Below, piece by piece: positions 1-64,000 of a DNA stretch of 64,000 nt. Within the stretch, counting starts at the first letter, position 1, and the number at the start of each line of letters is the position of its first letter. Both the position numbers and the translations under genes were made by a program. Origin of the DNA: Prostheceraeus crozeri. Lineage: Eukaryota > Platyhelminthes > Polycladida > Euryleptidae. The stretch is from assembly GCA_907163375.1 (NCBI GenBank), contig CAJQUW010005307.1, forward strand, positions 1 to 64,000. Direction: 5' to 3'. The notes under the pieces are model-generated. The model did no database searches and was not told the DNA's origin. It saw only the letters and a program-made list of their open reading frames with translations.

Positions 1-255
1 ACTTTTCAAATGTAACATTCTCACCATGTCTCCTTTCGAGGAGACATTTCTTGACATTTTGTAAGTGTGTCAATTCATACACTACTTATATCATTATATA
101 GTAATGTAAATGTCTCCTTGACAGGAGACTTTTCAAATTTAATTCCAGAGTAAAATGTCTCCTTTCGAGGAGACATTTCTTGACATTTTGTAAATTACTG
201 TTGAAATGTACAAATATTGTATATGTAATTTCGCGTCAATTTTGTTGAATAAGAA
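1..255. repeat. two tandem copies of a ~128-bp unit
   Basis: Bases 1-127 and 128-255 begin alike (ACTTTTCAAAT) and both carry the same 39-bp block (26-64 and 155-193). That block contains a small hairpin, TGTCTCC-tttcga-GGAGACA. A third, shorter relative (AATGTCTCCTTGACAGGAGAC) lies between them. No coding sense is seen. It may be the edge of an element continuing to the left of the window. Confidence 0.6.
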
Positions 256-290
256 ACAATTTTGTGCAAAATTGGTTGATTTTACATAAC

Positions 291-526
291 GGTTATAAAG
301 GGGCTGATGGTGTAGCTGACGGGTTTTCGCCTTTCATCACTTTTGGGTTTTCAGCGGAATTGTGTTACATCACATTCTTAGCTATGGTCCATCGTTTTCT
401 TAATTTATTATAATGTTCTAGTTTAAGTAATAATTGGGCTTCCTTATCTTTCATGTACCTGACTCTATCTTTGTGTTTTGCTATATCCATTTCATATGAT
501 AATGAAGGATATAAGGGGGCTGATGG
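291..526 (+). promoter_or_regulatory. two copies of a TATA-like box fused to GGGGCTGATGG
   Basis: GGTTATAAAGGGGCTGATGG occurs at 291-310 and GGATATAAGGGGGCTGATGG at 507-526, in the same orientation. Each looks like a TATA box followed by a shared 11-bp word. The second lies inside a minus-strand ORF, so the resemblance may be repeat-derived. No downstream gene is recognised. Confidence 0.25.
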
Positions 527-574
527 TTCTTTTGTTTTTTCATCTTCCATTTTTAAATGAATATTTTTGTTCAT
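365..574 (-). CDS. hypothetical 69-aa protein, possibly a gene fragment
   Basis: A short minus-strand ORF starts at an ATG at 574, with a second possible ATG eight codons in. The protein is charged: a short acidic, proline-containing stretch (EPSAPLYPSL) is followed by a Lys/Arg-rich, probably helical segment ending at RKRW. This layout resembles the N-terminus of small proteins found near virus-like transposons, but no family can be named. The frame stops soon afterwards, so it could be a truncated remnant. No introns or promoter can be assigned. A chance ORF is not excluded. Confidence 0.25.
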   Translation of the reverse strand: MNKNIHLKMEDEKTKEPSAPLYPSLSYEMDIAKHKDRVRYMKDKEAQLLLKLEHYNKLRKRWTIAKNVM

Positions 575-607
575 GGGTCATACTTTAAGGTACTTTCCTA
601 TTTTCGC

Positions 608-745
608 ATCTATTTTAGCTGTTTTTTTATAAATTTCAGGAGGACCCTATTTTTTTTGTATTTTTTCATTTTTTGTATCTATTTTAGCTGTTTTTTTATA
701 AATTTCAGGAGGACCCTATTTTTTTGTATTTTTTCATTTTTTGTA
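608..745. repeat. 69-bp unit present twice in tandem
   Basis: 608-676 and 677-745 are near-identical T-rich copies (ATCTATTTTAGCTG ... TTTCAGGAGGACCC). The copies differ mainly in T-run length. The repeat explains the repetitive 65-aa plus-strand ORF here, which is not a gene. Bases 746-839 hold nothing recognisable. Confidence 0.8.
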
Positions 746-839
746 ACTACCTAGGTGTGGGATTCGGTGCTGAGCGAAGCGATGCGCCGAATCCTATACC
801 CTATACTACTTCTCTCTATCCACTTCCAGGTTAGAGGTT

Positions 840-1560
840 TTCCACTTTTTGATGCCAAGCTTCTTAGCTTTTAAGGCCTCGTGAACCTCGGGTCGTCTAA
901 CACCAGGGCTGTAGGTCTCGAAAGGCTCCACCTCAAGTCACTCCACAGATCTCCTGCCCCCAACTCCTCAGGATGTTTGTCACCACCTCCAAATTAACGG
1001 TATCCGTTGTGCTCCTCTGCGTAAAGCGCCTAAAACTTTCTGCTGTCCCCTCGTCTGCAAACTTCCACCACTTAATTTTTATTCTCTACTTGACTGTGTT
1101 TTGCTTTCATCAGCGCTGCTGACCGATGGTCCATCACTGAAAGCTGATGCTGCGGAGCAGCACACTCATTTGAGATCACTGCAGTCTTGAATTGCTCTAG
1201 GTTTGTGCGATGATATTAGGAAGTAGTCTATGACTGTCGTTGTTGCCTCCACCTTCATGAGTTACTTTCTGTGCATCCTTCTTCACGAAGTAAATGTTAT
1301 GTATTCTGATGTTTTCTTCCTGGGCTAAATGTATCAGTCTTCCCCTCCGCGTTTCTACTGCCACATCCGTGACTCCATCTGCCCTGAAGTTGTTCCTTTG
1401 AGCTCCAACATGACAGCATATATCACAAATAACAATTTTACATGGTGCTACGATTCCCAATATTATGTCCTATAGAAGGCTCATAAATTCCTCCTTCTCA
1501 ACACCTTGGCAACCTGTTTAGGGAGCATAGACATTTATAAAAGCATAAGTTTTCATGTTG
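840..1560 (-). pseudogene. RTE-like LINE fragment: endonuclease C-terminus and linker
   Basis: Read on the minus strand, 1560-1200 encodes a degenerate stretch of a non-LTR retrotransposon endonuclease. It begins with an INVYAP-type motif, has a stop after it, then a CHVGAQR segment where these enzymes have their GDLN-HVG loop, and an LAQEENIRIHNIYFVKKD segment typical of RTE endonucleases. Further on (about 1100-840) the linker before the reverse transcriptase is recognisable as a WWKFADEGTAE-like segment. Stops and frame changes show it is dead. It runs opposite to the LINE that hosts the nested elements, so it is a separate copy. Confidence 0.6.
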
Positions 1561-1979
1561 CCAGGGTTAACAGGCAACAGCCTGGCGACTTCTGTCTGCA
1601 ACTGGTGCGACGTAACCCACTACTGCGTGGAGCAGGTCAGGACAGCAAACGACAAGACCTGTCGTTGAACTCCCTGTGAGCCAACGGTCATCCCATACTT
1701 GCAACAGAGTGGAGTCATCGGCGTCGTGAACACTTTCTTGCCCTGGATTCCTGACCCACTCTGCCAAGTGGTCAGCGGATCGCGCTACCGATTTCGTCTC
1801 CTACAGCACACGTCTTCCAATACTAATCCATCAATGAGCAAATGAGCATGCTACCGCTTCCAGCGACATGCCACGTGTGCTGGAAGGAAGTTCTACAGCA
1901 CAAGAATAACTCATGCGTCTGATGCCTGTTAGGCCGACCCATAATAATTATGTATAGTGTGCACCCTGCGCATCCGCAC
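1561..1979. other. no recognisable gene
   Basis: This is probably degenerate LINE sequence joining the minus-strand endonuclease fragment to the plus-strand LINE piece. A 66-codon minus ORF here has no recognisable domain. Confidence 0.5.
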
Positions 1980-2163
1980 TGAAAGACAGTGACGGCGAAG
2001 ATGCCATTTCCGCTCCAAATTCCGCACAGAACTTCTTAAGAGAGAGGAGACAGCGGAGGCATGCTAGCAATCTCTGCGCATCAAATTGCAACAAATCCAG
2101 GTCTCAGACCGATCTCTCCAGCTCATTTCGGGAGGTGATGAAAACCGACATCTTGGACGCCTG
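1980..2163 (+). pseudogene. LINE (RTE-like) linker fragment, left of nested insertions
   Basis: The plus strand encodes the segment between endonuclease and reverse transcriptase of a non-LTR retrotransposon (KFRTELLKREETAEA-type motif). It is cut at 2163 by the LTR retrotransposon. The same LINE resumes at 31034 and, after a second insertion, at 43914 with the next part of the linker (KILELLEQKHNAF). The original element is therefore split across about 42 kb. Frames are broken and it is inactive. Confidence 0.6.
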
Positions 2164-2347
2164 TGTCCTACAGAGTCGACGGTTTCAGTCAGATGTCTGA
2201 TCAGCTGTTTGTGTTTTAATCTTCAGAACAGCTTTAATTTTCTATGTACTTTTGTGCTCCAAATATAAATTCATGTAATAAACCCGTTTCGACTTGTTTT
2301 GTCTTATTCATGTATCGCTGAATGAAATTGTATTTACATTCATAACA
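2164..2347 (+). repeat. 5' LTR (184 bp)
   Basis: Starts TGTCCTA and ends CATAACA. It contains an AATAAA signal near 2278 and matches the right LTR over its length with about six differences seen. Confidence 0.93.
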
Positions 2348-2365
2348 TTGGCGACGAGGATGGGA
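2348..2365 (+). other. primer-binding site candidate
   Basis: TTGGCGACGAGGATGGG follows the LTR directly. TGGCGACGAGG is the usual start of the tRNA-complementary site in many Gypsy elements. The cognate tRNA was not determined. Confidence 0.7.
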
Positions 2366-2454
2366 TGCTAAAAAAATATTGAGCTGCCAATTTTATTGCA
2401 AATCTTTACTGTCATATAATTTCTGATAATCCGTACAATAGTTAGTCTTGGAAA

Positions 2455-2574
2455 ATGAGTTCACATAAGTTTGTTGAGTTTAGTGAAGGAGAGGAAGAAT
2501 GGCCTCAGTATATAGAAAGACTTGACCAATTCTTAGTTGCTACAGATGTCACAGACGACGCTAAGAAAAGTTCA
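2455..2574 (+). pseudogene. gag N-terminal remnant
   Basis: An ATG at 2455 opens a frame of about 40 codons (MSSHKFVEFSEGEEEWPQYIERL...) typical of the start of a Gypsy Gag. Near 2574 the sequence jumps, in a different frame, into the reverse transcriptase region of pol. The rest of gag and the protease are therefore missing through an internal deletion. Confidence 0.7.
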
Positions 2575-3025
2575 ATGCAAAATATCTGTAAGTCCAGAGG
2601 CCGTCCCTAACTTCTTCAAACCAAGATCCGTGCCCTACTCGTTAAGGGAGAAGGTAGAACAAGAGCTGGCCAGCCTAGAGGATCATGGAATCATTGAAAG
2701 AGTCAAAAACTCAAGATGGGCGGCACCCATTGTTCCAATCGAGAAGACGGACGGTAGCATTAGAATTTGCGGAGATTATAAGGTAACTATTAATCCAGTT
2801 CTGCAACCGGAACACTGCCAGCTTCCACTCATAGACGATATTTATGCTAAATTTAGCGGAGGGACGAAATTCACAACGTTGGACTTGCAAAGTGCGTATC
2901 TTCAGTTACCTTTAGATTTGCAGAGCCGAGAGCTAACAACAGTGAACACCTCGCGTGGGTTATTCCAGTATACTCGGTTGCCATTTGGAGTAGCTACGGC
3001 CCCGGCCATTTTTCAAAAGTTCGTC
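2575..3025 (+). pseudogene. Gypsy pol, reverse transcriptase N-terminal half
   Basis: Encodes the fingers and early palm of a Ty3/Gypsy reverse transcriptase: an FFKPRSVPYSLREKVEQEL segment, a GIIERV...WAAPIVPIEKTDG segment, the TTLDLQSAYLQ motif with the first catalytic Asp, and the FTRLPFGVATAP-type motif. It is cut at 3025 by the Polinton. The frame runs on 30 bases into the Polinton end and stops at 3055. The matching second half resumes at 27101, and the interrupted codons agree once the 6-bp target duplication is counted once. Confidence 0.9.
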
Positions 3026-4645
3026 AGTAGTAAGAAAACGGCGAACACCAGATAGCGCAAGATGGCCGCCATCGCTGACGTCCCCCCCCCTCTGGAACGG
3101 CAGAGTGTCGTGGTCGGCCGCCGTGGTGCTTCGGGTCTGAGTCCCCTCCCCCTCTGGAACGGCAGAGGTTGTAGTCTGTCGTGGTGTGCCGACCAGGTGG
3201 GTTCACAAACTGTTCGCTGACGTCCCCCCCCTCTGGAACGATAGAGTGTCGTGGTGGACTTGGGCGACCGCCAGGATTAGTCTTGAGGCTATAGTGTGTG
3301 ATGTTTTTCGTGCAATCTGCTGAATGTTGGGTTGTAAAATGGGTTGTTTCGAGTGGAAGGAGTGGTCGGATGAGAAAACGGAGGTCGGATTCGTATTCAG
3401 CGTGAAATTCTGCATCGGTATGGTGAGTTTCAAGGCAATCGGTGAGAAAAAATTTTCAACATTTTTCGAAAAACGACAGAGTTAGAATTTGGGACGTTTT
3501 GGTGTGTAGCGTCAAAACGAAGCATCGGATGAGAAAACGGAGGTCAGATTCGGATTCAGCGTGAAATTCTGCATCGCTATGGTGAGTTTCAAGTCAATCG
3601 GAGAGAAAAAATTTTCGGCTGACGTCCCCCCCCCTCTGGACAGCTTGCTTCGATTTTGGCTTCCAGTGGACGGATTTTGTCGTGCGATAGCTCGTTTGAA
3701 AGCTAAGAGTGAGACAAATTCAGTGAAAGAATCGGCTTGTTCCTATCTGTCTTCGTTCAAAAGTTAGAGCGGTTACAAGATTTTAGGTCGGAGCTCGCTC
3801 ACGTGAAAAAATCCTAAGTGTCAGAGTGACTTTGTATGGGTAAAATTTTGAAAATTTTCCAAAGTGTGGAATTTCGACCTGGGACCGTCACCAAAACATT
3901 TTTCATCAAATTTCACTGACCTCCCCCCCCCTGGACAGCTTGCTTCGATCTTGGCTTCCAGTGGACGGATTTTGTCGTGCGATAGCTCGTTTGAAAGCTA
4001 AGAGTGAGACAAATTCAGTGAAAGAATCGGCTTGTTCCTATCTGTCTTCGTTCAAAAGTTAGAGCGGTTACAAGATTTTAGGTCGGAGCTCGCTCACGTG
4101 AAAAAATCCTAAGTGTCAGAGTGACTTTGTATGGGTAAAATTTTGAAAATTTTCCAAAGTGTGGAATTTCGACCTGGGACCGTCACCAAAACATTTTTCA
4201 TCAAATTTCACTGACCTCCCCCCCCCTGGACAGCTTGCTTCGATCTTGGCTTCCAGTGGACGGATTTTGTCGTGCGATAGCTCGTTTGAAAGCTAAGAGT
4301 GAGACAAATTCAGTGAAAGAATCGGCTTGTTCCTATCTGTCTTCGTTCAAAAGTTAGAGCGGTTACAAGATTTTAGGTCGGAGCTCGCTCACGTGAAAAA
4401 ATCCTAAGTGTCAGAGTGACTTTGTATGGGTAAAATTTTGAAAATTTTCCAAAGTGTGGAATTTCGACCTGGGACCATCACCAAAACATTTTTCATCAAA
4501 TTTCACTGACCTCCCCCCCCTCTGGACAGCTAGCTTCGATCTTGGCTTCTAGTGGACGGATTTTGTCGTGCAATAGCTCGTTTGAAAGCTAAGAGTGAGA
4601 CAAATTCAGTGAAAGAAACGGCTTGTTCATATCTGTCTTCGTTTA
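3026..4645. repeat. left terminal inverted repeat of the Polinton
   Basis: Matches the reverse complement of 25185-27094. The outer 620 bp carries three short blocks each introduced by a run of C followed by TCTGGAACG. The inner part is three copies of a ~296-bp unit (C-run boundaries near 3635, 3927, 4218, 4513). The right repeat has one more unit, which explains the length difference of about 290 bp. The recurring short ORFs (VDGFCRAIARLKAKSE-like) are by-products of the repeat unit. Confidence 0.92.
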
Positions 4646-4939
4646 GATGTGAGACGCCATTTAAGATTTTGGGACATTGGCGAAAAACGACAGAGTTAGA
4701 ATTTGGGACGCTTTGGGCTGCAGCACCAAAACGAAGCATCGGATGGGTAAACGGAGGCCAGATTTGGAATCAGCTTGATGTTATTGTCCAATGAGGATCA
4801 TCATCCAATGAGAATCAAGCATTTCTTTATAAATAGCGAGCCTTCCACAGTGAGAATCATTCCATCGTTGAATCACACGAGTGACGGACGCACATTTTCT
4901 CTCTCTCTCTCTAGTTCCCTGTTCTATTATCCAACTAAA
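4646..4939 (+). promoter_or_regulatory. promoter of the left-end gene(s): CCAAT words and TATA box
   Basis: Two CCAAT words (near 4789 and 4806) precede a strong TATA box, TATAAATA, at 4828-4835. The ATG mini-exon follows at 4940, leaving about 80 bases of possible leader. A CT-rich stretch (near 4903-4914) lies just before the ATG. Transcription would start around 4857-4865. Confidence 0.7.
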
Positions 4940-5715
4940 ATGGTAAGTCGCTACTTCCCTCCCTCTCCTCCCTTGAACGTAAACTTAATACAATCTTTTT
5001 TCATTTTCAGGCATCTACTCCATCTGCTGCACTAGTAGGACAAAATGGCGGTCAAACGTTACAAGGTTCGCTACGGTCAGATCATCTACAACTGAGGCCA
5101 GTGGAAGAAACATCCAAGGTACATAATCCTACACCGCTACAGCGTAAATTTAAACAAGCCTTGCGTTATGATGATCATAGCGTAGTACTCCAAACGGGAA
5201 TGCTCCCTTCCACGGATGTCAAGATAATGCACAATCAGTATGGGGACTACATACTGATCCCCGTGAGTCCGTACATTCGCCACCAACTTGATATTATTGA
5301 GGAGTACGTGACATTAAATATGGACATTCGTACTCCTCTTGCTCAAGAGTGGAAGGCGAGAGATGACAAGGATACTCTATATAGAAAGATTTGGGATGGT
5401 AATCACATTTGCCTACCGGTATCACATTGGTGTACTTACTATAAGAAGGATGGAGATCATTCAATACCCATCAGATGTGATGAGCTCGGAGAAGGTACTT
5501 GGGATATCCTTTTCAAAGTGAATGGGCTATATTATGGTCGACACAAGGATAATAAAATAGCCTCTCTCTCCATGCATATGGAATCCATCCTATATATTCC
5601 GAAACCACTCAACGTGGAAGACATAATTGATCAAATCCTTAACAGCAGTGGTACGAAGCGCAAGTCGGAGAAGAATGCTACATCAAAACGCAAATCAAAG
5701 AAGGAGAATTGCTAG
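4940..5715 (+). CDS. spliced left-end gene, 235-aa Polinton protein of unknown function
   Basis: Exon 1 is only the ATG (4940-4942). The intron is 4943-5010 (GTAAGT...TTTTCAG), and exon 2 (5011-5715) opens in phase with GCATCTACT, giving MASTPSAAL... The 235-aa product has a beta-rich middle (QYGDYILIPV, GTWDILFKVNGLYYG) and a lysine-rich tail with KRKSEK/KRKSKK that looks like a nuclear localisation signal. It sits alone behind the TATA promoter. A single-stranded-DNA-binding role is conceivable from the fold-like pattern and nuclear tail, but this is inference; no motif proves it. The short intron and start are supported by the identical architecture of the polymerase gene. Confidence 0.75.
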
Positions 5716-5909
5716 TCCTTTCCTAACTCTACCCTATGACAATTCGCTTATGTGCTTTGAGTATCGTAGACGTGGTCTTATTAGATACATTTTACTTCTT
5801 CGTTGCCATCATATCATTTGTGTATTTTGTCGTGAAAAGCATCGATGTAATTCTTCATTTTGTAATATGTTATAGAACGTTTCCTTAGATGTGTAAATTT
5901 CCGTTTTAG
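5716..5909 (+). other. spacer ending in a splice-acceptor-like site
   Basis: 194 bases between the left-end gene and the exonuclease gene. The end, CCGTTTTAG at 5901-5909, is a pyrimidine-rich AG acceptor in the correct phase (GCT TCT follows) to receive an ATG-only exon. No suitable ATG|GT donor is visible inside the spacer. Confidence 0.45.
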
Positions 5910-6458
5910 GCTTCTATCATCATTTTTATGGATTGTGAGGGTGAACCTGTACAGGAGCTCAGTGCTATTGCTATGAACAATTGGACATATCAGATTGTTA
6001 GTGTCTATCATCAACATGCCAACTGCGATCCCAATGTTGATCAATGGGCGAGAAAACACATTCATGGACTTAATCTGAAATATTTGCAAGACTATGGCTT
6101 TTCTTGTGAAAGTGCTCTTCTTATTGACTTTAAACGATGGTTAGCTGCTTTCAATGTTATACGCATCTTTTGTAATAATCCTGGTAAGGAGAGGAAAGTA
6201 TTTCCCAATCTAATCATTGATGATATTTTGCTCCCGCCTTGGGATAGTAGAGTGAATCAACATTATCATGAAGTCACGAAACGTTTTAAGGATTTGTGTG
6301 TTCCTATTTTGTCTGTTCGTTGTAGTAGCTACGTTCATAACCAATGCTTCTTTCCTCCTTACCTCAACACTGCCAAAGTCCTGTATGGTTATCATTGCTC
6401 GCTGTATGATAGTTATCAGCTGTATCTATTTTATCTCTTTCAAACCATTGATTTATAA
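5910..6458 (+). CDS. DEDDh-type 3'-5' exonuclease-like protein
   Basis: About 183 codons if joined to an ATG exon, or 176 from the internal ATG at 5928. Motif I is D-C-E in IFMDCEGEPVQELSAI, and motif III is H-C-x-L-Y-D near the C-terminus (YHCSLYDSYQLYLFYL). These are the acidic and histidine residues of DnaQ-like DEDDh nucleases; the middle Asp is less obvious. Proofreading, repair or RNA trimming are possible roles. The codons before 5928 (ASIIIF) look like the first beta strand of the fold, which argues that the true start lies upstream by splicing. The downstream gene begins 87 bases later. Exonuclease-like assignment is moderate; biological role unknown. Confidence 0.65.
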   Translation, partial: ASIIIFMDCEGEPVQELSAIAMNNWTYQIVSVYHQHANCDPNVDQWARKHIHGLNLKYLQDYGFSCESALLIDFKRWLAAFNVIRIFCNNPGKERKVFPNLIIDDILLPPWDSRVNQHYHEVTKRFKDLCVPILSVRCSSYVHNQCFFPPYLNTAKVLYGYHCSLYDSYQLYLFYLFQTIDL

Positions 6459-6514
6459 TGCATGCTTGTTACCGTTATTCAATAAATGTTACTATGAGAA
6501 GAGTTGTTGTTTTC

Positions 6515-6523
6515 ATGCAATGG
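6515..6523 (+). promoter_or_regulatory. late-promoter motif candidate (weak copy)
   Basis: ATGCAATGG, a one-base variant of the ATGCAAA motif, lies 31 bases before the ATG at 6546. Confidence 0.3.
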
Positions 6524-6545
6524 ATGGGTTAGATAAAGGGCGATC

Positions 6546-6956
6546 ATGTCTTTCTCAAACGACTGCGGAACATTACGTTTTCATAGGCAAAGTTTAAAAG
6601 GAGCTGTTCAAGATTATGTGATAAATTTTCATAAAGATGAGACCGACATCGAAGCAGTGGTCGATGATGCTAGCACTCTATTTCTAGAGTTAATGAATAC
6701 ATTCTCTGATAGCATTATCATGGCGCGATTAGTTGCGAAAATTAAGTTTAGTCATTTTGGAAAGCAAGAGGTGGAAAGTCGCTCTTTCCATTTTGCTTCT
6801 TACTCAATGGAAGTGGTAGATCACCCCCAAGAATTTTTTAAAAGACATATGATAAAAATTGCTGAACGTCTTAACGCATTTAACCATCATGGTAGCAGTC
6901 TAGTGATTGAAGCGATTTCAGATATTCACATTCAACTTTCCATAAAGAAAAATTGA
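6546..6956 (+). CDS. conserved-looking 136-aa Polinton protein, function unknown
   Basis: The ATG at 6546 opens a 136-aa frame with mixed alpha/beta character: an N-terminal SLKGAVQDYVINFHKD segment, an acidic central helix, and an ordered tail SFHFASYSMEVVDHPQEFF...LNAFNHHGSSLVIEAISDIHIQL. The tail alternates hydrophobic residues as beta strands do. It is not hydrophobic enough to be membrane-bound and no catalytic motif is visible. It ends three bases before the ATG of the RING-like gene, which suggests co-transcription. I do not recognise a named family. Confidence 0.7.
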   Translation: MSFSNDCGTLRFHRQSLKGAVQDYVINFHKDETDIEAVVDDASTLFLELMNTFSDSIIMARLVAKIKFSHFGKQEVESRSFHFASYSMEVVDHPQEFFKRHMIKIAERLNAFNHHGSSLVIEAISDIHIQLSIKKN

Positions 6957-6958
6957 AA

Positions 6959-7282
6959 ATGCAGTGGTACTTGATTGTAGCACAACTGGTTTTCGAGCTA
7001 TGTCTGCTCACTCTCGAAGTATATTCCTTCTGTACATGCGTCTATTATTTAGAAAAGGCTAGCAAATTCATATCTTCAAAAAGACTTGCTATAGACATCA
7101 GTAACGGTGAAACTATGTGTTGCGATGTATGTAAGCGAAAGGATGGAAATGAAAAGCGCATCTTCAAGAGATGTAAGCATGCTTTTTGTCAACGCTGTTT
7201 CATACGTAATTGCATTCAACTTTGCCAATGTAACCACTGTGATATTGCTCATTTCGAGTGTCACTTATGTCGCAATAGTTAG
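6959..7282 (+). CDS. small RING-finger-like protein with N-terminal membrane segment
   Basis: 107 aa from the ATG at 6959. The first 30 residues are strongly hydrophobic (YLIVAQLVFELCLLTLEVYSFCTCVYYL), a likely signal anchor. The C-terminal half has a C-x2-C ... C-x-H-x2-C-x2-C ... C-x2-C pattern (CDVCKRK, CKHAFCQRC, CNHC, CHLC), fitting a RING-type zinc finger. RING proteins commonly act as ubiquitin ligases, so an effect on host proteins at a membrane is possible but inferred. It lies directly behind the 136-aa gene. Exact zinc ligand pairing is uncertain because there are more cysteines than needed. Confidence 0.65.
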   Translation: MQWYLIVAQLVFELCLLTLEVYSFCTCVYYLEKASKFISSKRLAIDISNGETMCCDVCKRKDGNEKRIFKRCKHAFCQRCFIRNCIQLCQCNHCDIAHFECHLCRNS

Positions 7283-7287
7283 TACCT

Positions 7288-7296
7288 ATGCAAATG
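7288..7296 (+). promoter_or_regulatory. late-promoter motif candidate
   Basis: ATGCAAATG sits in the 51-base spacer, 46 bases upstream of the ATG at 7334. One of the recurrent ATGCAAA motifs. Confidence 0.5.
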
Positions 7297-7333
7297 TGGT
7301 AAAGATAGGTTTTAGCAAAGACTAATACGGAAA

Positions 7334-7690
7334 ATGGCGAAACGTAAAATGACGAAACGTAAAAGTCAAAAGTTTTCTTCAGCCATTCAAGCTCTCCGAC
7401 GAATGAAAGCAAATCAGCGATACAATGCTATACGACATGCTAACGATAAATTCATTTGTGAAATTATTTCTCATGTGAGGAAGTTGAGGACGAAGAAATT
7501 AGCGCCAAAACAACGAAAGTTACTTAAGCGATATGCTACGAAATTGCGTTTCATCTCCAATCCTAAAGTCACCCTTCAAAGAAAGAGGAAAACTCTAACA
7601 CAAAAGGGCGGTTTCCTTTCAGCAATACTTCCAATGATAGCTCCTGCCGTGGGCAACCTATTGGGTAATATCTTTGGCTCTAAGCGTTAA
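7334..7690 (+). CDS. basic core-like protein with C-terminal hydrophobic segment
   Basis: 118 aa. Residues 1-92 are very rich in Lys/Arg (MAKRKMTKRKSQK..., LRTKKLAPKQRKLLKRY), as in DNA-condensing virion core proteins. Residues 93-118 switch to a glycine/hydrophobic segment, GGFLSAILPMIAPAVGNLLG, before a basic end. The Gly-Gly just before the hydrophobic part could be a cleavage site for the element's adenain-type protease, which prefers such sites. This layout recalls the small core and membrane-active proteins of adenovirus-like particles. A packaged DNA-binding protein is the most likely role; homology was not established. Confidence 0.6.
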   Translation: MAKRKMTKRKSQKFSSAIQALRRMKANQRYNAIRHANDKFICEIISHVRKLRTKKLAPKQRKLLKRYATKLRFISNPKVTLQRKRKTLTQKGGFLSAILPMIAPAVGNLLGNIFGSKR

Positions 7691-7692
7691 TT

Positions 7693-7701
7693 ATGCAAAT
7701 G
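7693..7701 (+). promoter_or_regulatory. late-promoter motif candidate
   Basis: ATGCAAATG in a 31-base spacer, 29 bases before the ATPase ATG at 7722; a CTTAAAG word follows it at 7707. Confidence 0.55.
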
Positions 7702-7721
7702 TTGAATCTTAAAGTAATAAA

Positions 7722-8339
7722 ATGGATTTCAGACTTCAATGTGATAAAGTTCTGACTGTATCAGGTCCATCTCATGCAGGTAAAACTGTTTTCACGCTGA
7801 ATTTATTGGATAAAAGAAGGGAGTTGTTTAAGGAACCTATCAATCGAGTGATTTGGTGTTATGGTATTTATCAACCGTCGCTGTTTCAGGAATTGCAAAG
7901 TCGCAACTTTATTCGACATGAAGGAATTATTCCAGTGGATAAACTTCAGTCTAATGATGTTGTTGTATTGGATGATTTATTAAAAGAAAGTAAGAATTCC
8001 AAAGATGTTACAGATATGTTCACTCGCGCAGCACACCATAAAAGGTGCTTTATCATCTATATCACACAAAATTTGTTTCCTGATGGAAAAGAAGCTCGTA
8101 CACGAAACCTGAATACACACTATTATGCTATTTTCAAGAATCCGCGAGATAAAAGTCAATTTGAAATTTTAGCGCGACAAGTTGCACCCAGAGGATCAAA
8201 AGCCTTAATTGAAATTTTTCAAGCAGCTACTGAAAAACCATACGGTTACTTATTCATTGACTTTACGCAAGAGTGTCCGGAAGAATTTAGATTTCGAAGT
8301 GATATTTTGAAAACTCCTATGATTATCTACAAACTATGA
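7722..8339 (+). CDS. genome-packaging ATPase (FtsK/HerA, A32-like)
   Basis: 205 aa, the usual size for Polinton packaging ATPases. Walker A is GPSHAGKT (residues 15-22) and Walker B is VVVLDD (80-85). A following sensor-like stretch, RCFIIYITQNLF, carries the Gln-Asn typical of this family. The enzyme would drive DNA into preformed capsids. The stop overlaps the start of the next gene by four bases (ATGA), so the two are probably translated from one transcript. No defects are seen. Confidence 0.9.
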   Translation: MDFRLQCDKVLTVSGPSHAGKTVFTLNLLDKRRELFKEPINRVIWCYGIYQPSLFQELQSRNFIRHEGIIPVDKLQSNDVVVLDDLLKESKNSKDVTDMFTRAAHHKRCFIIYITQNLFPDGKEARTRNLNTHYYAIFKNPRDKSQFEILARQVAPRGSKALIEIFQAATEKPYGYLFIDFTQECPEEFRFRSDILKTPMIIYKL

Positions 8340-9028
8340 GTTCTTATTCTCGCATGATTGTTATTCCTCAGGATGAATATGTACAATTGACTGCCATGCA
8401 GCAAGTAAAGCAACCTCTTGCAAATCAAATGTATAGGAAAGAAATAGATTATCAGCAAAATGTTCACATCAAAGATCCACATCGTGCTGTATTATTACAA
8501 TCGGAAACTGTTGAGCAATTGAAAAACTTGAAGAATAAGATGCGTGACTCTGTATCGACTGCTACACCTTTAGCATCTCGCGCACATGCCATATCTCTTT
8601 TCAACAGTATTGAACCCCATCTCAATGTAAATGATAGAGGAGAAATCATTACAGATGAAAATAAAGTGATTGATGCTTCACGTTATGAAGACTTGATTCA
8701 GTATGCGACACGTAGAAAGCGCCGTCAGGGCTATGTTCCACCTGGTTGGTCATACTTTCTTAAACTATTGAAAAAGCATAATGTACCAAAATTTGCTTTA
8801 AATAATGAGACATTGAAAGAACTTGATTCAACAGTGGCTACTACTCCAATGCCTCAGGCGATGAAAATGCCAAGAAATTGGTTTAAGACGTCACCTGCTA
8901 CATCCCCTCCCACACTCACTAAGCAAACAAGAGGAAGAACTCGACGTAGATCTACATCGCCACTAAAACTGGTAAAAGGAAAACGTAAAACAGCTCCTCC
9001 TAGGAAATACATGTTCTCAGACTATTAA
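8336..9028 (+). CDS. conserved Polinton virion-associated protein, 230 aa, unknown function
   Basis: Starts at an ATG overlapping the ATPase stop. The N-terminus (RMIVIPQDEYVQLTAM) is followed by a helical region, a block with acidic loop and GWSYFLKLLKKHNVPKFALNNETLKEL (about residues 137-165), and a basic, Ser/Pro-rich tail (RGRTRRRSTSPLKLVKGKRK). Proteins of this layout follow the ATPase in other animal Polintons, as I recall. The basic tail suggests contact with nucleic acid or the particle interior. Function is not known. Confidence 0.75.
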   Translation: MSSYSRMIVIPQDEYVQLTAMQQVKQPLANQMYRKEIDYQQNVHIKDPHRAVLLQSETVEQLKNLKNKMRDSVSTATPLASRAHAISLFNSIEPHLNVNDRGEIITDENKVIDASRYEDLIQYATRRKRRQGYVPPGWSYFLKLLKKHNVPKFALNNETLKELDSTVATTPMPQAMKMPRNWFKTSPATSPPTLTKQTRGRTRRRSTSPLKLVKGKRKTAPPRKYMFSDY

Positions 9029-9029
9029 T

Positions 9030-9245
9030 ATGAAGCAGATGTGTTGCTTGCCATGTAATGAGCCGCCAGAGGTGAATGTCGTTGTCACTTGCACTTGCTG
9101 CGCCAGCTCTCATAATGAAACCCCTAAGCAATGTGAACACGATCGCAAAACCGCTAAAGCTAAATGCTGCAGTTGTTGTAAATGTAGAAAGGCAAGAAAA
9201 CAAAAAGATGAGAAGGAGGAAAAAGAGTCAGCCGTCATCGACTGA
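9030..9245 (+). CDS. small cysteine-rich protein, 71 aa
   Basis: Starts two bases after the previous stop and contains 12 cysteines within about 50 residues (CC, CTCC, CCSCCKC), then a charged tail. Clustered Cys pairs suggest zinc binding or disulphide packing. The last 38 bases overlap the start of the integrase gene in another frame. Keeping an open frame so rich in Cys with almost no spacer from the upstream gene argues that it is real. Role unknown. Confidence 0.55.
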   Translation: MKQMCCLPCNEPPEVNVVVTCTCCASSHNETPKQCEHDRKTAKAKCCSCCKCRKARKQKDEKEEKESAVID

Positions 9246-10295
9246 ACGTTTGAAGTCAATCTATTATGATGTAAAACATCCGGCAGGATTTGCATCTATC
9301 AAGAAATTATCAAAAGCGAGTGGTCTTCCACAATCACAAGTGAAACGATGGTTAAAGGGTCAGGCTACCTATACACTCCAAAAACAAGCGAAAAAGAAGT
9401 ACCGCACCCGCCATTATATTGTTCATGACATCGATGAACAGTGGCAAGCAGATTTGTGTGATGTTGCCTCCATTTCAAAACATAACTCGGGCAATAATTT
9501 TATTTTAACCGTCATTGATATTTTCTCGCGTTATGCGTGGGCTCAACCTTTAAAAACTAAAGAAGGGAAAGGAGTAGCAAAAGCATTCCAAACAATTTTT
9601 CGAGAAGGTCGCATTCCAAAAAGAATTCAGAGTGATCAAGGAAAAGAGTTTGAAAATCAGCATGTGACAAGATTATTTGAGAGGCATGACATTGAGTTGT
9701 TTAGTGTAAAGAGCGCTTATAAAGCTGCACTCGTTGAACGTTTAAATCGCACATTAAAAAATCGCTTGTGGCGACATTTTACTGCCAACTTGACACAAAA
9801 TTGGATAAAGGTTCTACAAGATACACTCCATGACTACAATCACTCTATCCATCGTTCTATTGGACTCAGACCAGTAGATGTAAATGCTGACAATGTAGAT
9901 AAAGTGCGCGAATCATTCCAACGTAAACGCACTCATGTGAAAAGTGATGTGAAAATTGGCGATAAAGTTCGTATCTCAAAAGTGAAAGTGTTTTTGCTAA
10001 AGGGTACCTCCCGAATTGGACAGAGGAGGTATTTACAGTATCAAGGATTAATCAAAAAGACTCTCCGACCACCTACAAGTTGAAAGATTACGATAATGAA
10101 GAAATTGAGGGTAGCTTTTACCGCGATGAGATTGAGGTAGTCACTGAAAGTGAAACATATTTGGTAGAGAAAATCATTCGATGTAAAAAACGGCAAGGTG
10201 AAGAATGGTGTCTTGTTAAATGGACTGGTTATCCTTCAAGTATGAACTCTTGGATGCGTCGTGCCGACATCTTTCATCTAAGTGATCGACAGTGA
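9208..10295 (+). CDS. INT: integrase with C-terminal chromodomain, broken by a one-base loss
   Basis: From the ATG at 9208 the frame gives an N-terminal helical region, then a retroviral-type DDE core: Asp in WQADLCD, Asp in QSDQGKEF, and Glu in AALVERLNRTLKNR. It would cut and join the element's ends and explains the 6-bp target duplication. The frame fails at a T-run at 9991-9995. Downstream coding continues in the -1 frame to 10295, where a chromodomain is recognisable (YLVEKII...EWCLVKWTGYP). Chromodomains guide integration by binding histone tails. The uninterrupted frame stops at 10083. A sequence or assembly error in the T-run, a real deletion, or recoding would all fit. Confidence 0.9.
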
Positions 10296-10298
10296 TTC

Positions 10299-10309
10299 AT
10301 GCAAAGTTG
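10299..10309 (+). promoter_or_regulatory. late-promoter motif candidate
   Basis: ATGCAAAGTTG in the 41-base spacer, 38 bases before the ATG at 10337; followed by CTAAC at 10313. Confidence 0.55.
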
Positions 10310-10336
10310 TAACTAACAATGTTTAGGGTTTGAGCT

Positions 10337-10804
10337 ATGAATCCAACTGCCTCATTTTATTCACGACCCTCCTATGTAAGTGGCGGAGGACAAATTTACA
10401 TCGGTGCTCGCCGCCAACGTGGAGGTAGCATACTTGGTGCACTGAAATCTGTTGTAGCACCTCTCATATCCAATGTCGGTAGATCTTTAAAACGAAATGT
10501 TTTAAGTAATGCCGTTGGCTTTGCTGGTGATGTTGCTAGTGATCTTTCCAGAGGTAGAAGTTTTAAGAGCAGTTTGTTGAATCGTGGGAAGGAACGCGGT
10601 TTAAAAACATTGAAGCAGACCATTGCTGGTGTTACTCAAGGAAAGAAATCACCTAAACGAATGAAAAAGGAAGGAGGAAACATCGCGGAGCTGGTAAGGT
10701 GCGATCTTCAGTCAAAAGGCATTCACGCAAACGTCGTAGAGGCTCTAATCATTCATCAGGCGCTAAACGACGACGCTGCTATAACTTCTAATCATGGAGT
10801 GTAA
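10337..10804 (+). CDS. protein VI-like minor virion protein, probable frame break
   Basis: 155 codons as read. Residues about 30-75 (RRQRGGSILGALKSVVAPLISNVGRSL...) form a Gly-Gly-preceded amphipathic segment like the membrane-lytic helix of adenovirus protein VI and its Polinton counterparts, followed by FAGDVASDLSRGRSFKSSLLNRG. The Gly-Gly would suit cleavage by the element's protease. After the A-run at 10664-10668 the -1 frame gives a strongly basic tail that stops at 10791, two bases before the capsid ATG. The 0 frame gives an uncharacteristic acidic tail overlapping the capsid gene. One base is therefore probably missing in the A-run. Confidence 0.65.
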   Translation: MNPTASFYSRPSYVSGGGQIYIGARRQRGGSILGALKSVVAPLISNVGRSLKRNVLSNAVGFAGDVASDLSRGRSFKSSLLNRGKERGLKTLKQTIAGVTQGKKSPKRMKKEGGNIAELVRCDLQSKGIHANVVEALIIHQALNDDAAITSNHGV

Positions 10805-12071
10805 AACTTCCGGTTTTTGTTTGTTCGATCAACAAGCCATACAGACAGATATTCTTAGTTCAAGTATTGTAGATTATCATCCTCGAACAGCTGAGAATGC
10901 TGGCCCCATTGAATTTGTTATTCCTGGTGGTAGTGATGACTACATAGATTTGAGTTATGCGATGCTTGATTTGAGGTTTAGAATTCAGCAAGCCGATGGA
11001 ACTGCTATTGACGATGCACATAAAGTTGGACTGAACAATTTACCATTGACTACATTACTTCGTGATGTTTCTCTAACGATTGGAGAGCAGCAGGTGGAAG
11101 GTGGTCAAAGCGATTATCCCTATAAATCATATTTCAATCATGTATCACAGTTTCATCCAGCAGCACAAAAAAGTCATATGGAAGCCATGGGATGGTACAG
11201 AGATGAAGCAGGAAAATTTGATGTTGAAACAAACAGTGGCTTTGTAAAGCGATCTGCTATGATTAAAGATAGTAGAGTATGTCAGCTATATGGTCCGCTG
11301 AATTTAGACTTCTTTAGACAGTCAAAGTTTTTACTGTGTAACACCAGCATGCGACTCAAGCTGACATTGAATAAGCCTGAATTTGCGCTGAATGCATTTG
11401 CTAAAGTTGACAATTTTAGAATTCATGTGGAAGATATTGCACTTTACATTCGTCGAGTAGTACCGAATCCAAGTGTCATTAGAGGGCATGCTGAAGGCCT
11501 TAACCGCCAAAATGCCATTTACCCCGTTCAGCATACAAAGCTTCTCACCTTTACAATTCCGAAAGATCAAAAGAGTTTCATGAAAGATGGCCTCTTTCCA
11601 TCGGAAGCACCGAAGCTCCTCATGGTGGCAATGGTTGAAAATGATGCATTTAATGGTAATATAAAGAAGAATCCTTTCAATTTTAAACACAATCAGTTAA
11701 GTGAAATTGCTTTACGTGTAAATGGTGTGAGTCATCCTGGTCCACCCTACAAACCAGATTTTGCTTCGGATCAATTTATGCGCAGTTATGTTGATTTTAT
11801 GGATGTCTTTGGCTTTTACAATACGGATGACACCAACGGACTGACTATGAAAGAGTTTAAGAGTGGATATACTATTTATGCATTTGATTTGACTGCTGAC
11901 AGCGATATTAGTGCACCCTATCGTCAAGCGAACGTGCCTCATAATATTCGTTTGGATTTGACGTTCAAAAGAACACTACCTGAGACGATCAATGTATTAA
12001 TTTATGCAGTCTTCGATTCAAATATTGAAATTACAAAGTATCGTGACGTGATTCTTCAGTATAATCGTTAA
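10794..12071 (+). CDS. MCP: major capsid protein (hexon-like, double jelly-roll)
   Basis: 425 aa with no hydrophobic leader, predicted mainly beta. Recognisable Polinton capsid stretches are the N-terminal IEFVIPGGSDDYIDL, the VSLTIGEQQVEGGQSDYPYKSYF region, LYGPLNLDFFRQSKFLL, NPFNFKHNQL, and the C-terminal LDLTFKRTLPETINVLIYAVFDSNIEI. The pattern matches the nematode F54H12.2-like group found in animal Polintons. Position (between the protein VI-like gene and the protease) and length support the capsid call; the fold itself is inferred. Its stop overlaps the protease start by one base (TAATG). No breaks are seen. Confidence 0.82.
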   Translation: MECKTSGFCLFDQQAIQTDILSSSIVDYHPRTAENAGPIEFVIPGGSDDYIDLSYAMLDLRFRIQQADGTAIDDAHKVGLNNLPLTTLLRDVSLTIGEQQVEGGQSDYPYKSYFNHVSQFHPAAQKSHMEAMGWYRDEAGKFDVETNSGFVKRSAMIKDSRVCQLYGPLNLDFFRQSKFLLCNTSMRLKLTLNKPEFALNAFAKVDNFRIHVEDIALYIRRVVPNPSVIRGHAEGLNRQNAIYPVQHTKLLTFTIPKDQKSFMKDGLFPSEAPKLLMVAMVENDAFNGNIKKNPFNFKHNQLSEIALRVNGVSHPGPPYKPDFASDQFMRSYVDFMDVFGFYNTDDTNGLTMKEFKSGYTIYAFDLTADSDISAPYRQANVPHNIRLDLTFKRTLPETINVLIYAVFDSNIEITKYRDVILQYNR

Positions 12072-12532
12072 TGAGTTGGTTGACTGCTGACGATATTAAG
12101 ACTAAAGTGCAGCGTAATGCAGACGAAGCGACGTTGAAAGCTTTCGATAATGTCTATTCACTCGATACCTTACCACCTGCAGTAAATCACTATCCCATCT
12201 TTATTGTGCTAAACACTCATTCACAGAATTTAGGCGGTGAGCATTGGAAAGCGATCTTTATTGGAGAAGACCGATGTGGTGAACTATTTGACTCTCTTGC
12301 TCAACCTCCAAATATACCAACACAGCAGTGGTTGAGAAAACATACGCGTCAATATCAGCGAAATGAACGCATACTACAACATCCACTTTCATCAACGTGT
12401 GGTGCTTTTGTACTGTACTTCATCTTAAGACGTTTACATGTATCTCGATTTGCATCTGTTATTCAAAACTTTTCATGTAATCCATCCTCTAATGAAAAAA
12501 TGATTTGTAAGTTCTATCATGATTTGAAATAA
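12071..12532 (+). CDS. PRO: adenain-type maturation protease (cysteine, clan CE)
   Basis: 153 aa. The catalytic set is in order: His58 in GGEHWKAIF, Asp74 in ELFDSL, Gln103 in ILQHPLSSTCG, and Cys110 in STCGAFVLYF. The enzyme would trim virion proteins such as those carrying Gly-Gly sites (7334-7690 and 10337-10804). Its start overlaps the capsid stop, so it probably shares the capsid transcript. The frame is intact. It ends only 26 bases before the convergent TBP-like gene; AATAAA and its complement lie in that gap. Confidence 0.9.
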   Translation: MSWLTADDIKTKVQRNADEATLKAFDNVYSLDTLPPAVNHYPIFIVLNTHSQNLGGEHWKAIFIGEDRCGELFDSLAQPPNIPTQQWLRKHTRQYQRNERILQHPLSSTCGAFVLYFILRRLHVSRFASVIQNFSCNPSSNEKMICKFYHDLK

Positions 12533-12558
12533 AAACATCATGTTGGAAAAATTGTTTT
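12533..12558. terminator. shared polyadenylation region of two convergent genes
   Basis: An AATAAA overlaps the protease stop on the plus strand, and an AATAAA-type word is present on the minus strand (TTTTTTATTTT near 12554). Twenty-six bases separate the two stop codons. Confidence 0.5.
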
Positions 12559-13104
12559 TTATTTTACAATCCGCTGGGTATGTACATACTCAATGAGATA
12601 GTCTAGGATCATATTTGCTTGTACATGAGATTTTAGTCCAGTAATGATCACTTTACTATTATGAAAGATTGCCACATGCACAGGTAACCAACAACTAATG
12701 AGAGCTGCAGGAAAAAGTTCGGGTTCATAACACAAACTGTAACTGCTGGTACGAATCTTCAAAAATGATAGACTGTCGCTCAATTGAGTAGAGATCACCA
12801 TATTGTCCACAGTCAGATTCGACATCACACACCTCTCCCTCTTCCATATCCGACGTAGTAGTCTTTGTAGCTCTAAGCGCATTGACTGCGCCGATGAATG
12901 AGAAAGGGCGCCGAGAATCTGTACAGTCCCATTTGGGAAGAGTTGAAGATTCCGTGAATTGTTCATCTTCACCACTAACATTTGAGGACGGCCCGGGTAA
13001 TACTTGCTGTTTGGAAGCTGTTGGTGTAATGTTGTGAGATCGATTTTGGTGTAGAGTCTGAAGCGACGGAGAATGTTGACGATGGTGTAGCGATGGCGCT
13101 TCAT
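12559..13104 (-). CDS. TATA-binding-protein-like protein (TBP core, two repeats)
   Basis: 181 aa from the ATG at 13104, the size of a bare TBP core. Repeat 1 is about residues 6-84 and repeat 2 about 98-175. Both align with the two TBP repeats with hardly a gap. Repeat 1 has VNIL, KIDLTTL, NSKYYPGR and LQLFPNG. Repeat 2 has DNMV, YEPELFP, IFHNSKV and ITGLKS. The two minor-groove asparagines (N10, N101) and three of the four DNA-kinking phenylalanines (F56, F131, F147) are kept; the fourth is replaced by Pro40. The gene follows a PC4-like gene with an ATGA-type junction. It would act as an initiation factor for the element. A host-derived copy is possible but it is highly diverged. Confidence 0.85.
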   Translation of the reverse strand: MKRHRYTIVNILRRFRLYTKIDLTTLHQQLPNSKYYPGRPQMLVVKMNNSRNLQLFPNGTVQILGALSHSSAQSMRLELQRLLRRIWKRERCVMSNLTVDNMVISTQLSDSLSFLKIRTSSYSLCYEPELFPAALISCWLPVHVAIFHNSKVIITGLKSHVQANMILDYLIEYVHTQRIVK

Positions 13105-13426
13105 GATGAAAGAATGAGTAAATTGAGCGATGTACCTTCCTTTTATACTTTTCCCAACTACCTTGATGAAATGTGAAGTTAGTATGAAGTTGGGAATGAT
13201 AGAGTTGAATTCGCCGATTGTTGACGCGCAGCCAGATGCGATTTCCAATACGTGAATGTCTTTTCATATAGAAGAATTTCAAGTCCTTCATGATATGATG
13301 TAGAGATTGAAAATGACGATAAGATAAAGCAAACTCTCTTCTCACTTTTCCAGTTGAATCTTTGAAATAGACGTTTCGATCATGATCCGTTTCAATACGT
13401 TGTAGGGAATCTAATTTCCAACTCAT
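13096..13426 (-). CDS. PC4-like small protein, copy 2 (frame runs on to 12725)
   Basis: From the ATG at 13426, about 110 residues match copy 1 upstream: WKLDSLQRIETDHDRNVYFKD, a Gly/Arg loop then FALSYRHFQSLHHIMKDL, and a C-terminal WEKYKRKVHRSI. The beta strands, basic loop and helix resemble the single-stranded-DNA-binding domain of the transcription cofactor PC4/p15 (compare RGITL..QF..L in copy 1 with PC4's KGISL..QW..L). Past residue 110 the frame stays open to 12725, but that part only shadows the TBP-like gene. The true stop is probably the TGA overlapping the TBP-like ATG, reached if one base is missing near 13110. Family call is moderate. Confidence 0.6.
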
Positions 13427-13448
13427 GATGTGTGGTAGTCATGTCTGA

Positions 13449-13805
13449 TTAAGATTTGCATAGTAGGGCGATGAACTCACGACGAATAAATGTCATGATG
13501 GAGCGATGTATATATCTTCTATACTTCTCCCAATTGTATTTGCGAAATGAGAAACAGTTTGCGGAATGAGAATGGTAGATTTGAATTTCATTTCTGTAAT
13601 GTTGAAGCCAAACTTGATCACCCAAGGAGATGAATCTTAATGTTTCAAAATATTCCAAATCCCTCATGATATCATTGAGGTTGACAAATTGTCGCCATGT
13701 TAATGTAATTCCTCTTGATGTATGACCATGAGAATTTTTGAAATGTACGTTTCCATCACGATCAACTCTGATATATTGTAGAGAGTCCAAAATCCAAGTC
13801 TTCAT
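13449..13805 (-). CDS. PC4-like small protein, copy 1
   Basis: 118 aa from the ATG at 13805. WILDSLQYIRVDRDGNVHFKN is followed by RGITLTWRQFVNLNDIMRDLEYF and a second half with LGDQVWLQHYRNEIQIYHS and NWEKYRRYIHRSIMTFIRR. The first 55 residues fit the PC4/p15 DNA-binding fold (strand with basic residues, RGITLTWRQF, helix). It is a tandem paralogue of the 13426 gene. It shares a 35-base divergent spacer with the penton-like gene on the plus strand. Expected role: binding melted DNA at transcription start or during replication; inferred. Confidence 0.6.
   Translation of the reverse strand: MKTWILDSLQYIRVDRDGNVHFKNSHGHTSRGITLTWRQFVNLNDIMRDLEYFETLRFISLGDQVWLQHYRNEIQIYHSHSANCFSFRKYNWEKYRRYIHRSIMTFIRREFIALLCKS
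13454..13461 (-). promoter_or_regulatory. late-promoter motif candidate (minus strand)
   Basis: On the minus strand ATGCAAAT begins 35 bases upstream of the ATG at 13426, overlapping the end of the upstream paralogue. A TTAATC word follows. This would drive the PC4-like copy 2 and TBP-like pair. Confidence 0.55.
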
Positions 13806-13811
13806 GATGTT

Positions 13812-13822
13812 ATGCAAAGTTG
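13812..13822 (+). promoter_or_regulatory. late-promoter motif candidate in a divergent spacer
   Basis: ATGCAAAGTTG, 29 bases before the ATG at 13841. The spacer (13806-13840) separates two divergent genes and also contains ATATAAAA directly before the plus-strand ATG. Confidence 0.55.
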
Positions 13823-13840
13823 CAGATTAGCAATATAAAA

Positions 13841-15240
13841 ATGTCGTTTTATCATATTTTGCTTAGCAATGCGGCTACAAAGAGATTTACTAGTAATCGA
13901 GCTGCACTCTTTTCTACTCCCATTGATCATGCACAACAGCTAAATGGAAATTGGGAAGTGGGTGTTTCACTCAACTTGTTTATAGCAACTGTGTCTATAC
14001 TTTTGATCATGAGGTGATGACTATTAATATGAGGCGTACAGCTGCTTATCAATGTGAAAAGGGGTGCCGAGTATACATTCCACAGTGGCCAAAGAAAGAT
14101 CTCTTATCATGTAAAAAGTTTATATATGATTTCTTGAATAAAGCGTGTAAACATATTGTCCAATTTACTCCGCACAATGATGATTATAATTATGTACATC
14201 ATGTAGTTGAGAAAGATTGGATTGTTGGTTTAAGTCCAAGTTTAAGAAATGATTTAGGCTACCTCGCTAGCGCCTTAACAAGCTATGATAATTTTAACGT
14301 TAATTACCACATAAGTGGTCATAAACAGTTAATATATCGAGAGGAAGCTTATTATGTAGATCTTATTCCAAGAAATGAGAAGACGTTGGTGAAGAAGATT
14401 GTGATTAAGCCAAGAAAGACAAACATGACTCCTGAAACATTATTGAAGAAATTTAATTATCTCCTTCGAGTTGATGGCAAACAAGTGGCAACATTGACTT
14501 ATATTAAATCATCTAATCATATTGCAATAAGCAAATTAAATGATGATGATCTAGTATTAGTTTGTTCAAAAGATTTTCATCAGTTCTTACGACATCGTTC
14601 TGCAGCTGTTCATGGAAAATCTGATATGCAACATTTACCATGTGAAAGGTCAAATCAATTTGATACAGAATGGACCGTATCTTTATACAGAAAGTGTGTA
14701 GAGCCTTTAGGTGGTATCTTACATGAAACAAGAGTGTTGATGCCTCGCATTATTACTTCGGTTAAATTGGTTGTAGATTATTTAAGTGAAGTGATTAATG
14801 ACCAACATATTTCATTTTCTGAAAAAGAAGGTACTTTGTCTCTCACTATAAGTGGAAAAGGTATTGAACTAATTATGGATAAAACTCTAATGGACATTTT
14901 GGGTTTTGATCAAAATATCTTTAAAAGTGGTACTGTAACCAAAGCTAGCGCAGACATGTCACTATCGCGTCGTATTAACTATTTTCAGATATATTCCAAT
15001 ATTGGTGAAGATGTACGTGTGGGAGATGTTGAAGCTCCATTGCTAGCAATGATACCATACCAGCCAAAGAGCTGCAGTATTTTATCTGAGCATACTTTCA
15101 AGAAAGTGCATTATACAAAGCTGAAATCAAACTACATCCCACAAATTGATATTGCCATTTATGACGATGCTGGTGCGTTGATTCCTTTTCATAAAGATGC
15201 TGTGACAAGTATCACACTCCATTTCCGAATGAAGAGTTAA
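13841..15240 (+). CDS. penton-like minor capsid protein, copy 1, broken by a one-base loss
   Basis: The ATG at 13841 opens the typical start FYHILLSNAA...NGNWEVG. Near the T-run at 13965-13967 coding passes to the -1 frame, which stays open to 15240; total about 465 residues. The C-terminal signature is IYSNIGEDVRVGDVEAPLLAMIP followed by a strand-rich end, DIAIYDDAGALIPFHKDAVTSITLHF. These features belong to the Polinton protein regarded as the penton or minor capsid protein at particle vertices. The adjacent gene at 15250 is a paralogue. As read, the gene is split into a 5' piece ending at 14017 and the main part. Confidence 0.78.
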
Positions 15241-15248
15241 TGCAAACG
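15240..15248 (+). promoter_or_regulatory. late-promoter motif candidate
   Basis: ATGCAAACG overlaps the stop of the first penton-like gene and lies 40 bases before the preferred ATG at 15280. GCTAAT follows it. Confidence 0.45.
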
Positions 15249-15249
15249 T

Positions 15250-16800
15250 ATGCTAATATATTTTTCCAATGTGAATAATATGGAAAGTGAAAATAAGGAC
15301 TCGTTTCTAATCTACTTGCCCAGTAATGCTTCTATGAATAAATTTCCCAAAAATAAACCATCAGACTATCGAGTAGAATTAAATCGGCCACTGCATTTAG
15401 AAGGTGAATGGGAGGTTGGCGTTTCTAGTATTTGCTATGATAGCAATATTCAGAATGTGAATGATTTGGAAGAAATGATATTGACTCCTCGCACCCATGA
15501 TGGAATAACGATGAATAATTCATTTCAGTTCCCATACAATTTAACATCAGATGGAAAGTGGAACTATGAATGGATTCAGATAAAATCAGATTCTTATGAG
15601 CCATTTGGGAATGAGAAAATTATTAAGGCATTCAACAGTGGTAATACTTCCATCATGAAGAATAAAAATCAGAAAGCTTATGAGTTTACTATCTATCATT
15701 GGAGTGGGAGACAGTTCCTCCGCTTTCATTCTTTTACTAAAGGTCTTACGCTGAGGTTGGATAGTGAATTCTATCCACATCTTGGTTTTGGTCATGGACT
15801 ACATCTAACGTCAATTGCTACTGCAAATGTTAAAAAAGTTTATTCAAATCGAATCAACAAATTTCATTATAGATTTAAAATATTTGATGAAGATGTTGTA
15901 GAATGCGAAGAACGCATCATTTTGAAAAAGCGTGGTGTTCAACCTTTATCACTTATTGAGTTAGTAAAACGATGGAATGAGACTGTGGGTAAGAAGTATG
16001 GAGAAAAAATTATGGCGGACAAAAATAAGTTGGTTATTCAGAAATATAATGACAAACTTACAGTTTATTTCTCTCCAACCTTGCGTCATTTTGTAAGACA
16101 TTATACACCTATTATTGGAAGCGGTGTGGTGTATGCTTCTCATGAATATCACACTAAAGCTGATTCAGTTAATGATGAATGGTGGGTGGACATCTATGGC
16201 GATCGCATCAAGAAAATTTACCAGTCTTATGAAGAATCTAAAGTTGCTATCAATATAATGCCGCGTCTATATCATACAGTTGAAAGCTTCATTCATGTAG
16301 TAAATCCTTATATACAACAGAAGTTGAAGCATGTGATGAAAAGTAAATATGATGTAAAGACACACCACATTTCGTTTTCAATTGAAAATCAACGCGTTGT
16401 TCTGAGACTGGGTGATGACATTCAATGTCAATTGAGTAAAAATTTGAAAAAACTCTTTGGTTTTTCAATGCTACAAACAGTGTTTGCTGCTGCGCATACG
16501 ATTGGTATAGAAACACCAATGACACTTGATAAACATGAACAGCACCTTTACATTCAAAGTGATTTGATTCTACCTATTTCTGTTGGTGAGAAAAAAGAAT
16601 ACATTTTACGCGATTTCATTCATGATAAAGACGCTTCATATGGAATAGTCGAGAAGATGTTTGAATCTATTTTCTATCATCCCGTCATCAAACAAACTAT
16701 ACCCTCTATTGCTATCAAAATTACCAATGGTTTACAAGAGTGCATCCACGTGAAAGATACTAAATCCCTCATAACGTTAGTGTTTCGGAAAACAAAGTGA
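15250..16800 (+). CDS. penton-like minor capsid protein, copy 2
   Basis: 516 aa from the first ATG. The ATG at 15280 (MESENKDSFLIYLPSN) is the better start because family conservation begins there and a promoter motif overlaps the first. DSFLIYLPSNASMNKFPKNKPSDYRVEL and LEGEWEVGVSSI form the N-terminal capsid domain. The end repeats the strand pattern of copy 1 (LYIQSDLILPISVGEKKEYILRDF ... SIAIKITNGLQECIHVKDTKSLITLVF). The protein is longer than copy 1 and open throughout. Two such paralogues could form distinct vertex proteins, with one perhaps carrying receptor contacts; that is inference. Confidence 0.78.
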   Translation: MLIYFSNVNNMESENKDSFLIYLPSNASMNKFPKNKPSDYRVELNRPLHLEGEWEVGVSSICYDSNIQNVNDLEEMILTPRTHDGITMNNSFQFPYNLTSDGKWNYEWIQIKSDSYEPFGNEKIIKAFNSGNTSIMKNKNQKAYEFTIYHWSGRQFLRFHSFTKGLTLRLDSEFYPHLGFGHGLHLTSIATANVKKVYSNRINKFHYRFKIFDEDVVECEERIILKKRGVQPLSLIELVKRWNETVGKKYGEKIMADKNKLVIQKYNDKLTVYFSPTLRHFVRHYTPIIGSGVVYASHEYHTKADSVNDEWWVDIYGDRIKKIYQSYEESKVAINIMPRLYHTVESFIHVVNPYIQQKLKHVMKSKYDVKTHHISFSIENQRVVLRLGDDIQCQLSKNLKKLFGFSMLQTVFAAAHTIGIETPMTLDKHEQHLYIQSDLILPISVGEKKEYILRDFIHDKDASYGIVEKMFESIFYHPVIKQTIPSIAIKITNGLQECIHVKDTKSLITLVFRKTK

Positions 16801-17105
16801 AGTCTTTATACAACATTTATTGAAATATGTACATGACTGTGAAGCAATAGACTTTATACAACATCCACTGAAAATATATACATGAGCGCACTTCAATAAA
16901 CATTGCTATATACAAAAAGTCTTTTTACTTCGTGAAGGGTGGAAATATACAGGGATAGGAAAAATGTCTTTCAGTGGAAAAGTCATCACATGGGGAATGT
17001 ACAGATGTGGACACATATTCACAAGGAAAAAACAATCTCATGCGATACATAAAACAACAATGTTTATCTACAGAAATCAACATCAAAATACTAAGTTAAG
17101 GATGA
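16801..17105. terminator. convergent 3' region with poly(A) signal and a direct repeat
   Basis: Between the penton-like gene (plus) and the polymerase (minus). A block of about 34 bases (TCTTTATACAACAT...GTACATGA) is repeated at 16801-16834 and 16849-16884. AATAAA lies at 16895-16900. No gene is seen; a 60-codon plus ORF beyond it shadows the polymerase end. Confidence 0.5.
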
Positions 17106-20100
17106 TTATGCTAAGACGTCTCCTGAATGTGGTAGTGTGGGTTTAATTCTTTTGGGTGGTGGTATGCCTGTATCAGGATGTCCATGTGGAAGAGATATGT
17201 TGTGTTCTAACCAGCACCTCTTATCCTCCCATGCTGAAAGCGCCCGTTTCCTAAAAGTATGAGTTTTGATCTCATGCGACTTAGATTTTAAGATTGTCAT
17301 ATTGACAAACGTTATATTTTTATTTCTATAGGCTCCCTTGAAATTTTTATGTTTCATGTTAGAGACCAATGATCTTGATATGCCTTTAGCGCGCTTAATG
17401 CTATCATCACTATCCTTTAATTTCATAGAATACATTTTAGGGCGGAGGAGAATCATTTCAGCTATCTCCTTCCCTGCTGTCTCATCCTTAAAGCAGCCAA
17501 GTTTTGCCTTATTTTTGATGGAGTATAGTGGATGATCAGCAGGATAATTTGATGTATCAAAATATCTTTCTAAAGATTTTCCTACTTCATTAAAATTTAA
17601 ATCTTTTTGAGTGGTAATACCTAAAAAGAAACTATCTGTGTCACCACCCAACAAACGAACCTCTTTTACGAGAGGACACGGTTTTAGTATTTTATAGAAG
17701 AGTTGATACATTTCAAGCTTGGAGTAATCTAGAACAGCTTGACCAATATAGATGGGTTTGCACAACTCAACTTCAGATTTTATCATTTTAATACCTACAA
17801 GATCCTCATCGATTATGTCTCTATCGATGAATAGAGGTGATGAGGTCAATTTGTGATACTTTTGATCATCATTAACTAGTTTGTAGTTTACGCGCTTTCT
17901 AACATCCTCCATCGTCTTACCAAATAGACTGTTGTTCTTATATTTATAAAAATCTTTTTCAAAATTATTTTGGGCTAGTGCACGTTTCTGGCTGTTACTA
18001 TCTATGTAGGGTTTGAGGAAGGCTTTCTGTCTAAATTTAATAATGCGGTGAACTCTTTTTAAAATCATGCCCATTTCTAAATAAAATTTTAAGATGCTAA
18101 AGTGGACTAGATAGTTTTCTTTATCATATTGAGTGAGCAAAAGTTTGCGGCAAGGCTTATACTTGGGTTGTCCACATGATTCTAAATCTTTATGAAATTG
18201 TTTCATAAAGTCGGAAAACATATCTTTACTCACTTCACCTGATTCGGGTGTGAGTGGAAAATCTACGGTTTTATGTTTAATATTATTTGGATAGATTAGA
18301 TCTATCTCAAAATAATATCCCCAATCACCTTCATCTGGAATTGCTAGTATGTTGGAAGGGTTGGAGAAATGTTGAATTTCACTATCATCTAACCAGCTAA
18401 ACTCAGAGTGAGGTAGCGGTTTGGATAATGAACTACCATACAAATTATTTTGGTCATAATACTTAAGATGAGTCTGATCATCGCCTACTATTTTTGATTT
18501 TAACCTATGTTTATTTACAAATGTGAGACCACCGCGAATTCCTCGCTCAAATAAATTATACATCTCTGGATCTTGTAAGAGATGAATGGTCTCACCAGTC
18601 ATTTTAAAAGCAGACTTAAATGACATGGCTGGTAGACTGACAAAGTGGACGGGATCTAACTTATCTTCTTCTAATGCCACTCGTCGAAACTCCTGAAATA
18701 CATCAGCCAGCAAAAATACATCTAACTTAAGATAGGCAATCATATATTCGCCAAATGTATGGAAGTCAAATTTTATCCATGCATCTTGTGCATGTTCATA
18801 ATCTTCGGTCTTACATTCTGCGCCGATCAAATCATTTTTAAATTTATCTATGGGCGGAAGAGAAGTCTCGCCGAGTTTACTAATCGCATCAAAATATGCA
18901 TATGGAAAGACTCCTTTCCGTGTGATGACTTCATCGGTTAGATTTGGATATTGTTTCTTAAGATTTTGTGTTAGTGGAAGAGACTTTAGATTTTGTACGA
19001 GAGAGGCCAGTGATGCAGTCATAAATTGGTAGGAATCTAAAAATTTTATATCGAAATAGACCGTCTTATTTTCTTTAGTTTTATCGACAGGCACTTTTGC
19101 TGTCATGGCCATAAACTTCTCTCTCGTTTGTGCTATTACATCAAGCTTCCACTCTTTCATTTGACCTAAACCTCCTTTTATTATCATATGGCTATCGTAG
19201 CCCTTGAAATTATGGAAAATGACGGGTAATGTACGCCGTTTCATCCTAAGTGAAAAATTGCATTTTGAACATAGTGCGTTTCTAAATTTACCAGTGATGT
19301 GATCATGGTCGCGCACTTTCTTAATCTTATCATCATCAAATGTTTTCCTACATTTGGGGCAAACGTTGCAACTATCAAATTTTACTTGATCATCTGCTGT
19401 CATATGCAATGATCTGCGATAGAGTTCACCATCATACTTTTGCTGAAATTTTACAGCCTGTTTGAGGAATTGTAGGAATTGGTAAATACAATCCTCACCT
19501 TGCCAGACGTGCATTTTATTTTTTCTATTTTGGAAATGGTCATGCCATACTTCATAGCAGGAAATGGCTGCTGGTCGATGGATGTTATCATCGATATAAC
19601 ATTCGATGTCAGCATAGATGACACGAAGAGGACTTAGTTCATCGCCATTCTCTCTATATGAAAACTCCTTATCTTTGGGCATGCGTTCCATTTGCAGTTT
19701 ACCTCGCTTACACCACTCATAATGAGTTTCAAATTTGTTTTTACTCCTAAAGTTCCGAATGCATCTGTCACAGTAATAAATCTCTGATGAGGTAGAATTT
19801 CTTAAGTGGTGGTATAAGCGAGAAATTTTGGGAATACCGCAGTAGTGCCATTCCTCACTATCATCCTGTCTTACTAATAAAAGGTTGACAACGTGGTCAT
19901 AACAACTCGAACGCGAGTTGTAGCGCACACCCTTCAATCTCTTTTCCCAAACATGGAGAACTATTTTAATGTTGTTCAATTTTTCAAATTTTTCTATATC
20001 TTTAATTTTCATATCGTCACTATTACAGTCATCGAAGTTTAATTCATTCTCCCACTGCCTATAGCTATATGTGCGATTTCGATTCGCATTGATATCATTA

Positions 20101-20996
20101 TAGTGGAGAATGGAGAGGACAGCATATTTAAAACATTGCGATTCGCAATCGACATTAATGACTGCTGTTTTGTTTTTTAAAATTTTTGGAAGTTTAAAGG
20201 AGCCTCGACCACTATGATTTCCTAATAAACTGATTTCAAATAAGGCGGACTCAATGCCGTCAAAAATGAGACCGCTATCGCGCTCGTTAAATTTATCAAT
20301 ATTTAATTTTAATCCTTGGATGTGAAAATTTATCCAAGACTCATAGTCTACAACCTCGGTTGCAGGAGAGGAGGGTATGTGAAACTCCAACCTCTCTATT
20401 ATTTGTCCAGTATGGTGGTCGATTTTTACATATTTTATTTTAAGATAGATGAGCGCCTTCATCCTAAAATTGTCTAAATTGTTGAAGAGCGCTTCTATCA
20501 ATGATGAATTTTGATGAAACCATTCCTCAAAGTTAGCAATGGTTTCTGAGGAGTCCATCTGGTAGTTCCTCACTAAATTATTTATGGACACTTCAGTGAG
20601 TCGGATAGAGGAGGTACCGTTGGTGTAGGTATCGTTCGTGTGTGTATGTTGAAGTCTGTGCGAAGATAGTTCAAAACGTGTCTCGAAAGACTGAGCGCAC
20701 AAGTCGCAAGAAAAGGAGACGACGTTAACAGAATTGACGTGCCCACAGTCAGCACATTCCCACTCGTTGCCATGTCGCGACAGTTCTGAGCTGGAACTCA
20801 CATCACCTGAAAGAGAAATCATTCTATCATCTCTGTTCAAGCCTCAGTGTAGTGTTACAACCTACCTTGACTCAATAACTCTAAACTTTCCTCGAGAAGG
20901 GAGGGCGTTGGTGATGAAGTTGATGCCTGAAATTGAGGAAGATGCTATTAGTCACACGTTTGAGGGAGATGAGAGAGGAAATCTTTAACTTACCAT
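17106..20996 (-). CDS. POLB: protein-primed DNA polymerase B, spliced (three exons)
   Basis: Exon 1 is the ATG alone (20996-20994). Intron 1 is 20993-20927, exon 2 is 20926-20866, intron 2 is 20865-20807, and exon 3 is 20806-17106, giving 1254 aa. Splice sites are GTAAGT/TTTCAG and GTAGGT/TTTCAG. N-terminal zinc fingers (WECADCG, CDLCAQSF...H) precede a region with CFKYAVLSIL and HYCGIPKISRL resembling an OTU-like domain. Exo I is YADIECY (about 418), then a CPKC...VRDHDHITGKF zinc knuckle, Exo II NFKGYD, and Exo III YLKLDVFLL. Polymerase motifs are DQNNLYGSSL, KYKNNSLFG and GDTDSFF. All catalytic residues are present. It replicates the element from a protein primer at the termini. Exon 1 plus intron matches the left-end gene. 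Confidence 0.94.
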
Positions 20997-21221
20997 TTTA
21001 ATGAAATATGATCAGACAGAATAATAGTCAAAGAGAGAGATCGTGCGTTCGTCACTTTTATGATTCACAGATTAAATGAAATGACATGAATGTCACTTTG
21101 CTTATATACTTTCATTCTCTTCATTCATTGGATGTTCATTCTGATTGGCTGCTTGTGTATACTTAAGAATTAGAAAAATGTTAAAGTTATCATTATTCAA
21201 AGTCAGCATTTCAAAGACAAC
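20997..21221. promoter_or_regulatory. divergent promoter for the polymerase and the 145-aa gene
   Basis: On the minus strand AGTATATAAG (21110-21101) is a TATA box about 105 bases before the polymerase ATG. On the plus strand ATTGGCTGC (a CCAAT-type word reading on the other strand) lies near 21145, with TATACTTAAG near 21160, before the ATG at 21222. Confidence 0.6.
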
Positions 21222-21659
21222 ATGACAAGTCCTCCAACAACACCAAATACCGCATTGGAGTTCTCCTCTCCATGCACATCAGCAAAGGTGCTCGTTACAC
21301 CAAATGCACCAAGAAAGGCGAAGGTGGAGAAGACATACAATCTCGACAATATACGAAAGTTATCATTATCGGAGGACGATGAAGAGGAGTTGCCCGATTT
21401 AGCAGGCATACGGTGGAAATATTTACAATATGATGCCGAAGGGGTGATGGAGATGACCAGCAAGTCGCACTTGCATCAAATATGGGAGTGGTACACCCCT
21501 AACTCCCAACCGCGAACCGTGGCGGAGTGGGCGTACATTGAGAAAGTGAGGGACGCTGCAGAAGAACGTTTAAAGCAGCTCAACTGTTTTTGTGATCTAT
21601 GTGAAGTCAGACTCTGGGACGATATTGACGATGAAGACCTTTTGAAATACATGCCATAA
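21222..21659 (+). CDS. acidic 145-aa protein of unknown function
   Basis: The Thr/Pro/Ser-rich N-terminus (TSPPTTPNTALEFSSP) includes several TP/SP sites. It is followed by a basic patch (APRKAKVEKTY), an acidic run (SEDDEEELPDL), a Trp-rich ordered part (WKYLQYD, HQIWEWYTP), and a CFCDLCEV Cys pair close to an acidic end. It looks like a small nuclear regulatory protein; no family is recognised. It is divergent from the polymerase gene, and an AATAAA immediately follows the stop. Early expression would fit its position, by inference only. Confidence 0.6.
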   Translation: MTSPPTTPNTALEFSSPCTSAKVLVTPNAPRKAKVEKTYNLDNIRKLSLSEDDEEELPDLAGIRWKYLQYDAEGVMEMTSKSHLHQIWEWYTPNSQPRTVAEWAYIEKVRDAAEERLKQLNCFCDLCEVRLWDDIDDEDLLKYMP

Positions 21660-22200
21660 TAAATGTTTATTTCGTATTATCTTTGCTTTCATACTGACTT
21701 ACTTGAATGGGGTTTTAGTGAATAATTTAACCATGTATACTTTTTCATTTGGAAATAGTAGCACGCTTAGTTTAACTTGCAAATCTTATAACATTTCATA
21801 TGGGTGATAATGGTAGATGAAATAGTGTTAAATAAAATTAAGATAGCTTACATGATTCTGGGATAGCAATCGACTGCGATCCATGTGTAAAGAGCTTGTT
21901 AGACTACGGAAGAGAGAAGTGTGTTATGTTGCGTGTGGCGCGTGAGTGTCCTCCCATTTCATTCCATTCATCAATTCGTCTCATTGATAGAGACAGGTAG
22001 AACTCATGGCTCTCATAACGTATGCAATGGAAAGTTTTAGGCAACCTTCGACAGTTGGCTAAATGTCGCCCTGGCGCGAATGCATACTACGTTGAGACAG
22101 AGGCAATCACTTGCAAACATGACGCAGAGAGGTTTAACAAGATTGACCATTGCCGAATGTCCCTTGCGGTATACATAGCTACGGGTTTCACCGCCGCCCT
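21660..22200. other. non-coding block shared with the second element's arms
   Basis: No gene to about 21880. From about 21900 to 22240 the sequence is clearly related to 41390-41735 (and its inverted copy at 33580-33230). Shared words include AACATGACGCAGAGAGGTTT and GCTAAATGTCGCCCTGGCG. In the second element this lies inside the long inverted arms. Confidence 0.7.
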
Positions 22201-22668
22201 TTACAGGAACGCCCGTCGAAAGGAAGTATTACACCGAACTTCATTTGCAACGTTCAAGTTGACTGATAGCAGATTCAACTTAATGATAGTATTCGCCAGT
22301 CCGAAGACTGCCCAGGGCAAACCGCGAGGAGGTTCTATCATGTCTTGCCCCATGGTGGCCCTTAAGAGAGCCGATGGTTCATTCTCGGGAGTAACGTTAT
22401 CTTACACCCTACCAATTCTGCTGAGAGAGTCTTTGACTCTCTCTTTGGTAGCACTGTCGACTTCCACACTAACTGGTACATGGCTAAAAAGTGGAATGTA
22501 GCGCCATTCCGTTGGATTGACAGCAGTTGCTGTCATCGGATTGCCAATCCGAGGAAGATTATTAAAAACTCTGTCTTGCTCCTCTAACCTGACAAACTCC
22601 TCAAATAAATTTCGCGGCCTTAACTGCGGTCCGCGAGGAGAGCTGACTTGACTGTTCGGCGTCTGCAT
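22201..22668 (-). pseudogene. 155-codon accessory gene with one in-frame stop
   Basis: The ATG at 22668 opens MQTPNSQVSSPRGPQLRPRNLFEEF...; the frame meets TAA at 22402 but then continues in the same frame (NVTPENEPSALLRATMGQDMIEPP...) to a second stop at 22201. A clean TATA box, GGGTATATAAA on the minus strand (22711-22700), lies about 35 bases before the ATG. The part after the internal stop exists in a second copy at 22728-22872, so the coding sense is probably real. The protein is hydrophilic with a mildly acidic middle and no recognisable domain. A single base change would explain the stop. Confidence 0.5.
22247..22398. repeat. ~150-bp direct duplication, copy A
   Basis: Nearly identical to 22728-22872 (shared AACGTTCAAGTTGACTGATAG and CTATCATGTCTTGCCCCATG). 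Copy A is the 3' coding part of the accessory gene; copy B lies upstream of that gene's promoter. Confidence 0.9.
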
Positions 22669-22727
22669 GATTGAAATGAAATGAAATGAGAGGCAGTGGT
22701 TTATATACCCCTCTAACGCGACGCAAC

Positions 22728-22872
22728 GTTCAAGTTGACTGATAGCAGATTCAACTTAATGATAGTATTCGCCAGTCCGAAGACTACCCAGGGCAAACCG
22801 CGTGGAGGTTCTATCATGTCTTGCCCCATGGTGGCCCTTAAGAGAGCCGATGGTTCGTTCTCGGGAGTGTCG
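22728..22872. repeat. ~150-bp direct duplication, copy B
   Basis: Second copy of 22247-22398. Read on the minus strand it follows a possible exon: ATGGCTAACTTG with a GTAAGT donor (22972-22959) and a TTGCAG acceptor ending at 22901. In the spliced frame it stops quickly, so it is probably a remnant. Confidence 0.8.
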
Positions 22873-22964
22873 TGATGGGGTGGTGAAGGCGGGCAAAGAT
22901 CTGCAATGAAAATGATATGTATTAGAATAGGATATACTATCTTATTTACTTTTCACTTACCAAG

Positions 22965-24118
22965 TTAGCCATCCTTTGGCAGTCTCGCGCGCTTCCGAAT
23001 CGAGAATTTATGTAAGTGACCGCGCATTCTTAGGCTGGCATGCAGACATTTCTTGGTCGGATGGCCGTTATAACATATTATTGATTCGTCGAGGCTTTGA
23101 TTTACCAATACTTCGCCGGCCAAATGATTATCCCGAATAGGGATGTGAAATTCAAACAAACGATCCTCATTCACACGTTCCCACTCATCCCTCATGCGCT
23201 CCAACTTCTCATACGCCTGCCTCTCATCACCCCGCCGAGCCACAGTCCTCTCCAACTCAACTTCCTCGCTCTCAACACACTCATCTCCTCAAACTTCGCT
23301 TCTGCATCTCTCATTCTTCTCTCCGCAGCACTCGCCCTCTTCTCACACTCATCATTCTTCTCTTCCAACTCACGCGTCTTATTCTTCAAATCAGTCACAC
23401 TACGCCTCATTCTAATATTTTCATCCGCTACCTCCTTCGACTTCAGTTCCTTCTTTTTCAACTCATCCAACTCCTTCACAACTTCATCCTTCACTTTCTT
23501 CAAACTCTCATACTTATTCACCAACAAATCATGCGCCATCTGCTGCGAAACATGCCTCTTCTCTTCATCCTTCAACCACCTCGCCGACTGCACACGAATC
23601 CCACCACTCTTCACTTTTGGGGAAGATGAGCTCTTCGGGGGGTCGGTGATGACAATGTTTGACACCTCCGACGACGAAGAGCTCAACTTCCTCACACGCT
23701 TCCTCACACGCTCCCTATCTAAATCCACATCATGCTCATCATCACTCTCAAGCGCTCTCTTTCGCTCAATCTCACCCTCCAACGACGCAACCGCTCTCGC
23801 CAACTCATCATTCTCAACAACATTCTCAGCCTTACCCTCTCGCTCGATCGCCAACATTCGCTCCCTCTCTTCCACAATCAACTGCGTAAATCTCAAATCA
23901 GTCACTAAACCACCACTACAGTCAGCATGCACTCTGTAAAAACGCGCCTCATCCTCATCACCCTTCAGCACTCTACACTTCACGCACGCAACCCTATTCA
24001 AGATAATCATGTGGCCGGTGCCCGCCTTCTTGACATGAGCCTTGGCGTCCGCACTGCGATTAACTCGCCCACATGAGCACATTTTAATATGGTATTTGCG
24101 GTTCCTGTCATTAGCCAT
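22965..24118 (-). CDS. coiled-coil accessory protein with N-terminal Cys/His cluster, one frame break
   Basis: The preferred start is the ATG at 24118 (MANDRNRKYHIK), behind an acceptor-like TCTTACAG; an in-frame ATG at 24172 is an alternative. Residues 10-50 hold a Cys/His cluster (MCSCGRVN...AHVKKAGTGH...ACVKCRVLKG). A charged region with a run of serines and an acidic segment follows, then about 110 residues of classic coiled coil rich in E, K and R. Near 23260-23290 coding moves to the -1 frame and ends at 22965 with a basic, His-containing tail. Total about 384 residues. No family recognised. A minus-strand TATA box lies 590 bases upstream. Confidence 0.55.
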
Positions 24119-25184
24119 GTTAGATTTATCGTTAGCTGTAAGATAATGAAATTTGTATAAGTTTGGAATCATGTAGTACAGTCATATTCCTAAAGAGTGT
24201 AGTGAGTGGCACTCGATCCCGTCGACAGCCCGAAGGCCTTGTACTGATCACTAGGGAAGTGAGAGATCTTCCCCGATACCCGCTCTTTACAGCTGAAGAC
24301 ATCATTGTCACTGCCCCGAAGTGGTAACAGGAACGCCGAGTCAAAGGTAGTGATCAGTAGCTGGGATCTAACCCCTCAAAGCTGCCTTAGACTTAGTTAA
24401 ATTTCAAATCTGATAGCATATTTGAACTCAGGATACTTGAAAACCTTAGTCTATATGTTAAAACTTTGAAAAAAGTGAAAATTAAGAATTTTTAAAAAAT
24501 TCCGCATTTTACTACTCATACTACTTTTAAAAAATTTTATCAGTAGTAAAGACACTATCAAACTCTATCATACAAACTTTGAAGTAGCAAGATAGCTTGC
24601 CTACTTCAAAAGATAGAGTCCTTTGCACCCGATATCGGGAGCTCAGAGCGACGACCGTCGCTTACCTCGTCTTTCGATGAAGTGATCAGACTTACGTTGT
24701 CGCGGGTTTATATATGCTCGGAAGAAAACTTAAAATGGCTCTATCTCCGAAAGTATTCATCGTAGCGACATGCGGTTTGTTGCAAACGATTCGTCTCATC
24801 ATTCTATATCATATGACACCTGAACCATTCTCATATGATCACGGGAAGTTGGTCCGTCAGCACATGTCCATGTAACATGCCACAAGTGAAAAAATTCCTA
24901 AGTTTGAGAGCTCCAGTGTGGTGAAAATTTTGAAAAATTTAAAACTTCCGAATTTCGACCTGGGACCTTTACCAAAACATTTTTCATCAAATTTCACTGA
25001 CTCCCCCCTCCCCCCTCGTTCAGAGAAATTTGATGAAAAATGTTTTGGTGAAGGTCCCAGGTCGAAATTCCACACTTTGGAAAATTTTCAAAATTTTACC
25101 CATACAAAGCCACTCTGACACTTAGGATTTTTTCAGGTGAGCGAGCTCCGACCTAAAATCTTGTAACCGCTCTAACTTTTGAAT
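24119..25184 (-). promoter_or_regulatory. right subterminal region: TATA box, AGTAGT hairpin, inverted repeat unit
   Basis: No gene beyond short ORFs. On the minus strand GCATATATAAA (24717-24707) is a good TATA box. GTAAG-type donors occur soon after it (near 24690 and 24666) and could feed the acceptor before 24118. Near 24524-24557, ACTACTTTTAAAAAATTTTATCAGTAGT is a near-hairpin like one in the second element. At 24950-25070 a ~53-bp inverted repeat (CATTTTTCATCAAATTTCAC and its complement) flanks a C-rich spacer. Confidence 0.55.
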
Positions 25185-27094
25185 GAAGACAGATAGGAAC
25201 AAGCCGTTTCTTTCACTGAATTTGTCTCACTCTTAGCTTTCAAACGAGCTATTGCACGACAAAATCCGTCCACTAGAAGCCAAGATCGAAGCTAGCTGTC
25301 CAGAGGGGGGGGGAGGTCAGTGAAATTTGATGAAAAATGTTTTGGTGGCGGTCCCAGGTCGAAATTCCACACTTTGGAAAATTTTCAAAATTTTACCCAT
25401 ACAAAGTCACTCTGACACTTAGGATTTTTTCAGGTGAGCGAGCTCCGACCTAAAATCTTGTAACCGCTCTAACTTTTGAACGAAGACAGATAGGAACAAG
25501 CCGATTCTTTCACTGAATTTGTCTCACTCTTAGCTTTCAAACGAGCTATCGCACGACAAAATCCGTCCACTGGAAGCCAAAATCGAAGCAAGCTGTCCAG
25601 GGGGGGGAGGTCAGTGAAATTTGATGAAAAATGTTTTGGTGACGGTCCCAGGTCGAAATTCCACACTTTGGAAAATTTTCAAAATTTTACCCATACAAAG
25701 TCACTCTGACACTTAGGATTTTTTCACGTGAGCGAGCTCCGACCTAAAATCTTGTAACCGCTCTAACTTTTGAACGAAGACAGATAGGAACAAGCCGATT
25801 CTTTCACTGAATTTGTCTCACTCTTAGCTTTCAAACGAGCTATCGCACGACAAAATCCGTCCACTGGAAGCCAAGATCGAAGCTAGCTGTCCAGAGGGGG
25901 GGGGAGGTCAGTGAAATTTGATGAAAAATGTTTTGGTGGCGGTCCCAGGTCGAAATTCCACACTTTGGAAAATTTTCAAAATTTTACCCATACAAAGTCA
26001 CTCTGACACTTAGGATTTTTTCAGGTGAGCGAGCTCCGACCTAAAATCTTGTAACCGCTCTAACTTTTGAACGAAGACAGATAGGAACAAGCCGATTCTT
26101 TCACTGAATTTGTCTCACTCTTAGCTTTCAAACGAGCTATCGCACGACAAAATCCGTCCACTGGAAGCCAAAATCGAAGCAAGCTGTCCAGGGGGGGGAG
26201 GTCAGTGAAATTTGATGAAAAATGTTTTGGTGACGGTCCCAGGTCGAAATTCCACACTTTGGAAAATTTTCAAAATTTTACCCATACAAAGTCACTCTGA
26301 CACTTAGGATTTTTTCACGTGAGCGAGCTCCGACCTAAAATCTTGTAACCGCTCTAACTTTTGAACGAAGACAGATAGGAACAAGCCGATTCTTTCACTG
26401 AATTTGTCTCACTCTTAGCTTTCAAACGAGCTATCGCACGACAAAATCCGTCCACTGGAAGCCAAAATCGAAGCAAGCTGTCCAGGGGGGGGGACGTCAG
26501 CCGAAAATTTTTTCTCTCCGATTGACTTGAAACTCACCATAGCGATGCAGAATTTCACGCTGAATCCGAATCTGACCTCCGTTTTCTCATCCGATGCTTC
26601 GTTTTGACGCTACACACCAAAACGTCCCAAATTCTAACTCTGTCGTTTTTCGAAAAATGTTGAAAATTTTTTCTCACCGATTGCCTTGAAACTCACCATA
26701 CCGATGCAGAATTTCACGCTGAATACGAATCCGACCTCCGTTTTCTCATCCGACCACTCCTTCCACTCGAAACAACCCATTTTACAACCCAACATTCAGC
26801 AGATTGCACGAAAAACATCACACACTATAGCCTCAAGACTAATCCTGGCGGTCGCCCAAGTCCACCACGACACTCTATCGTTCCAGAGGGGGACGGACGT
26901 CAGCGAACAGTTTGTGAACCCACCTGGTCGGCACACCACGACAGACTACAACCTCTGCCGTTCCAGAGGGGGGGGGACTCAGACCCGAAGCACCACGGCG
27001 GCCGACCACGACACTCTGCCGTTCCAGAGGGGGGGGGGACGTCAGCGATGGCGGCCATCTTGCGCTATCTGGTGTTCGCCGTTTTCTTACTACT
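25185..27094. repeat. right terminal inverted repeat of the Polinton
   Basis: Reverse complement of 3026-4645 but with four instead of three ~296-bp units (G-run boundaries near 25305, 25600, 25898, 26195, 26490). Ends CTTACTACT at 27094. The units carry runs of 7-10 G. Confidence 0.92.
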
Positions 27095-27530
27095 TTCGTC
27101 GACGACCAATTTCGGGTTATGAGAGGAGTTTGTGCTTATCTCGATGACATTATCGTAACGGGACGGAATGATGAAGATCACTTGGAAAATTTAAACGAGG
27201 TCTTAAAACGATTATCACAAGCCGGTCTACGATTGAGAAAAGATAAATGCGAATTCTTTAAGGAAGAAGTTGAGTATTTGGGCCATAGAATCGACAAGCA
27301 AGGATTGCAGCCAACAAAAAGGAAGCTGAAGGCCATCCTAAACGCACCAACTCCACAGAATGTCACACAGCTGAAGTCATACCTCGGGATGATCAATTAC
27401 TATGGAAGGTTTTTGCCAAATTTGTCTCGAGATTTGCACCCATTGTACGAGCTATTAAAAACAATTGCAAATTTGGATGGGGAAAGATGCACCAGGACTC
27501 GTTTCATCAATCCAAGAAAATGTTGATGGA
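27095..27530 (+). pseudogene. Gypsy pol, reverse transcriptase C-terminal half
   Basis: Continues the frame interrupted at 3025. The catalytic YLDD box lies near 27137 (CAYLDDIIVTGRN), followed by the LRKDKCEFFKEEVEYLGH and YLGMINYYGRFLPNLS motifs of Gypsy reverse transcriptases. The first six bases are the right copy of the target duplication. Near 27470 the frame breaks; the following part is read in another frame with further stops. Confidence 0.9.
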
Positions 27531-28098
27531 ATCACAAGTCCTTGTATTTTATGACGCTAACAAACCGTTAGTCCTCACTACTGATTCCTTAGCGTACGGT
27601 ATTGGAGCTGTGTTATCACACACAATTGAGGGACTAGACTGACCTATCTATTGCGCATCACGGACCTTGATAGCCGCCGAAAGGAACTATTCACAAATAG
27701 AAAAGGAAACTCTTTCAGTTATATACGGTCTCAAAAAGTTCCACCAATTTCTATACGGCAGACCTTTCACAATCAACAATGATCATCGACCACTAGAATC
27801 ACTCTTGGGATCAGATAAAGGAATTCCCACAATGGCATCTGGTAGAATTCGTCGATGGGCTCTCACACTCTCTGCTTACCAATACACATTTAGGTATAAG
27901 GCAGGAAAGTCAATACCAGTGGCTGATGCATTAAGCAGATTGCCTCTTCCGGCACCTAATAACGAAGTTCCAACACCAATCGAGAATGTACACTCACTTG
28001 AATTTCTAAGCAGTAGTGAGCCTCTGACAGCAACCCAGATAGGAAAGGCGACAGCTAAGGACCCAGTTCTTGTGAGAATCAAGTCGTATGTTCAGTGA
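27531..28098 (+). pseudogene. Gypsy pol, RNase H domain
   Basis: After disrupted sequence (27531-27666) a frame of 143 codons carries the end of RNase H: ERNYSQIEKETLSVIYGLKKFHQFLYG, then the NDHRPLESLLG and RIRRWALTLSAYQYTFRYK motifs and the linker ADALSRLPL typical of Gypsy pol. A stop at 28098 separates it from integrase. Confidence 0.88.
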
Positions 28099-29273
28099 GG
28101 TGACTGGCCGGATTGCAGTAATGATCCGAAACTACGCCCTTTCTTTCACAGAAGAAACGAGTTATCGACAGAACAAAGTTGTTTGTTATATGGTGCAAGA
28201 GTAGTTATTCCCTCTTTTCTGGTGAAGCATGCTTTAGAAGTATTGCACGAGGCCCATCCAGGTATTGTGAAAATGAAGAGCATTGCACGTAATTATGTGT
28301 ATTGGCCAAATATTGACAGTGATATAGAATCAACAGTTCATGATTGCAGACCTTGTCAGCAATCTAGGCCAAACCCTCCAAAGACTGCGTTGAGCCATTG
28401 GCCATTTCCAGAGAAGCCGTGGAGTACTCTACATGCTGATTTCGCGGGACCATTACACGACGGAAAGATGATCCTTGTAATCATTGATGCATTTTCCAAA
28501 TACATTGATGCTTATGTTTGCACAGGGGTTCAACTTCTCAAATAACTATATCTAAGTTCATGCAAAGCTTCGCCACACATGGGCTGTGTGATATCCTCGT
28601 TACTGATAACGGTTCAAGCTTTTCAAGCTCTGAATTCGCTCAATTCTTGGGACCTTCAGGATTCAAGCATGTGAGATCAGCAGTCCATCACCCAGCCTCA
28701 AATGGGTTAGCCGAAAAAGCTGTTCATATAGTAAAAAGTGGAATATCCAGAATCTCGGAAGGTGATACTTCTCGTAAGCTAGTCCGTTTCCTCTTTAAGT
28801 ACCGCATTACACCATACACCACCACACTTGAGACTCCGGCCAAGTTACTTTTCAACAGGGAGCCTAAAACGCCCTTAAATCTTGTAAGACCCAGTTTAAG
28901 GAACAGAGTAGAGGCAGTACAGGGAAGTCAAAAAGCGCCATTCGATAAGAAGACAGTAAGTCGAAGTTTTGAGAAAGGTGATAAAGTATTTACCATGAAC
29001 TATGGGAAAGGTGATAGATGGTTATCCGGGACCATCAGGGAGGAGCTGGGCCCCGTGATGTTCGTTATTGAGACAATCGAAGGATTCCGTCTCAAACGTC
29101 ACAGCGATCAAATTCGCAAGAATCGTTCGGGAGATCAAGGTGGAAACCGATCCACCACGACCGATCAAGGAATGGAGAACTATTCGGGAAACGAAGTAGA
29201 AGAAAAAATGTCAGAGCGATCGGCCAAGGACCAGGAAGACGAAGGGAAGGAAGAGACTCTCACGGCTGGCTAA
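28099..29273 (+). pseudogene. Gypsy pol, integrase
   Basis: 28183-28545 carries the HHCC zinc-binding region (H and C in DCRPCQQSRPNPPK) and the first catalytic Asp (HADFAGPL). A frameshift near 28530 moves to the frame of 28518-29273, with the second Asp in VTDNGSSFSS and Glu in NGLAEKAVHIVK. A charged C-terminal tail follows. The three catalytic acids survive but the reading frame does not. Confidence 0.88.
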
Positions 29274-29431
29274 GACGCTTCTTCGAAGCCGGTTATGTTA
29301 CGCCGATCTAGCCGAACTGTGAAACCCCGTGTTATGCTTGACATTTGACTGTTTTGTTCGATAGGCCAACGTCAACTTACTTCTTAGAATTCGAACATTC
29401 TAAAGTGACTCCTCATCCTTAGAAGGGGAGA
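29274..29431 (+). other. 3' untranslated region and polypurine tract
   Basis: AGAAGGGGAGA at 29421-29431 directly precedes the right LTR, as expected for the plus-strand primer. The rest has no feature. Confidence 0.75.
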
Positions 29432-29608
29432 TGTCCTATAGAGTCTACGGTTTCAGTCAGATGTCTGATCAGCTGTTTGTGTTTTAATCTTCAGAACAGC
29501 TTTAATTTTCTATGTACTTTTGTGCTCCAAATATAAATTCATACAATAAACCCGTTTCGACTTGTCTTGTCTTATTCATGTATCGCTGAGTGAAATTGTA
29601 TTTACATA

Positions 29609-31019
29609 CAGGGTCATTTTAAAGTAATACAACTTTTTGTTTGATTGCTATGCCGTCAAATAATCAGATATCTACACATCATTTCTATTTTTAGACTTAG
29701 CACGTAGTCGGATTCTTATATACCACATACCTTGCAGATAAGCTATTTCTATTTTCCCCAGCGTCCAATTCAAATGTCTCGCATCGAGCTCCATGATAGA
29801 ATTCTGATCGTTGAGGTTTACTACGAAAAGGGGCGAAGTTTTGCTGCTGCCTTAAGACGATTCTCGACGATTAAAGGGTTGAAAACAAAATCTGAGGCCC
29901 CATCGTTATCCACTGTGTGTGCATTAATCTAGAGGTTTCAGACAACTGGCAGTGTCGCCGATCTGCCGAAATCAGGGAGACCTCGTGTGAGTGACGAGCA
30001 CATCGAACATGTTGCAGAACTTGTGGCTACCTCGTCCGGAAGAACGAGCATTGCCAAAGTCAGCAAAGACGTTGGCATTAGTCAAGCAAGTGCCCGAAAG
30101 ATATTGAAATGCCACCTGCGGATGCATCCATACCGAATTCATTTTGTGCAGCAGTTGACTTCTTTAGACTGTACAAAGAGATTGAACTTTTGCTCATCAA
30201 TGCTACAGCAGTTTTCTGAAAATGACCAATTTCTTAACAACATCTTATGGACTGATGAAGCTCATTTTCATCTCTCCGGGGCAGTTAACTCGTGGAACAC
30301 ACGAATATGGTCAACCAACAATCCATGTGAAATCCAAGAACAGCCACTTCATTCTCCGAAATTAACTGTTTGGGCTGGATTTACGCACAACGTCTTGCTT
30401 CCTCCATTCTTCTTTGAAGATGATGACGGCAGAACAGTAACTGTGAACTCCGCACGATACCAGCAAGTGATCACCGATCATGTGAAACATAATTTGACTC
30501 AGAGAAGAATGTTGATGAAGACATGGATGCAACAGGATGGTGCACCACCTCCCACATCAAACCCTCCTAAGCTGACTCTGAGATCAATCTTTCAGGAAAG
30601 AGTCATCTCCAAGGGATTTCCCACAGAATGGCCTCCAAGAAGCCCTGACTTAAATCCGTGTGACTTTTGGTTGTGGGGTATTTGAAAGCCAATGTGTACA
30701 CTCCTTCTCCGCGTTCTTTGGAGGAACTCAAAGAACGGATACGGGCGGCTATGAATGACATTTCGATCAAGATGCTTCAAGCAACTTGTGAATGAGTCCC
30801 TATGCGGTTTCAATACTGTATTGAAAAGAAAGGTAACCACATTAACCCAAAATATAATTGATTCATATAAAATCTCGTTTCTTTTCTGCTGTTACACATA
30901 TATTTTTAGCAAATCCGATAATCTTAGGTTCCCAAAAATGTAAGGTACTACATTCACAGCTTGTTTTTTTAACCATCTCACATTCTTATGAAAACTTCGG
31001 TTTCTTTAAAATGACCCTG
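29609..31019 (+). mobile_element. mariner/Tc1-type transposon, 1411 bp
   Basis: Ends CAGGGTCATTTTAAAG and CTTTAAAATGACCCTG are inverted, flanked by TA on both sides. It lies in the 3' LTR of the Gypsy element and is therefore younger. The transposase is broken. Confidence 0.93.
29774..30800 (+). pseudogene. mariner-type transposase, inactivated
   Basis: MSRIELHDRILIVEVYYEKG opens a helix-turn-helix region. A TAG at 29930 interrupts the frame, which continues in phase with GSVADLPKSGRPRVSDEH and a second helix-turn-helix. Catalytic motifs are WTDEAHFHLSG, QQDGAPPP (the usual His replaced by Pro) and WPPRSPDLNPCDFWLWG. A frameshift at about 30682 follows, after which the C-terminus (EELKERI) is found in another frame. 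DNA cleavage chemistry would need the three Asp residues, which are all visible. One nonsense and one frameshift make it dead. Confidence 0.88.
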
Positions 31020-31033
31020 TACATAACAGCCTG

Positions 31034-31052
31034 TAAAGAAAATATTAGAATC
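31034..31052 (+). pseudogene. short LINE segment between two insertions
   Basis: Nineteen bases of the host LINE lie between the Gypsy target duplication and the second Polinton-like element. The last six, AGAATC, pair with AAAATC at 43914-43919 as its target duplication with one mismatch. Confidence 0.7.
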
Positions 31053-34000
31053 AGTAGTAACCCCATCCCAAATTCAAGTGCGGTGCGGCGCAGTGATGAG
31101 TCATCATGCTGACTCAGCCCCCCCCTCTGGACGGCAGGTGAGGGAGAGTGTCAAGGATGTGATGGAGGGATGGGTCGGAGAGGAGGAAACGGGTCCCCCC
31201 CCCCCTCCTGCCAAACTTCCAACTTTGGTGTTAGAAATCGTAGAAAGTCGTGCAATAGCTCATTTGAAAGCTAAAAGTGAGAAAAATGCAGTGGAAAGCT
31301 CAGTTTGGCTCACTTTTCCTGGGTTTTGGGAGGAAAATGGCAGGAAAACGTCAGACTTGGAAAAGTCGGGTTTTGGATGTTTTGGGATGAGGAAGTCCAT
31401 GTTTCGGGCAGAAGGAGACCTCGGAAGTGAAAACGGAGGCCAGATTCGGACTCTACGTGAAATTTTGGGTTAGGAAGGATGTTTCCAGCGACATCGGAGA
31501 GAAAAAGTTCTGACTCTCCCCCCCCCTCGGCAACGATCTTCCAACTTTGGTGTGAGAAATCGTAGAAAGTCGTGCAATAGCTCATTTGAAAGCTAAAAGT
31601 GAGAAAAATGCAGTGGAAAGCTCAGTTTGGACCACTTTTCCAAACTGGAGCACATTTCCACAGGAAAATGGCAGGAAAACGTCAGAGTTGAAAAAGTCAG
31701 GTTTTGGATGTTTTGGGATGAGAAAGTCCATTTTTCGGGCAGAAGGAGGTCTTGGATGGGAAAACGGAGTGCAAATTCCGACGTTTTGGTCAATGTTGGG
31801 TCTAGGAACTTCTTCCCAACTCATTCGGAGAGAAAAAGTTCTGACTCCCCCCCCTCGGCAGCGATCTTCCAACTTTGGTTGTAGAGATCGTAGAAAGTCG
31901 TGCAATAGCCCGTTTGAAAGCTGGGAGTGAGACAAATTCAGCGGAAAACATGGATTGTTCTTACCTGCCTTCGTTTAGAGGTGAGACGTCATTGAAAATG
32001 TTGGACATTGACGAAAAAACGACAGAGTTAGAATGTTTATGAAAATCGCTCTAGCGGGTGAAGCAAGCCTCGGACGGAAAAACAGAGACCAGATTTGGAA
32101 TCAGCGTCAAATTCTGCATCGGCATGGTAAATTTGAAAGCCATCGGAGAGAAAAAATTTTTCATCATTTTTCCGAAAAACGAGTTAGAATTTTTGCGATG
32201 GCTGTGGGCTGTAGAGCCAAAACGAAGCATCGGATGGGAAAATGGAGAGCAGATTCGGATTCAGCGTAAAATTCTACGTGGAAATGGGGAATTTCCAGCT
32301 CCATCGGAGCACTAGAACCGGAGATAGACGGGTTTTTAGTGTTTGAATGATGGGTATTACGTCATCAGCTGATCGCCACAAACTATATAAGTGGAAACTC
32401 TGCTTGTGGAAATCAGTTCTCCTCCCGACTGGGTTGAGGTAGGTGAACTCCGGAGCTCTGATGATAGCATTGGAAATCTGAAAAACCGGGTTTCTGAAAG
32501 AAACCGACTTAGAAAATTTCATCGCTGAAGTCAGCTAAGGCGTCAGACTTAGAGGTTCGTCAGGAGATGGCCTTCGTCTCCAGGCCATAAAAGACTCCAA
32601 AACTTTAAAGGCTTGTAACTTTGCTTCTACAAGTCCCTTTGACTTGATTCAAAAAAGGTTCGGTTGCTATTGACCTGCCCTAAGTGATAGACTACTTATA
32701 AAATTTCATAAGTAGTGCTAAAAAATTGACAAATTTAAATTCACTAGTTTTGGAGGTTTTCTGGGGTTTTCGACCCTGCTGAAGTCAATGAAAGGACTTT
32801 TAGTGATGTCTGAGCCAGTCTTCTCATGTTACAAGCAGCTTTTCACTGAAAGCGAGCAAGACACGGAGAGTTTTGCTGTAATATTCCACTGACAGGGTGT
32901 TCCTTCGGGACGGCGGATGATGCCGTAGTGATAAGTGTGGCAAGGGAGTGTGTCATAGTTTAGACCGAAACCGCTGGGGCAACTCATGTCTCATGTTGGG
33001 CATTTGACACAGTTCTGAACGTAGCACTTTGAACGCCAATCGGTTGAGTCTTAGCTATCTTGTCATGGGTGGCCTCTAAACATCTCCATTGCAAAACGCT
33101 GGTGAATCAAGCTCTCTACGGCTTGCTATCAAGCTGATCAAAGCAACGACTTACCAACCTCCTGTAAATAACTCCACCGCTTTCCATGTCTGGCGATCAA
33201 GTCATGGACGGTGCAAGTCACGGAGATTTTTGGTGTGATACTTCCTGTGTGTGGGCGTTTTTTCGAGACAGCGGTGAAGTCCGTAGCGATGAGTACTGCA
33301 CGGGACGTGGGCAATGGTAATCCTTGTGAAACCTCTCTGCGTCATGTTTCCAAGTGGTTGCCTTTCGTCTCAACGTTGTACTCTGACCGCCAGGGCGACA
33401 TTTAGCTATCTGCCACAGGTTACCTCATAAAATCTCCATTGCACTTGTCTCCCGACAGTTGGCCAACCATGGGAGAATGAACCATCAGTTCTTCTTGTCT
33501 CCATCACGGAGACGAAATGATGAAGGGATGAAACGGGAGGACATTCATGTGTCACACGCAACACATCACAGATTTCTCTCTTCGCTAGTGAACAAGCTCT
33601 TGTCAGTGTCGTCAGAAAGTGTATCATGGTTTGCAAAGGCAAAGTTTAGTCAAATAGTTTACCGCGACGCACGTTTGTGAAAATAAAGTTTAATCATCGA
33701 AGGTTTATTCGTAAGTCTAGTCAGAAACTGTATCATGGTTTGTAAAAGTTTTACTGCAGCACAGGTTGATGTATAGTTAGAAAGTTTGATCATGACGTTT
33801 ATTCATAAGTCTAGTCAGAAACTTTATCATGTTGTACAAAGGTTTTACTGCAACACAGGTTGATGTATAGTTAGAAAGTTTGATCATGGCGTTTATTCGT
33901 GAGTGTCGTCAGAAAGTGCATCATGGTTTGCAAAAGCAAAGTTCAGTATAGTCAAATATTTTTACTGTAACACAGGTTGATGTATAGTTAGACAAGTTTG

Positions 34001-35953
34001 ATCATGATGTTTTATGAAACACAAATGTCATGAAATGCAAGTGTTAGTGTAGTCAAATAATTTACCTCGACGCACGTTTGAGAAAGTAAAGTTTGATCAT
34101 GACGTTTATTCGTGAGTGTCGTCAGAAAGTGTATCATGGTTTGTAAAAGTTTTACTGCAACACAGGTTGATGTATAGTTAGAAAAGTTCGATCATGATGT
34201 TTTATGAAACACATGTCATGAAATGCAAGCGTTAGTGTAGTCAACTAGTTTTTACCGCGACGCATGTTTGTGAAAATAAAGTTTGATCATTGACGTTGTA
34301 TGACTGACCGAACTCACCACAACACTAGAAAGTTTTATCGAAAAGGTTTTACTGCACAGTGTAGATTGTCTTGTAACTTACTTTCACAGTGTTAGAAAGT
34401 TTTATTGGAGACAGTTGGCAAATGTTTCCTTATTAGAAAATTCAAACTTCATGACTGTTAGATTAGCTTCATCAGGTTTACTAAAAGCAGTTTTCTACTG
34501 CAGTGAGACTGAGAGTTTAGAATGTTATATGAAAACAGTGTTCACCACAGTGCTAGAAAGTTTTACTGCACTGTGTAGATTGTTTCACACAAGGTCTTAT
34601 AGTAAGCGTTGAATGTTTTATAAAACCAGATGTTGTCACAAACGTTGAGTGTGTGAGAGCTAGTTCCATGACATTGAATCGCGTGGGTCGTAAAGTCCAT
34701 AATCCAAGGCTAGGCTCCTCTACGGTTGGATTTAGGGTTTTATATCACATGCGTTAACCATTCGTGTAGAATACGTGAAGCACATGTTCTCTTAAAAGTC
34801 TAAACACAAATGTTGAAATAAGTTTTGTAAGAAGTCTTTGACAGGTTGTTGTAAAACTTAGCGAACGTTAAAAAAAGTTTTATAAAATGTTTCTGCAGTC
34901 ACACTCGTTAGCGTACCAGCTTTACTAAATGTGTTGTTTGCCTTTATCAAATTGAATGCGTGTGTTTTGTAAATAAAGACAGGCAGCGTGTTTGCACTCT
35001 GCATCGACAGCATACAAGTATACACATAACAACCTGTAACGTTGTTAGTCGAATGCATATGAGATAGGAAACACTCAAAGCATGTGTGAGATAAAAATCA
35101 ACCTGCTAGATGAAGTGAAACACAAAAGTGTCACAACTAGTTTACGGGAAATAAAGGAGAACTGTGACAACGCCACACTCATCATAGACAGATGAACATA
35201 TAGTCTAACTTTCTGACATTCAAATGAAAGTCGTAAACATGAACCGTGGTGTAAGAAACTTTATTACAACAACTTTATGTTGGCAAAACTTTCATAGATT
35301 GCAGCCGCATTTAAAGTTGATATAAAGACCTGTAGAAACGCATAAGTCTTAGTTCAACGACTCGACCATTGAACTCACAAAATGAACACGTCTGTGTAGA
35401 AAATTCATCAGTAGGAAACAGCAATGCATGTCATTGAATGATCAAGTCAGTGGAATTATTTCATGAGTATGAAACAGCGAACATTAGGACTGTCCATGAG
35501 CATGAAAGGTTAGAATCAACGTTTGCTTTTCATGTACATAACAAATGAAACCGTGTCTCATTTCTAAACGAATCGTGCATTGATCATAGAATCAACATTG
35601 AAACCTGCATCAAGTGATTTTCTGTGCGAATGCAGACGATGTGAAAATGACACACGGATTGACATTTAACATTGCTTGCAATAGTCAACACGCTGCCATT
35701 CAAAATGTTTATCATAAAACCTATCAGTGAAAAAACCCCTCCTGTGCCCACAAAGAATCATAAGTGCACTATGACGCCTGTTTGTCGCACTGCTCCTCAG
35801 CAGATAGAGTAGAACACAAAGATGTACGCACTCTCTCTGGCACCCGTCTGTCACATTAAACAGAGATCTATCGCATCTGTCCCACGAGCAAGGATGCAGG
35901 AACGTATCGCTACCTCCCACCTAGCTGATTCCCACACAGCTCAGTGCTATCGC
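31053..35953. repeat. left inverted arm (4.9 kb)
   Basis: The outer ~1 kb consists of units introduced by C runs (near 31110, 31195, 31518, 31850), each followed by a GATCTTCCAACTTTGG or similar word and a segment like CGTGCAATAGC..TTTGAAAGCT. 32100-32300 resembles the complete Polinton's terminal repeat. 33660-34320 is an array of ~100-bp units (GGTTGATGTATAGTTAGAAA, GTTTGATCATGACGTTTATT). ORFs here are repeat by-products mirrored in the right arm. Confidence 0.9.
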
Positions 35954-36154
35954 GCCGGAGAGGTTATCGTGGGCGACTGAAAGGATTCTCACGTTGACAA
36001 TTCGTTACTGTACACTCCGCGCGCGCGCAAGTCACCATTTGCTGCTAAAGCATGGACACTACCGATTTGTTCAATTGTTCAATGTCACAAAAATGTGTGA
36101 GAAATATAAGGGAGACGTTCACACTCATTCATCAGATACAAGTCGTTTGATGCA
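35954..36154 (+). promoter_or_regulatory. promoter region of the 78-aa gene
   Basis: AAATATAAGG at 36102-36111 is a TATA-like box about 45 bases before the ATG at 36155. Confidence 0.4.
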
Positions 36155-36391
36155 ATGTCGTTCGATATCGCTTTCTTTGACATGAGCCGAACCCTTGAGC
36201 TCCGCTGTGGATGCAGAGTGAAGATGGGGAAAGTCTTTCTCCTGGCTGCTTTGCAGGCAGAGAAAGGCGAAGCAGGTCACTGCCCCGTCCACCTCATTCC
36301 ACATGAGCTTGTGGAAAACCCTTTATTTAGGGACATGGCGCTAGAATATCTGGCGTTGCTGAGAAATCAGCGTCCGGAATACTTCGAGTAA
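36155..36391 (+). CDS. 78-aa protein of unknown function carried in the element centre
   Basis: MSFDIAFFDM leads into ELRCGCRVKMGKVFLLAALQAEKGEAGHCPVHLIPHELVENPLF and a helical end, YLALLRNQRPEYFE. The Cys-Gly-Cys and the later Cys-Pro-Val-His suggest a small zinc-binding or U-box-like fold, but the ligand set is incomplete. The composition is protein-like, unlike the arm ORFs. A TATA-like box lies upstream. The stop codon sits in the loop of a perfect hairpin (36376-36403). It may be a captured host gene fragment. Not recognised. Confidence 0.5.
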   Translation: MSFDIAFFDMSRTLELRCGCRVKMGKVFLLAALQAEKGEAGHCPVHLIPHELVENPLFRDMALEYLALLRNQRPEYFE

Positions 36392-36403
36392 TCGAAGTAT
36401 TCC
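36376..36403. terminator. perfect 12-bp hairpin at the end of the 78-aa gene
   Basis: GGAATACTTCGA-gtaa-TCGAAGTATTCC. The stop codon TAA straddles loop and stem. It could act on the 3' end of the transcript. Confidence 0.5.
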
Positions 36404-38206
36404 ATCGGTCCTTCCGAGGGCCCGGTCACCAATTCGTTGGAGGCCACCCTATTAACGAAGAAAAGTTACAGACTGTGCCACACACAAACACTAGATTCAA
36501 GGATCTCTATCTTTCTTAGAAAATGAAGAAGCTCTTATTAAATTCATCTAATGAGAACGCAACTTCATGACAAGTGTTAAACTTGTCCAACACACATCCT
36601 CAAAGGTCTAACTGCGATGAAATCATCATGTTTAAAGTTTTAAAGCCCGTATGATAAGTAGCAAGGATCTTTTACATGGTGTGAAATATAAACGTGTGTA
36701 GAGAGAGGTTTTGACCTGAGGTCATGAATTCATTTCTTCACTACCCCTCAAATGGAAATAGTAAGGGTGGTGGAAGAATCATCAGAGTAACATGTTATAT
36801 AGTAATGCAGGCAATGACAGTCACGGTTGGACTTAGAGATTTAGCGTTTTATATAACATACATCAATGATAACTGTTGTTGTAGAGTGTATACATGCATT
36901 TACTAGCTTAGCCATTGGTGAATGACATAGCTAAATTGCTAAAGTCCATCATCTAAGGGATAGGGTTACCTACCGTTGGGTTTAGGGACTTAGGGATTTG
37001 GATAACACAAATGAACGATCTCTTTTAGTGTAAAATACGTGATGCATATGTTCGCTTTATAAAATGACTTTGAAGGCAAGACTTAATTTTCATAATGAAA
37101 AGACAGATTTCATATCATTGATGAGAGATATTTACATGCTCATTATGTTATACACTTTACATTTGATGTGGTGAGCTGAAAGGTGATTGATACATATTCA
37201 ATAGAAGAGTTGTATGTATCTTAGTGATTGGAATAATAAGTGTGTAAAGAGTTGATGAGGAAAATATATAATAGTCAACGCAGGAAAGTTTCTTGTTATC
37301 GAAGCTAGGAATATATGAACATCATTCATCAGTCAGTGTTGTATTTTAGAAGTCGTATGCTGACAGAGACATAAGTTTACTAAATTATACAGCAAAACTC
37401 CTAAATCCATAGGATAGGTGTCCCTGTGTTGAGATTTAAGGATTTAGCGTTTTAAAAGTGTAAGTTACATAGATAAATCACTAAGACCATAGCATAGTGA
37501 AGCCTATGACAGGACTTGGCGTTTTATATGATCCATGTTAGTAATATCTGTTTGTGTAGAATGTGACTCAATGCGTATAGTCAGATAATGTATCATCAAT
37601 GTCATTCACTTGGTTAGATGAAGAAGGTGTGAGATAGAAGTGAAAGCGAACTCACAAAGTTTAGAACACATAGTAGTAACATTGCAGGAATAAGTAAAGT
37701 GAAAAGTTATGTCGCATAGAATGAGTGATACAAGACTAGCTCACATTGAACTGAATTGTTAGTGTAACAACCATTTTACTGTTTGTAAAGTTAGGAATAA
37801 TATCAGAATCATTTCAGTGTTTGGAAGATAGGTAAAGTATAAAATAGTGTCACAAGCATTTCACTGTTTGTAACGTTAGAAATAAAGTTGATGTTTGTAA
37901 AGTTTGAAATCATGTTAGAATTCTTTCAGTGTTTATAAAGCTAGAGATAATAGGTTTAACAAGCACGTGAGAGAGTTGACTGTACTGAGATCTAAGGATT
38001 AGGTCACATTAGAATTCAAGTGATTGAATGTCATCTTAATGAAGATGGAAATGTGTTTGTGGCTGCATGCGGTGCAAGTTTGGCTTCACTTCATTCCATT
38101 CATCATATATCCTTCCCCTCTGCATTCCATATCCGTAGATATGTGGCGGGCTTGAGACCGCTTTAGCTGCATTAGAAGGAAGTTCTTATAAGAACTCATG
38201 ATGCAT
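36404..38206. repeat. element centre: diverged copies of a short repeat, no gene seen
   Basis: A block like CTAAAGTCCATCATCTAAGG ... GGTTTAGGGACTTAGGG recurs at about 36820-36850, 36925-37015, 37395-37450 and 37475-37520. Related sequence is in the arm at 34690-34745. Nothing coding was recognised. Confidence 0.5.
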
Positions 38207-38658
38207 TCACGAGGAAATGTGGTGAAACAGTGTGCTGTATGTGTGCATGATGATTTTATGAACTAAAGAACGACCATCACTCACTCCATCACTGAAAGAA
38301 AACATGAACGAGTTGAGATGACAGCCATTCGTATGCATGTGTATAACTCTTACTTCATCATCCGATATAACAATGACATCCACACTTTCCATGTTATCAC
38401 TTTCCGAGTCCTCTCTTTCGAACGTCTCGCTCTCGCTGGTTACCATCTTGGCCTCGCTCTCCACCGTCTCGGCGTCACTTGCCACCGTCTCGGCCTCTTG
38501 TCGTACTCCTCGGCTCACATCTTCATGCAGGGTGAAGTAAGAATAGTACTTCACAAATTCCACAGTGATATCCTCACCTTAGATATCACTGTGGAATTCC
38601 TCTCCGCGGTGTATGATGCGAAAAGGTATCACGCACGCTGTTGGCTTCTCAGACATGA
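38207..38658 (-). CDS. acidic protein with SUMO-interaction-like motif, in-frame stop
   Basis: A minus-strand TATA box (TATAAAG, 38694-38688) precedes an ATG at 38658 (MSEKPTACVIPFRIIHRGEEF). The frame meets TAA at about 38580, inside the loop of a perfect hairpin, then stays open in the same phase: YYSYFTLHEDVSRG, a Glu/Ser/Thr-rich acidic region with repeated SEAETV-like words, and VDVIVISDDE. The last is a textbook hydrophobic-acidic SUMO-interaction motif. It is followed at once by a GTAAGA donor-like site, so a further exon is likely. A chromatin or nuclear-body role is possible. Whether the stop is real is unresolved. Confidence 0.45.
38556..38598. repeat. perfect 17-bp hairpin inside the acidic gene
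   Basis: AATTCCACAGTGATATC, a 9-base loop (38573-38581), and its exact complement. On the coding strand the loop holds a TAA. Confidence 0.8.
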
Positions 38659-38846
38659 TTATGATAGTAAAATGCAAGAGACTCTGCTTTATATGAGAAT
38701 GATGCAGCCTTTCAAATGTCTGGTTCGCGCTATCATATTGCTCTAAACTTTTGGTTGGACGAAGAAAAGGGAAGACATATTTTCATTGACTGCCATCCTC
38801 AACCACTCAACAAACTTAGATGCATTTATCGCGTGAATCTCCCGTT

Positions 38847-41800
38847 GCGATAGCAATGAGCTGTGTGGGAATCAGCTAGGTGGGAGGTAACGATACGTTC
38901 CTGCATCCTTGCTCGTGGGAAAGATGCGATAGATCTCTGTTTAATGTGACAGACGGGTGCCAGAGAGAGTGCGTACATCTTTGTGTTCTACTCTATCTGC
39001 TGAGGGCCTAGCGCGACAGACGCTCGCCAACCGGCTGCGCTGTCATTCATCTTTGTGTTCTACTCTATCTGCTGAGGGGCAGTGCGACAAACAGGCGTCA
39101 TAGTGCACTTATGATTCTTTGTGGGCACAGGACGGGTTTTTTCACTGATAGGTTTTATGATAAACATTTTGAATGGCAGCGTGTTGACTATTGCAAGCAA
39201 TGTTAAATGTCAATCTGTGTGTCATTTTCACATCGTCTGCATTCGCACAGAAAATCACTTGATGCAGGTTTCAATGTTGATTCTATGATCAATGCACGAT
39301 TCGTTTAGAAATGAGACACGGTTTCATTTGTTATGTACATGAAAAGCAAACGTTGATTCTAACCTTTCATGCTCATGGACAGTCCTAATGTTCGCTGTTT
39401 CATACTCATGAAATAATTCCACTGACTTGATCATTCAATGACATGCATTGCTGTTTCCTACTGATGAATTTTCTACACAGACGTGTTCATTTTGTGAGTT
39501 CAATGGTCGAGTCGTTGAACTAAGACTTATGCGTTTCTACAGGTCTTTATATCAACTTTAAATGCGGCTGCAATCTATGAAAGTTTTGCCAACATAAAGT
39601 TGTTGTAATAAAGTTTCTTACACCACGGTTCATGTTTACGACTTTCATTTGAATGTCAGAAAGTTAGACTATATGTTCATCTGTCTATGATGAGTGTGGC
39701 GTTGTCACAGTTCTCCTTTATTTCCCGTAAACTAGTTGTGACACTTTTGTGTTTCACTTCATCTAGCAGGTTGATTTTTATCTCACACATGCTTTGAGTG
39801 TTTCCTATCTCATATGCATTCGACTAACAACGTTACAGGTTGTTATGTGTATACTTGTATGCTGTCGATGCAGAGTGCAAACACGCTGCCTGTCTTTATT
39901 TACAAAACACACGCATTCAATTTGATAAAGGCAAACAACACATTTAGTAAAGCTGGTACGCTAACGAGTGTGACTGCAGAAACATTTTATAAAACTTTTT
40001 TCAACGTTCGCTAAGTTTTACAACAACCTGTCAAAGACTTCTTACAAAACTTATTTCAACATTTGTGTTTAGACTTTTAAGAGAACATGTGCTTCACGTA
40101 TTCTACACGAATGGTTAACGCATGTGATATAAAACCCTAAATCCAACCGTAGAGGAGCCTAGCCTTGGATTATGGACTTTACGACCCACGCGATTCAATG
40201 TCATGGAACTAGCTCTCACACACTCAACGTTTGTGACAACATCTGGTTTTATAAAACATTCAACGCTTACTATAAGACCTTGTGTGAAACAATCTACACA
40301 GTGCAGTAAAACTTTCTAGCACTGTGGTGAACACTGTTTTCATATAACATTCTAAACTCTCAGTCTCACTGCAGTAGAAAACTGCTTTTAGTAAACCTGA
40401 TGAAGCTAATCTAACAGTCATGAAGTTTGAATTTTCTAATAAGGAAACATTTGCCAACTGTCTCCAATAAAACTTTCTAACACTGTGAAAGTAAGTTACA
40501 AGACAATCTACACTGTGCAGTAAAACCTTTTCGATAAAACTTTCTAGTGTTGTGGTGAGTTCGGTCAGTCATACAACGTCAATGATCAAACTTTATTTTC
40601 ACAAACATGCGTCGCGGTAAAAACTAGTTGACTACACTAACGCTTGCATTTCATGACATGTGTTTCATAAAACATCATGATCGAACTTTTCTAACTATAC
40701 ATCAACCTGTGTTGCAGTAAAACTTTTACAAACCATGATACACTTTCTGACGACACTCACGAATAAACGTCATGATCAAACTTTACTTTCTCAAACGTGC
40801 GTCGAGGTAAATTATTTGACTACACTAACACTTGCATTTCATGACATTTGTGTTTCATGCAACTTCAATGATCAAACTTTAGTTTCACAAACGTGCGTCG
40901 AGGTAAATTATTTGACTACACTAACACTTGCATTTCATGACATTTGTGTTTCATAAAACATCATGATCAAACTTGTCTAACTATACATCAACCTGTGTTA
41001 CAGTAAAAATATTTGACTATACTGAACTTTGCTTTTGCAAACCATGATGCACTTTCTGACGACACTCACGAATAAACGCCATGATCAAACTTTCTAACTA
41101 TACATCAACCTGTGTTGCAGTAAAACCTTTGTACAACATGATAAAGTTTCTGACTAGACTTATGAATAAACGTCATGATCAAACTTTCTAACTATACATC
41201 AACCTGTGCTGCAGTAAAACTTTTACAAACCATGATACAGTTTCTGACTAGACTTACGAATAAACCTTCGATGATTAAACTTTATTTTCACAAACGTGCG
41301 TCGCGGTAAACTATTTGACTAAACTTTGCCTTTGCAAACCATGATACACTTTCTGACGACACTGACAAGAGCTTGTTCACTAGCGAAGAGAGAAATCTGT
41401 GATGTGTTGCGTGTGACACATGAATGTCCTCCCGTTTCATCCCTTCATCATTTCGTCTCCGTGATGGAGACAAGAAGAACTGATGGTTCATTCTCCCATG
41501 GTTGGCCAACTGTCGGGAGACAAGTGCAATGGAGATTTTATGAGGTAACCTGTGGCAGATAGCTAAATGTCGCCCTGGCGGTCAGAGTACAACGTTGAGA
41601 CGAAAGGCAACCACTTGGAAACATGACGCAGAGAGGTTTCACAAGGATTACCATTGCCCACGTCCCGTGCAGTACTCATCGCTACGGACTTCACCGCTGT
41701 CTCGAAAGAACGCCCACACACAGGAAGTATCACACCAAAAATCTCCGTGACTTGCACCGTCCATGACTTGATCGCCAGACATGGAAAGCGGTGGAGTTAT

Positions 41801-43913
41801 TTACAGGAGGTTGGTAAGTCGTTGCTTTGATCAGCTTGATAGCAAGCCGTAGAGAGCTTGATTCACCAGCGTTTTGCAATGGAGATGTTTAGAGGCCACC
41901 CATGACAAGATAGCTAAGACTCAACCGATTGGCGTTCAAAGTGCTACGTTGAGAACTGTGTCAAATGCCCAACATGAGACATGAGTTGCCCCAGCGGTTT
42001 CGGTCTAAACTATGACACACTCCCTTGCCACACTTATCACTACGGCATCATCCGCCGTCCCGAAGGAACACCCTGTCAGTGGAATATTACAGCAAAACTC
42101 TCCGTGTCTTGCTCGCTTTCAGTGAAAAGCTGCTTGTAACATGAGAAGACTGGCTCAGACATCACTAAAAGTCCTTTCATTGACTTCAGCAGGGTCGAAA
42201 ACCCCAGAAAACCTCCAAAACTAGTGAATTTAAATTTGTCAATTTTTTAGCACTACTTATGAAATTTTATAAGTAGTCTATCACTTAGGGCAGGTCAATA
42301 GCAACCGAACCTTTTTTGAATCAAGTCAAAGGGACTTGTAGAAGCAAAGTTACAAGCCTTTAAAGTTTTGGAGTCTTTTATGGCCTGGAGACGAAGGCCA
42401 TCTCCTGACGAACCTCTAAGTCTGACGCCTTAGCTGACTTCAGCGATGAAATTTTCTAAGTCGGTTTCTTACAGAAACCCGGTTTTTCAGATTTCCAATG
42501 CTATCATCAGAGCTCCGGAGTTCACCTATCTCAACCCAGTCGGGAGGAGAACTGATTTCCACAAGCAGAGTTTCCACTTATATAGTTTGTGGCGATCAGC
42601 TGATGACGTAATACCCATCATTCAAACACTAAAAACCCGTCTATCTCCGGTTCTAGTGCTCCGATGGAGCTGGAAATTCCCCATTTCCACGTAGAATTTT
42701 ACGCTGAATCCGAATCTGCTCTCCATTTTCCCATCCGATGCTTCGTTTTGGCTCTACAGCCCACAGCCATCGCAAAAATTCTAACTCGTTTTTCGGAAAA
42801 ATGATGAAAAATTTTTTCTCTCCGATGGCTTTCAAATTTACCATGCCGATGCAGAATTTGACGCTGATTCCAAATCTGGTCTCTGTTTTTCCGTCCGAGG
42901 CTTGCTTCACCCGCTAGAGCGATTTTCATAAACATTCTAACTCTGTCGTTTTTTCGTCAATGTCCAACATTTTCAATGACGTCTCACCTCTAAACGAAGC
43001 AGGTAAGAACAAGCCATGTTTTCCGCTGAATTTGTCTCACTCCCAGCTTTCAAACGGGCTATTGCACGACTTTCTACGATCTCTACAACCAAAGTTGGAA
43101 GATCGCTGCCGAGGGGGGGAGTCAGAACTTTTTCTCTCCGAATGAGTTGGGAAGAAGTTCCTAGACCCAACATTGACCAAAACGTCGGAATTTCCACTCC
43201 GTTTTCCCATCCAAGACCTCCTTCTGCCCGAAAAATGGACTTTCTCATCCCAAAACATCCAAAACCTGACTTTTTCAACTCTGACGTTTTCCTGCCATTT
43301 TCCTGTGGAAATGTGCTCCAGTTTGGAAAAGTGGTCCAAACTGAGCTTTCCACTGCATTTTTCTCACTTTTAGCTTTCAAATGAGCTATTGCACGACTTT
43401 CTACGATTTCTCACACCAAAGTTGGAAGATCGTTGCCGAGGGGGGGGGAGAGTCAGAACTTTTTCTCTCCGATGTCGCTGGAAACATCCTTCCTAACCCA
43501 AAATTTCACGTAGAGTCCGAATCTGGCCTCCGTTTTCACTTCCGAGGTCTCCTTCTGCCCGAAACATGGACTTCCTCATCCCAAAACATCCAAAACCCGA
43601 CTTTTCCAAGTCTGACGTTTTCCTGCCATTTTCCTCCCAAAACCCAGGAAAAGTGAGCCAAACTGAGCTTTCCACTGCATTTTTCTCACTTTTAGCTTTC
43701 AAATGAGCTATTGCACGACTTTCTACGATTTCTAACACCAAAGTTGGAAGTTTGGCAGGAGGGGGGGGGGACCCGTTTCCTCCTCTCCGACCCATCCCTC
43801 CATCACATCCTTGACACTCTCCCTCACCTGCCGTCCAGAGGGGGGGGGCTGAGTCAGCATGATGACTCATCACTGCGCCGCACCGCACTTGAATTTGGGA
43901 TGGGGTTACTACT
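38847..43913. repeat. right inverted arm (5.1 kb)
   Basis: Inverted copy of 31053-35953. It is about 166 bp longer because of an extra ~75 bp near 39005-39080 (a duplicated TTTGTGTTCTACTCTATCTG segment) and an extra ~95-bp unit near 40850-40945 in the ~100-bp array. Otherwise only scattered differences are seen. Confidence 0.9.
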
Positions 43914-45275
43914 AAAATCCAAGAGAGAAACAATCATGACTGCTTTGATGAAAACGAAATGAAAATTCTCGAGCTCTTAGAACAGAAGCACAATGCTTTT
44001 GTGGCGTAGCAGCAAAATACAAGAACTCGCAGCCACCAGTCCAAGGTGATTGAGATCCAGAAAGAAGTGCAAGCTTGCATCCGAGACATGAAAGATAACT
44101 GGTGGTGAATAATAGCTGCTGAGCTCCAAAAACTGGCAGACTCGAATCATAGAAGAGCATTATTTGCGGCTACTAAAATGGCCTATGAACCCTCAACCCC
44201 GCGGAGCAGCGCCACTGAAATCTGCTGACGGTGTGCTCCTGATAGGCAACCAAGTGATTCAAGAAAGATGACAGGAGTACTTTCACAAACTATTTAACCG
44301 CCATAATGTTTCCGACTCTGATATCTTGGATGAAATTGAAGAGAATGCAGTGTGATTGGACCTCGCTCTGCCATCCACACTTGATGAAGTGACCCAGGCA
44401 CGCCACTGAGTAATCTCAAGAACAACAAAGCTGTTGGTCCGGATGACTTTCCAGGAGATCTCATGAAGTACGGCGGGATGGCTCTCAGAGATAGTCTGCA
44501 CAAATTGCTTGTATGTATGTGGATACAGGAACACGCGGCCGGTGACATGAAGAACCGCAGGATTTTCTCCATCTACAAGAGAAAGGACAAGAGCAGAGTG
44601 CGGAAACTGTTGATGCATCCCTCTACTCTCGACCGCCGGTAAAGTTCTTGTCGCGTCTGTCTCAGGCGCCTAGCAGTTGTGGCTGAGGAAATCCTGCCTA
44701 CCTTCGCGTAGCACTGCTGATATCATCTCCATCTCTAGGCAGTTTCAAGAAAAGTCCAGAGAACAGCGTAAACCTGTGTGCATGGCCTCTGTGAAGGGTA
44801 TGCGGCTCAATGTAGTCGATCAATTCAAGTACATGGGCAGTCAAGTAACCGCAATGATTGACGAAGACATCACCCAACGCTTTAGCATGGCAGCCACAGC
44901 TGTCGGAAAGCTGAAAAACGTGTGTCCACCAACCATGACCTGACCTCTTCAATGCAAGTTCTGGTGTACAAAGCCATCATAATTCTGACATTGCTGTACA
45001 GTAGTGAAGCGGGGACGGTCTATCGGCCGCATGCAAAACTACTCGTACTTGAACGACAACAGCAACGGTGTTTGCGAGTGATTCTTTGTGTCAGGTGGCA
45101 GAGTCGGAGAATCAACAGCAGCATGTTTCAAGAATGCAACACCAGTAGTATTGAGACCGATATTGTGAAGCAACGGCTGAGATGGACAGGCCACGTGCCC
45201 AGAATGGCAGAATTCAGAAGAAGAAGGCTGGTACGCGTCCGCATCGGCCTTCTATCACACTTGAGGACTCACTGA
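43914..45275 (+). pseudogene. LINE (RTE-like), right part: linker, RT start and C-terminal region
   Basis: Resumes the LINE broken at 2163. 43940-44330 encodes KILELLEQKHNAF, AELQKLADSNHRRALFAATKMAYEP and a segment before the reverse transcriptase. 44400-44620 carries a degenerate NKAVGPDDFPGDL-type stretch. The core RT is missing. 44800-45260 gives the C-terminal part (FKYMGSQVTAMIDEDITQRF..., VLYSSEAGT-like, RQQQRCLRVIL, RLRWTGHVPRM). Many stops and frameshifts are present. Confidence 0.75.
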
Positions 45276-48200
45276 CATCCTGAATGTTAGATGACATTTT
45301 CATGTCTGCATTGGCTGGGGTTTTTACTGCCGAATGCCCTACCTGGCGCAAATGCTCCTCCTTTCTCATCCTGGACTTGAGACCAGTCATCGGCGGAGAA
45401 TTGTTTGTTTTAAATCAGAGTTTTCCTTCTAGATGACTGCCAAACTACCTAGCTCCATTTGCTCTGACAAGGGTCATTTTAGACTGGTGGCCTTAAATCA
45501 CCATTGAATCGCTGCTGTTGGCGGCGTTATCCGGGGAAGGGGTCACCTAGAGGCAACTGTCGGCTAAAGGCCCATACTTGTGTGACTTTTCATGGCTTGT
45601 CGACTCCACTCTTCAATTCAGCTACGCATAACCACGGCCTTTCTCATCCCGATATAATGGATATATCGTTTAACACCTGGCGAATTTTTTGAATATCTTT
45701 TAAACAAAACAAGCTATGGCCACCAGATTTCTATCAGCTTGCTTTCTACGCATTATCGAACTTTCGGTTGAAGGAAGATAAATTTTGTGCTATACTTTTG
45801 GCGTAAGATATATTTTAAAATTTAAATGTTTTCAATATTTTGGCTGATTTTGGATTGTATTCACCTCTAATGTACGTATGTTGCGTCCTCAATTCTTGAT
45901 GAAATAAGCTGAGATTACATGCAGGATTCTTCCTATCAATATAAAGATATTCACAAATGCAAAGATTTTGAATTTGAAGTTATCCGCTAATTGTATGCAT
46001 ATTTGAAATTTGAAATTCAAATTTCAAATATGATTTTTTATCATCTTTGTACTTTTTAGGTCTGCATCTAATCAGCAATTATTGAAATTTTTCAGAATAA
46101 TATTGCTTTCAGTGTCAGTGTCTCGATAAAAGTTCACCGAATTGGGTTTCTTCAACTGCAGAGACTAAATACTAAAATGTGCGATTTTAGTGCTATTTGA
46201 GTTGAACAAAAAGTTGGAATTATTTAACCTTTGACCTCATTTAATACATTGATGTAATTTTTTATCGATTAAGCACCATTACCAGAACCTTCGATTAATA
46301 CATGGTTTATTAGTTTTTGTTGTCATTTTCCATTTTTTTCATTGGTGATCTAATGGAAATTTGTTAAAAATTGGCGCTTTTTGACCTTTAACCTTCACCT
46401 TAGCCCAGGGATGACCTTAAAAATAACAATAATGCTGTTATTCTGAATACCCTTTCAATGCCTTTCCGATTGATGTGTGGTTTGGCAAAATTGGAATAAT
46501 CGTTCCGCAGATCAGCAGGGACGTGGGGCGCGCTCGGTAAAACACCGCAGTGGGGCGACGGTTAAGTATCCAATAACAACATAATGCGTATTGCTTTATG
46601 GAAAGGCACTTGAGCACTGGCTATCTCCAGCAATTATCTTAGAGCATTGACAGGAAGAGAAGTTTGAGGGATGATGTAAATAATATTTTTCATCGTATCA
46701 GGTACTTATATGTTACTAAATAGCTGTGTGACATTAAAACTAGATAAAAATGCTCTCATTAGAAATTTCATCAATGATCGTAGTGATTTCCTAAGCAGCA
46801 AAACTTTCACTGAGATTGAAGATGGCACATTCGGCTAGAGTAAACGGATGGACTGTCATCCAATATTTAGGAGTTGCTATTGGCCCTTCTTCAATTGTAG
46901 CACCTTTCAAGTGAGTTGGTCATCTTTGAGCTTGAAGATGCTGTTGTGATTTGGCTGCTGGTTGCCAGTGTCCACTTTAGTTTGCGTTACGTCTATGTTA
47001 CTCATTATTCATGGGCCGATGAATTTTTCACTGTATGATGTGTTTTCAATGTGAAGAAAAAGGTTCCTCAAATCCGTCACTTCCATTTCAAAACATCTTC
47101 ATCAGGGTTCCCACTTGGTTCGTATTTACAGACTAGACTGTAAAGCCTATCAATGCTCTGTGTTTTTCACTGATGTCTGTATTTTTTAATCAATATTTAT
47201 TTTCAGTTAGTAAGAAAATGTAGAATGCATGGCATGAGTCTGTTAGTGGAAATTTTCTATGTTATAGAGCCAAATTATTCTTAGTGTTTCTCTGATGCCC
47301 AAATCGCTTCGTACATGTATCACGATAATAAACCGTGTTTTCTCTAAAAGTCAAATGCTACGTTAGATTAATGATATTTCTCTCTAGAACATTACAGCTT
47401 AACGACTAGATGACCATCGATTGTGGCAAATAATATCGTTGTACAGTTTACTCCCGTTAAGCGATGTGAAATCAGGAATTAGCTGGTTATGCGGGACAAA
47501 ATATCGCAAGGAATTAATGCGAGTCCGTTCTGTAATACATAAATGGTTTTGACATTTGTTCCAGTTCCTAGTGAAAGATTGTCGATATTCACAATTTGTT
47601 TCTTTCACATTCATGTCTTATAGCAATGTGGTAAGAATCATTCTGAACTTCACGTCACCGATGAGTTTCGATACTAGAGCAAGATAGGTTATACACCGCC
47701 CTCATGCCTTAAGAAATGCGCACATTATAGCTCGTCCTGTATTGAATGTGAAGGGGGAATATGTTCCTCAAATAAACATTAGTCTTCTCTCCAATCAAAC
47801 AGCAAGCACAACGTGCTCATAATGATGTTTTTATAATTTTTTGAACTTAATCTAGACCTCATGGAAGTTAATGAACTTTATGCGTTATCAATATGAATGG
47901 AGTGGCTGAGGACAGATATAGGCCTATGTAAAGTCATGTATTCACAGATGTGATTGTACATATATATATATAATGTGAAGATCACGTATTTATGTCGAGG
48001 GAACTTCGAGAAAATACTCGTAGTTATTCAGGGTTAAATTATCTCAGACCCCATTACCACCCCGCTTATAAGGTAGGCCTACACTGCTAGTTTTTTCCAA
48101 AAGTTCAATCTATTGATTCCAGCACTAAATTCATGGCATCATCGCGACAGGCCTACCTGTGTGATGCGATGCAGCTCAACATAGCCGAAGCTATCGATGA

Positions 48201-51200
48201 ATTTTATCAATTCGCGAGTTGTACGTTAGCTCAGCTAATTCGCAAATTTGTTTCAGGTCTTCCAATGAGTCTGATGAGTCTCCTTACTCGATTATCTTCT
48301 TCTTTAGATAATTTGTTTTACTAGAAGAATGTTCTGCAAATTCCTGGAAAATACGTGATATTTATGAGAAAATAACACCAATGTAGATCAATTAGAATTT
48401 TGAGTAGAGATGCCCGCGGATCGAAATCCTGTTTAACCGACTCAGCTAACCAGCTGGTGCTACATCTTTCCTGGTTTTCCAAAAGTGCTACGTGCTTTAG
48501 TTGTCAGCAAGGTAATTGCAAGCCATGGTAGGGCAGTTGGCAACTTCAAACACCCTATCTCTCTGGTCCTACAGGAGGGCACCGAGCCATAGACCTACAG
48601 GGAACAGACTGACAATTAGAACAGTTTTGAAGAATAATCCAATGTACGGAAGTCGTTCATTAAATGCTACTCGATTACAAAGAGTCGACGGGTTTCTTGA
48701 TATGCTGCTTGCAGCTGCAGCTCTTGCGCATCACATTCCATTAGCTACGAATATGAACGGGCCACATCACAAATGGAGCTAATGGGTGGGTTGAATGTTT
48801 TTTGAATATGGTTAAGTTTTGTGTGCGAAAGTGTAGCCCACTGGTATATGTATTGTATATGATTACAATCTGATATTGCGCGCTGGTAGGAAAATGCTTG
48901 TTAAAACATTTGTCTCACAGATGTCATCGGTTAAAATCGCTCCGAGATTTTTTGTCGAACCGATGCTTTCCATCTGTTTCCGTGGCCAAACAGTTATCTA
49001 TGAGGCCCGGCCTTGCGTATCTCTAGTTTGAAGGTTTAGATATTGCTTTCTATTATCTTCTAGGAGTATGAGGTCAATTCTGTGGTTGCGTTTACCTGGT
49101 ATTTGATCATGGCACATCAGTTTTTCGAAATTAGATCTATTAGATAGTTATTGCGACAATTAATCTAAAATGACGCTTTTTTCATTCATGCAGGCCTAAG
49201 ATATTCGTCTACATTTCTGGTTTGCCCTTCAATTGGCTCATGCTTGTAGTAAATGCTAATGAAGGCCAATGGACACATTGCTTCCTTTTGTATACAAGAT
49301 ATAACATTACATTAGTCAACCTTCCAAATATTAAATTAGAAAAGATACGATGTAGAAATTGGTGTGCCTCGGCTCAACTTACTGGATAACTCGAAATATA
49401 ACTCTGATTACGATCTAAGCTATAATGCGGCTAAACTGGCGAAATGTTATCTACCAAAGTTGAAAATATTTATATGTAACTTTCGGAAAGGCTTAAATCA
49501 ATTTAAATCCTTAGTAGTGGTAAAAATAAGTTTTTTTAAATTTGATCAACGGGCCGCTCCTCACTTCAATTTTTTCACAATGCTTTCATTTCCGACTGAA
49601 TGTCTTGCTTACCGTAATTTTCTTTATACAAGTATTATCTGACAGGGTTCACCGTAAAGCTGGCAAAAACTTTCGGTCTGTTCTTGGCTTGACGTAGCAG
49701 CTAGTCATTAAGTCTGAATTTTTGTCTTTCTGAAGTGGCAACCCTGATCTTCATTAATTCATCTGTATATTTTCGTTACAATTTGTTTTTTTACCTGACA
49801 TGTTAAGCTATTCTAGTTAGGCACATTTTAGCTATTCCAGTGGATACTGCGATGCGATGATAAGAATCGGAAGATATTCAAACAATTTCAATCACAGTCG
49901 TACGCGAAGTTGACCGATTTTAATGCAGAGTAGAATTTGCCCCTCACTTATCTTCCGAAGGGAATTGCGACCAGTTTTTAGGGGACTCAGGGAATCTATT
50001 GAGTGACTATTTTTTAGAGCATGAAACCGTTGCAACTCATTTAGACTCAAAATGAATTAAGAATTCACATTCCAATAAGTATTAAAATTTAGGGAAAGAG
50101 GATTTAGCTTGGCTGAAGTAACTTAGGCTTTCCAGTGTTGAGTTATAAACTGTCATTTGATTGGAACTATTCACAATTCTTGGTCATATAATTCGATTCA
50201 CAACCAACATTAATAAAAAAAATTATTTATGATCACATCTTGAGATGATAAACTGCATCCGACGAAGAATATTATTTTTTTCTATCGAAGTTTATCCCGG
50301 ATACGAGGAGTCACTCGCTTATTTGGAATATTTCAATATCCATGTTATTTATTGTTTAGGAAACATTTTGTAAACTTCTGTATATGAAAGATGACTGGAC
50401 AGTCAGTTAACAAGAAACACAAATGTCGGAATGTTGCATATATCTCGTAGACTTTCATTTCCATTTAACCTTGTTTATAGTGGACTCTAGAACGCATCGA
50501 TATCTCAGGGTGGGGGGAAGGGGTGATGGCAATCGGCCTCCTTTATAACTTCTAGCTTATTGTTCCGAATCACATGAAATTAACGGTGATACATGTTTAG
50601 AGTGTGGACTTTCTAATGGTGAAATCCATTTGATCAAGCTAGCTCACCTTCGCACTAGAAATGGTAATTCGAAATTTGAAAGTTCATCGGATTTTGCCAA
50701 TGAATCAACCCTTATGATTGCTTGCTACGATTACAAACTGACTGAATGCACTGAGAAATCACTTGTGAGTACAAAGAGATCTCGATAAGATTAGTCTTTG
50801 CAAGGAATATAACCACATCAAAATCTCTAACTTCTCCTCTCTCCGGGAAGGGATAGGGCTAATGGAAAGATCATCATGACAACATACACCTCTATTAAAA
50901 TCTCGGACTATTGTTGAAAATTGCATTGGTTTTCTACTGTTTTGCACATTAAATAAGTGAAATTTGTATATCATAGAAAATCGGATCAGCAACACAAGAG
51001 TTGTTACAAAAAGAAATATTGCCAATAGGTCTACTTACGGACCTCGCTGTGCGTTTATTATAGAAACGAATCACCCTAACAATGTCACGTCTAAAGCAGA
51101 TAGATGAATATCTACTAAAGGAGTATAAAGTATTCCATGAACGAAACATGAGAAGGGTTCCATGAGACGAACGTTGCTTTCTCTTTATCCAGGGAATTTG

Positions 51201-52689
51201 GGTTGAGAAAGTCGCTCCATACATGCTTGTCTTTTTCCGATTTGGGTCATTTTTTGCTCAACTAAAATGAACCCATGCGTCACATTGTTGTAGATCTATT
51301 TGTACATGTTTATATCTAGTTTCTTGTATCGAGCAAGTACCGCTGCACTATAACACAGCAGCAAGATTTCCACCGCGCAATACATTTATACTAGTCGCGA
51401 AAACATGAAACTGCTCTAGTAAACTTTACGAAGAGATAGTTCACAAAACATGTGCTTTTCTGAAGCTCATGGAAGACTCCATGATTTAGAGCTGCAATAG
51501 TGATCTTCGTGTTTGCACACGCTTAAATTTCAAACACATTCCACATGAACTTTGTCTTCCTGTTAGTTGTCACATACATTTTTTACTGATTGCCATAAAT
51601 CAAATGTTAGAAGTGAAAATGTGCATGTAGAAGAGACTAAAACGCAAACATCGAAAACTGAAGATAATGAGAGGCATGATTAGAAATTAGAACTATTTAT
51701 GATTCCCATGCTCATCTTTTTAATTTTTTACAAGTTTTTCGCTAATTACAGAGGCAGTGAAGCATTACATACATGTACATAATGTATATGCAGGTTCTGT
51801 TAATAACACTAGAATAATCCAAAAATCAAAAATGAAAGTCGATATAGAAGTTAATCTGTTGCATAAAAAATATCAAATTCATCAAAACAACCACCTCTAC
51901 TGCAGGCTTGTTAATTGAAGTTATAATTAATTGTTAAACAAAGGTTCGGAATAAAGAAAACAAGCATCTTTTTTATCATCATTGCATAGAGAGGCGAATA
52001 AATGACAATTCAAATTCAACTTACCTGAAATTTAGAAAAATGTCATCTGTTTTTTAATTTCTGTACTTCTACATCTAAATTATTTCGATTGAAGACGTAA
52101 AGCTTTATGGATTTGCACAGTTTTATCATGCAATATTTCTCCTTCTATTCTGTTTCAAAATTCATTGATGTTTTTAAACACTGATAAATTTCAGATATTT
52201 GACTTCAAATCAGCAGAAGCTGTTTCATGTTATGTAAGCTTCATAGCAATTACATTTCAGACAATCCGAAATATGCTTTAAGAGCATCATGGTATTGAAT
52301 GGATCAATGTTAGTGAAATTTCATCTTGGCGCATGATGCCCTTAAACGGAGTCCTCATCGCATTATTTCGAAAAGTGAGTCTGCAAATTTTCAGTAAGCT
52401 TGTAACCATTTAATCGGTGAAGGCAGTGATATACATTGCTACCACAGTCGAGTGCTTCATTGACTTCTGCTGTTATAGTACTCCAAATCTCGTCCTCTGT
52501 TGTTGACTTCAATGGCATTTCTCTTCTTCTAATTCACCTGCGTACATTTTCTACTGTTGCATGAGGTTCTTAAGGGATCTGTTGCATAGAATAATAGCTT
52601 CAATTAGTTTACGTTACACCAAGAATCAACTTCCCTTATCTTCTTACTCGATAGTTTCCTTAATTCAGTATATTCAATCTGCTACCTTC
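45276..52689. other. 7.4 kb AT-rich sequence without recognisable genes
   Basis: No frame longer than about 92 codons shows a known domain, and no promoter-gene combination was convincing. It holds a short palindrome at 45998-46032, a small TA repeat near 47960, a possible tRNA-like fragment near 48413-48470 (minus), and several AGGCCTA words. Unrecognised old transposon remnants are likely. Confidence 0.5.
45998..46032. repeat. 35-bp palindrome
   Basis: CATATTTGAAATTTGAA, a single central A, and the exact complement. It may simply reflect AT-rich repeat structure. Confidence 0.85.
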
Positions 52690-53099
52690 GTCCTTTCATT
52701 GATTACCAGAAAGCTTTTGATTCAGTGGATCATCAGCGACTGTGGTGCACCCTGTGGGATATGGGAGTTCCTGCGGACCTCATCTCTCTTGTGCAAAGTT
52801 TGTACACAGAACAAACTGCAACTGTAAGGGCGGAAGCAGGAGAAACCAAAGAGTTTGGGATCAACAAAGGTGTTCGTCAAGGCTGCATTCTGTCCCCTAT
52901 TCTGTTCAATGCTTACGCTGAAATCGTTACACGAGAAGCTCTGAATGATTAGAACGGCGGCATAAGAATTGGAGGTAGGAGCATAGCCAATTTGCGCTAC
53001 GCAGATGACACGACGATTCCGGTCTCATCGAAAGAAGAATTGAAAGAAGGTCTAACTAAGCTCATCACAGCAAGCAAGAACGCGGGGCTATATCTGAAT

Positions 53100-56000
53100 C
53101 AGGGAATTATAGATAGTGTATCGGGAAGAACAACGCACGATGTTGCGAAATCTGCCTTGACAGGGAGAGGGTTAAAATCTCGCGCTGCAGTGACTGCCTA
53201 CATGACAAAGATAGAGCGAGAAGCTGTCCCTTCCAAGTTCCAATGCATGCGATAACGTGACTCACACCTTTCATTACCTATGTGTAAATGTGTTAGCTGG
53301 GACATTGCTTCGTCTTGCTGACTATCAGACTGTCCGATTCTCAACACTTAGCTCGCCATAACGTGCATTACCGTGTAACATATATAATTTAAAGACAACG
53401 TTCAACCGATGGTGTTTTCGTGCTGCGTTCCTAATTGTCGCAGTGGCTATAAGCCCAGGAAAAATGAGGTCATTGATAAATGCTCAATGTTTCAGTTTCC
53501 AACAGACCCTGCTCTACATTCAAGATGGATGTCTGCTATCCCACGAAAGGATTTTACTCCTAATGAGAATCACAGAGTGTGTGAGAAACACTTCAACGAC
53601 CACGACTTCGAAACAACGTCGACCGACTCACGTGAAAGTAGACGGGAGAGTAGATTATAGCAAATTCTTCAGAAGAAACGATTGAAATCAACGGCAATTC
53701 CTTCAGTGTTCCCAGAGTGTCCTCAATATTTCACCAAATCTCTAACTGTTCCCCGATCTTCAAATGCGACTGCTGATTCCCGACGGTCCTTTGAGAACAA
53801 TATAATTGAGAATTTGATCAGAGAATCTATTGAGGAAGATTCGTTTGATTCTCTCGATGCTCTGCGTTCGAAACTAAGTGATTCTTCAAGTCACCCTCTC
53901 CCCACCAATATTGTGAAGGTAGATAATCAGTCGTGTTTGATTTTTATGTACGTCAGTGTTTCTAACGTCGAACTTATGGCTCCTGTTCACAAAGCTACGG
54001 TGATCGTCGACGAAAGTATGAGCGTGCGAGTATTCGTGCTGTCATCAAAGTTAGCGAATTCCAACTTTCGCCATATCTTCAGTGGAGATAAAGTAAAAAC
54101 CATTTCTCAACTTTGTAACGTTATTGCCCATACGAAGAATTTGTCAGAAAAACATTTAGATAACAACAGTAGCTCTCAGTACCTAGAACTCGCTGCTTCT
54201 TTTCTTGAAACATTTTTAGATTGTGAAAGTCAATCAGATGACCCCGAATTTGAAATGTACCACCTAGTAAATTTTGTTATTGAGCAGCTACGACTTTGTC
54301 AAGTACCAAAGAATGCCAGAAAATATTCATGTAAGACGTTGGCACTTTCTTTTTTGTGGCAGATTACAAGTGCATCTTTGTATAATAAATTAAGAGATAT
54401 TTTCATTCTGCCCTCTATGACTACGCTGCGTTCATTGTCTAGAGGATCTGCAGTTGAAACCTGTTCGATTGATCTCGAGTATCTGCAAAGGAGATCAAGT
54501 TTTTTGGATGACAGAGAAAAAATTGTTACATTGATGATCGACGAAGTCTATACTGCTCAGCGTGTAGAACTCAGTAATGGACAATTTGTAGGTTATACAT
54601 CGGATGGCATACCCGCCAAGACCGTTTTAACTTTTATGATTCAGTCGTCTTGTTCAAAATATAAGGATGTCGTGTATTTAATTCCTGTGTTTCGACTTAA
54701 TTCCGATATTTTGTACAATGAGTTTATGAGTGTCATTCGTCAAATTGATTCACTTTTCCATGTTGTTGCTGTTTCAACTGACAATCATGTGATCAACCGC
54801 TCTTTTTTCAAGCGACTTTGTGGTGGTAATCAAATATTTCCTTTTATTAACCATCCTATTCGAGCAGAGGCAAAACTGTTCATTTTATTTGATTTCACTC
54901 ACAACTTGAAGAACATATTCAATAATTTTGTGAATAAAACAAAAATGACACTTCCTGATGGACATAGAGACATTTTGAATGTTGACGGTGTTTGTAATGC
55001 CTCATTTTTACATGTAAAGAAACTGTATTCGAAGGAGGAGAACTTGCCTTTGAAGATAGCACATGCATTGAAGAAAGGCTCGCTAAATCCGGTTAATATT
55101 TCTCGAACCTCTCTTCAACATGCGCTGTCAATTTTCCATGAATCAACTGTGAATGCTCTTAGATTTTATGATGAAACTGGTTGGAGGCAGACAGCTGCAT
55201 ATGTACAGATAATTGTTAACGTTTGGAAAATTGTTTCACTAAAAAATCCTTCAAAAGGATTTCACAAACGTGATCCTATGTGTGAACCTTTTCGAAATCT
55301 GTCAGATTCTCATGTTTTGTATTTGAGACGTGTCACAAATCTTTTTGAAGACTGGAAGAAGTCTAGACGGCCAGGTCTCACAGATGAAACATTTTTAGCT
55401 TGTATTCAAACTATGAAAGCTCTACCTATGCTAGCAGATTATTTAATAAAAATGCATGGTTTTTCATATGTACTTCTTGGAAAATTCTGTTCTGATCCTA
55501 TTGAAGCCCGATTCGGTTGTTACCGTCAAATGAACGGGGGAAACTTTTTTATGTCAATAAAACAATTGCTTGAATCAGAAAAGAAAATTCGTGTACTTAG
55601 TCAAATTCAGCAGAAACTTGTTTCCACTGTTATGCATGATGACTCCTTTCTGATTGTTAAACCAGACGCTTTATGTGAGTCCAAGTGGTTGGTGGATTTT
55701 TTGTCACCAGAATCGTTGGATTTGGACAATTTATTAGAAAATGATGTAAATATTATTTACTATGTTGCTGGTTACATCGGTAGAAGTGTTGCACGCCAAT
55801 TCAAATGTTCGGAATGTAAAATTCTGCTTATTGCAAATGATTCTGTTGACGAGTGTCCACCTTTTACGATTCCGTTGGGTAGTAGCCAGCTTTTTGAAAT
55901 GGCCAATCGAGGTGGTTTGGCTGAGCCTTCAGATTTGTGTTTTCTTATAAGCGCGATCGGCTACCTCTCTTACGCTGTCATTTTTGACAATGATGTTTCG

Positions 56001-56672
56001 AAATCACGTTTCCTTTCAGAGCAAAATCATCGCTCACTGTTCGTGAAAGCAACATCTGATGTAATGATGCGTAAATTCTGTAATATATCGACGAGATGTA
56101 AATCAAATCATATTGCTGTTGACCATATTCTCACACGAATGTACAATTGTTTGTCAAAGAATGAACTAAAACGAGTGAACACAAAAGATGAGTCGGCAAG
56201 TATTACAAAAAAATGCAGGAAACTTCAGAGTGATTTTTGATGTACACAATGGTTGTCAAATCATGTTGTCAAATCATGTAAATATGATGTTGTAAATATT
56301 CCTTCATTTTCTGTAAATAGTTCTTGCAATATTTTCTTATTTGTTGGATGAATGTTTTAACACGAATTTTTGTAAATATTGTAAAATTATGTATAAAAAC
56401 AGGAAACTTTAGAGAAATGCTGCAAACTGTAATAAATTTTCTTGTCATATTCTTCATTGCTTTCATTATTTATATAGTGTATAAAGATGGGGATGTGCGT
56501 ATACACATGAATTATGATATGCAATTAATAGTTATACATAGCGATTTAGTATCTTTACTTAGGTAACATGAGTGGTAGTGTTCTAAACTACTAATGAAAG
56601 TAACCCTCATTATGTCAGTAGTGCGACGTTGTTGTTCTTCCCGTAACAAAAGATATAATCTATAATTCCCTG
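53100..56672 (+). mobile_element. P-element-type transposon, 3573 bp
   Basis: 15-bp inverted ends CAGGGAATTATAGAT / ATCTATAATTCCCTG, flanked by an exact 8-bp duplication ATCTGAAT (53092-53099 and 56673-56680). A 13-bp inner inverted repeat, CGGGAAGAACAAC, lies at 53122-53134 and 56631-56643. Inside is a THAP-transposase gene. Eight-base duplications and internal inverted repeats are features of the P superfamily. It is inserted in the LINE reverse transcriptase. Confidence 0.95.
53409..56240 (+). CDS. THAP-domain P-element transposase, one in-frame TAG
   Basis: 53409-53657 encodes a THAP zinc finger (C-x4-C ... C-x2-H): MVFSCCVPNCRSGYK, FQFPTDPALHSRWMSAI, CEKHFNDHDF. A TAG at 53658-53660 interrupts; the same frame then runs open for about 860 codons to 56240. 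Downstream landmarks of THAP9-like transposases are STAIPSVFPECPQY, LMIDEVYTAQRVE (Asp), VAVSTDNHVINRSFF (Asp), FDFTHNLKNIFNN and SDPIEARFGCYRQMNGG (Glu). The enzyme would bind the ends through THAP and cut with GTP as cofactor in the known family. With only one defect over 2.8 kb this copy is young. The stop could be a mutation or a device giving a THAP-only repressor. Confidence 0.9.
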
Positions 56673-57353
56673 ATCTGAATGTAGGCAAGACTAAGGTAAT
56701 GACAACAGACTCCATGACCAATCTCGAATTTGCTGGAACAATGGTGGAAGTGGTGGACAAATACGTGTTTCTTGGGGCGAAGATCACAACTGACAGACGG
56801 ACAGAAGGAGAGTTGAGAAGACGAATTGCAATGGGAAAGTCAGCCATGATGGGACTGGTGAAAATTTGGAGAGACAGAGGAATCTCCCGAATGACAAAAG
56901 TACGATTGGTACGAGCCCTAGTATTCCCGATCGTCTTGTATGGTGCAGAGTCGTGGACGATGCGTAAGGCCGACTGGAGAAGGATGGATGCATTTGAACT
57001 TTGGTGCTGGAGAAGACTACTCCACATACCCTGGACGGCAAGAAAGACCAACAAGTGGGTGATACAGCAGGTTAAAACAGAGGAACCACTACAAGCAGCA
57101 GTTATCACCGCAGGTCTTCGCTACTTTTGCCACGTGAATCGGAAGAACGGATCACGAGAAAGATGTTATGTTTGGCCGCGCTGAGGGAGAAAGACGGAGA
57201 GGCAGACCGAGATGTCGATGGATGGGAGGCTTGCGCGAGGCAACCGGGTGGACTGCGAGCCGCATGATTGGTGAATCAAGAGACCGAATCAAGTGGAGGA
57301 GGATCCAACATGACGTCGCCAAGGGTCGTGCGCGACTGGATGGCACCAGGTGA

Positions 57354-59079
57354 CCTTCTGCTTTCGCTTCGTTTACTCCGAAGAACTCGCTTTTTAAATG
57401 ATTTGCTGCATATTTTTTGCATATAATTTCGGTCCCTTTTGTTTTTCTGCGACTTTCATACCACGTCTCTTGCTGTGTCTGGGGTTTCACTGAGAATGTC
57501 GGTGGTATGCCTTCGCGAAGATGGGGTAAGCAGTTAATCTTTCCGACCAGGTTCTCAACCTGAAACCAACCTTTTCTGTCTGGGTGACTATCTACCAACG
57601 CAGTTAGAGGATTTGCTAGAGCTGCGTTCTCCACACAGTATAGGTCCTAGAGCAGTTACATTAGATAAGTTATCAGTTAAACGAATTAACTGTCAATTAT
57701 AATTCAATAATGAATAGTGGAGAAGTTACAGAATCCTCCAATAAGAATGTTCAATAAGAATAAGCTGAATCAGTTGTTCTCGACCTGCGCGTCGCTAGGC
57801 CATTTTCGGTCGGAAGAGACAGAGAACATGGACAATATTCACATAAATACACAAGGTAAGACCCTTAGGGAACAAATTGGGACTAGACATTTTCTTCTCT
57901 TTGGCGGAGTAAGTGCTCATTTATCCTACTATCACCTTAATAACGACCAGTACATCAAAATGGGAACATGCAATGCAGCACTTTCCAATTATTAAAATTT
58001 TGACACAACTGTCAACGGGTTGCTTATCAGCGATTACTGCGCACAATTTGCACAAATAAATGTAATTAGAAAATTATCAACACCATGTTACTAGGTTTTG
58101 AGGAAATATTCTAAAAATATTTTCTCATCTTTCAAGAAGGATAATTTCCATGAACGAACTTAAGACACAGATGAGGATTGTTATTTTTCATGTCTACACT
58201 TGATATCTTAATTTCCATCACTTTTTCTCAATGAGGAATAAAAAACAGAAAAACAACTCGTTATTACTGCGTGCGGGTAATTAAAAAGAAAATCTCTTGC
58301 AACAAAATGTTTTAGTACATTTTGTGAATAATAATCCATTCATAATGTCTCTGCTGACGTTATTATACTTTGTAGGAGTGACCGTGCTAACTTCAGTGGC
58401 GTTGCCAGTTGAGATGTTGAGTAATATATAAAACCGCTGTAGGCATAAGGAATTTGCTTTTCTTTCATGATCTCCGGAGAATTTGCTTTTCGAAATATGT
58501 TTTTTCTATTTCTAAGTCTCTTTATTTCGATTATATATGTGTAGGCCTATACTGTATATGCATATTCATGTATCATTCTGATGCACTCTATTCAATAATG
58601 AGCAGAACTTTGTGTTTCAGGCCAAGCATCAGTTGGCAATTTAAGGACAACAAGCACTGTTCTGAAGTTTGCGATCTTTGCTATCTTACTTATATTTACG
58701 TATCTATTATACTGTATATACGCTGTTTGTGTCAAATCTCCTCGTTTCAAGTGACAAATTAGCGAAAGCTTAAGTCGACCGGTTTTCCTCTTCACTTAGT
58801 CTACAGTTTATCCAATTCATACCTTTGCTTAGCCAATAGACAGGGTTGAATGGATAAACAACTTCCTCGTGCTTCTTCTCTGCTATCTCCCTCGCTGTTA
58901 TCTATTTACTTATGTACATGTAGTATTGCTACTACTAGGTAAATTCCAAAGTAAGTACGTGTGAGGGGGAGTGGAAATATCCTATACAATCTACACTTGC
59001 TTACAATCGCTATAATCGCTCAATGGCAATTACGTTTGAATCCTTCCAAATCCTACGTTATCTCCTTTTTTCCATCGTA
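57354..59079. other. 1.7 kb without recognisable genes
   Basis: Small ORFs (for example 57717-57995, 92 codons) show no domain. A short duplication GAATTTGCTTTTC occurs near 58450 and 58480. Confidence 0.45.
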
Positions 59080-59525
59080 ATACCCTTTAATGCCTACGCA
59101 CTCAACAACTGAGTACGCTACGTGTGTGTGGAATCCCCTTGCTGCACAAGACATTTCCTTAATCGAAAGGGTCCAACGGCGTTTTACTCGGTGTGGGATG
59201 CACTTGTCGGGGCAACCCTACGAGGACCGCCTTCGAATACTGGACATTCCAGCGCTCCAACTTCATCGCCGTGCTTTTGACTTATAGCCGTGTTCAGAAT
59301 TTTTCATTCTCTTACCCCATATGATCCAGCGAAGTTCTTCAACCCTGTGAGTCCAAGGACTCGTGGCCATGACTTCAAAATCTTCCAAAACGCCTTAAGA
59401 GTTCATGCCCGTGAATATTTTTTCCCAGTGTGTCTTTGACGACTGGAATTCCCTGCCCCTTGACATTGTGAATTCTACACCCCTACAGAGCTTCAAGAAG
59501 AACTTGTACAATTTGCTATTTTGAA
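59080..59525 (+). pseudogene. CR1-like LINE fragment, C-terminal end
   Basis: STTEYATCVWNPLAAQDISLIERVQRRFTR, YEDRLRILDIPALQLHRRAFDL and, after frame changes, FDDWNSLPLDIVNSTPLQSFKKNL match the post-RT end of CR1/Jockey-type LINEs. A truncated remnant; an AATAAA lies 3' at about 59656. Confidence 0.8.
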
Positions 59526-60471
59526 AAGCGAACTTTGTTACCTTCCCAGGAGGCCTTCTGTATATATGATCTTCAATGAATTTGTCGACATTACTTTGCA
59601 CACCCACATGTTGTAAACATGCTTTGCCTTGGTGCTTTATGCACTTACGAGTGAAATAAAGCAATAGTAATGTACATATATGCATTGATTTTCATATGGT
59701 GGCATTCAGGAATTAATCACTCTTGTTTGCCCAATTTAATATCAATATTAATATTCAATTAATATCAATATCAGCAGAATTAATACTGACCGACTCTTTT
59801 CAGTACAATGACTAGTTTTATTTCTTATTTCAGCGTATTTATTCACTGCGACCAGAGCGGGATGAAGCTATCCACGAAGATCTCAACGGGATTGAGGCAC
59901 TTTCCGACCTTTCAGGAAATCTTCGTGATGCACGTAAAGCAACTTTGTTCGGAAGCGCTTGATTCTATTTCGTGAAATATAGGATTCATATTCTCAGATG
60001 AGAACTTTAGGTATAGGATCCCTGCTCTCCAACAGACTTTTATAGATGACGACTTTCTCCGATTGTTTTCAGAGTTTTGTACCAAATAATCTCAACATGC
60101 CTGCCATTTACAAGTGATAAATAATGTGTAGTTGCCAACAAATACATATAAAAAATTTGTTTTTATTTCACAATGATTGATTGGAAGTTCTACTATTTTC
60201 AATCATGTGACTGTCATTAAAGCAATTTAAAATCTATCGATCAGATTTTTCATGGAGCATCTAGGCTCTATTGTGCTTTATGGGATACTTCAGTTAACCT
60301 TGTGTATCGTTATGTATACCAGAAAACTGCCCATAATTCATTTTATGGGTCTACATGCAATTACCTCGGTTCATAGCCTCGGTTACTCATTTCTGCTTTG
60401 TGTGAGGGTGAGAGAACGTTACGTATTCGAGGCAGGTCGACCAAACTTCCCTCTCAAGGAATAGGGCTTAA
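59526..60471. other. no recognisable gene
   Basis: AT-rich, with AATATTAAT/ATCAATATTAAT repeats near 59740-59775. A 70-codon ORF at 60252-60464 has no recognisable domain. Confidence 0.45.
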
Positions 60472-63400
60472 TAATAATCTGTATTTGCAGACAAAATAGA
60501 TGAAGGAAACAGACAAGTCAAAGACATAATTGCAAATACAAAAGCCCTTTAGGGCTTCAAATCAAACAGTTACAAGTAGGTTTCTGAAATAAGCTTGCGC
60601 ACGTAACCTGTCATTCCTCTACCAAATATCTACGAAATATGAAGAGATGCTTTTCTTGAACTCTGTTATTGTATTCACATTAATTTCTTCCAATGAGATA
60701 CAATTTCCACAGTGTAGAAGTGGCTATAGTATAGTCATGGTGTGCAAGCCTCGTTTCCAGTTGGAAATTGTGGCCTCTATTTGTTTGGTAGCAAGCCTGC
60801 CGAAAAAAGTCGTTGAAGTCTACATTAACATAGCCATTAATAATTTTAAACAAGAAAATCAGACGGTATCGCAAACGACGAGCCTTGAGGAGGTTGAGCT
60901 GTTGTAGGCGAGATCTGTAAGAAAGGTCTCTTAGTCTAGGAAAGAACAAGGTGAATTTGTACAGATTCGATGCAGTCCGAAGCGTAAGAGTATTTAGGAT
61001 ACCACACTAGAGAGCCAAATTCAATAATAAATCTCACTTTGGCTTTGTACAACGTAGTAAGAGCGTATGTATCTCTAGTTTTGAAGGACTTCTTTTCCCA
61101 ACATGCGATTCGCTTTTTAAATGGCGACTTGTATGTGTGGTATAAAGATGTTGGACTTCGTTGAATCTATTGATATACCAAAGTCTTTGAACTTGCTTAT
61201 TGAGTTCAAACGTGCTTCATTCAAAAAGTATTGGTTGCAGTTATTTCTTCTGCCAAAGTGCATTATATTGGATTTGGACAAGTTCATCGGCATGTCGTTG
61301 TTTTTTTGACCAACTACCCAGGTTTATGATATCTCCCTGCAACAATTCTGAGGCGTGCCTTTGACTATTTGTATCTTTCTTGAATGAGATCCAAATTTTG
61401 AGGTCATCAGCATACTTTAAAAGCTTTGTGTGTTCAATGGTGTCATCAATGTCATTCACAAAAATAGAGAATAGGGTAGACCCGATAACTGATCCTTGAA
61501 TGACACCACTTTTTACGGGCAGATACGATGAGCAGGAATTATGTATCGTGACGGCTTGCCTCCAATCAGATAAAAAGTCCGATATCCATTTGTGAAGCTG
61601 ACCCCCGATAGAGAACGATGACAATTTTCTCAACAATAGTGAGTGAGGCACCACATCGAACGCTTTCTAAAATCCACGGAGACTAGGTCCAGACAATTCC
61701 CACGATCAAGCTCACACAACAGATTATCGTAGAAGATAAGGCCAGCGGATTCAATCAAGCGCTTGGGAACAAATCCATGTTGCGACTTATTGATAATTGG
61801 CTATTGGAAGTGATATGCTCCATTAATGCAGACCTTATGATACGCTCCATCAATTTGCAAACTGAACTGGATTGCGCAACAGGTCGAAAATTGCCAAAGT
61901 CTGTCTTTGACCCAGATTTGTGAATGGGTGTGATAGTCAAAGTAAATACCCTGTGGGAACGAATCTTGCGAAAAACTGGCGAATGTCAGCTGCAGAATAT
62001 CATGCTAAAGTTCAGTCATATTTGCGGGATATTCGCTGGCGAAGTTCGCCGGCGACAATTCGCGCTCTATATGTCACCTTTTACTTTTGACTTTCTCTTA
62101 TTTTCTTCAGTAATCCACCTTTACAGCCGAGGCTCTATTCTCTCCCTCACCTCCTCACTATCCCCCACATATGGCTAATCTATCTAAGAAATAAGTGCAG
62201 ACTATCATTCTTTGATAATGATAAGAATATAGAGAATCCGCATATATCAATTTTCATAACATCTCTTGACATTCAATAATTTACAACAATGACAAATATT
62301 TGAATAATATCATAGTAATTACTGCGACATTTATGAAAGATAAATACTTTTTTTAGTTTAAGCCTTCGTGAATTAAAAAAATATCCCTTTTTATCAGATC
62401 AGACTGAGTATAATATATTTTCATGTGAAGGTAATATACGAACATTACTACTTACCACTAATTAGTTGCTACAATATCCACGATTTCGCCGGTTGGCGAA
62501 AAATCAGCTCGCATTAGTAAACAAATATCTACCAACTAATTATAGCAACTTTTTCGCCACCTGTCGTTTTTTAATTTTACACATGTTATTGGATAAATGA
62601 TGACCATTTTCACATGCGGAGATAGTTTTTACACGAAAATGAACCTTTAAAAAAATTATCCACAAAATCGCTACCTCGCCAGATAATCTGTTGATATTAG
62701 CAAGATGCGTTCCCACAGGGTAATTTCGCCGGTTTCTTATGGGTAGCAGTACAAATTGGGGTGGAAAATGATAAGATGGCGTGATCGGATGTAGAGAAAA
62801 CTTCACCGACGCTGAGACTGTCTATGCTAGTATCAGGTGATGAGAAGATCAAATCGAGGGTTGTAGATGAGGCGGGACGAGTTGGTAGATGAACATGTTG
62901 ATTCAAGAAATTGTCGGCCATTGAACAATTGAAACCATTGAACAACATTGAACTCCATTGAACAAAGCGGTTATTACAATTGATGTGTGTAACATCATTC
63001 CAAGATACATTTGGCAGGTTGAAATCTCCAATAAGTATGTATCTGTGGGCATCACCTTGAGCGCAGTCAGAAAGATACAGAAAGAGTTCATCATCATTTT
63101 CTAAATTATGATATGGAGGTCGGTACATGCAGGTAATGCATAACAGCTTCTCATTGGTTTCATTATCATGAACAACACAAGTGATGGCTTCAACAAAGTT
63201 ATTTAAGTACATGGATATAAGTTTGATGGGGATGTAAATGAGTACACCACCTCCTTTCGCACCAATACGATCACATCTGAACATGTTATAATTTGGAATG
63301 AAAAAGAAATAATCGGGAAGACTACTGTCACACCAATTCTCCGTTATACATACAATAATAGGTTTATAGAGCATAACATAAGCACATAAATGAGATACTT

Positions 63401-63810
63401 TGTTTACAATGGACCGTGCATTTGTGTAAAAGAAGCTGAGTTCTTTACATCTTGTGTTTGAATGAATAGTCGGATAGTCGGTGAAATAAGTGTTTTGTTG
63501 CATGCATAATGAAACAAGATAAGGAGACAATTGATACATTGAGCTACGATAGAATTTTGTAACAAACTTAAAATAAAGAGAGAAGTGGGAGAGCAAACTG
63601 CTGTTGTCCTGAAAATCACGGAAAAGTCATAAGATCTGGTTTGCAATATCAAGTTTATCAATAACTTGACCATTGTGGTAAAGCTTTCCGGATCGTATGC
63701 CAATGTTGTCGTTATTGCCTGAAGTTCTTCTGAGTTCTTGAGCCTTTTCTCGCAAGCGCTTCTCCTCTTGCCTCACTAAGTAGCTTGAACCCTTGTTGAC
63801 ATAGATTCTA
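60472..63810 (-). pseudogene. CR1-like LINE, minus strand, near full-length but degenerate
   Basis: From right to left: 63800-63627 gives the end of ORF1 (EEKRLREKAQELRRT...NIGIRSGKLYHNGQ). 63596-62730 is an AP-type endonuclease (FYTNARSIVNK, ITENWCD, GGGVLIYI, CMYRPPY, LIGDFNLP, TLDLIF, SDHAILSF). 61946-61240 is reverse transcriptase in pieces (TPIHKSGSKTDFGNFRPVAQSS, a VPHSLLLRKL piece, GVIQGSVIGSTLFSIFVNDI, LKYADDLKI). 60949-60680 is the C-terminus (LFKIINGYVNVDF). The tail reads GCCCTAAAGGGC...AATAATAATC. The endonuclease-RT linker is deleted, and several frameshifts are present. Confidence 0.85.
61949..62720. mobile_element. non-autonomous DNA transposon (MITE), 772 bp, TA-flanked
   Basis: Inverted ends CCCTGTGGGAACG-x-ATCTTGC match on both sides over about 21 bp and are bounded by TA (61947-61948, 62721-62722). 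No coding capacity. Inserted in the CR1-like LINE. TA targeting suggests Tc1/mariner-type mobilisation. Confidence 0.82.
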
Positions 63811-63813
63811 CCA

Positions 63814-64000
63814 CAGTGGTGGGCAAAGCGTGGCCCGCCGAGACATTTTGGGTGGCCCGCCACCGCCTCTCATATTTAAAGTGGCCCGCGGACATTATTT
63901 GAATTGATGATATGAAAATGACTCACTCCAACTTCGACTTTTGGGAGGTGCATCTAAGGGTGAGGGAAACTCTTTAGAATTTGCAAAACTATTAATTAAC
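63814..64000. mobile_element. probable hAT element terminus, truncated by the window edge
   Basis: CAGTGGTGGGCAAAGCGTGGCCCGCC at the start, with further GTGGCCCGC words, is typical of hAT transposon ends. The other end is outside the window, so the duplication cannot be tested. Confidence 0.5.

Follow-up and report, generated by a model that had tools for sequence, protein, structure and literature searches.

Among the closest described counterparts of the protein considered here is ORF24 of KSHV, a late mimic of the TATA-binding protein (TBP) with which recognition of the TATT late motif is associated. In the portions of the source available, Table 1 pairs ORF24 residues with TBP positions 69, 71, 99, 101, 114, 116, 122 and 124, and likewise with positions 159, 161, 189, 190, 191, 205, 207, 213 and 215; changes are recorded at L114 (to S), V122 (to N), T124 (to N) and L205 (to S), and the authors propose that the polar face may give specificity (PMC12529657). 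A TBP cluster is also reported for 59% of mirusvirus genomes and 0% of Nucleocytoviricota by that paper's own clustering, as given in the part of the source available (PMC10132985). For Polinton, Maverick and adintovirus elements, the available portions of the open-licence literature searched yielded no TBP, an earlier description being possible; a literature match to Cymbomonas concerns elements of putative mirusvirus origin. The papers searched likewise gave no account of how Polinton capsid genes are timed in the host nucleus.

Here we describe a Polinton with a gene for a predicted TBP of its own, the DNA-reading face of which is altered in sequence throughout its family. The element lies in the window, the whole stretch of 64,000 nucleotides that was analysed, which comes from a genome of 2.05 Gb in 14,165 contigs.

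The Polinton and its TBP-like gene

The element is inserted inside a Gypsy reverse-transcriptase frame, and 1600 of the 1612 aligned bases of its terminal inverted repeats are identical. Its principal features are as follows.

3026..27094, unstranded: whole Polinton, 24,069 bp, with terminal inverted repeats of about 1617 bp
3020..3025 (left) and 27095-27100 (right), unstranded: 6-bp target-site duplication, identical bases on both sides
7722..8339, plus strand: packaging-ATPase-like ORF (weak AAA/Pox_A32 matches, below cut-off)
9076..10083, plus strand: rve integrase (PF00665, E 1.7e-10)
10794..12071, plus strand: conserved 425-aa ORF, capsid protein candidate (263 homologues at E<=1e-5)
12071..12532, plus strand: protease-like ORF (weak Pfam Peptidase_C48 match, E 0.0053, below cut-off)
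12559..13104, minus strand: TBP-like gene, 181 aa and stop (Pfam, AlphaFold2, PDB fold, homologues)
12725..13426, minus strand: par1 ORF, an N-terminal domain of about 107 aa (13426-13105) and a C-terminal extension that runs over the TBP gene in a different frame
13449..13805, minus strand: par2, tandem paralogue of par1, 118 aa
17106..20840, minus strand: DNA polymerase B-type ORF, 1244 aa (polymerase motifs by eye)

The capsid labels of the 425-aa ORF and of the capsid-type ORFs (13951, 15250) are putative. The best 120 of the 263 homologues of the 425-aa ORF were listed; P0064, labelled as a Pseudomonadota MAG, is 86% identical to it and is probably a mis-binned eukaryotic contig. Above the Pfam cut-off, the polymerase-type ORF matches Endonuclease_7 only. 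Tandem copies of a unit of about 295 nt are found in both terminal repeats (3628-4673 and 25020-26501), and the capsid-type ORF 13951-15240 is broken near its 5' end in the window copy, seven other compared copies differing there. Elsewhere in the window, mirror-image ORF pairs (31078-31935 and 42973-43933) suggest a further element of about 12-13 kb with long inverted repeats.

The TBP-like ORF reads from a start codon at 13104 to a stop at 12559-12561. Its product matches PF00352 (TBP) with an E-value of 6.1e-20 and 71.3 bits against a cut-off of 22.9, in two stretches that correspond to both repeats. A sequence search of the PDB with the 181-aa protein returned 35 distinct sequences at E<=1, all named as TBP, TFIID or TBP fusions apart from one 'ECU04_1440 protein', with archaeal and Encephalitozoon sequences at the top; when the family profile was used, the best E-value improved to 1.2e-24. 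The AlphaFold2 model, built from 45 family sequences, has a mean pLDDT of 94.8 and a pTM of 0.85. Foldseek comparison of this predicted model with the PDB (E<=0.001) gave 45 matches: TBP chains, alone or in fusions, fill ranks 1 to 44 (TM to query 0.67-0.82), and a weak match to an unrelated protein comes last. Among viral predicted structures, the best 50 of 628 matches include giant-virus TBPs and, lower down, herpesvirus proteins; no Polinton protein is named among these 50, many of which are nameless. Identity to five cellular TBPs is about 21-27%. Chance resemblance is excluded because profile E-value, fold and 61 homologues (E<=0.001) concur, and we conclude from sequence and model that the minus-strand ORF 13104-12559 encodes a TBP-family protein with a predicted TBP saddle. 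The initial annotation had recognised a two-repeat, TBP-like product of 181 aa, and structure prediction upholds it. Its further proposal, that the TBP is self-encoded and embedded in the element, agrees with the gene order: protease-like ORF, TBP gene, par1/par2, and then capsid-type ORFs 13951 and 15250.

The gene is abundant in the window's genome. The best 150 of 11,897 first-look candidates, the window copy included, are all full length, stop-free and 99-100% identical; these were ranked by similarity to the query, so that their number is a lower bound and their quality a biased sample. The presence of at least 150 copies at such protein identity points to a recent burst of the Polinton. 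An independent search with a distant relative, P0051, gave 143 rows without a stop and seven with one stop among 150, and from it 20 copies were fetched: seven close to the window copy (94-96%), 12 in a second subfamily (82-86%) and one, L082, with an internal stop. Between the subfamilies (the 12 against the window copy and its seven close relatives, 96 pairs), mean dN is 0.089 and mean dS 0.360, a ratio of 0.247. The window copy against the seven close ones gives dN/dS values of 0.38-1.75, on two to six synonymous changes each; we count these against our main reading, and they are to be expected if many of the changes arose after insertion. A pN/pS of 0.057 from 68 of the 150 near copies was set aside in favour of the subfamily comparison, these copies having been chosen by TBP score.

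Public databases hold 61 homologous proteins at E<=0.001 among 94 candidates, 44 of which were aligned with the window protein (alignment A1, 45 rows). In a tree of these 45 rows and six cellular TBP-family proteins, a branch with 100/100 support separates the two groups. The attempt to name the donor of the gene from this tree was dropped, since it has too few cellular rows and its branches are too long. Chance capture of a host TBP or TRF fragment, functionless in the element, has nothing to commend it beyond the general frequency of gene capture. It would have to be squared with a frame that stays open in the best 150 copies (a similarity-ranked, biased sample) and in the 143 rows of the independent query, with the subfamily dN/dS and with the fully supported split from the cellular rows, and we regard it as scarcely credible. 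The TBP-like gene is a maintained gene of the Polinton, since subfamily dN/dS is about 0.25 and 61 public homologues exist.

The TBP gene shares part of its length with par1. The frame that overlaps it is the C-terminal part of the longer minus-strand ORF 12725-13426, and this extension stays open as far as aa 108 in 17 of the 19 copies that were compared; L070 has a stop at aa 31 and L081 at aa 47. Between the subfamilies the extension shows a pN of 0.08-0.11 and a pS of 0.14-0.19; changes that are silent in TBP are usually not so in the extension, and these values therefore hint that the extension may be coding. Over the overlap, 68 of the 150 near-identical copies, picked by TBP score, give the opposite signal, a pN/pS of 0.015 for TBP and 5.4 for the extension. 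Codon usage in the two frames was not informative, leaning against the TBP frame, and is counted against the main reading. Taken together, the overlap is possibly double coding. The initial annotation had named conservation of the overlapping frame in place of the TBP frame as evidence against a TBP gene; the overlapping frame is mostly open too (17/19) and does not displace the TBP frame, which is kept in the 61 homologues and in both subfamilies (dN/dS about 0.25).

Over their shared domain par1 and par2 are 43% identical. A search with them returned five proteins, the window's own among them; neither had a Pfam match above the cut-off or a PDB match below E 0.19, and the idea that they are PC4-like is without support from either source. 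We also asked whether the public TBP homologues lie on Polinton contigs. Comparison of source-sequence lengths between the 61 TBP homologues and the best 120 of the 263 capsid-candidate homologues gave one shared length where 0.5 is expected by chance, and a link on this basis was rejected; a length match between TBP and par1/par2 homologues (1771) has a chance expectation of 0.05. Searches for the DNA around relatives gave no match in public viral contigs (with P0001, A1, the 425-aa ORF and A2), nor in public genome contigs (with A2 and A1) or phages.

Residues kept and altered across the family

Residues were counted in the window protein and all 61 homologues, 62 sequences in yeast numbering, and the 45-row alignment A1 shows a like picture. 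The yeast and human TBP cores used for alignment are identical in their letters to PDB chains. Against these cores the window protein keeps N69, N159, F116, F190 and F207, has proline in place of F99 and is identical in the stretch YEPELFP, as the initial annotation had read from the sequence when it noted both groove asparagines and three of the four phenylalanines. The pattern extends to the family: N69 is present in 50 of 50 sequences (12 rows lack the position) and N159 in 62 of 62, as are F116 and F207, with F190 in 61 of 62 (Cys in P0040). F99 is replaced by proline in 58 of 59 (Gln in P0029; three rows lack the position), so that three of four intercalating phenylalanines are kept, unlike in a canonical TATA-binding TBP. 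V161 and P191 (both 62/62), T215 (61/62) and R98 (59/59) are kept as well.

Other positions are changed. V122 and V203 are replaced throughout, by Q and H respectively (62/62 each), L114 by Q in 58 of 62 and T124 by L in 56 of 62, while position L205 is occupied by A (46), T (14) or S (2). The hydrophobic groove floor of a canonical TATA-binding TBP (V71, L114, V122, V203, L205) is not retained in the family. The TFIIB-binding stirrup, on the other hand, is conserved (E186 in 61 of 62, E188 in 62 of 62 and L189 in 55 of 62), and the TFIIA residue K138 is Lys in six and Glu in 42 of 62.

We assign V203 to the floor and K138 to TFIIA contact. We also take E186 and E188 to be the TFIIB-binding glutamates, and use them here because residue 184 is Ser in the aligned yeast sequence. 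Positions 203 and 205 are, we presume, the sites of laboratory TBP mutants that read TGTAAA. The available text of PMC12529657 gives E184 and E188 as TFIIB contacts, and that of PMC10005294 confirms three second-repeat changes and TGTAAA, the positions not being named there.

To judge by its sequence, the TBP-like protein is no canonical TATA binder, given the family-wide changes in its groove floor; its DNA face is altered throughout the family, and the TFIIB-binding stirrup is conserved. A competitor or decoy, which would keep its TFIIB surface, loosen its grip on DNA and draw host TFIIB or Pol II off host promoters, would agree with a stirrup that is kept while F99 and K138 are mostly replaced. 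Such a protein would not need both groove asparagines, three phenylalanines, V161, P191 and T215, all of them invariant or nearly so, and a conserved non-TATA spacer element is present in the Polinton; we therefore hold this explanation to be improbable. Less probable still is a role in replication, packaging or integration, for instance in binding and bending the terminal repeats: a DNA-bending fold would be at home in an element with a polymerase-type ORF, but the strong conservation of the TFIIB stirrup would go unexplained.

Two kinds of putative promoter

Three sites within the Polinton combine a TATA box with a downstream TCATTC.

13112..13147, minus strand: probable core promoter for TBP, made up of TATAAAAG and, some 32 nt downstream and shortly ahead of the ATG, an initiator-like TCATTC
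4828..4862, plus strand: TATA and TCATTC ahead of the first gene, itself apparently spliced
21103..21141, plus strand: TATA and TCATTC upstream of ORF 21222

The pattern TATAWA-N(21..27)-TCATTC, written after two of its three sites had been seen, occurs three times in the 64-kb window where 0.18 is expected, and all three occurrences are inside the Polinton. A looser version with TCAKTY gives nine against 1.18 expected, six inside 3026-27094 and three outside, one of the six lying within the 425-aa coding frame. Over the TBP promoter, the 68 copies compared (out of the 150 near ones) are identical; of the 20 fetched copies, 17 match the looser pattern, the exceptions being L073, L075 and L084. 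The first gene (4940-5010) shows apparent splicing right after its ATG (GTAAGT ... CAG); the apparent intron would mean that host splicing is used.

The likely TBP promoter may also have left a trace in protein sequences. By eye, nine public homologues whose frame is open upstream (P0003, P0008, P0012, P0015, P0018, P0026, P0030, P0031 and P0032) have Ile-Lys exactly ten residues before the His that precedes the start Met, a spacing consistent with the translation of a TATAAA-CAY core promoter. The same inspection found the pattern absent in P0016, P0029 and the long N-termini of the distant group P0049-P0062. Some of this upstream conservation in the near relatives may be due to par1 coding.

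A second sequence, ATGCAAA, stands in several of the spacers.

7288..7294, plus strand: 46 nt before ORF 7334; retained by L090, altered in L089
7693..7699, plus strand: 29 nt upstream of the ATPase-like ORF 7722
10299..10305, plus strand: 38 nt upstream of ORF 10337
13455..13461, minus strand: 36 nt upstream of par1; kept in L089 and L090, present in 17 of 20 loci
13812..13818, plus strand: between par2 and capsid-type ORF 13951; 7 nt from the par2 start (other strand)
15240..15246, plus strand: 10 nt upstream of ORF 15250 and 40 nt from its second in-frame Met

The word was first noticed by eye in upstream sequences and tested afterwards. Among the 7-mers in the 60-nt upstream stretches of 17 element genes it ranks first, with five genes in sense and six when both strands are counted; in 200 shuffles the best 7-mer averages 2.8 and never reaches five (sense, 60 nt). 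Other settings are weaker, with P 0.08 for 8-mers (sense, 60 nt), 0.01 for 7-mers (150 nt) and 0.235 for 6-mers (sense, 150 nt). Placement is what sets the word apart: of eight ATGCAAA sites in 4900-16800, five fall in sense within 60 nt upstream of a gene (binomial 4e-6), whereas TATGCAAA in the whole window is not over-represented (five found against 4.46 expected), which we count against our main reading. Counted against it too is that 11 of the 17 genes, among them those of the 425-aa capsid candidate, the protease and the integrase, lack ATGCAAA within 60 nt on either strand. Spacer sites are kept at six of six positions in L090 and at five of six in L089, both second-subfamily copies, in which their 20-nt flanks are 27/39 to 39/40 identical; one of two intragenic sites is kept there and the other lost. 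The site between par2 and 13951 is present in 14 of the 17 orientable copies among the 20 fetched.

Two promoter classes are thus suggested for the element. A host factor may nevertheless be the reader of the second: ATGCAAAT matches what we take to be the octamer site of host POU factors, a point that we count against the spacer element as a target of the viral TBP. A POU/octamer factor would then read the spacers, and the viral TBP would serve ordinary TATA promoters, such as the TATA and initiator promoters that the element has, or promoters of Pol III type through Brf1. It is less easily reconciled with spacing and with the protein. Four of the six sites lie 29-46 nt before a listed ORF start, and a fifth (13812..13818) lies 29 nt before an upstream ATG at 13841, distances typical of a core promoter; throughout the family, moreover, the residues of the floor by which A/T is normally read are altered. 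On balance we think this explanation unlikely, if still one to be taken seriously.

A possible promoter switch and its counterparts

We favour, as the probable role of the viral TBP, a promoter-specificity switch that would bring host TFIIB and Pol II to genes of the element; its DNA target and its timing, 'late' by analogy, are inferred, as is the control over late transcription that the initial annotation had proposed. Host TBP and Pol II would first transcribe the genes with TATA and TCATTC (the first gene, the TBP gene and the 21222 ORF). The viral TBP would then bind and bend a different core element before the structural genes and recruit host TFIIB and Pol II via the retained stirrup, TFIIA probably not taking part, and would thereby direct transcription to the Polinton's own genes. 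As its target we put the ATGCAAA spacer element first among the candidates, a tentative assignment that we hold with less confidence than the switch itself. It is tempting to speculate further that the TBP of this Polinton lineage, altered in its specificity, recognises a core-promoter word of its own (TATGCAAA-like) in a two-stage programme, TATA/initiator genes preceding TBP-switched structural genes with host TFIIB and Pol II only; we consider this full scheme possible, if rather doubtful.

A self-encoded TBP with a changed reading face would offer a concrete and testable answer to the question of capsid-gene timing, and the Polinton protein may be a natural altered-specificity TBP. The TBPs of far larger viruses are joined here by one from an element of 24 kb.

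Many NCLDVs encode their own RNA polymerase. Their TBPs and those of mirusviruses reside in genomes far larger than the 24-kb Polinton, which in its 6-bp target duplication, inverted repeats, rve integrase and capsid-type ORFs is like Polinton/Maverick and adintovirus elements. With the TBPs of giant viruses (NCLDV), ASFV pB263R included, and of mirusviruses, the Polinton protein shares a virus-encoded TBP fold, as far as the available parts of the sources describe it (PMC5825884, PMC10132985). Like cellular TBPs, eukaryotic and archaeal, it has the two-repeat saddle, the groove asparagines and the YEPELFP stirrup; unlike them, it combines about 21-27% identity with one replaced phenylalanine, a polar floor, a changed TFIIA residue and a separate position in the tree (six cellular rows).

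The herpesvirus comparison bears on the proposed switch. KSHV ORF24 and its beta- and gammaherpesvirus relatives, in the portions of the sources available, are likewise TBP-fold proteins of nuclear DNA viruses, and there the late TBP mimic is linked to a non-TATA late motif (PMC12529657, PMC7498053). ORF24, as described in these portions, is large, has all four phenylalanines and an extra DNA-binding C-terminal domain, and binds Pol II itself without the TFIIB glutamates, whereas the Polinton protein is a bare 181-aa core in which F99 is replaced and the TFIIB stirrup intact; the Pol II-binding N-terminal and DNA-binding C-terminal domains of the ORF24 type are absent from this core. At the shared positions 114, 122 and 205, nevertheless, the DNA face of the Polinton TBP is more polar, as is that of ORF24 in the available text. 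If true, the two-stage programme would parallel the herpesvirus late switch in minimal form, apparently having arisen separately.
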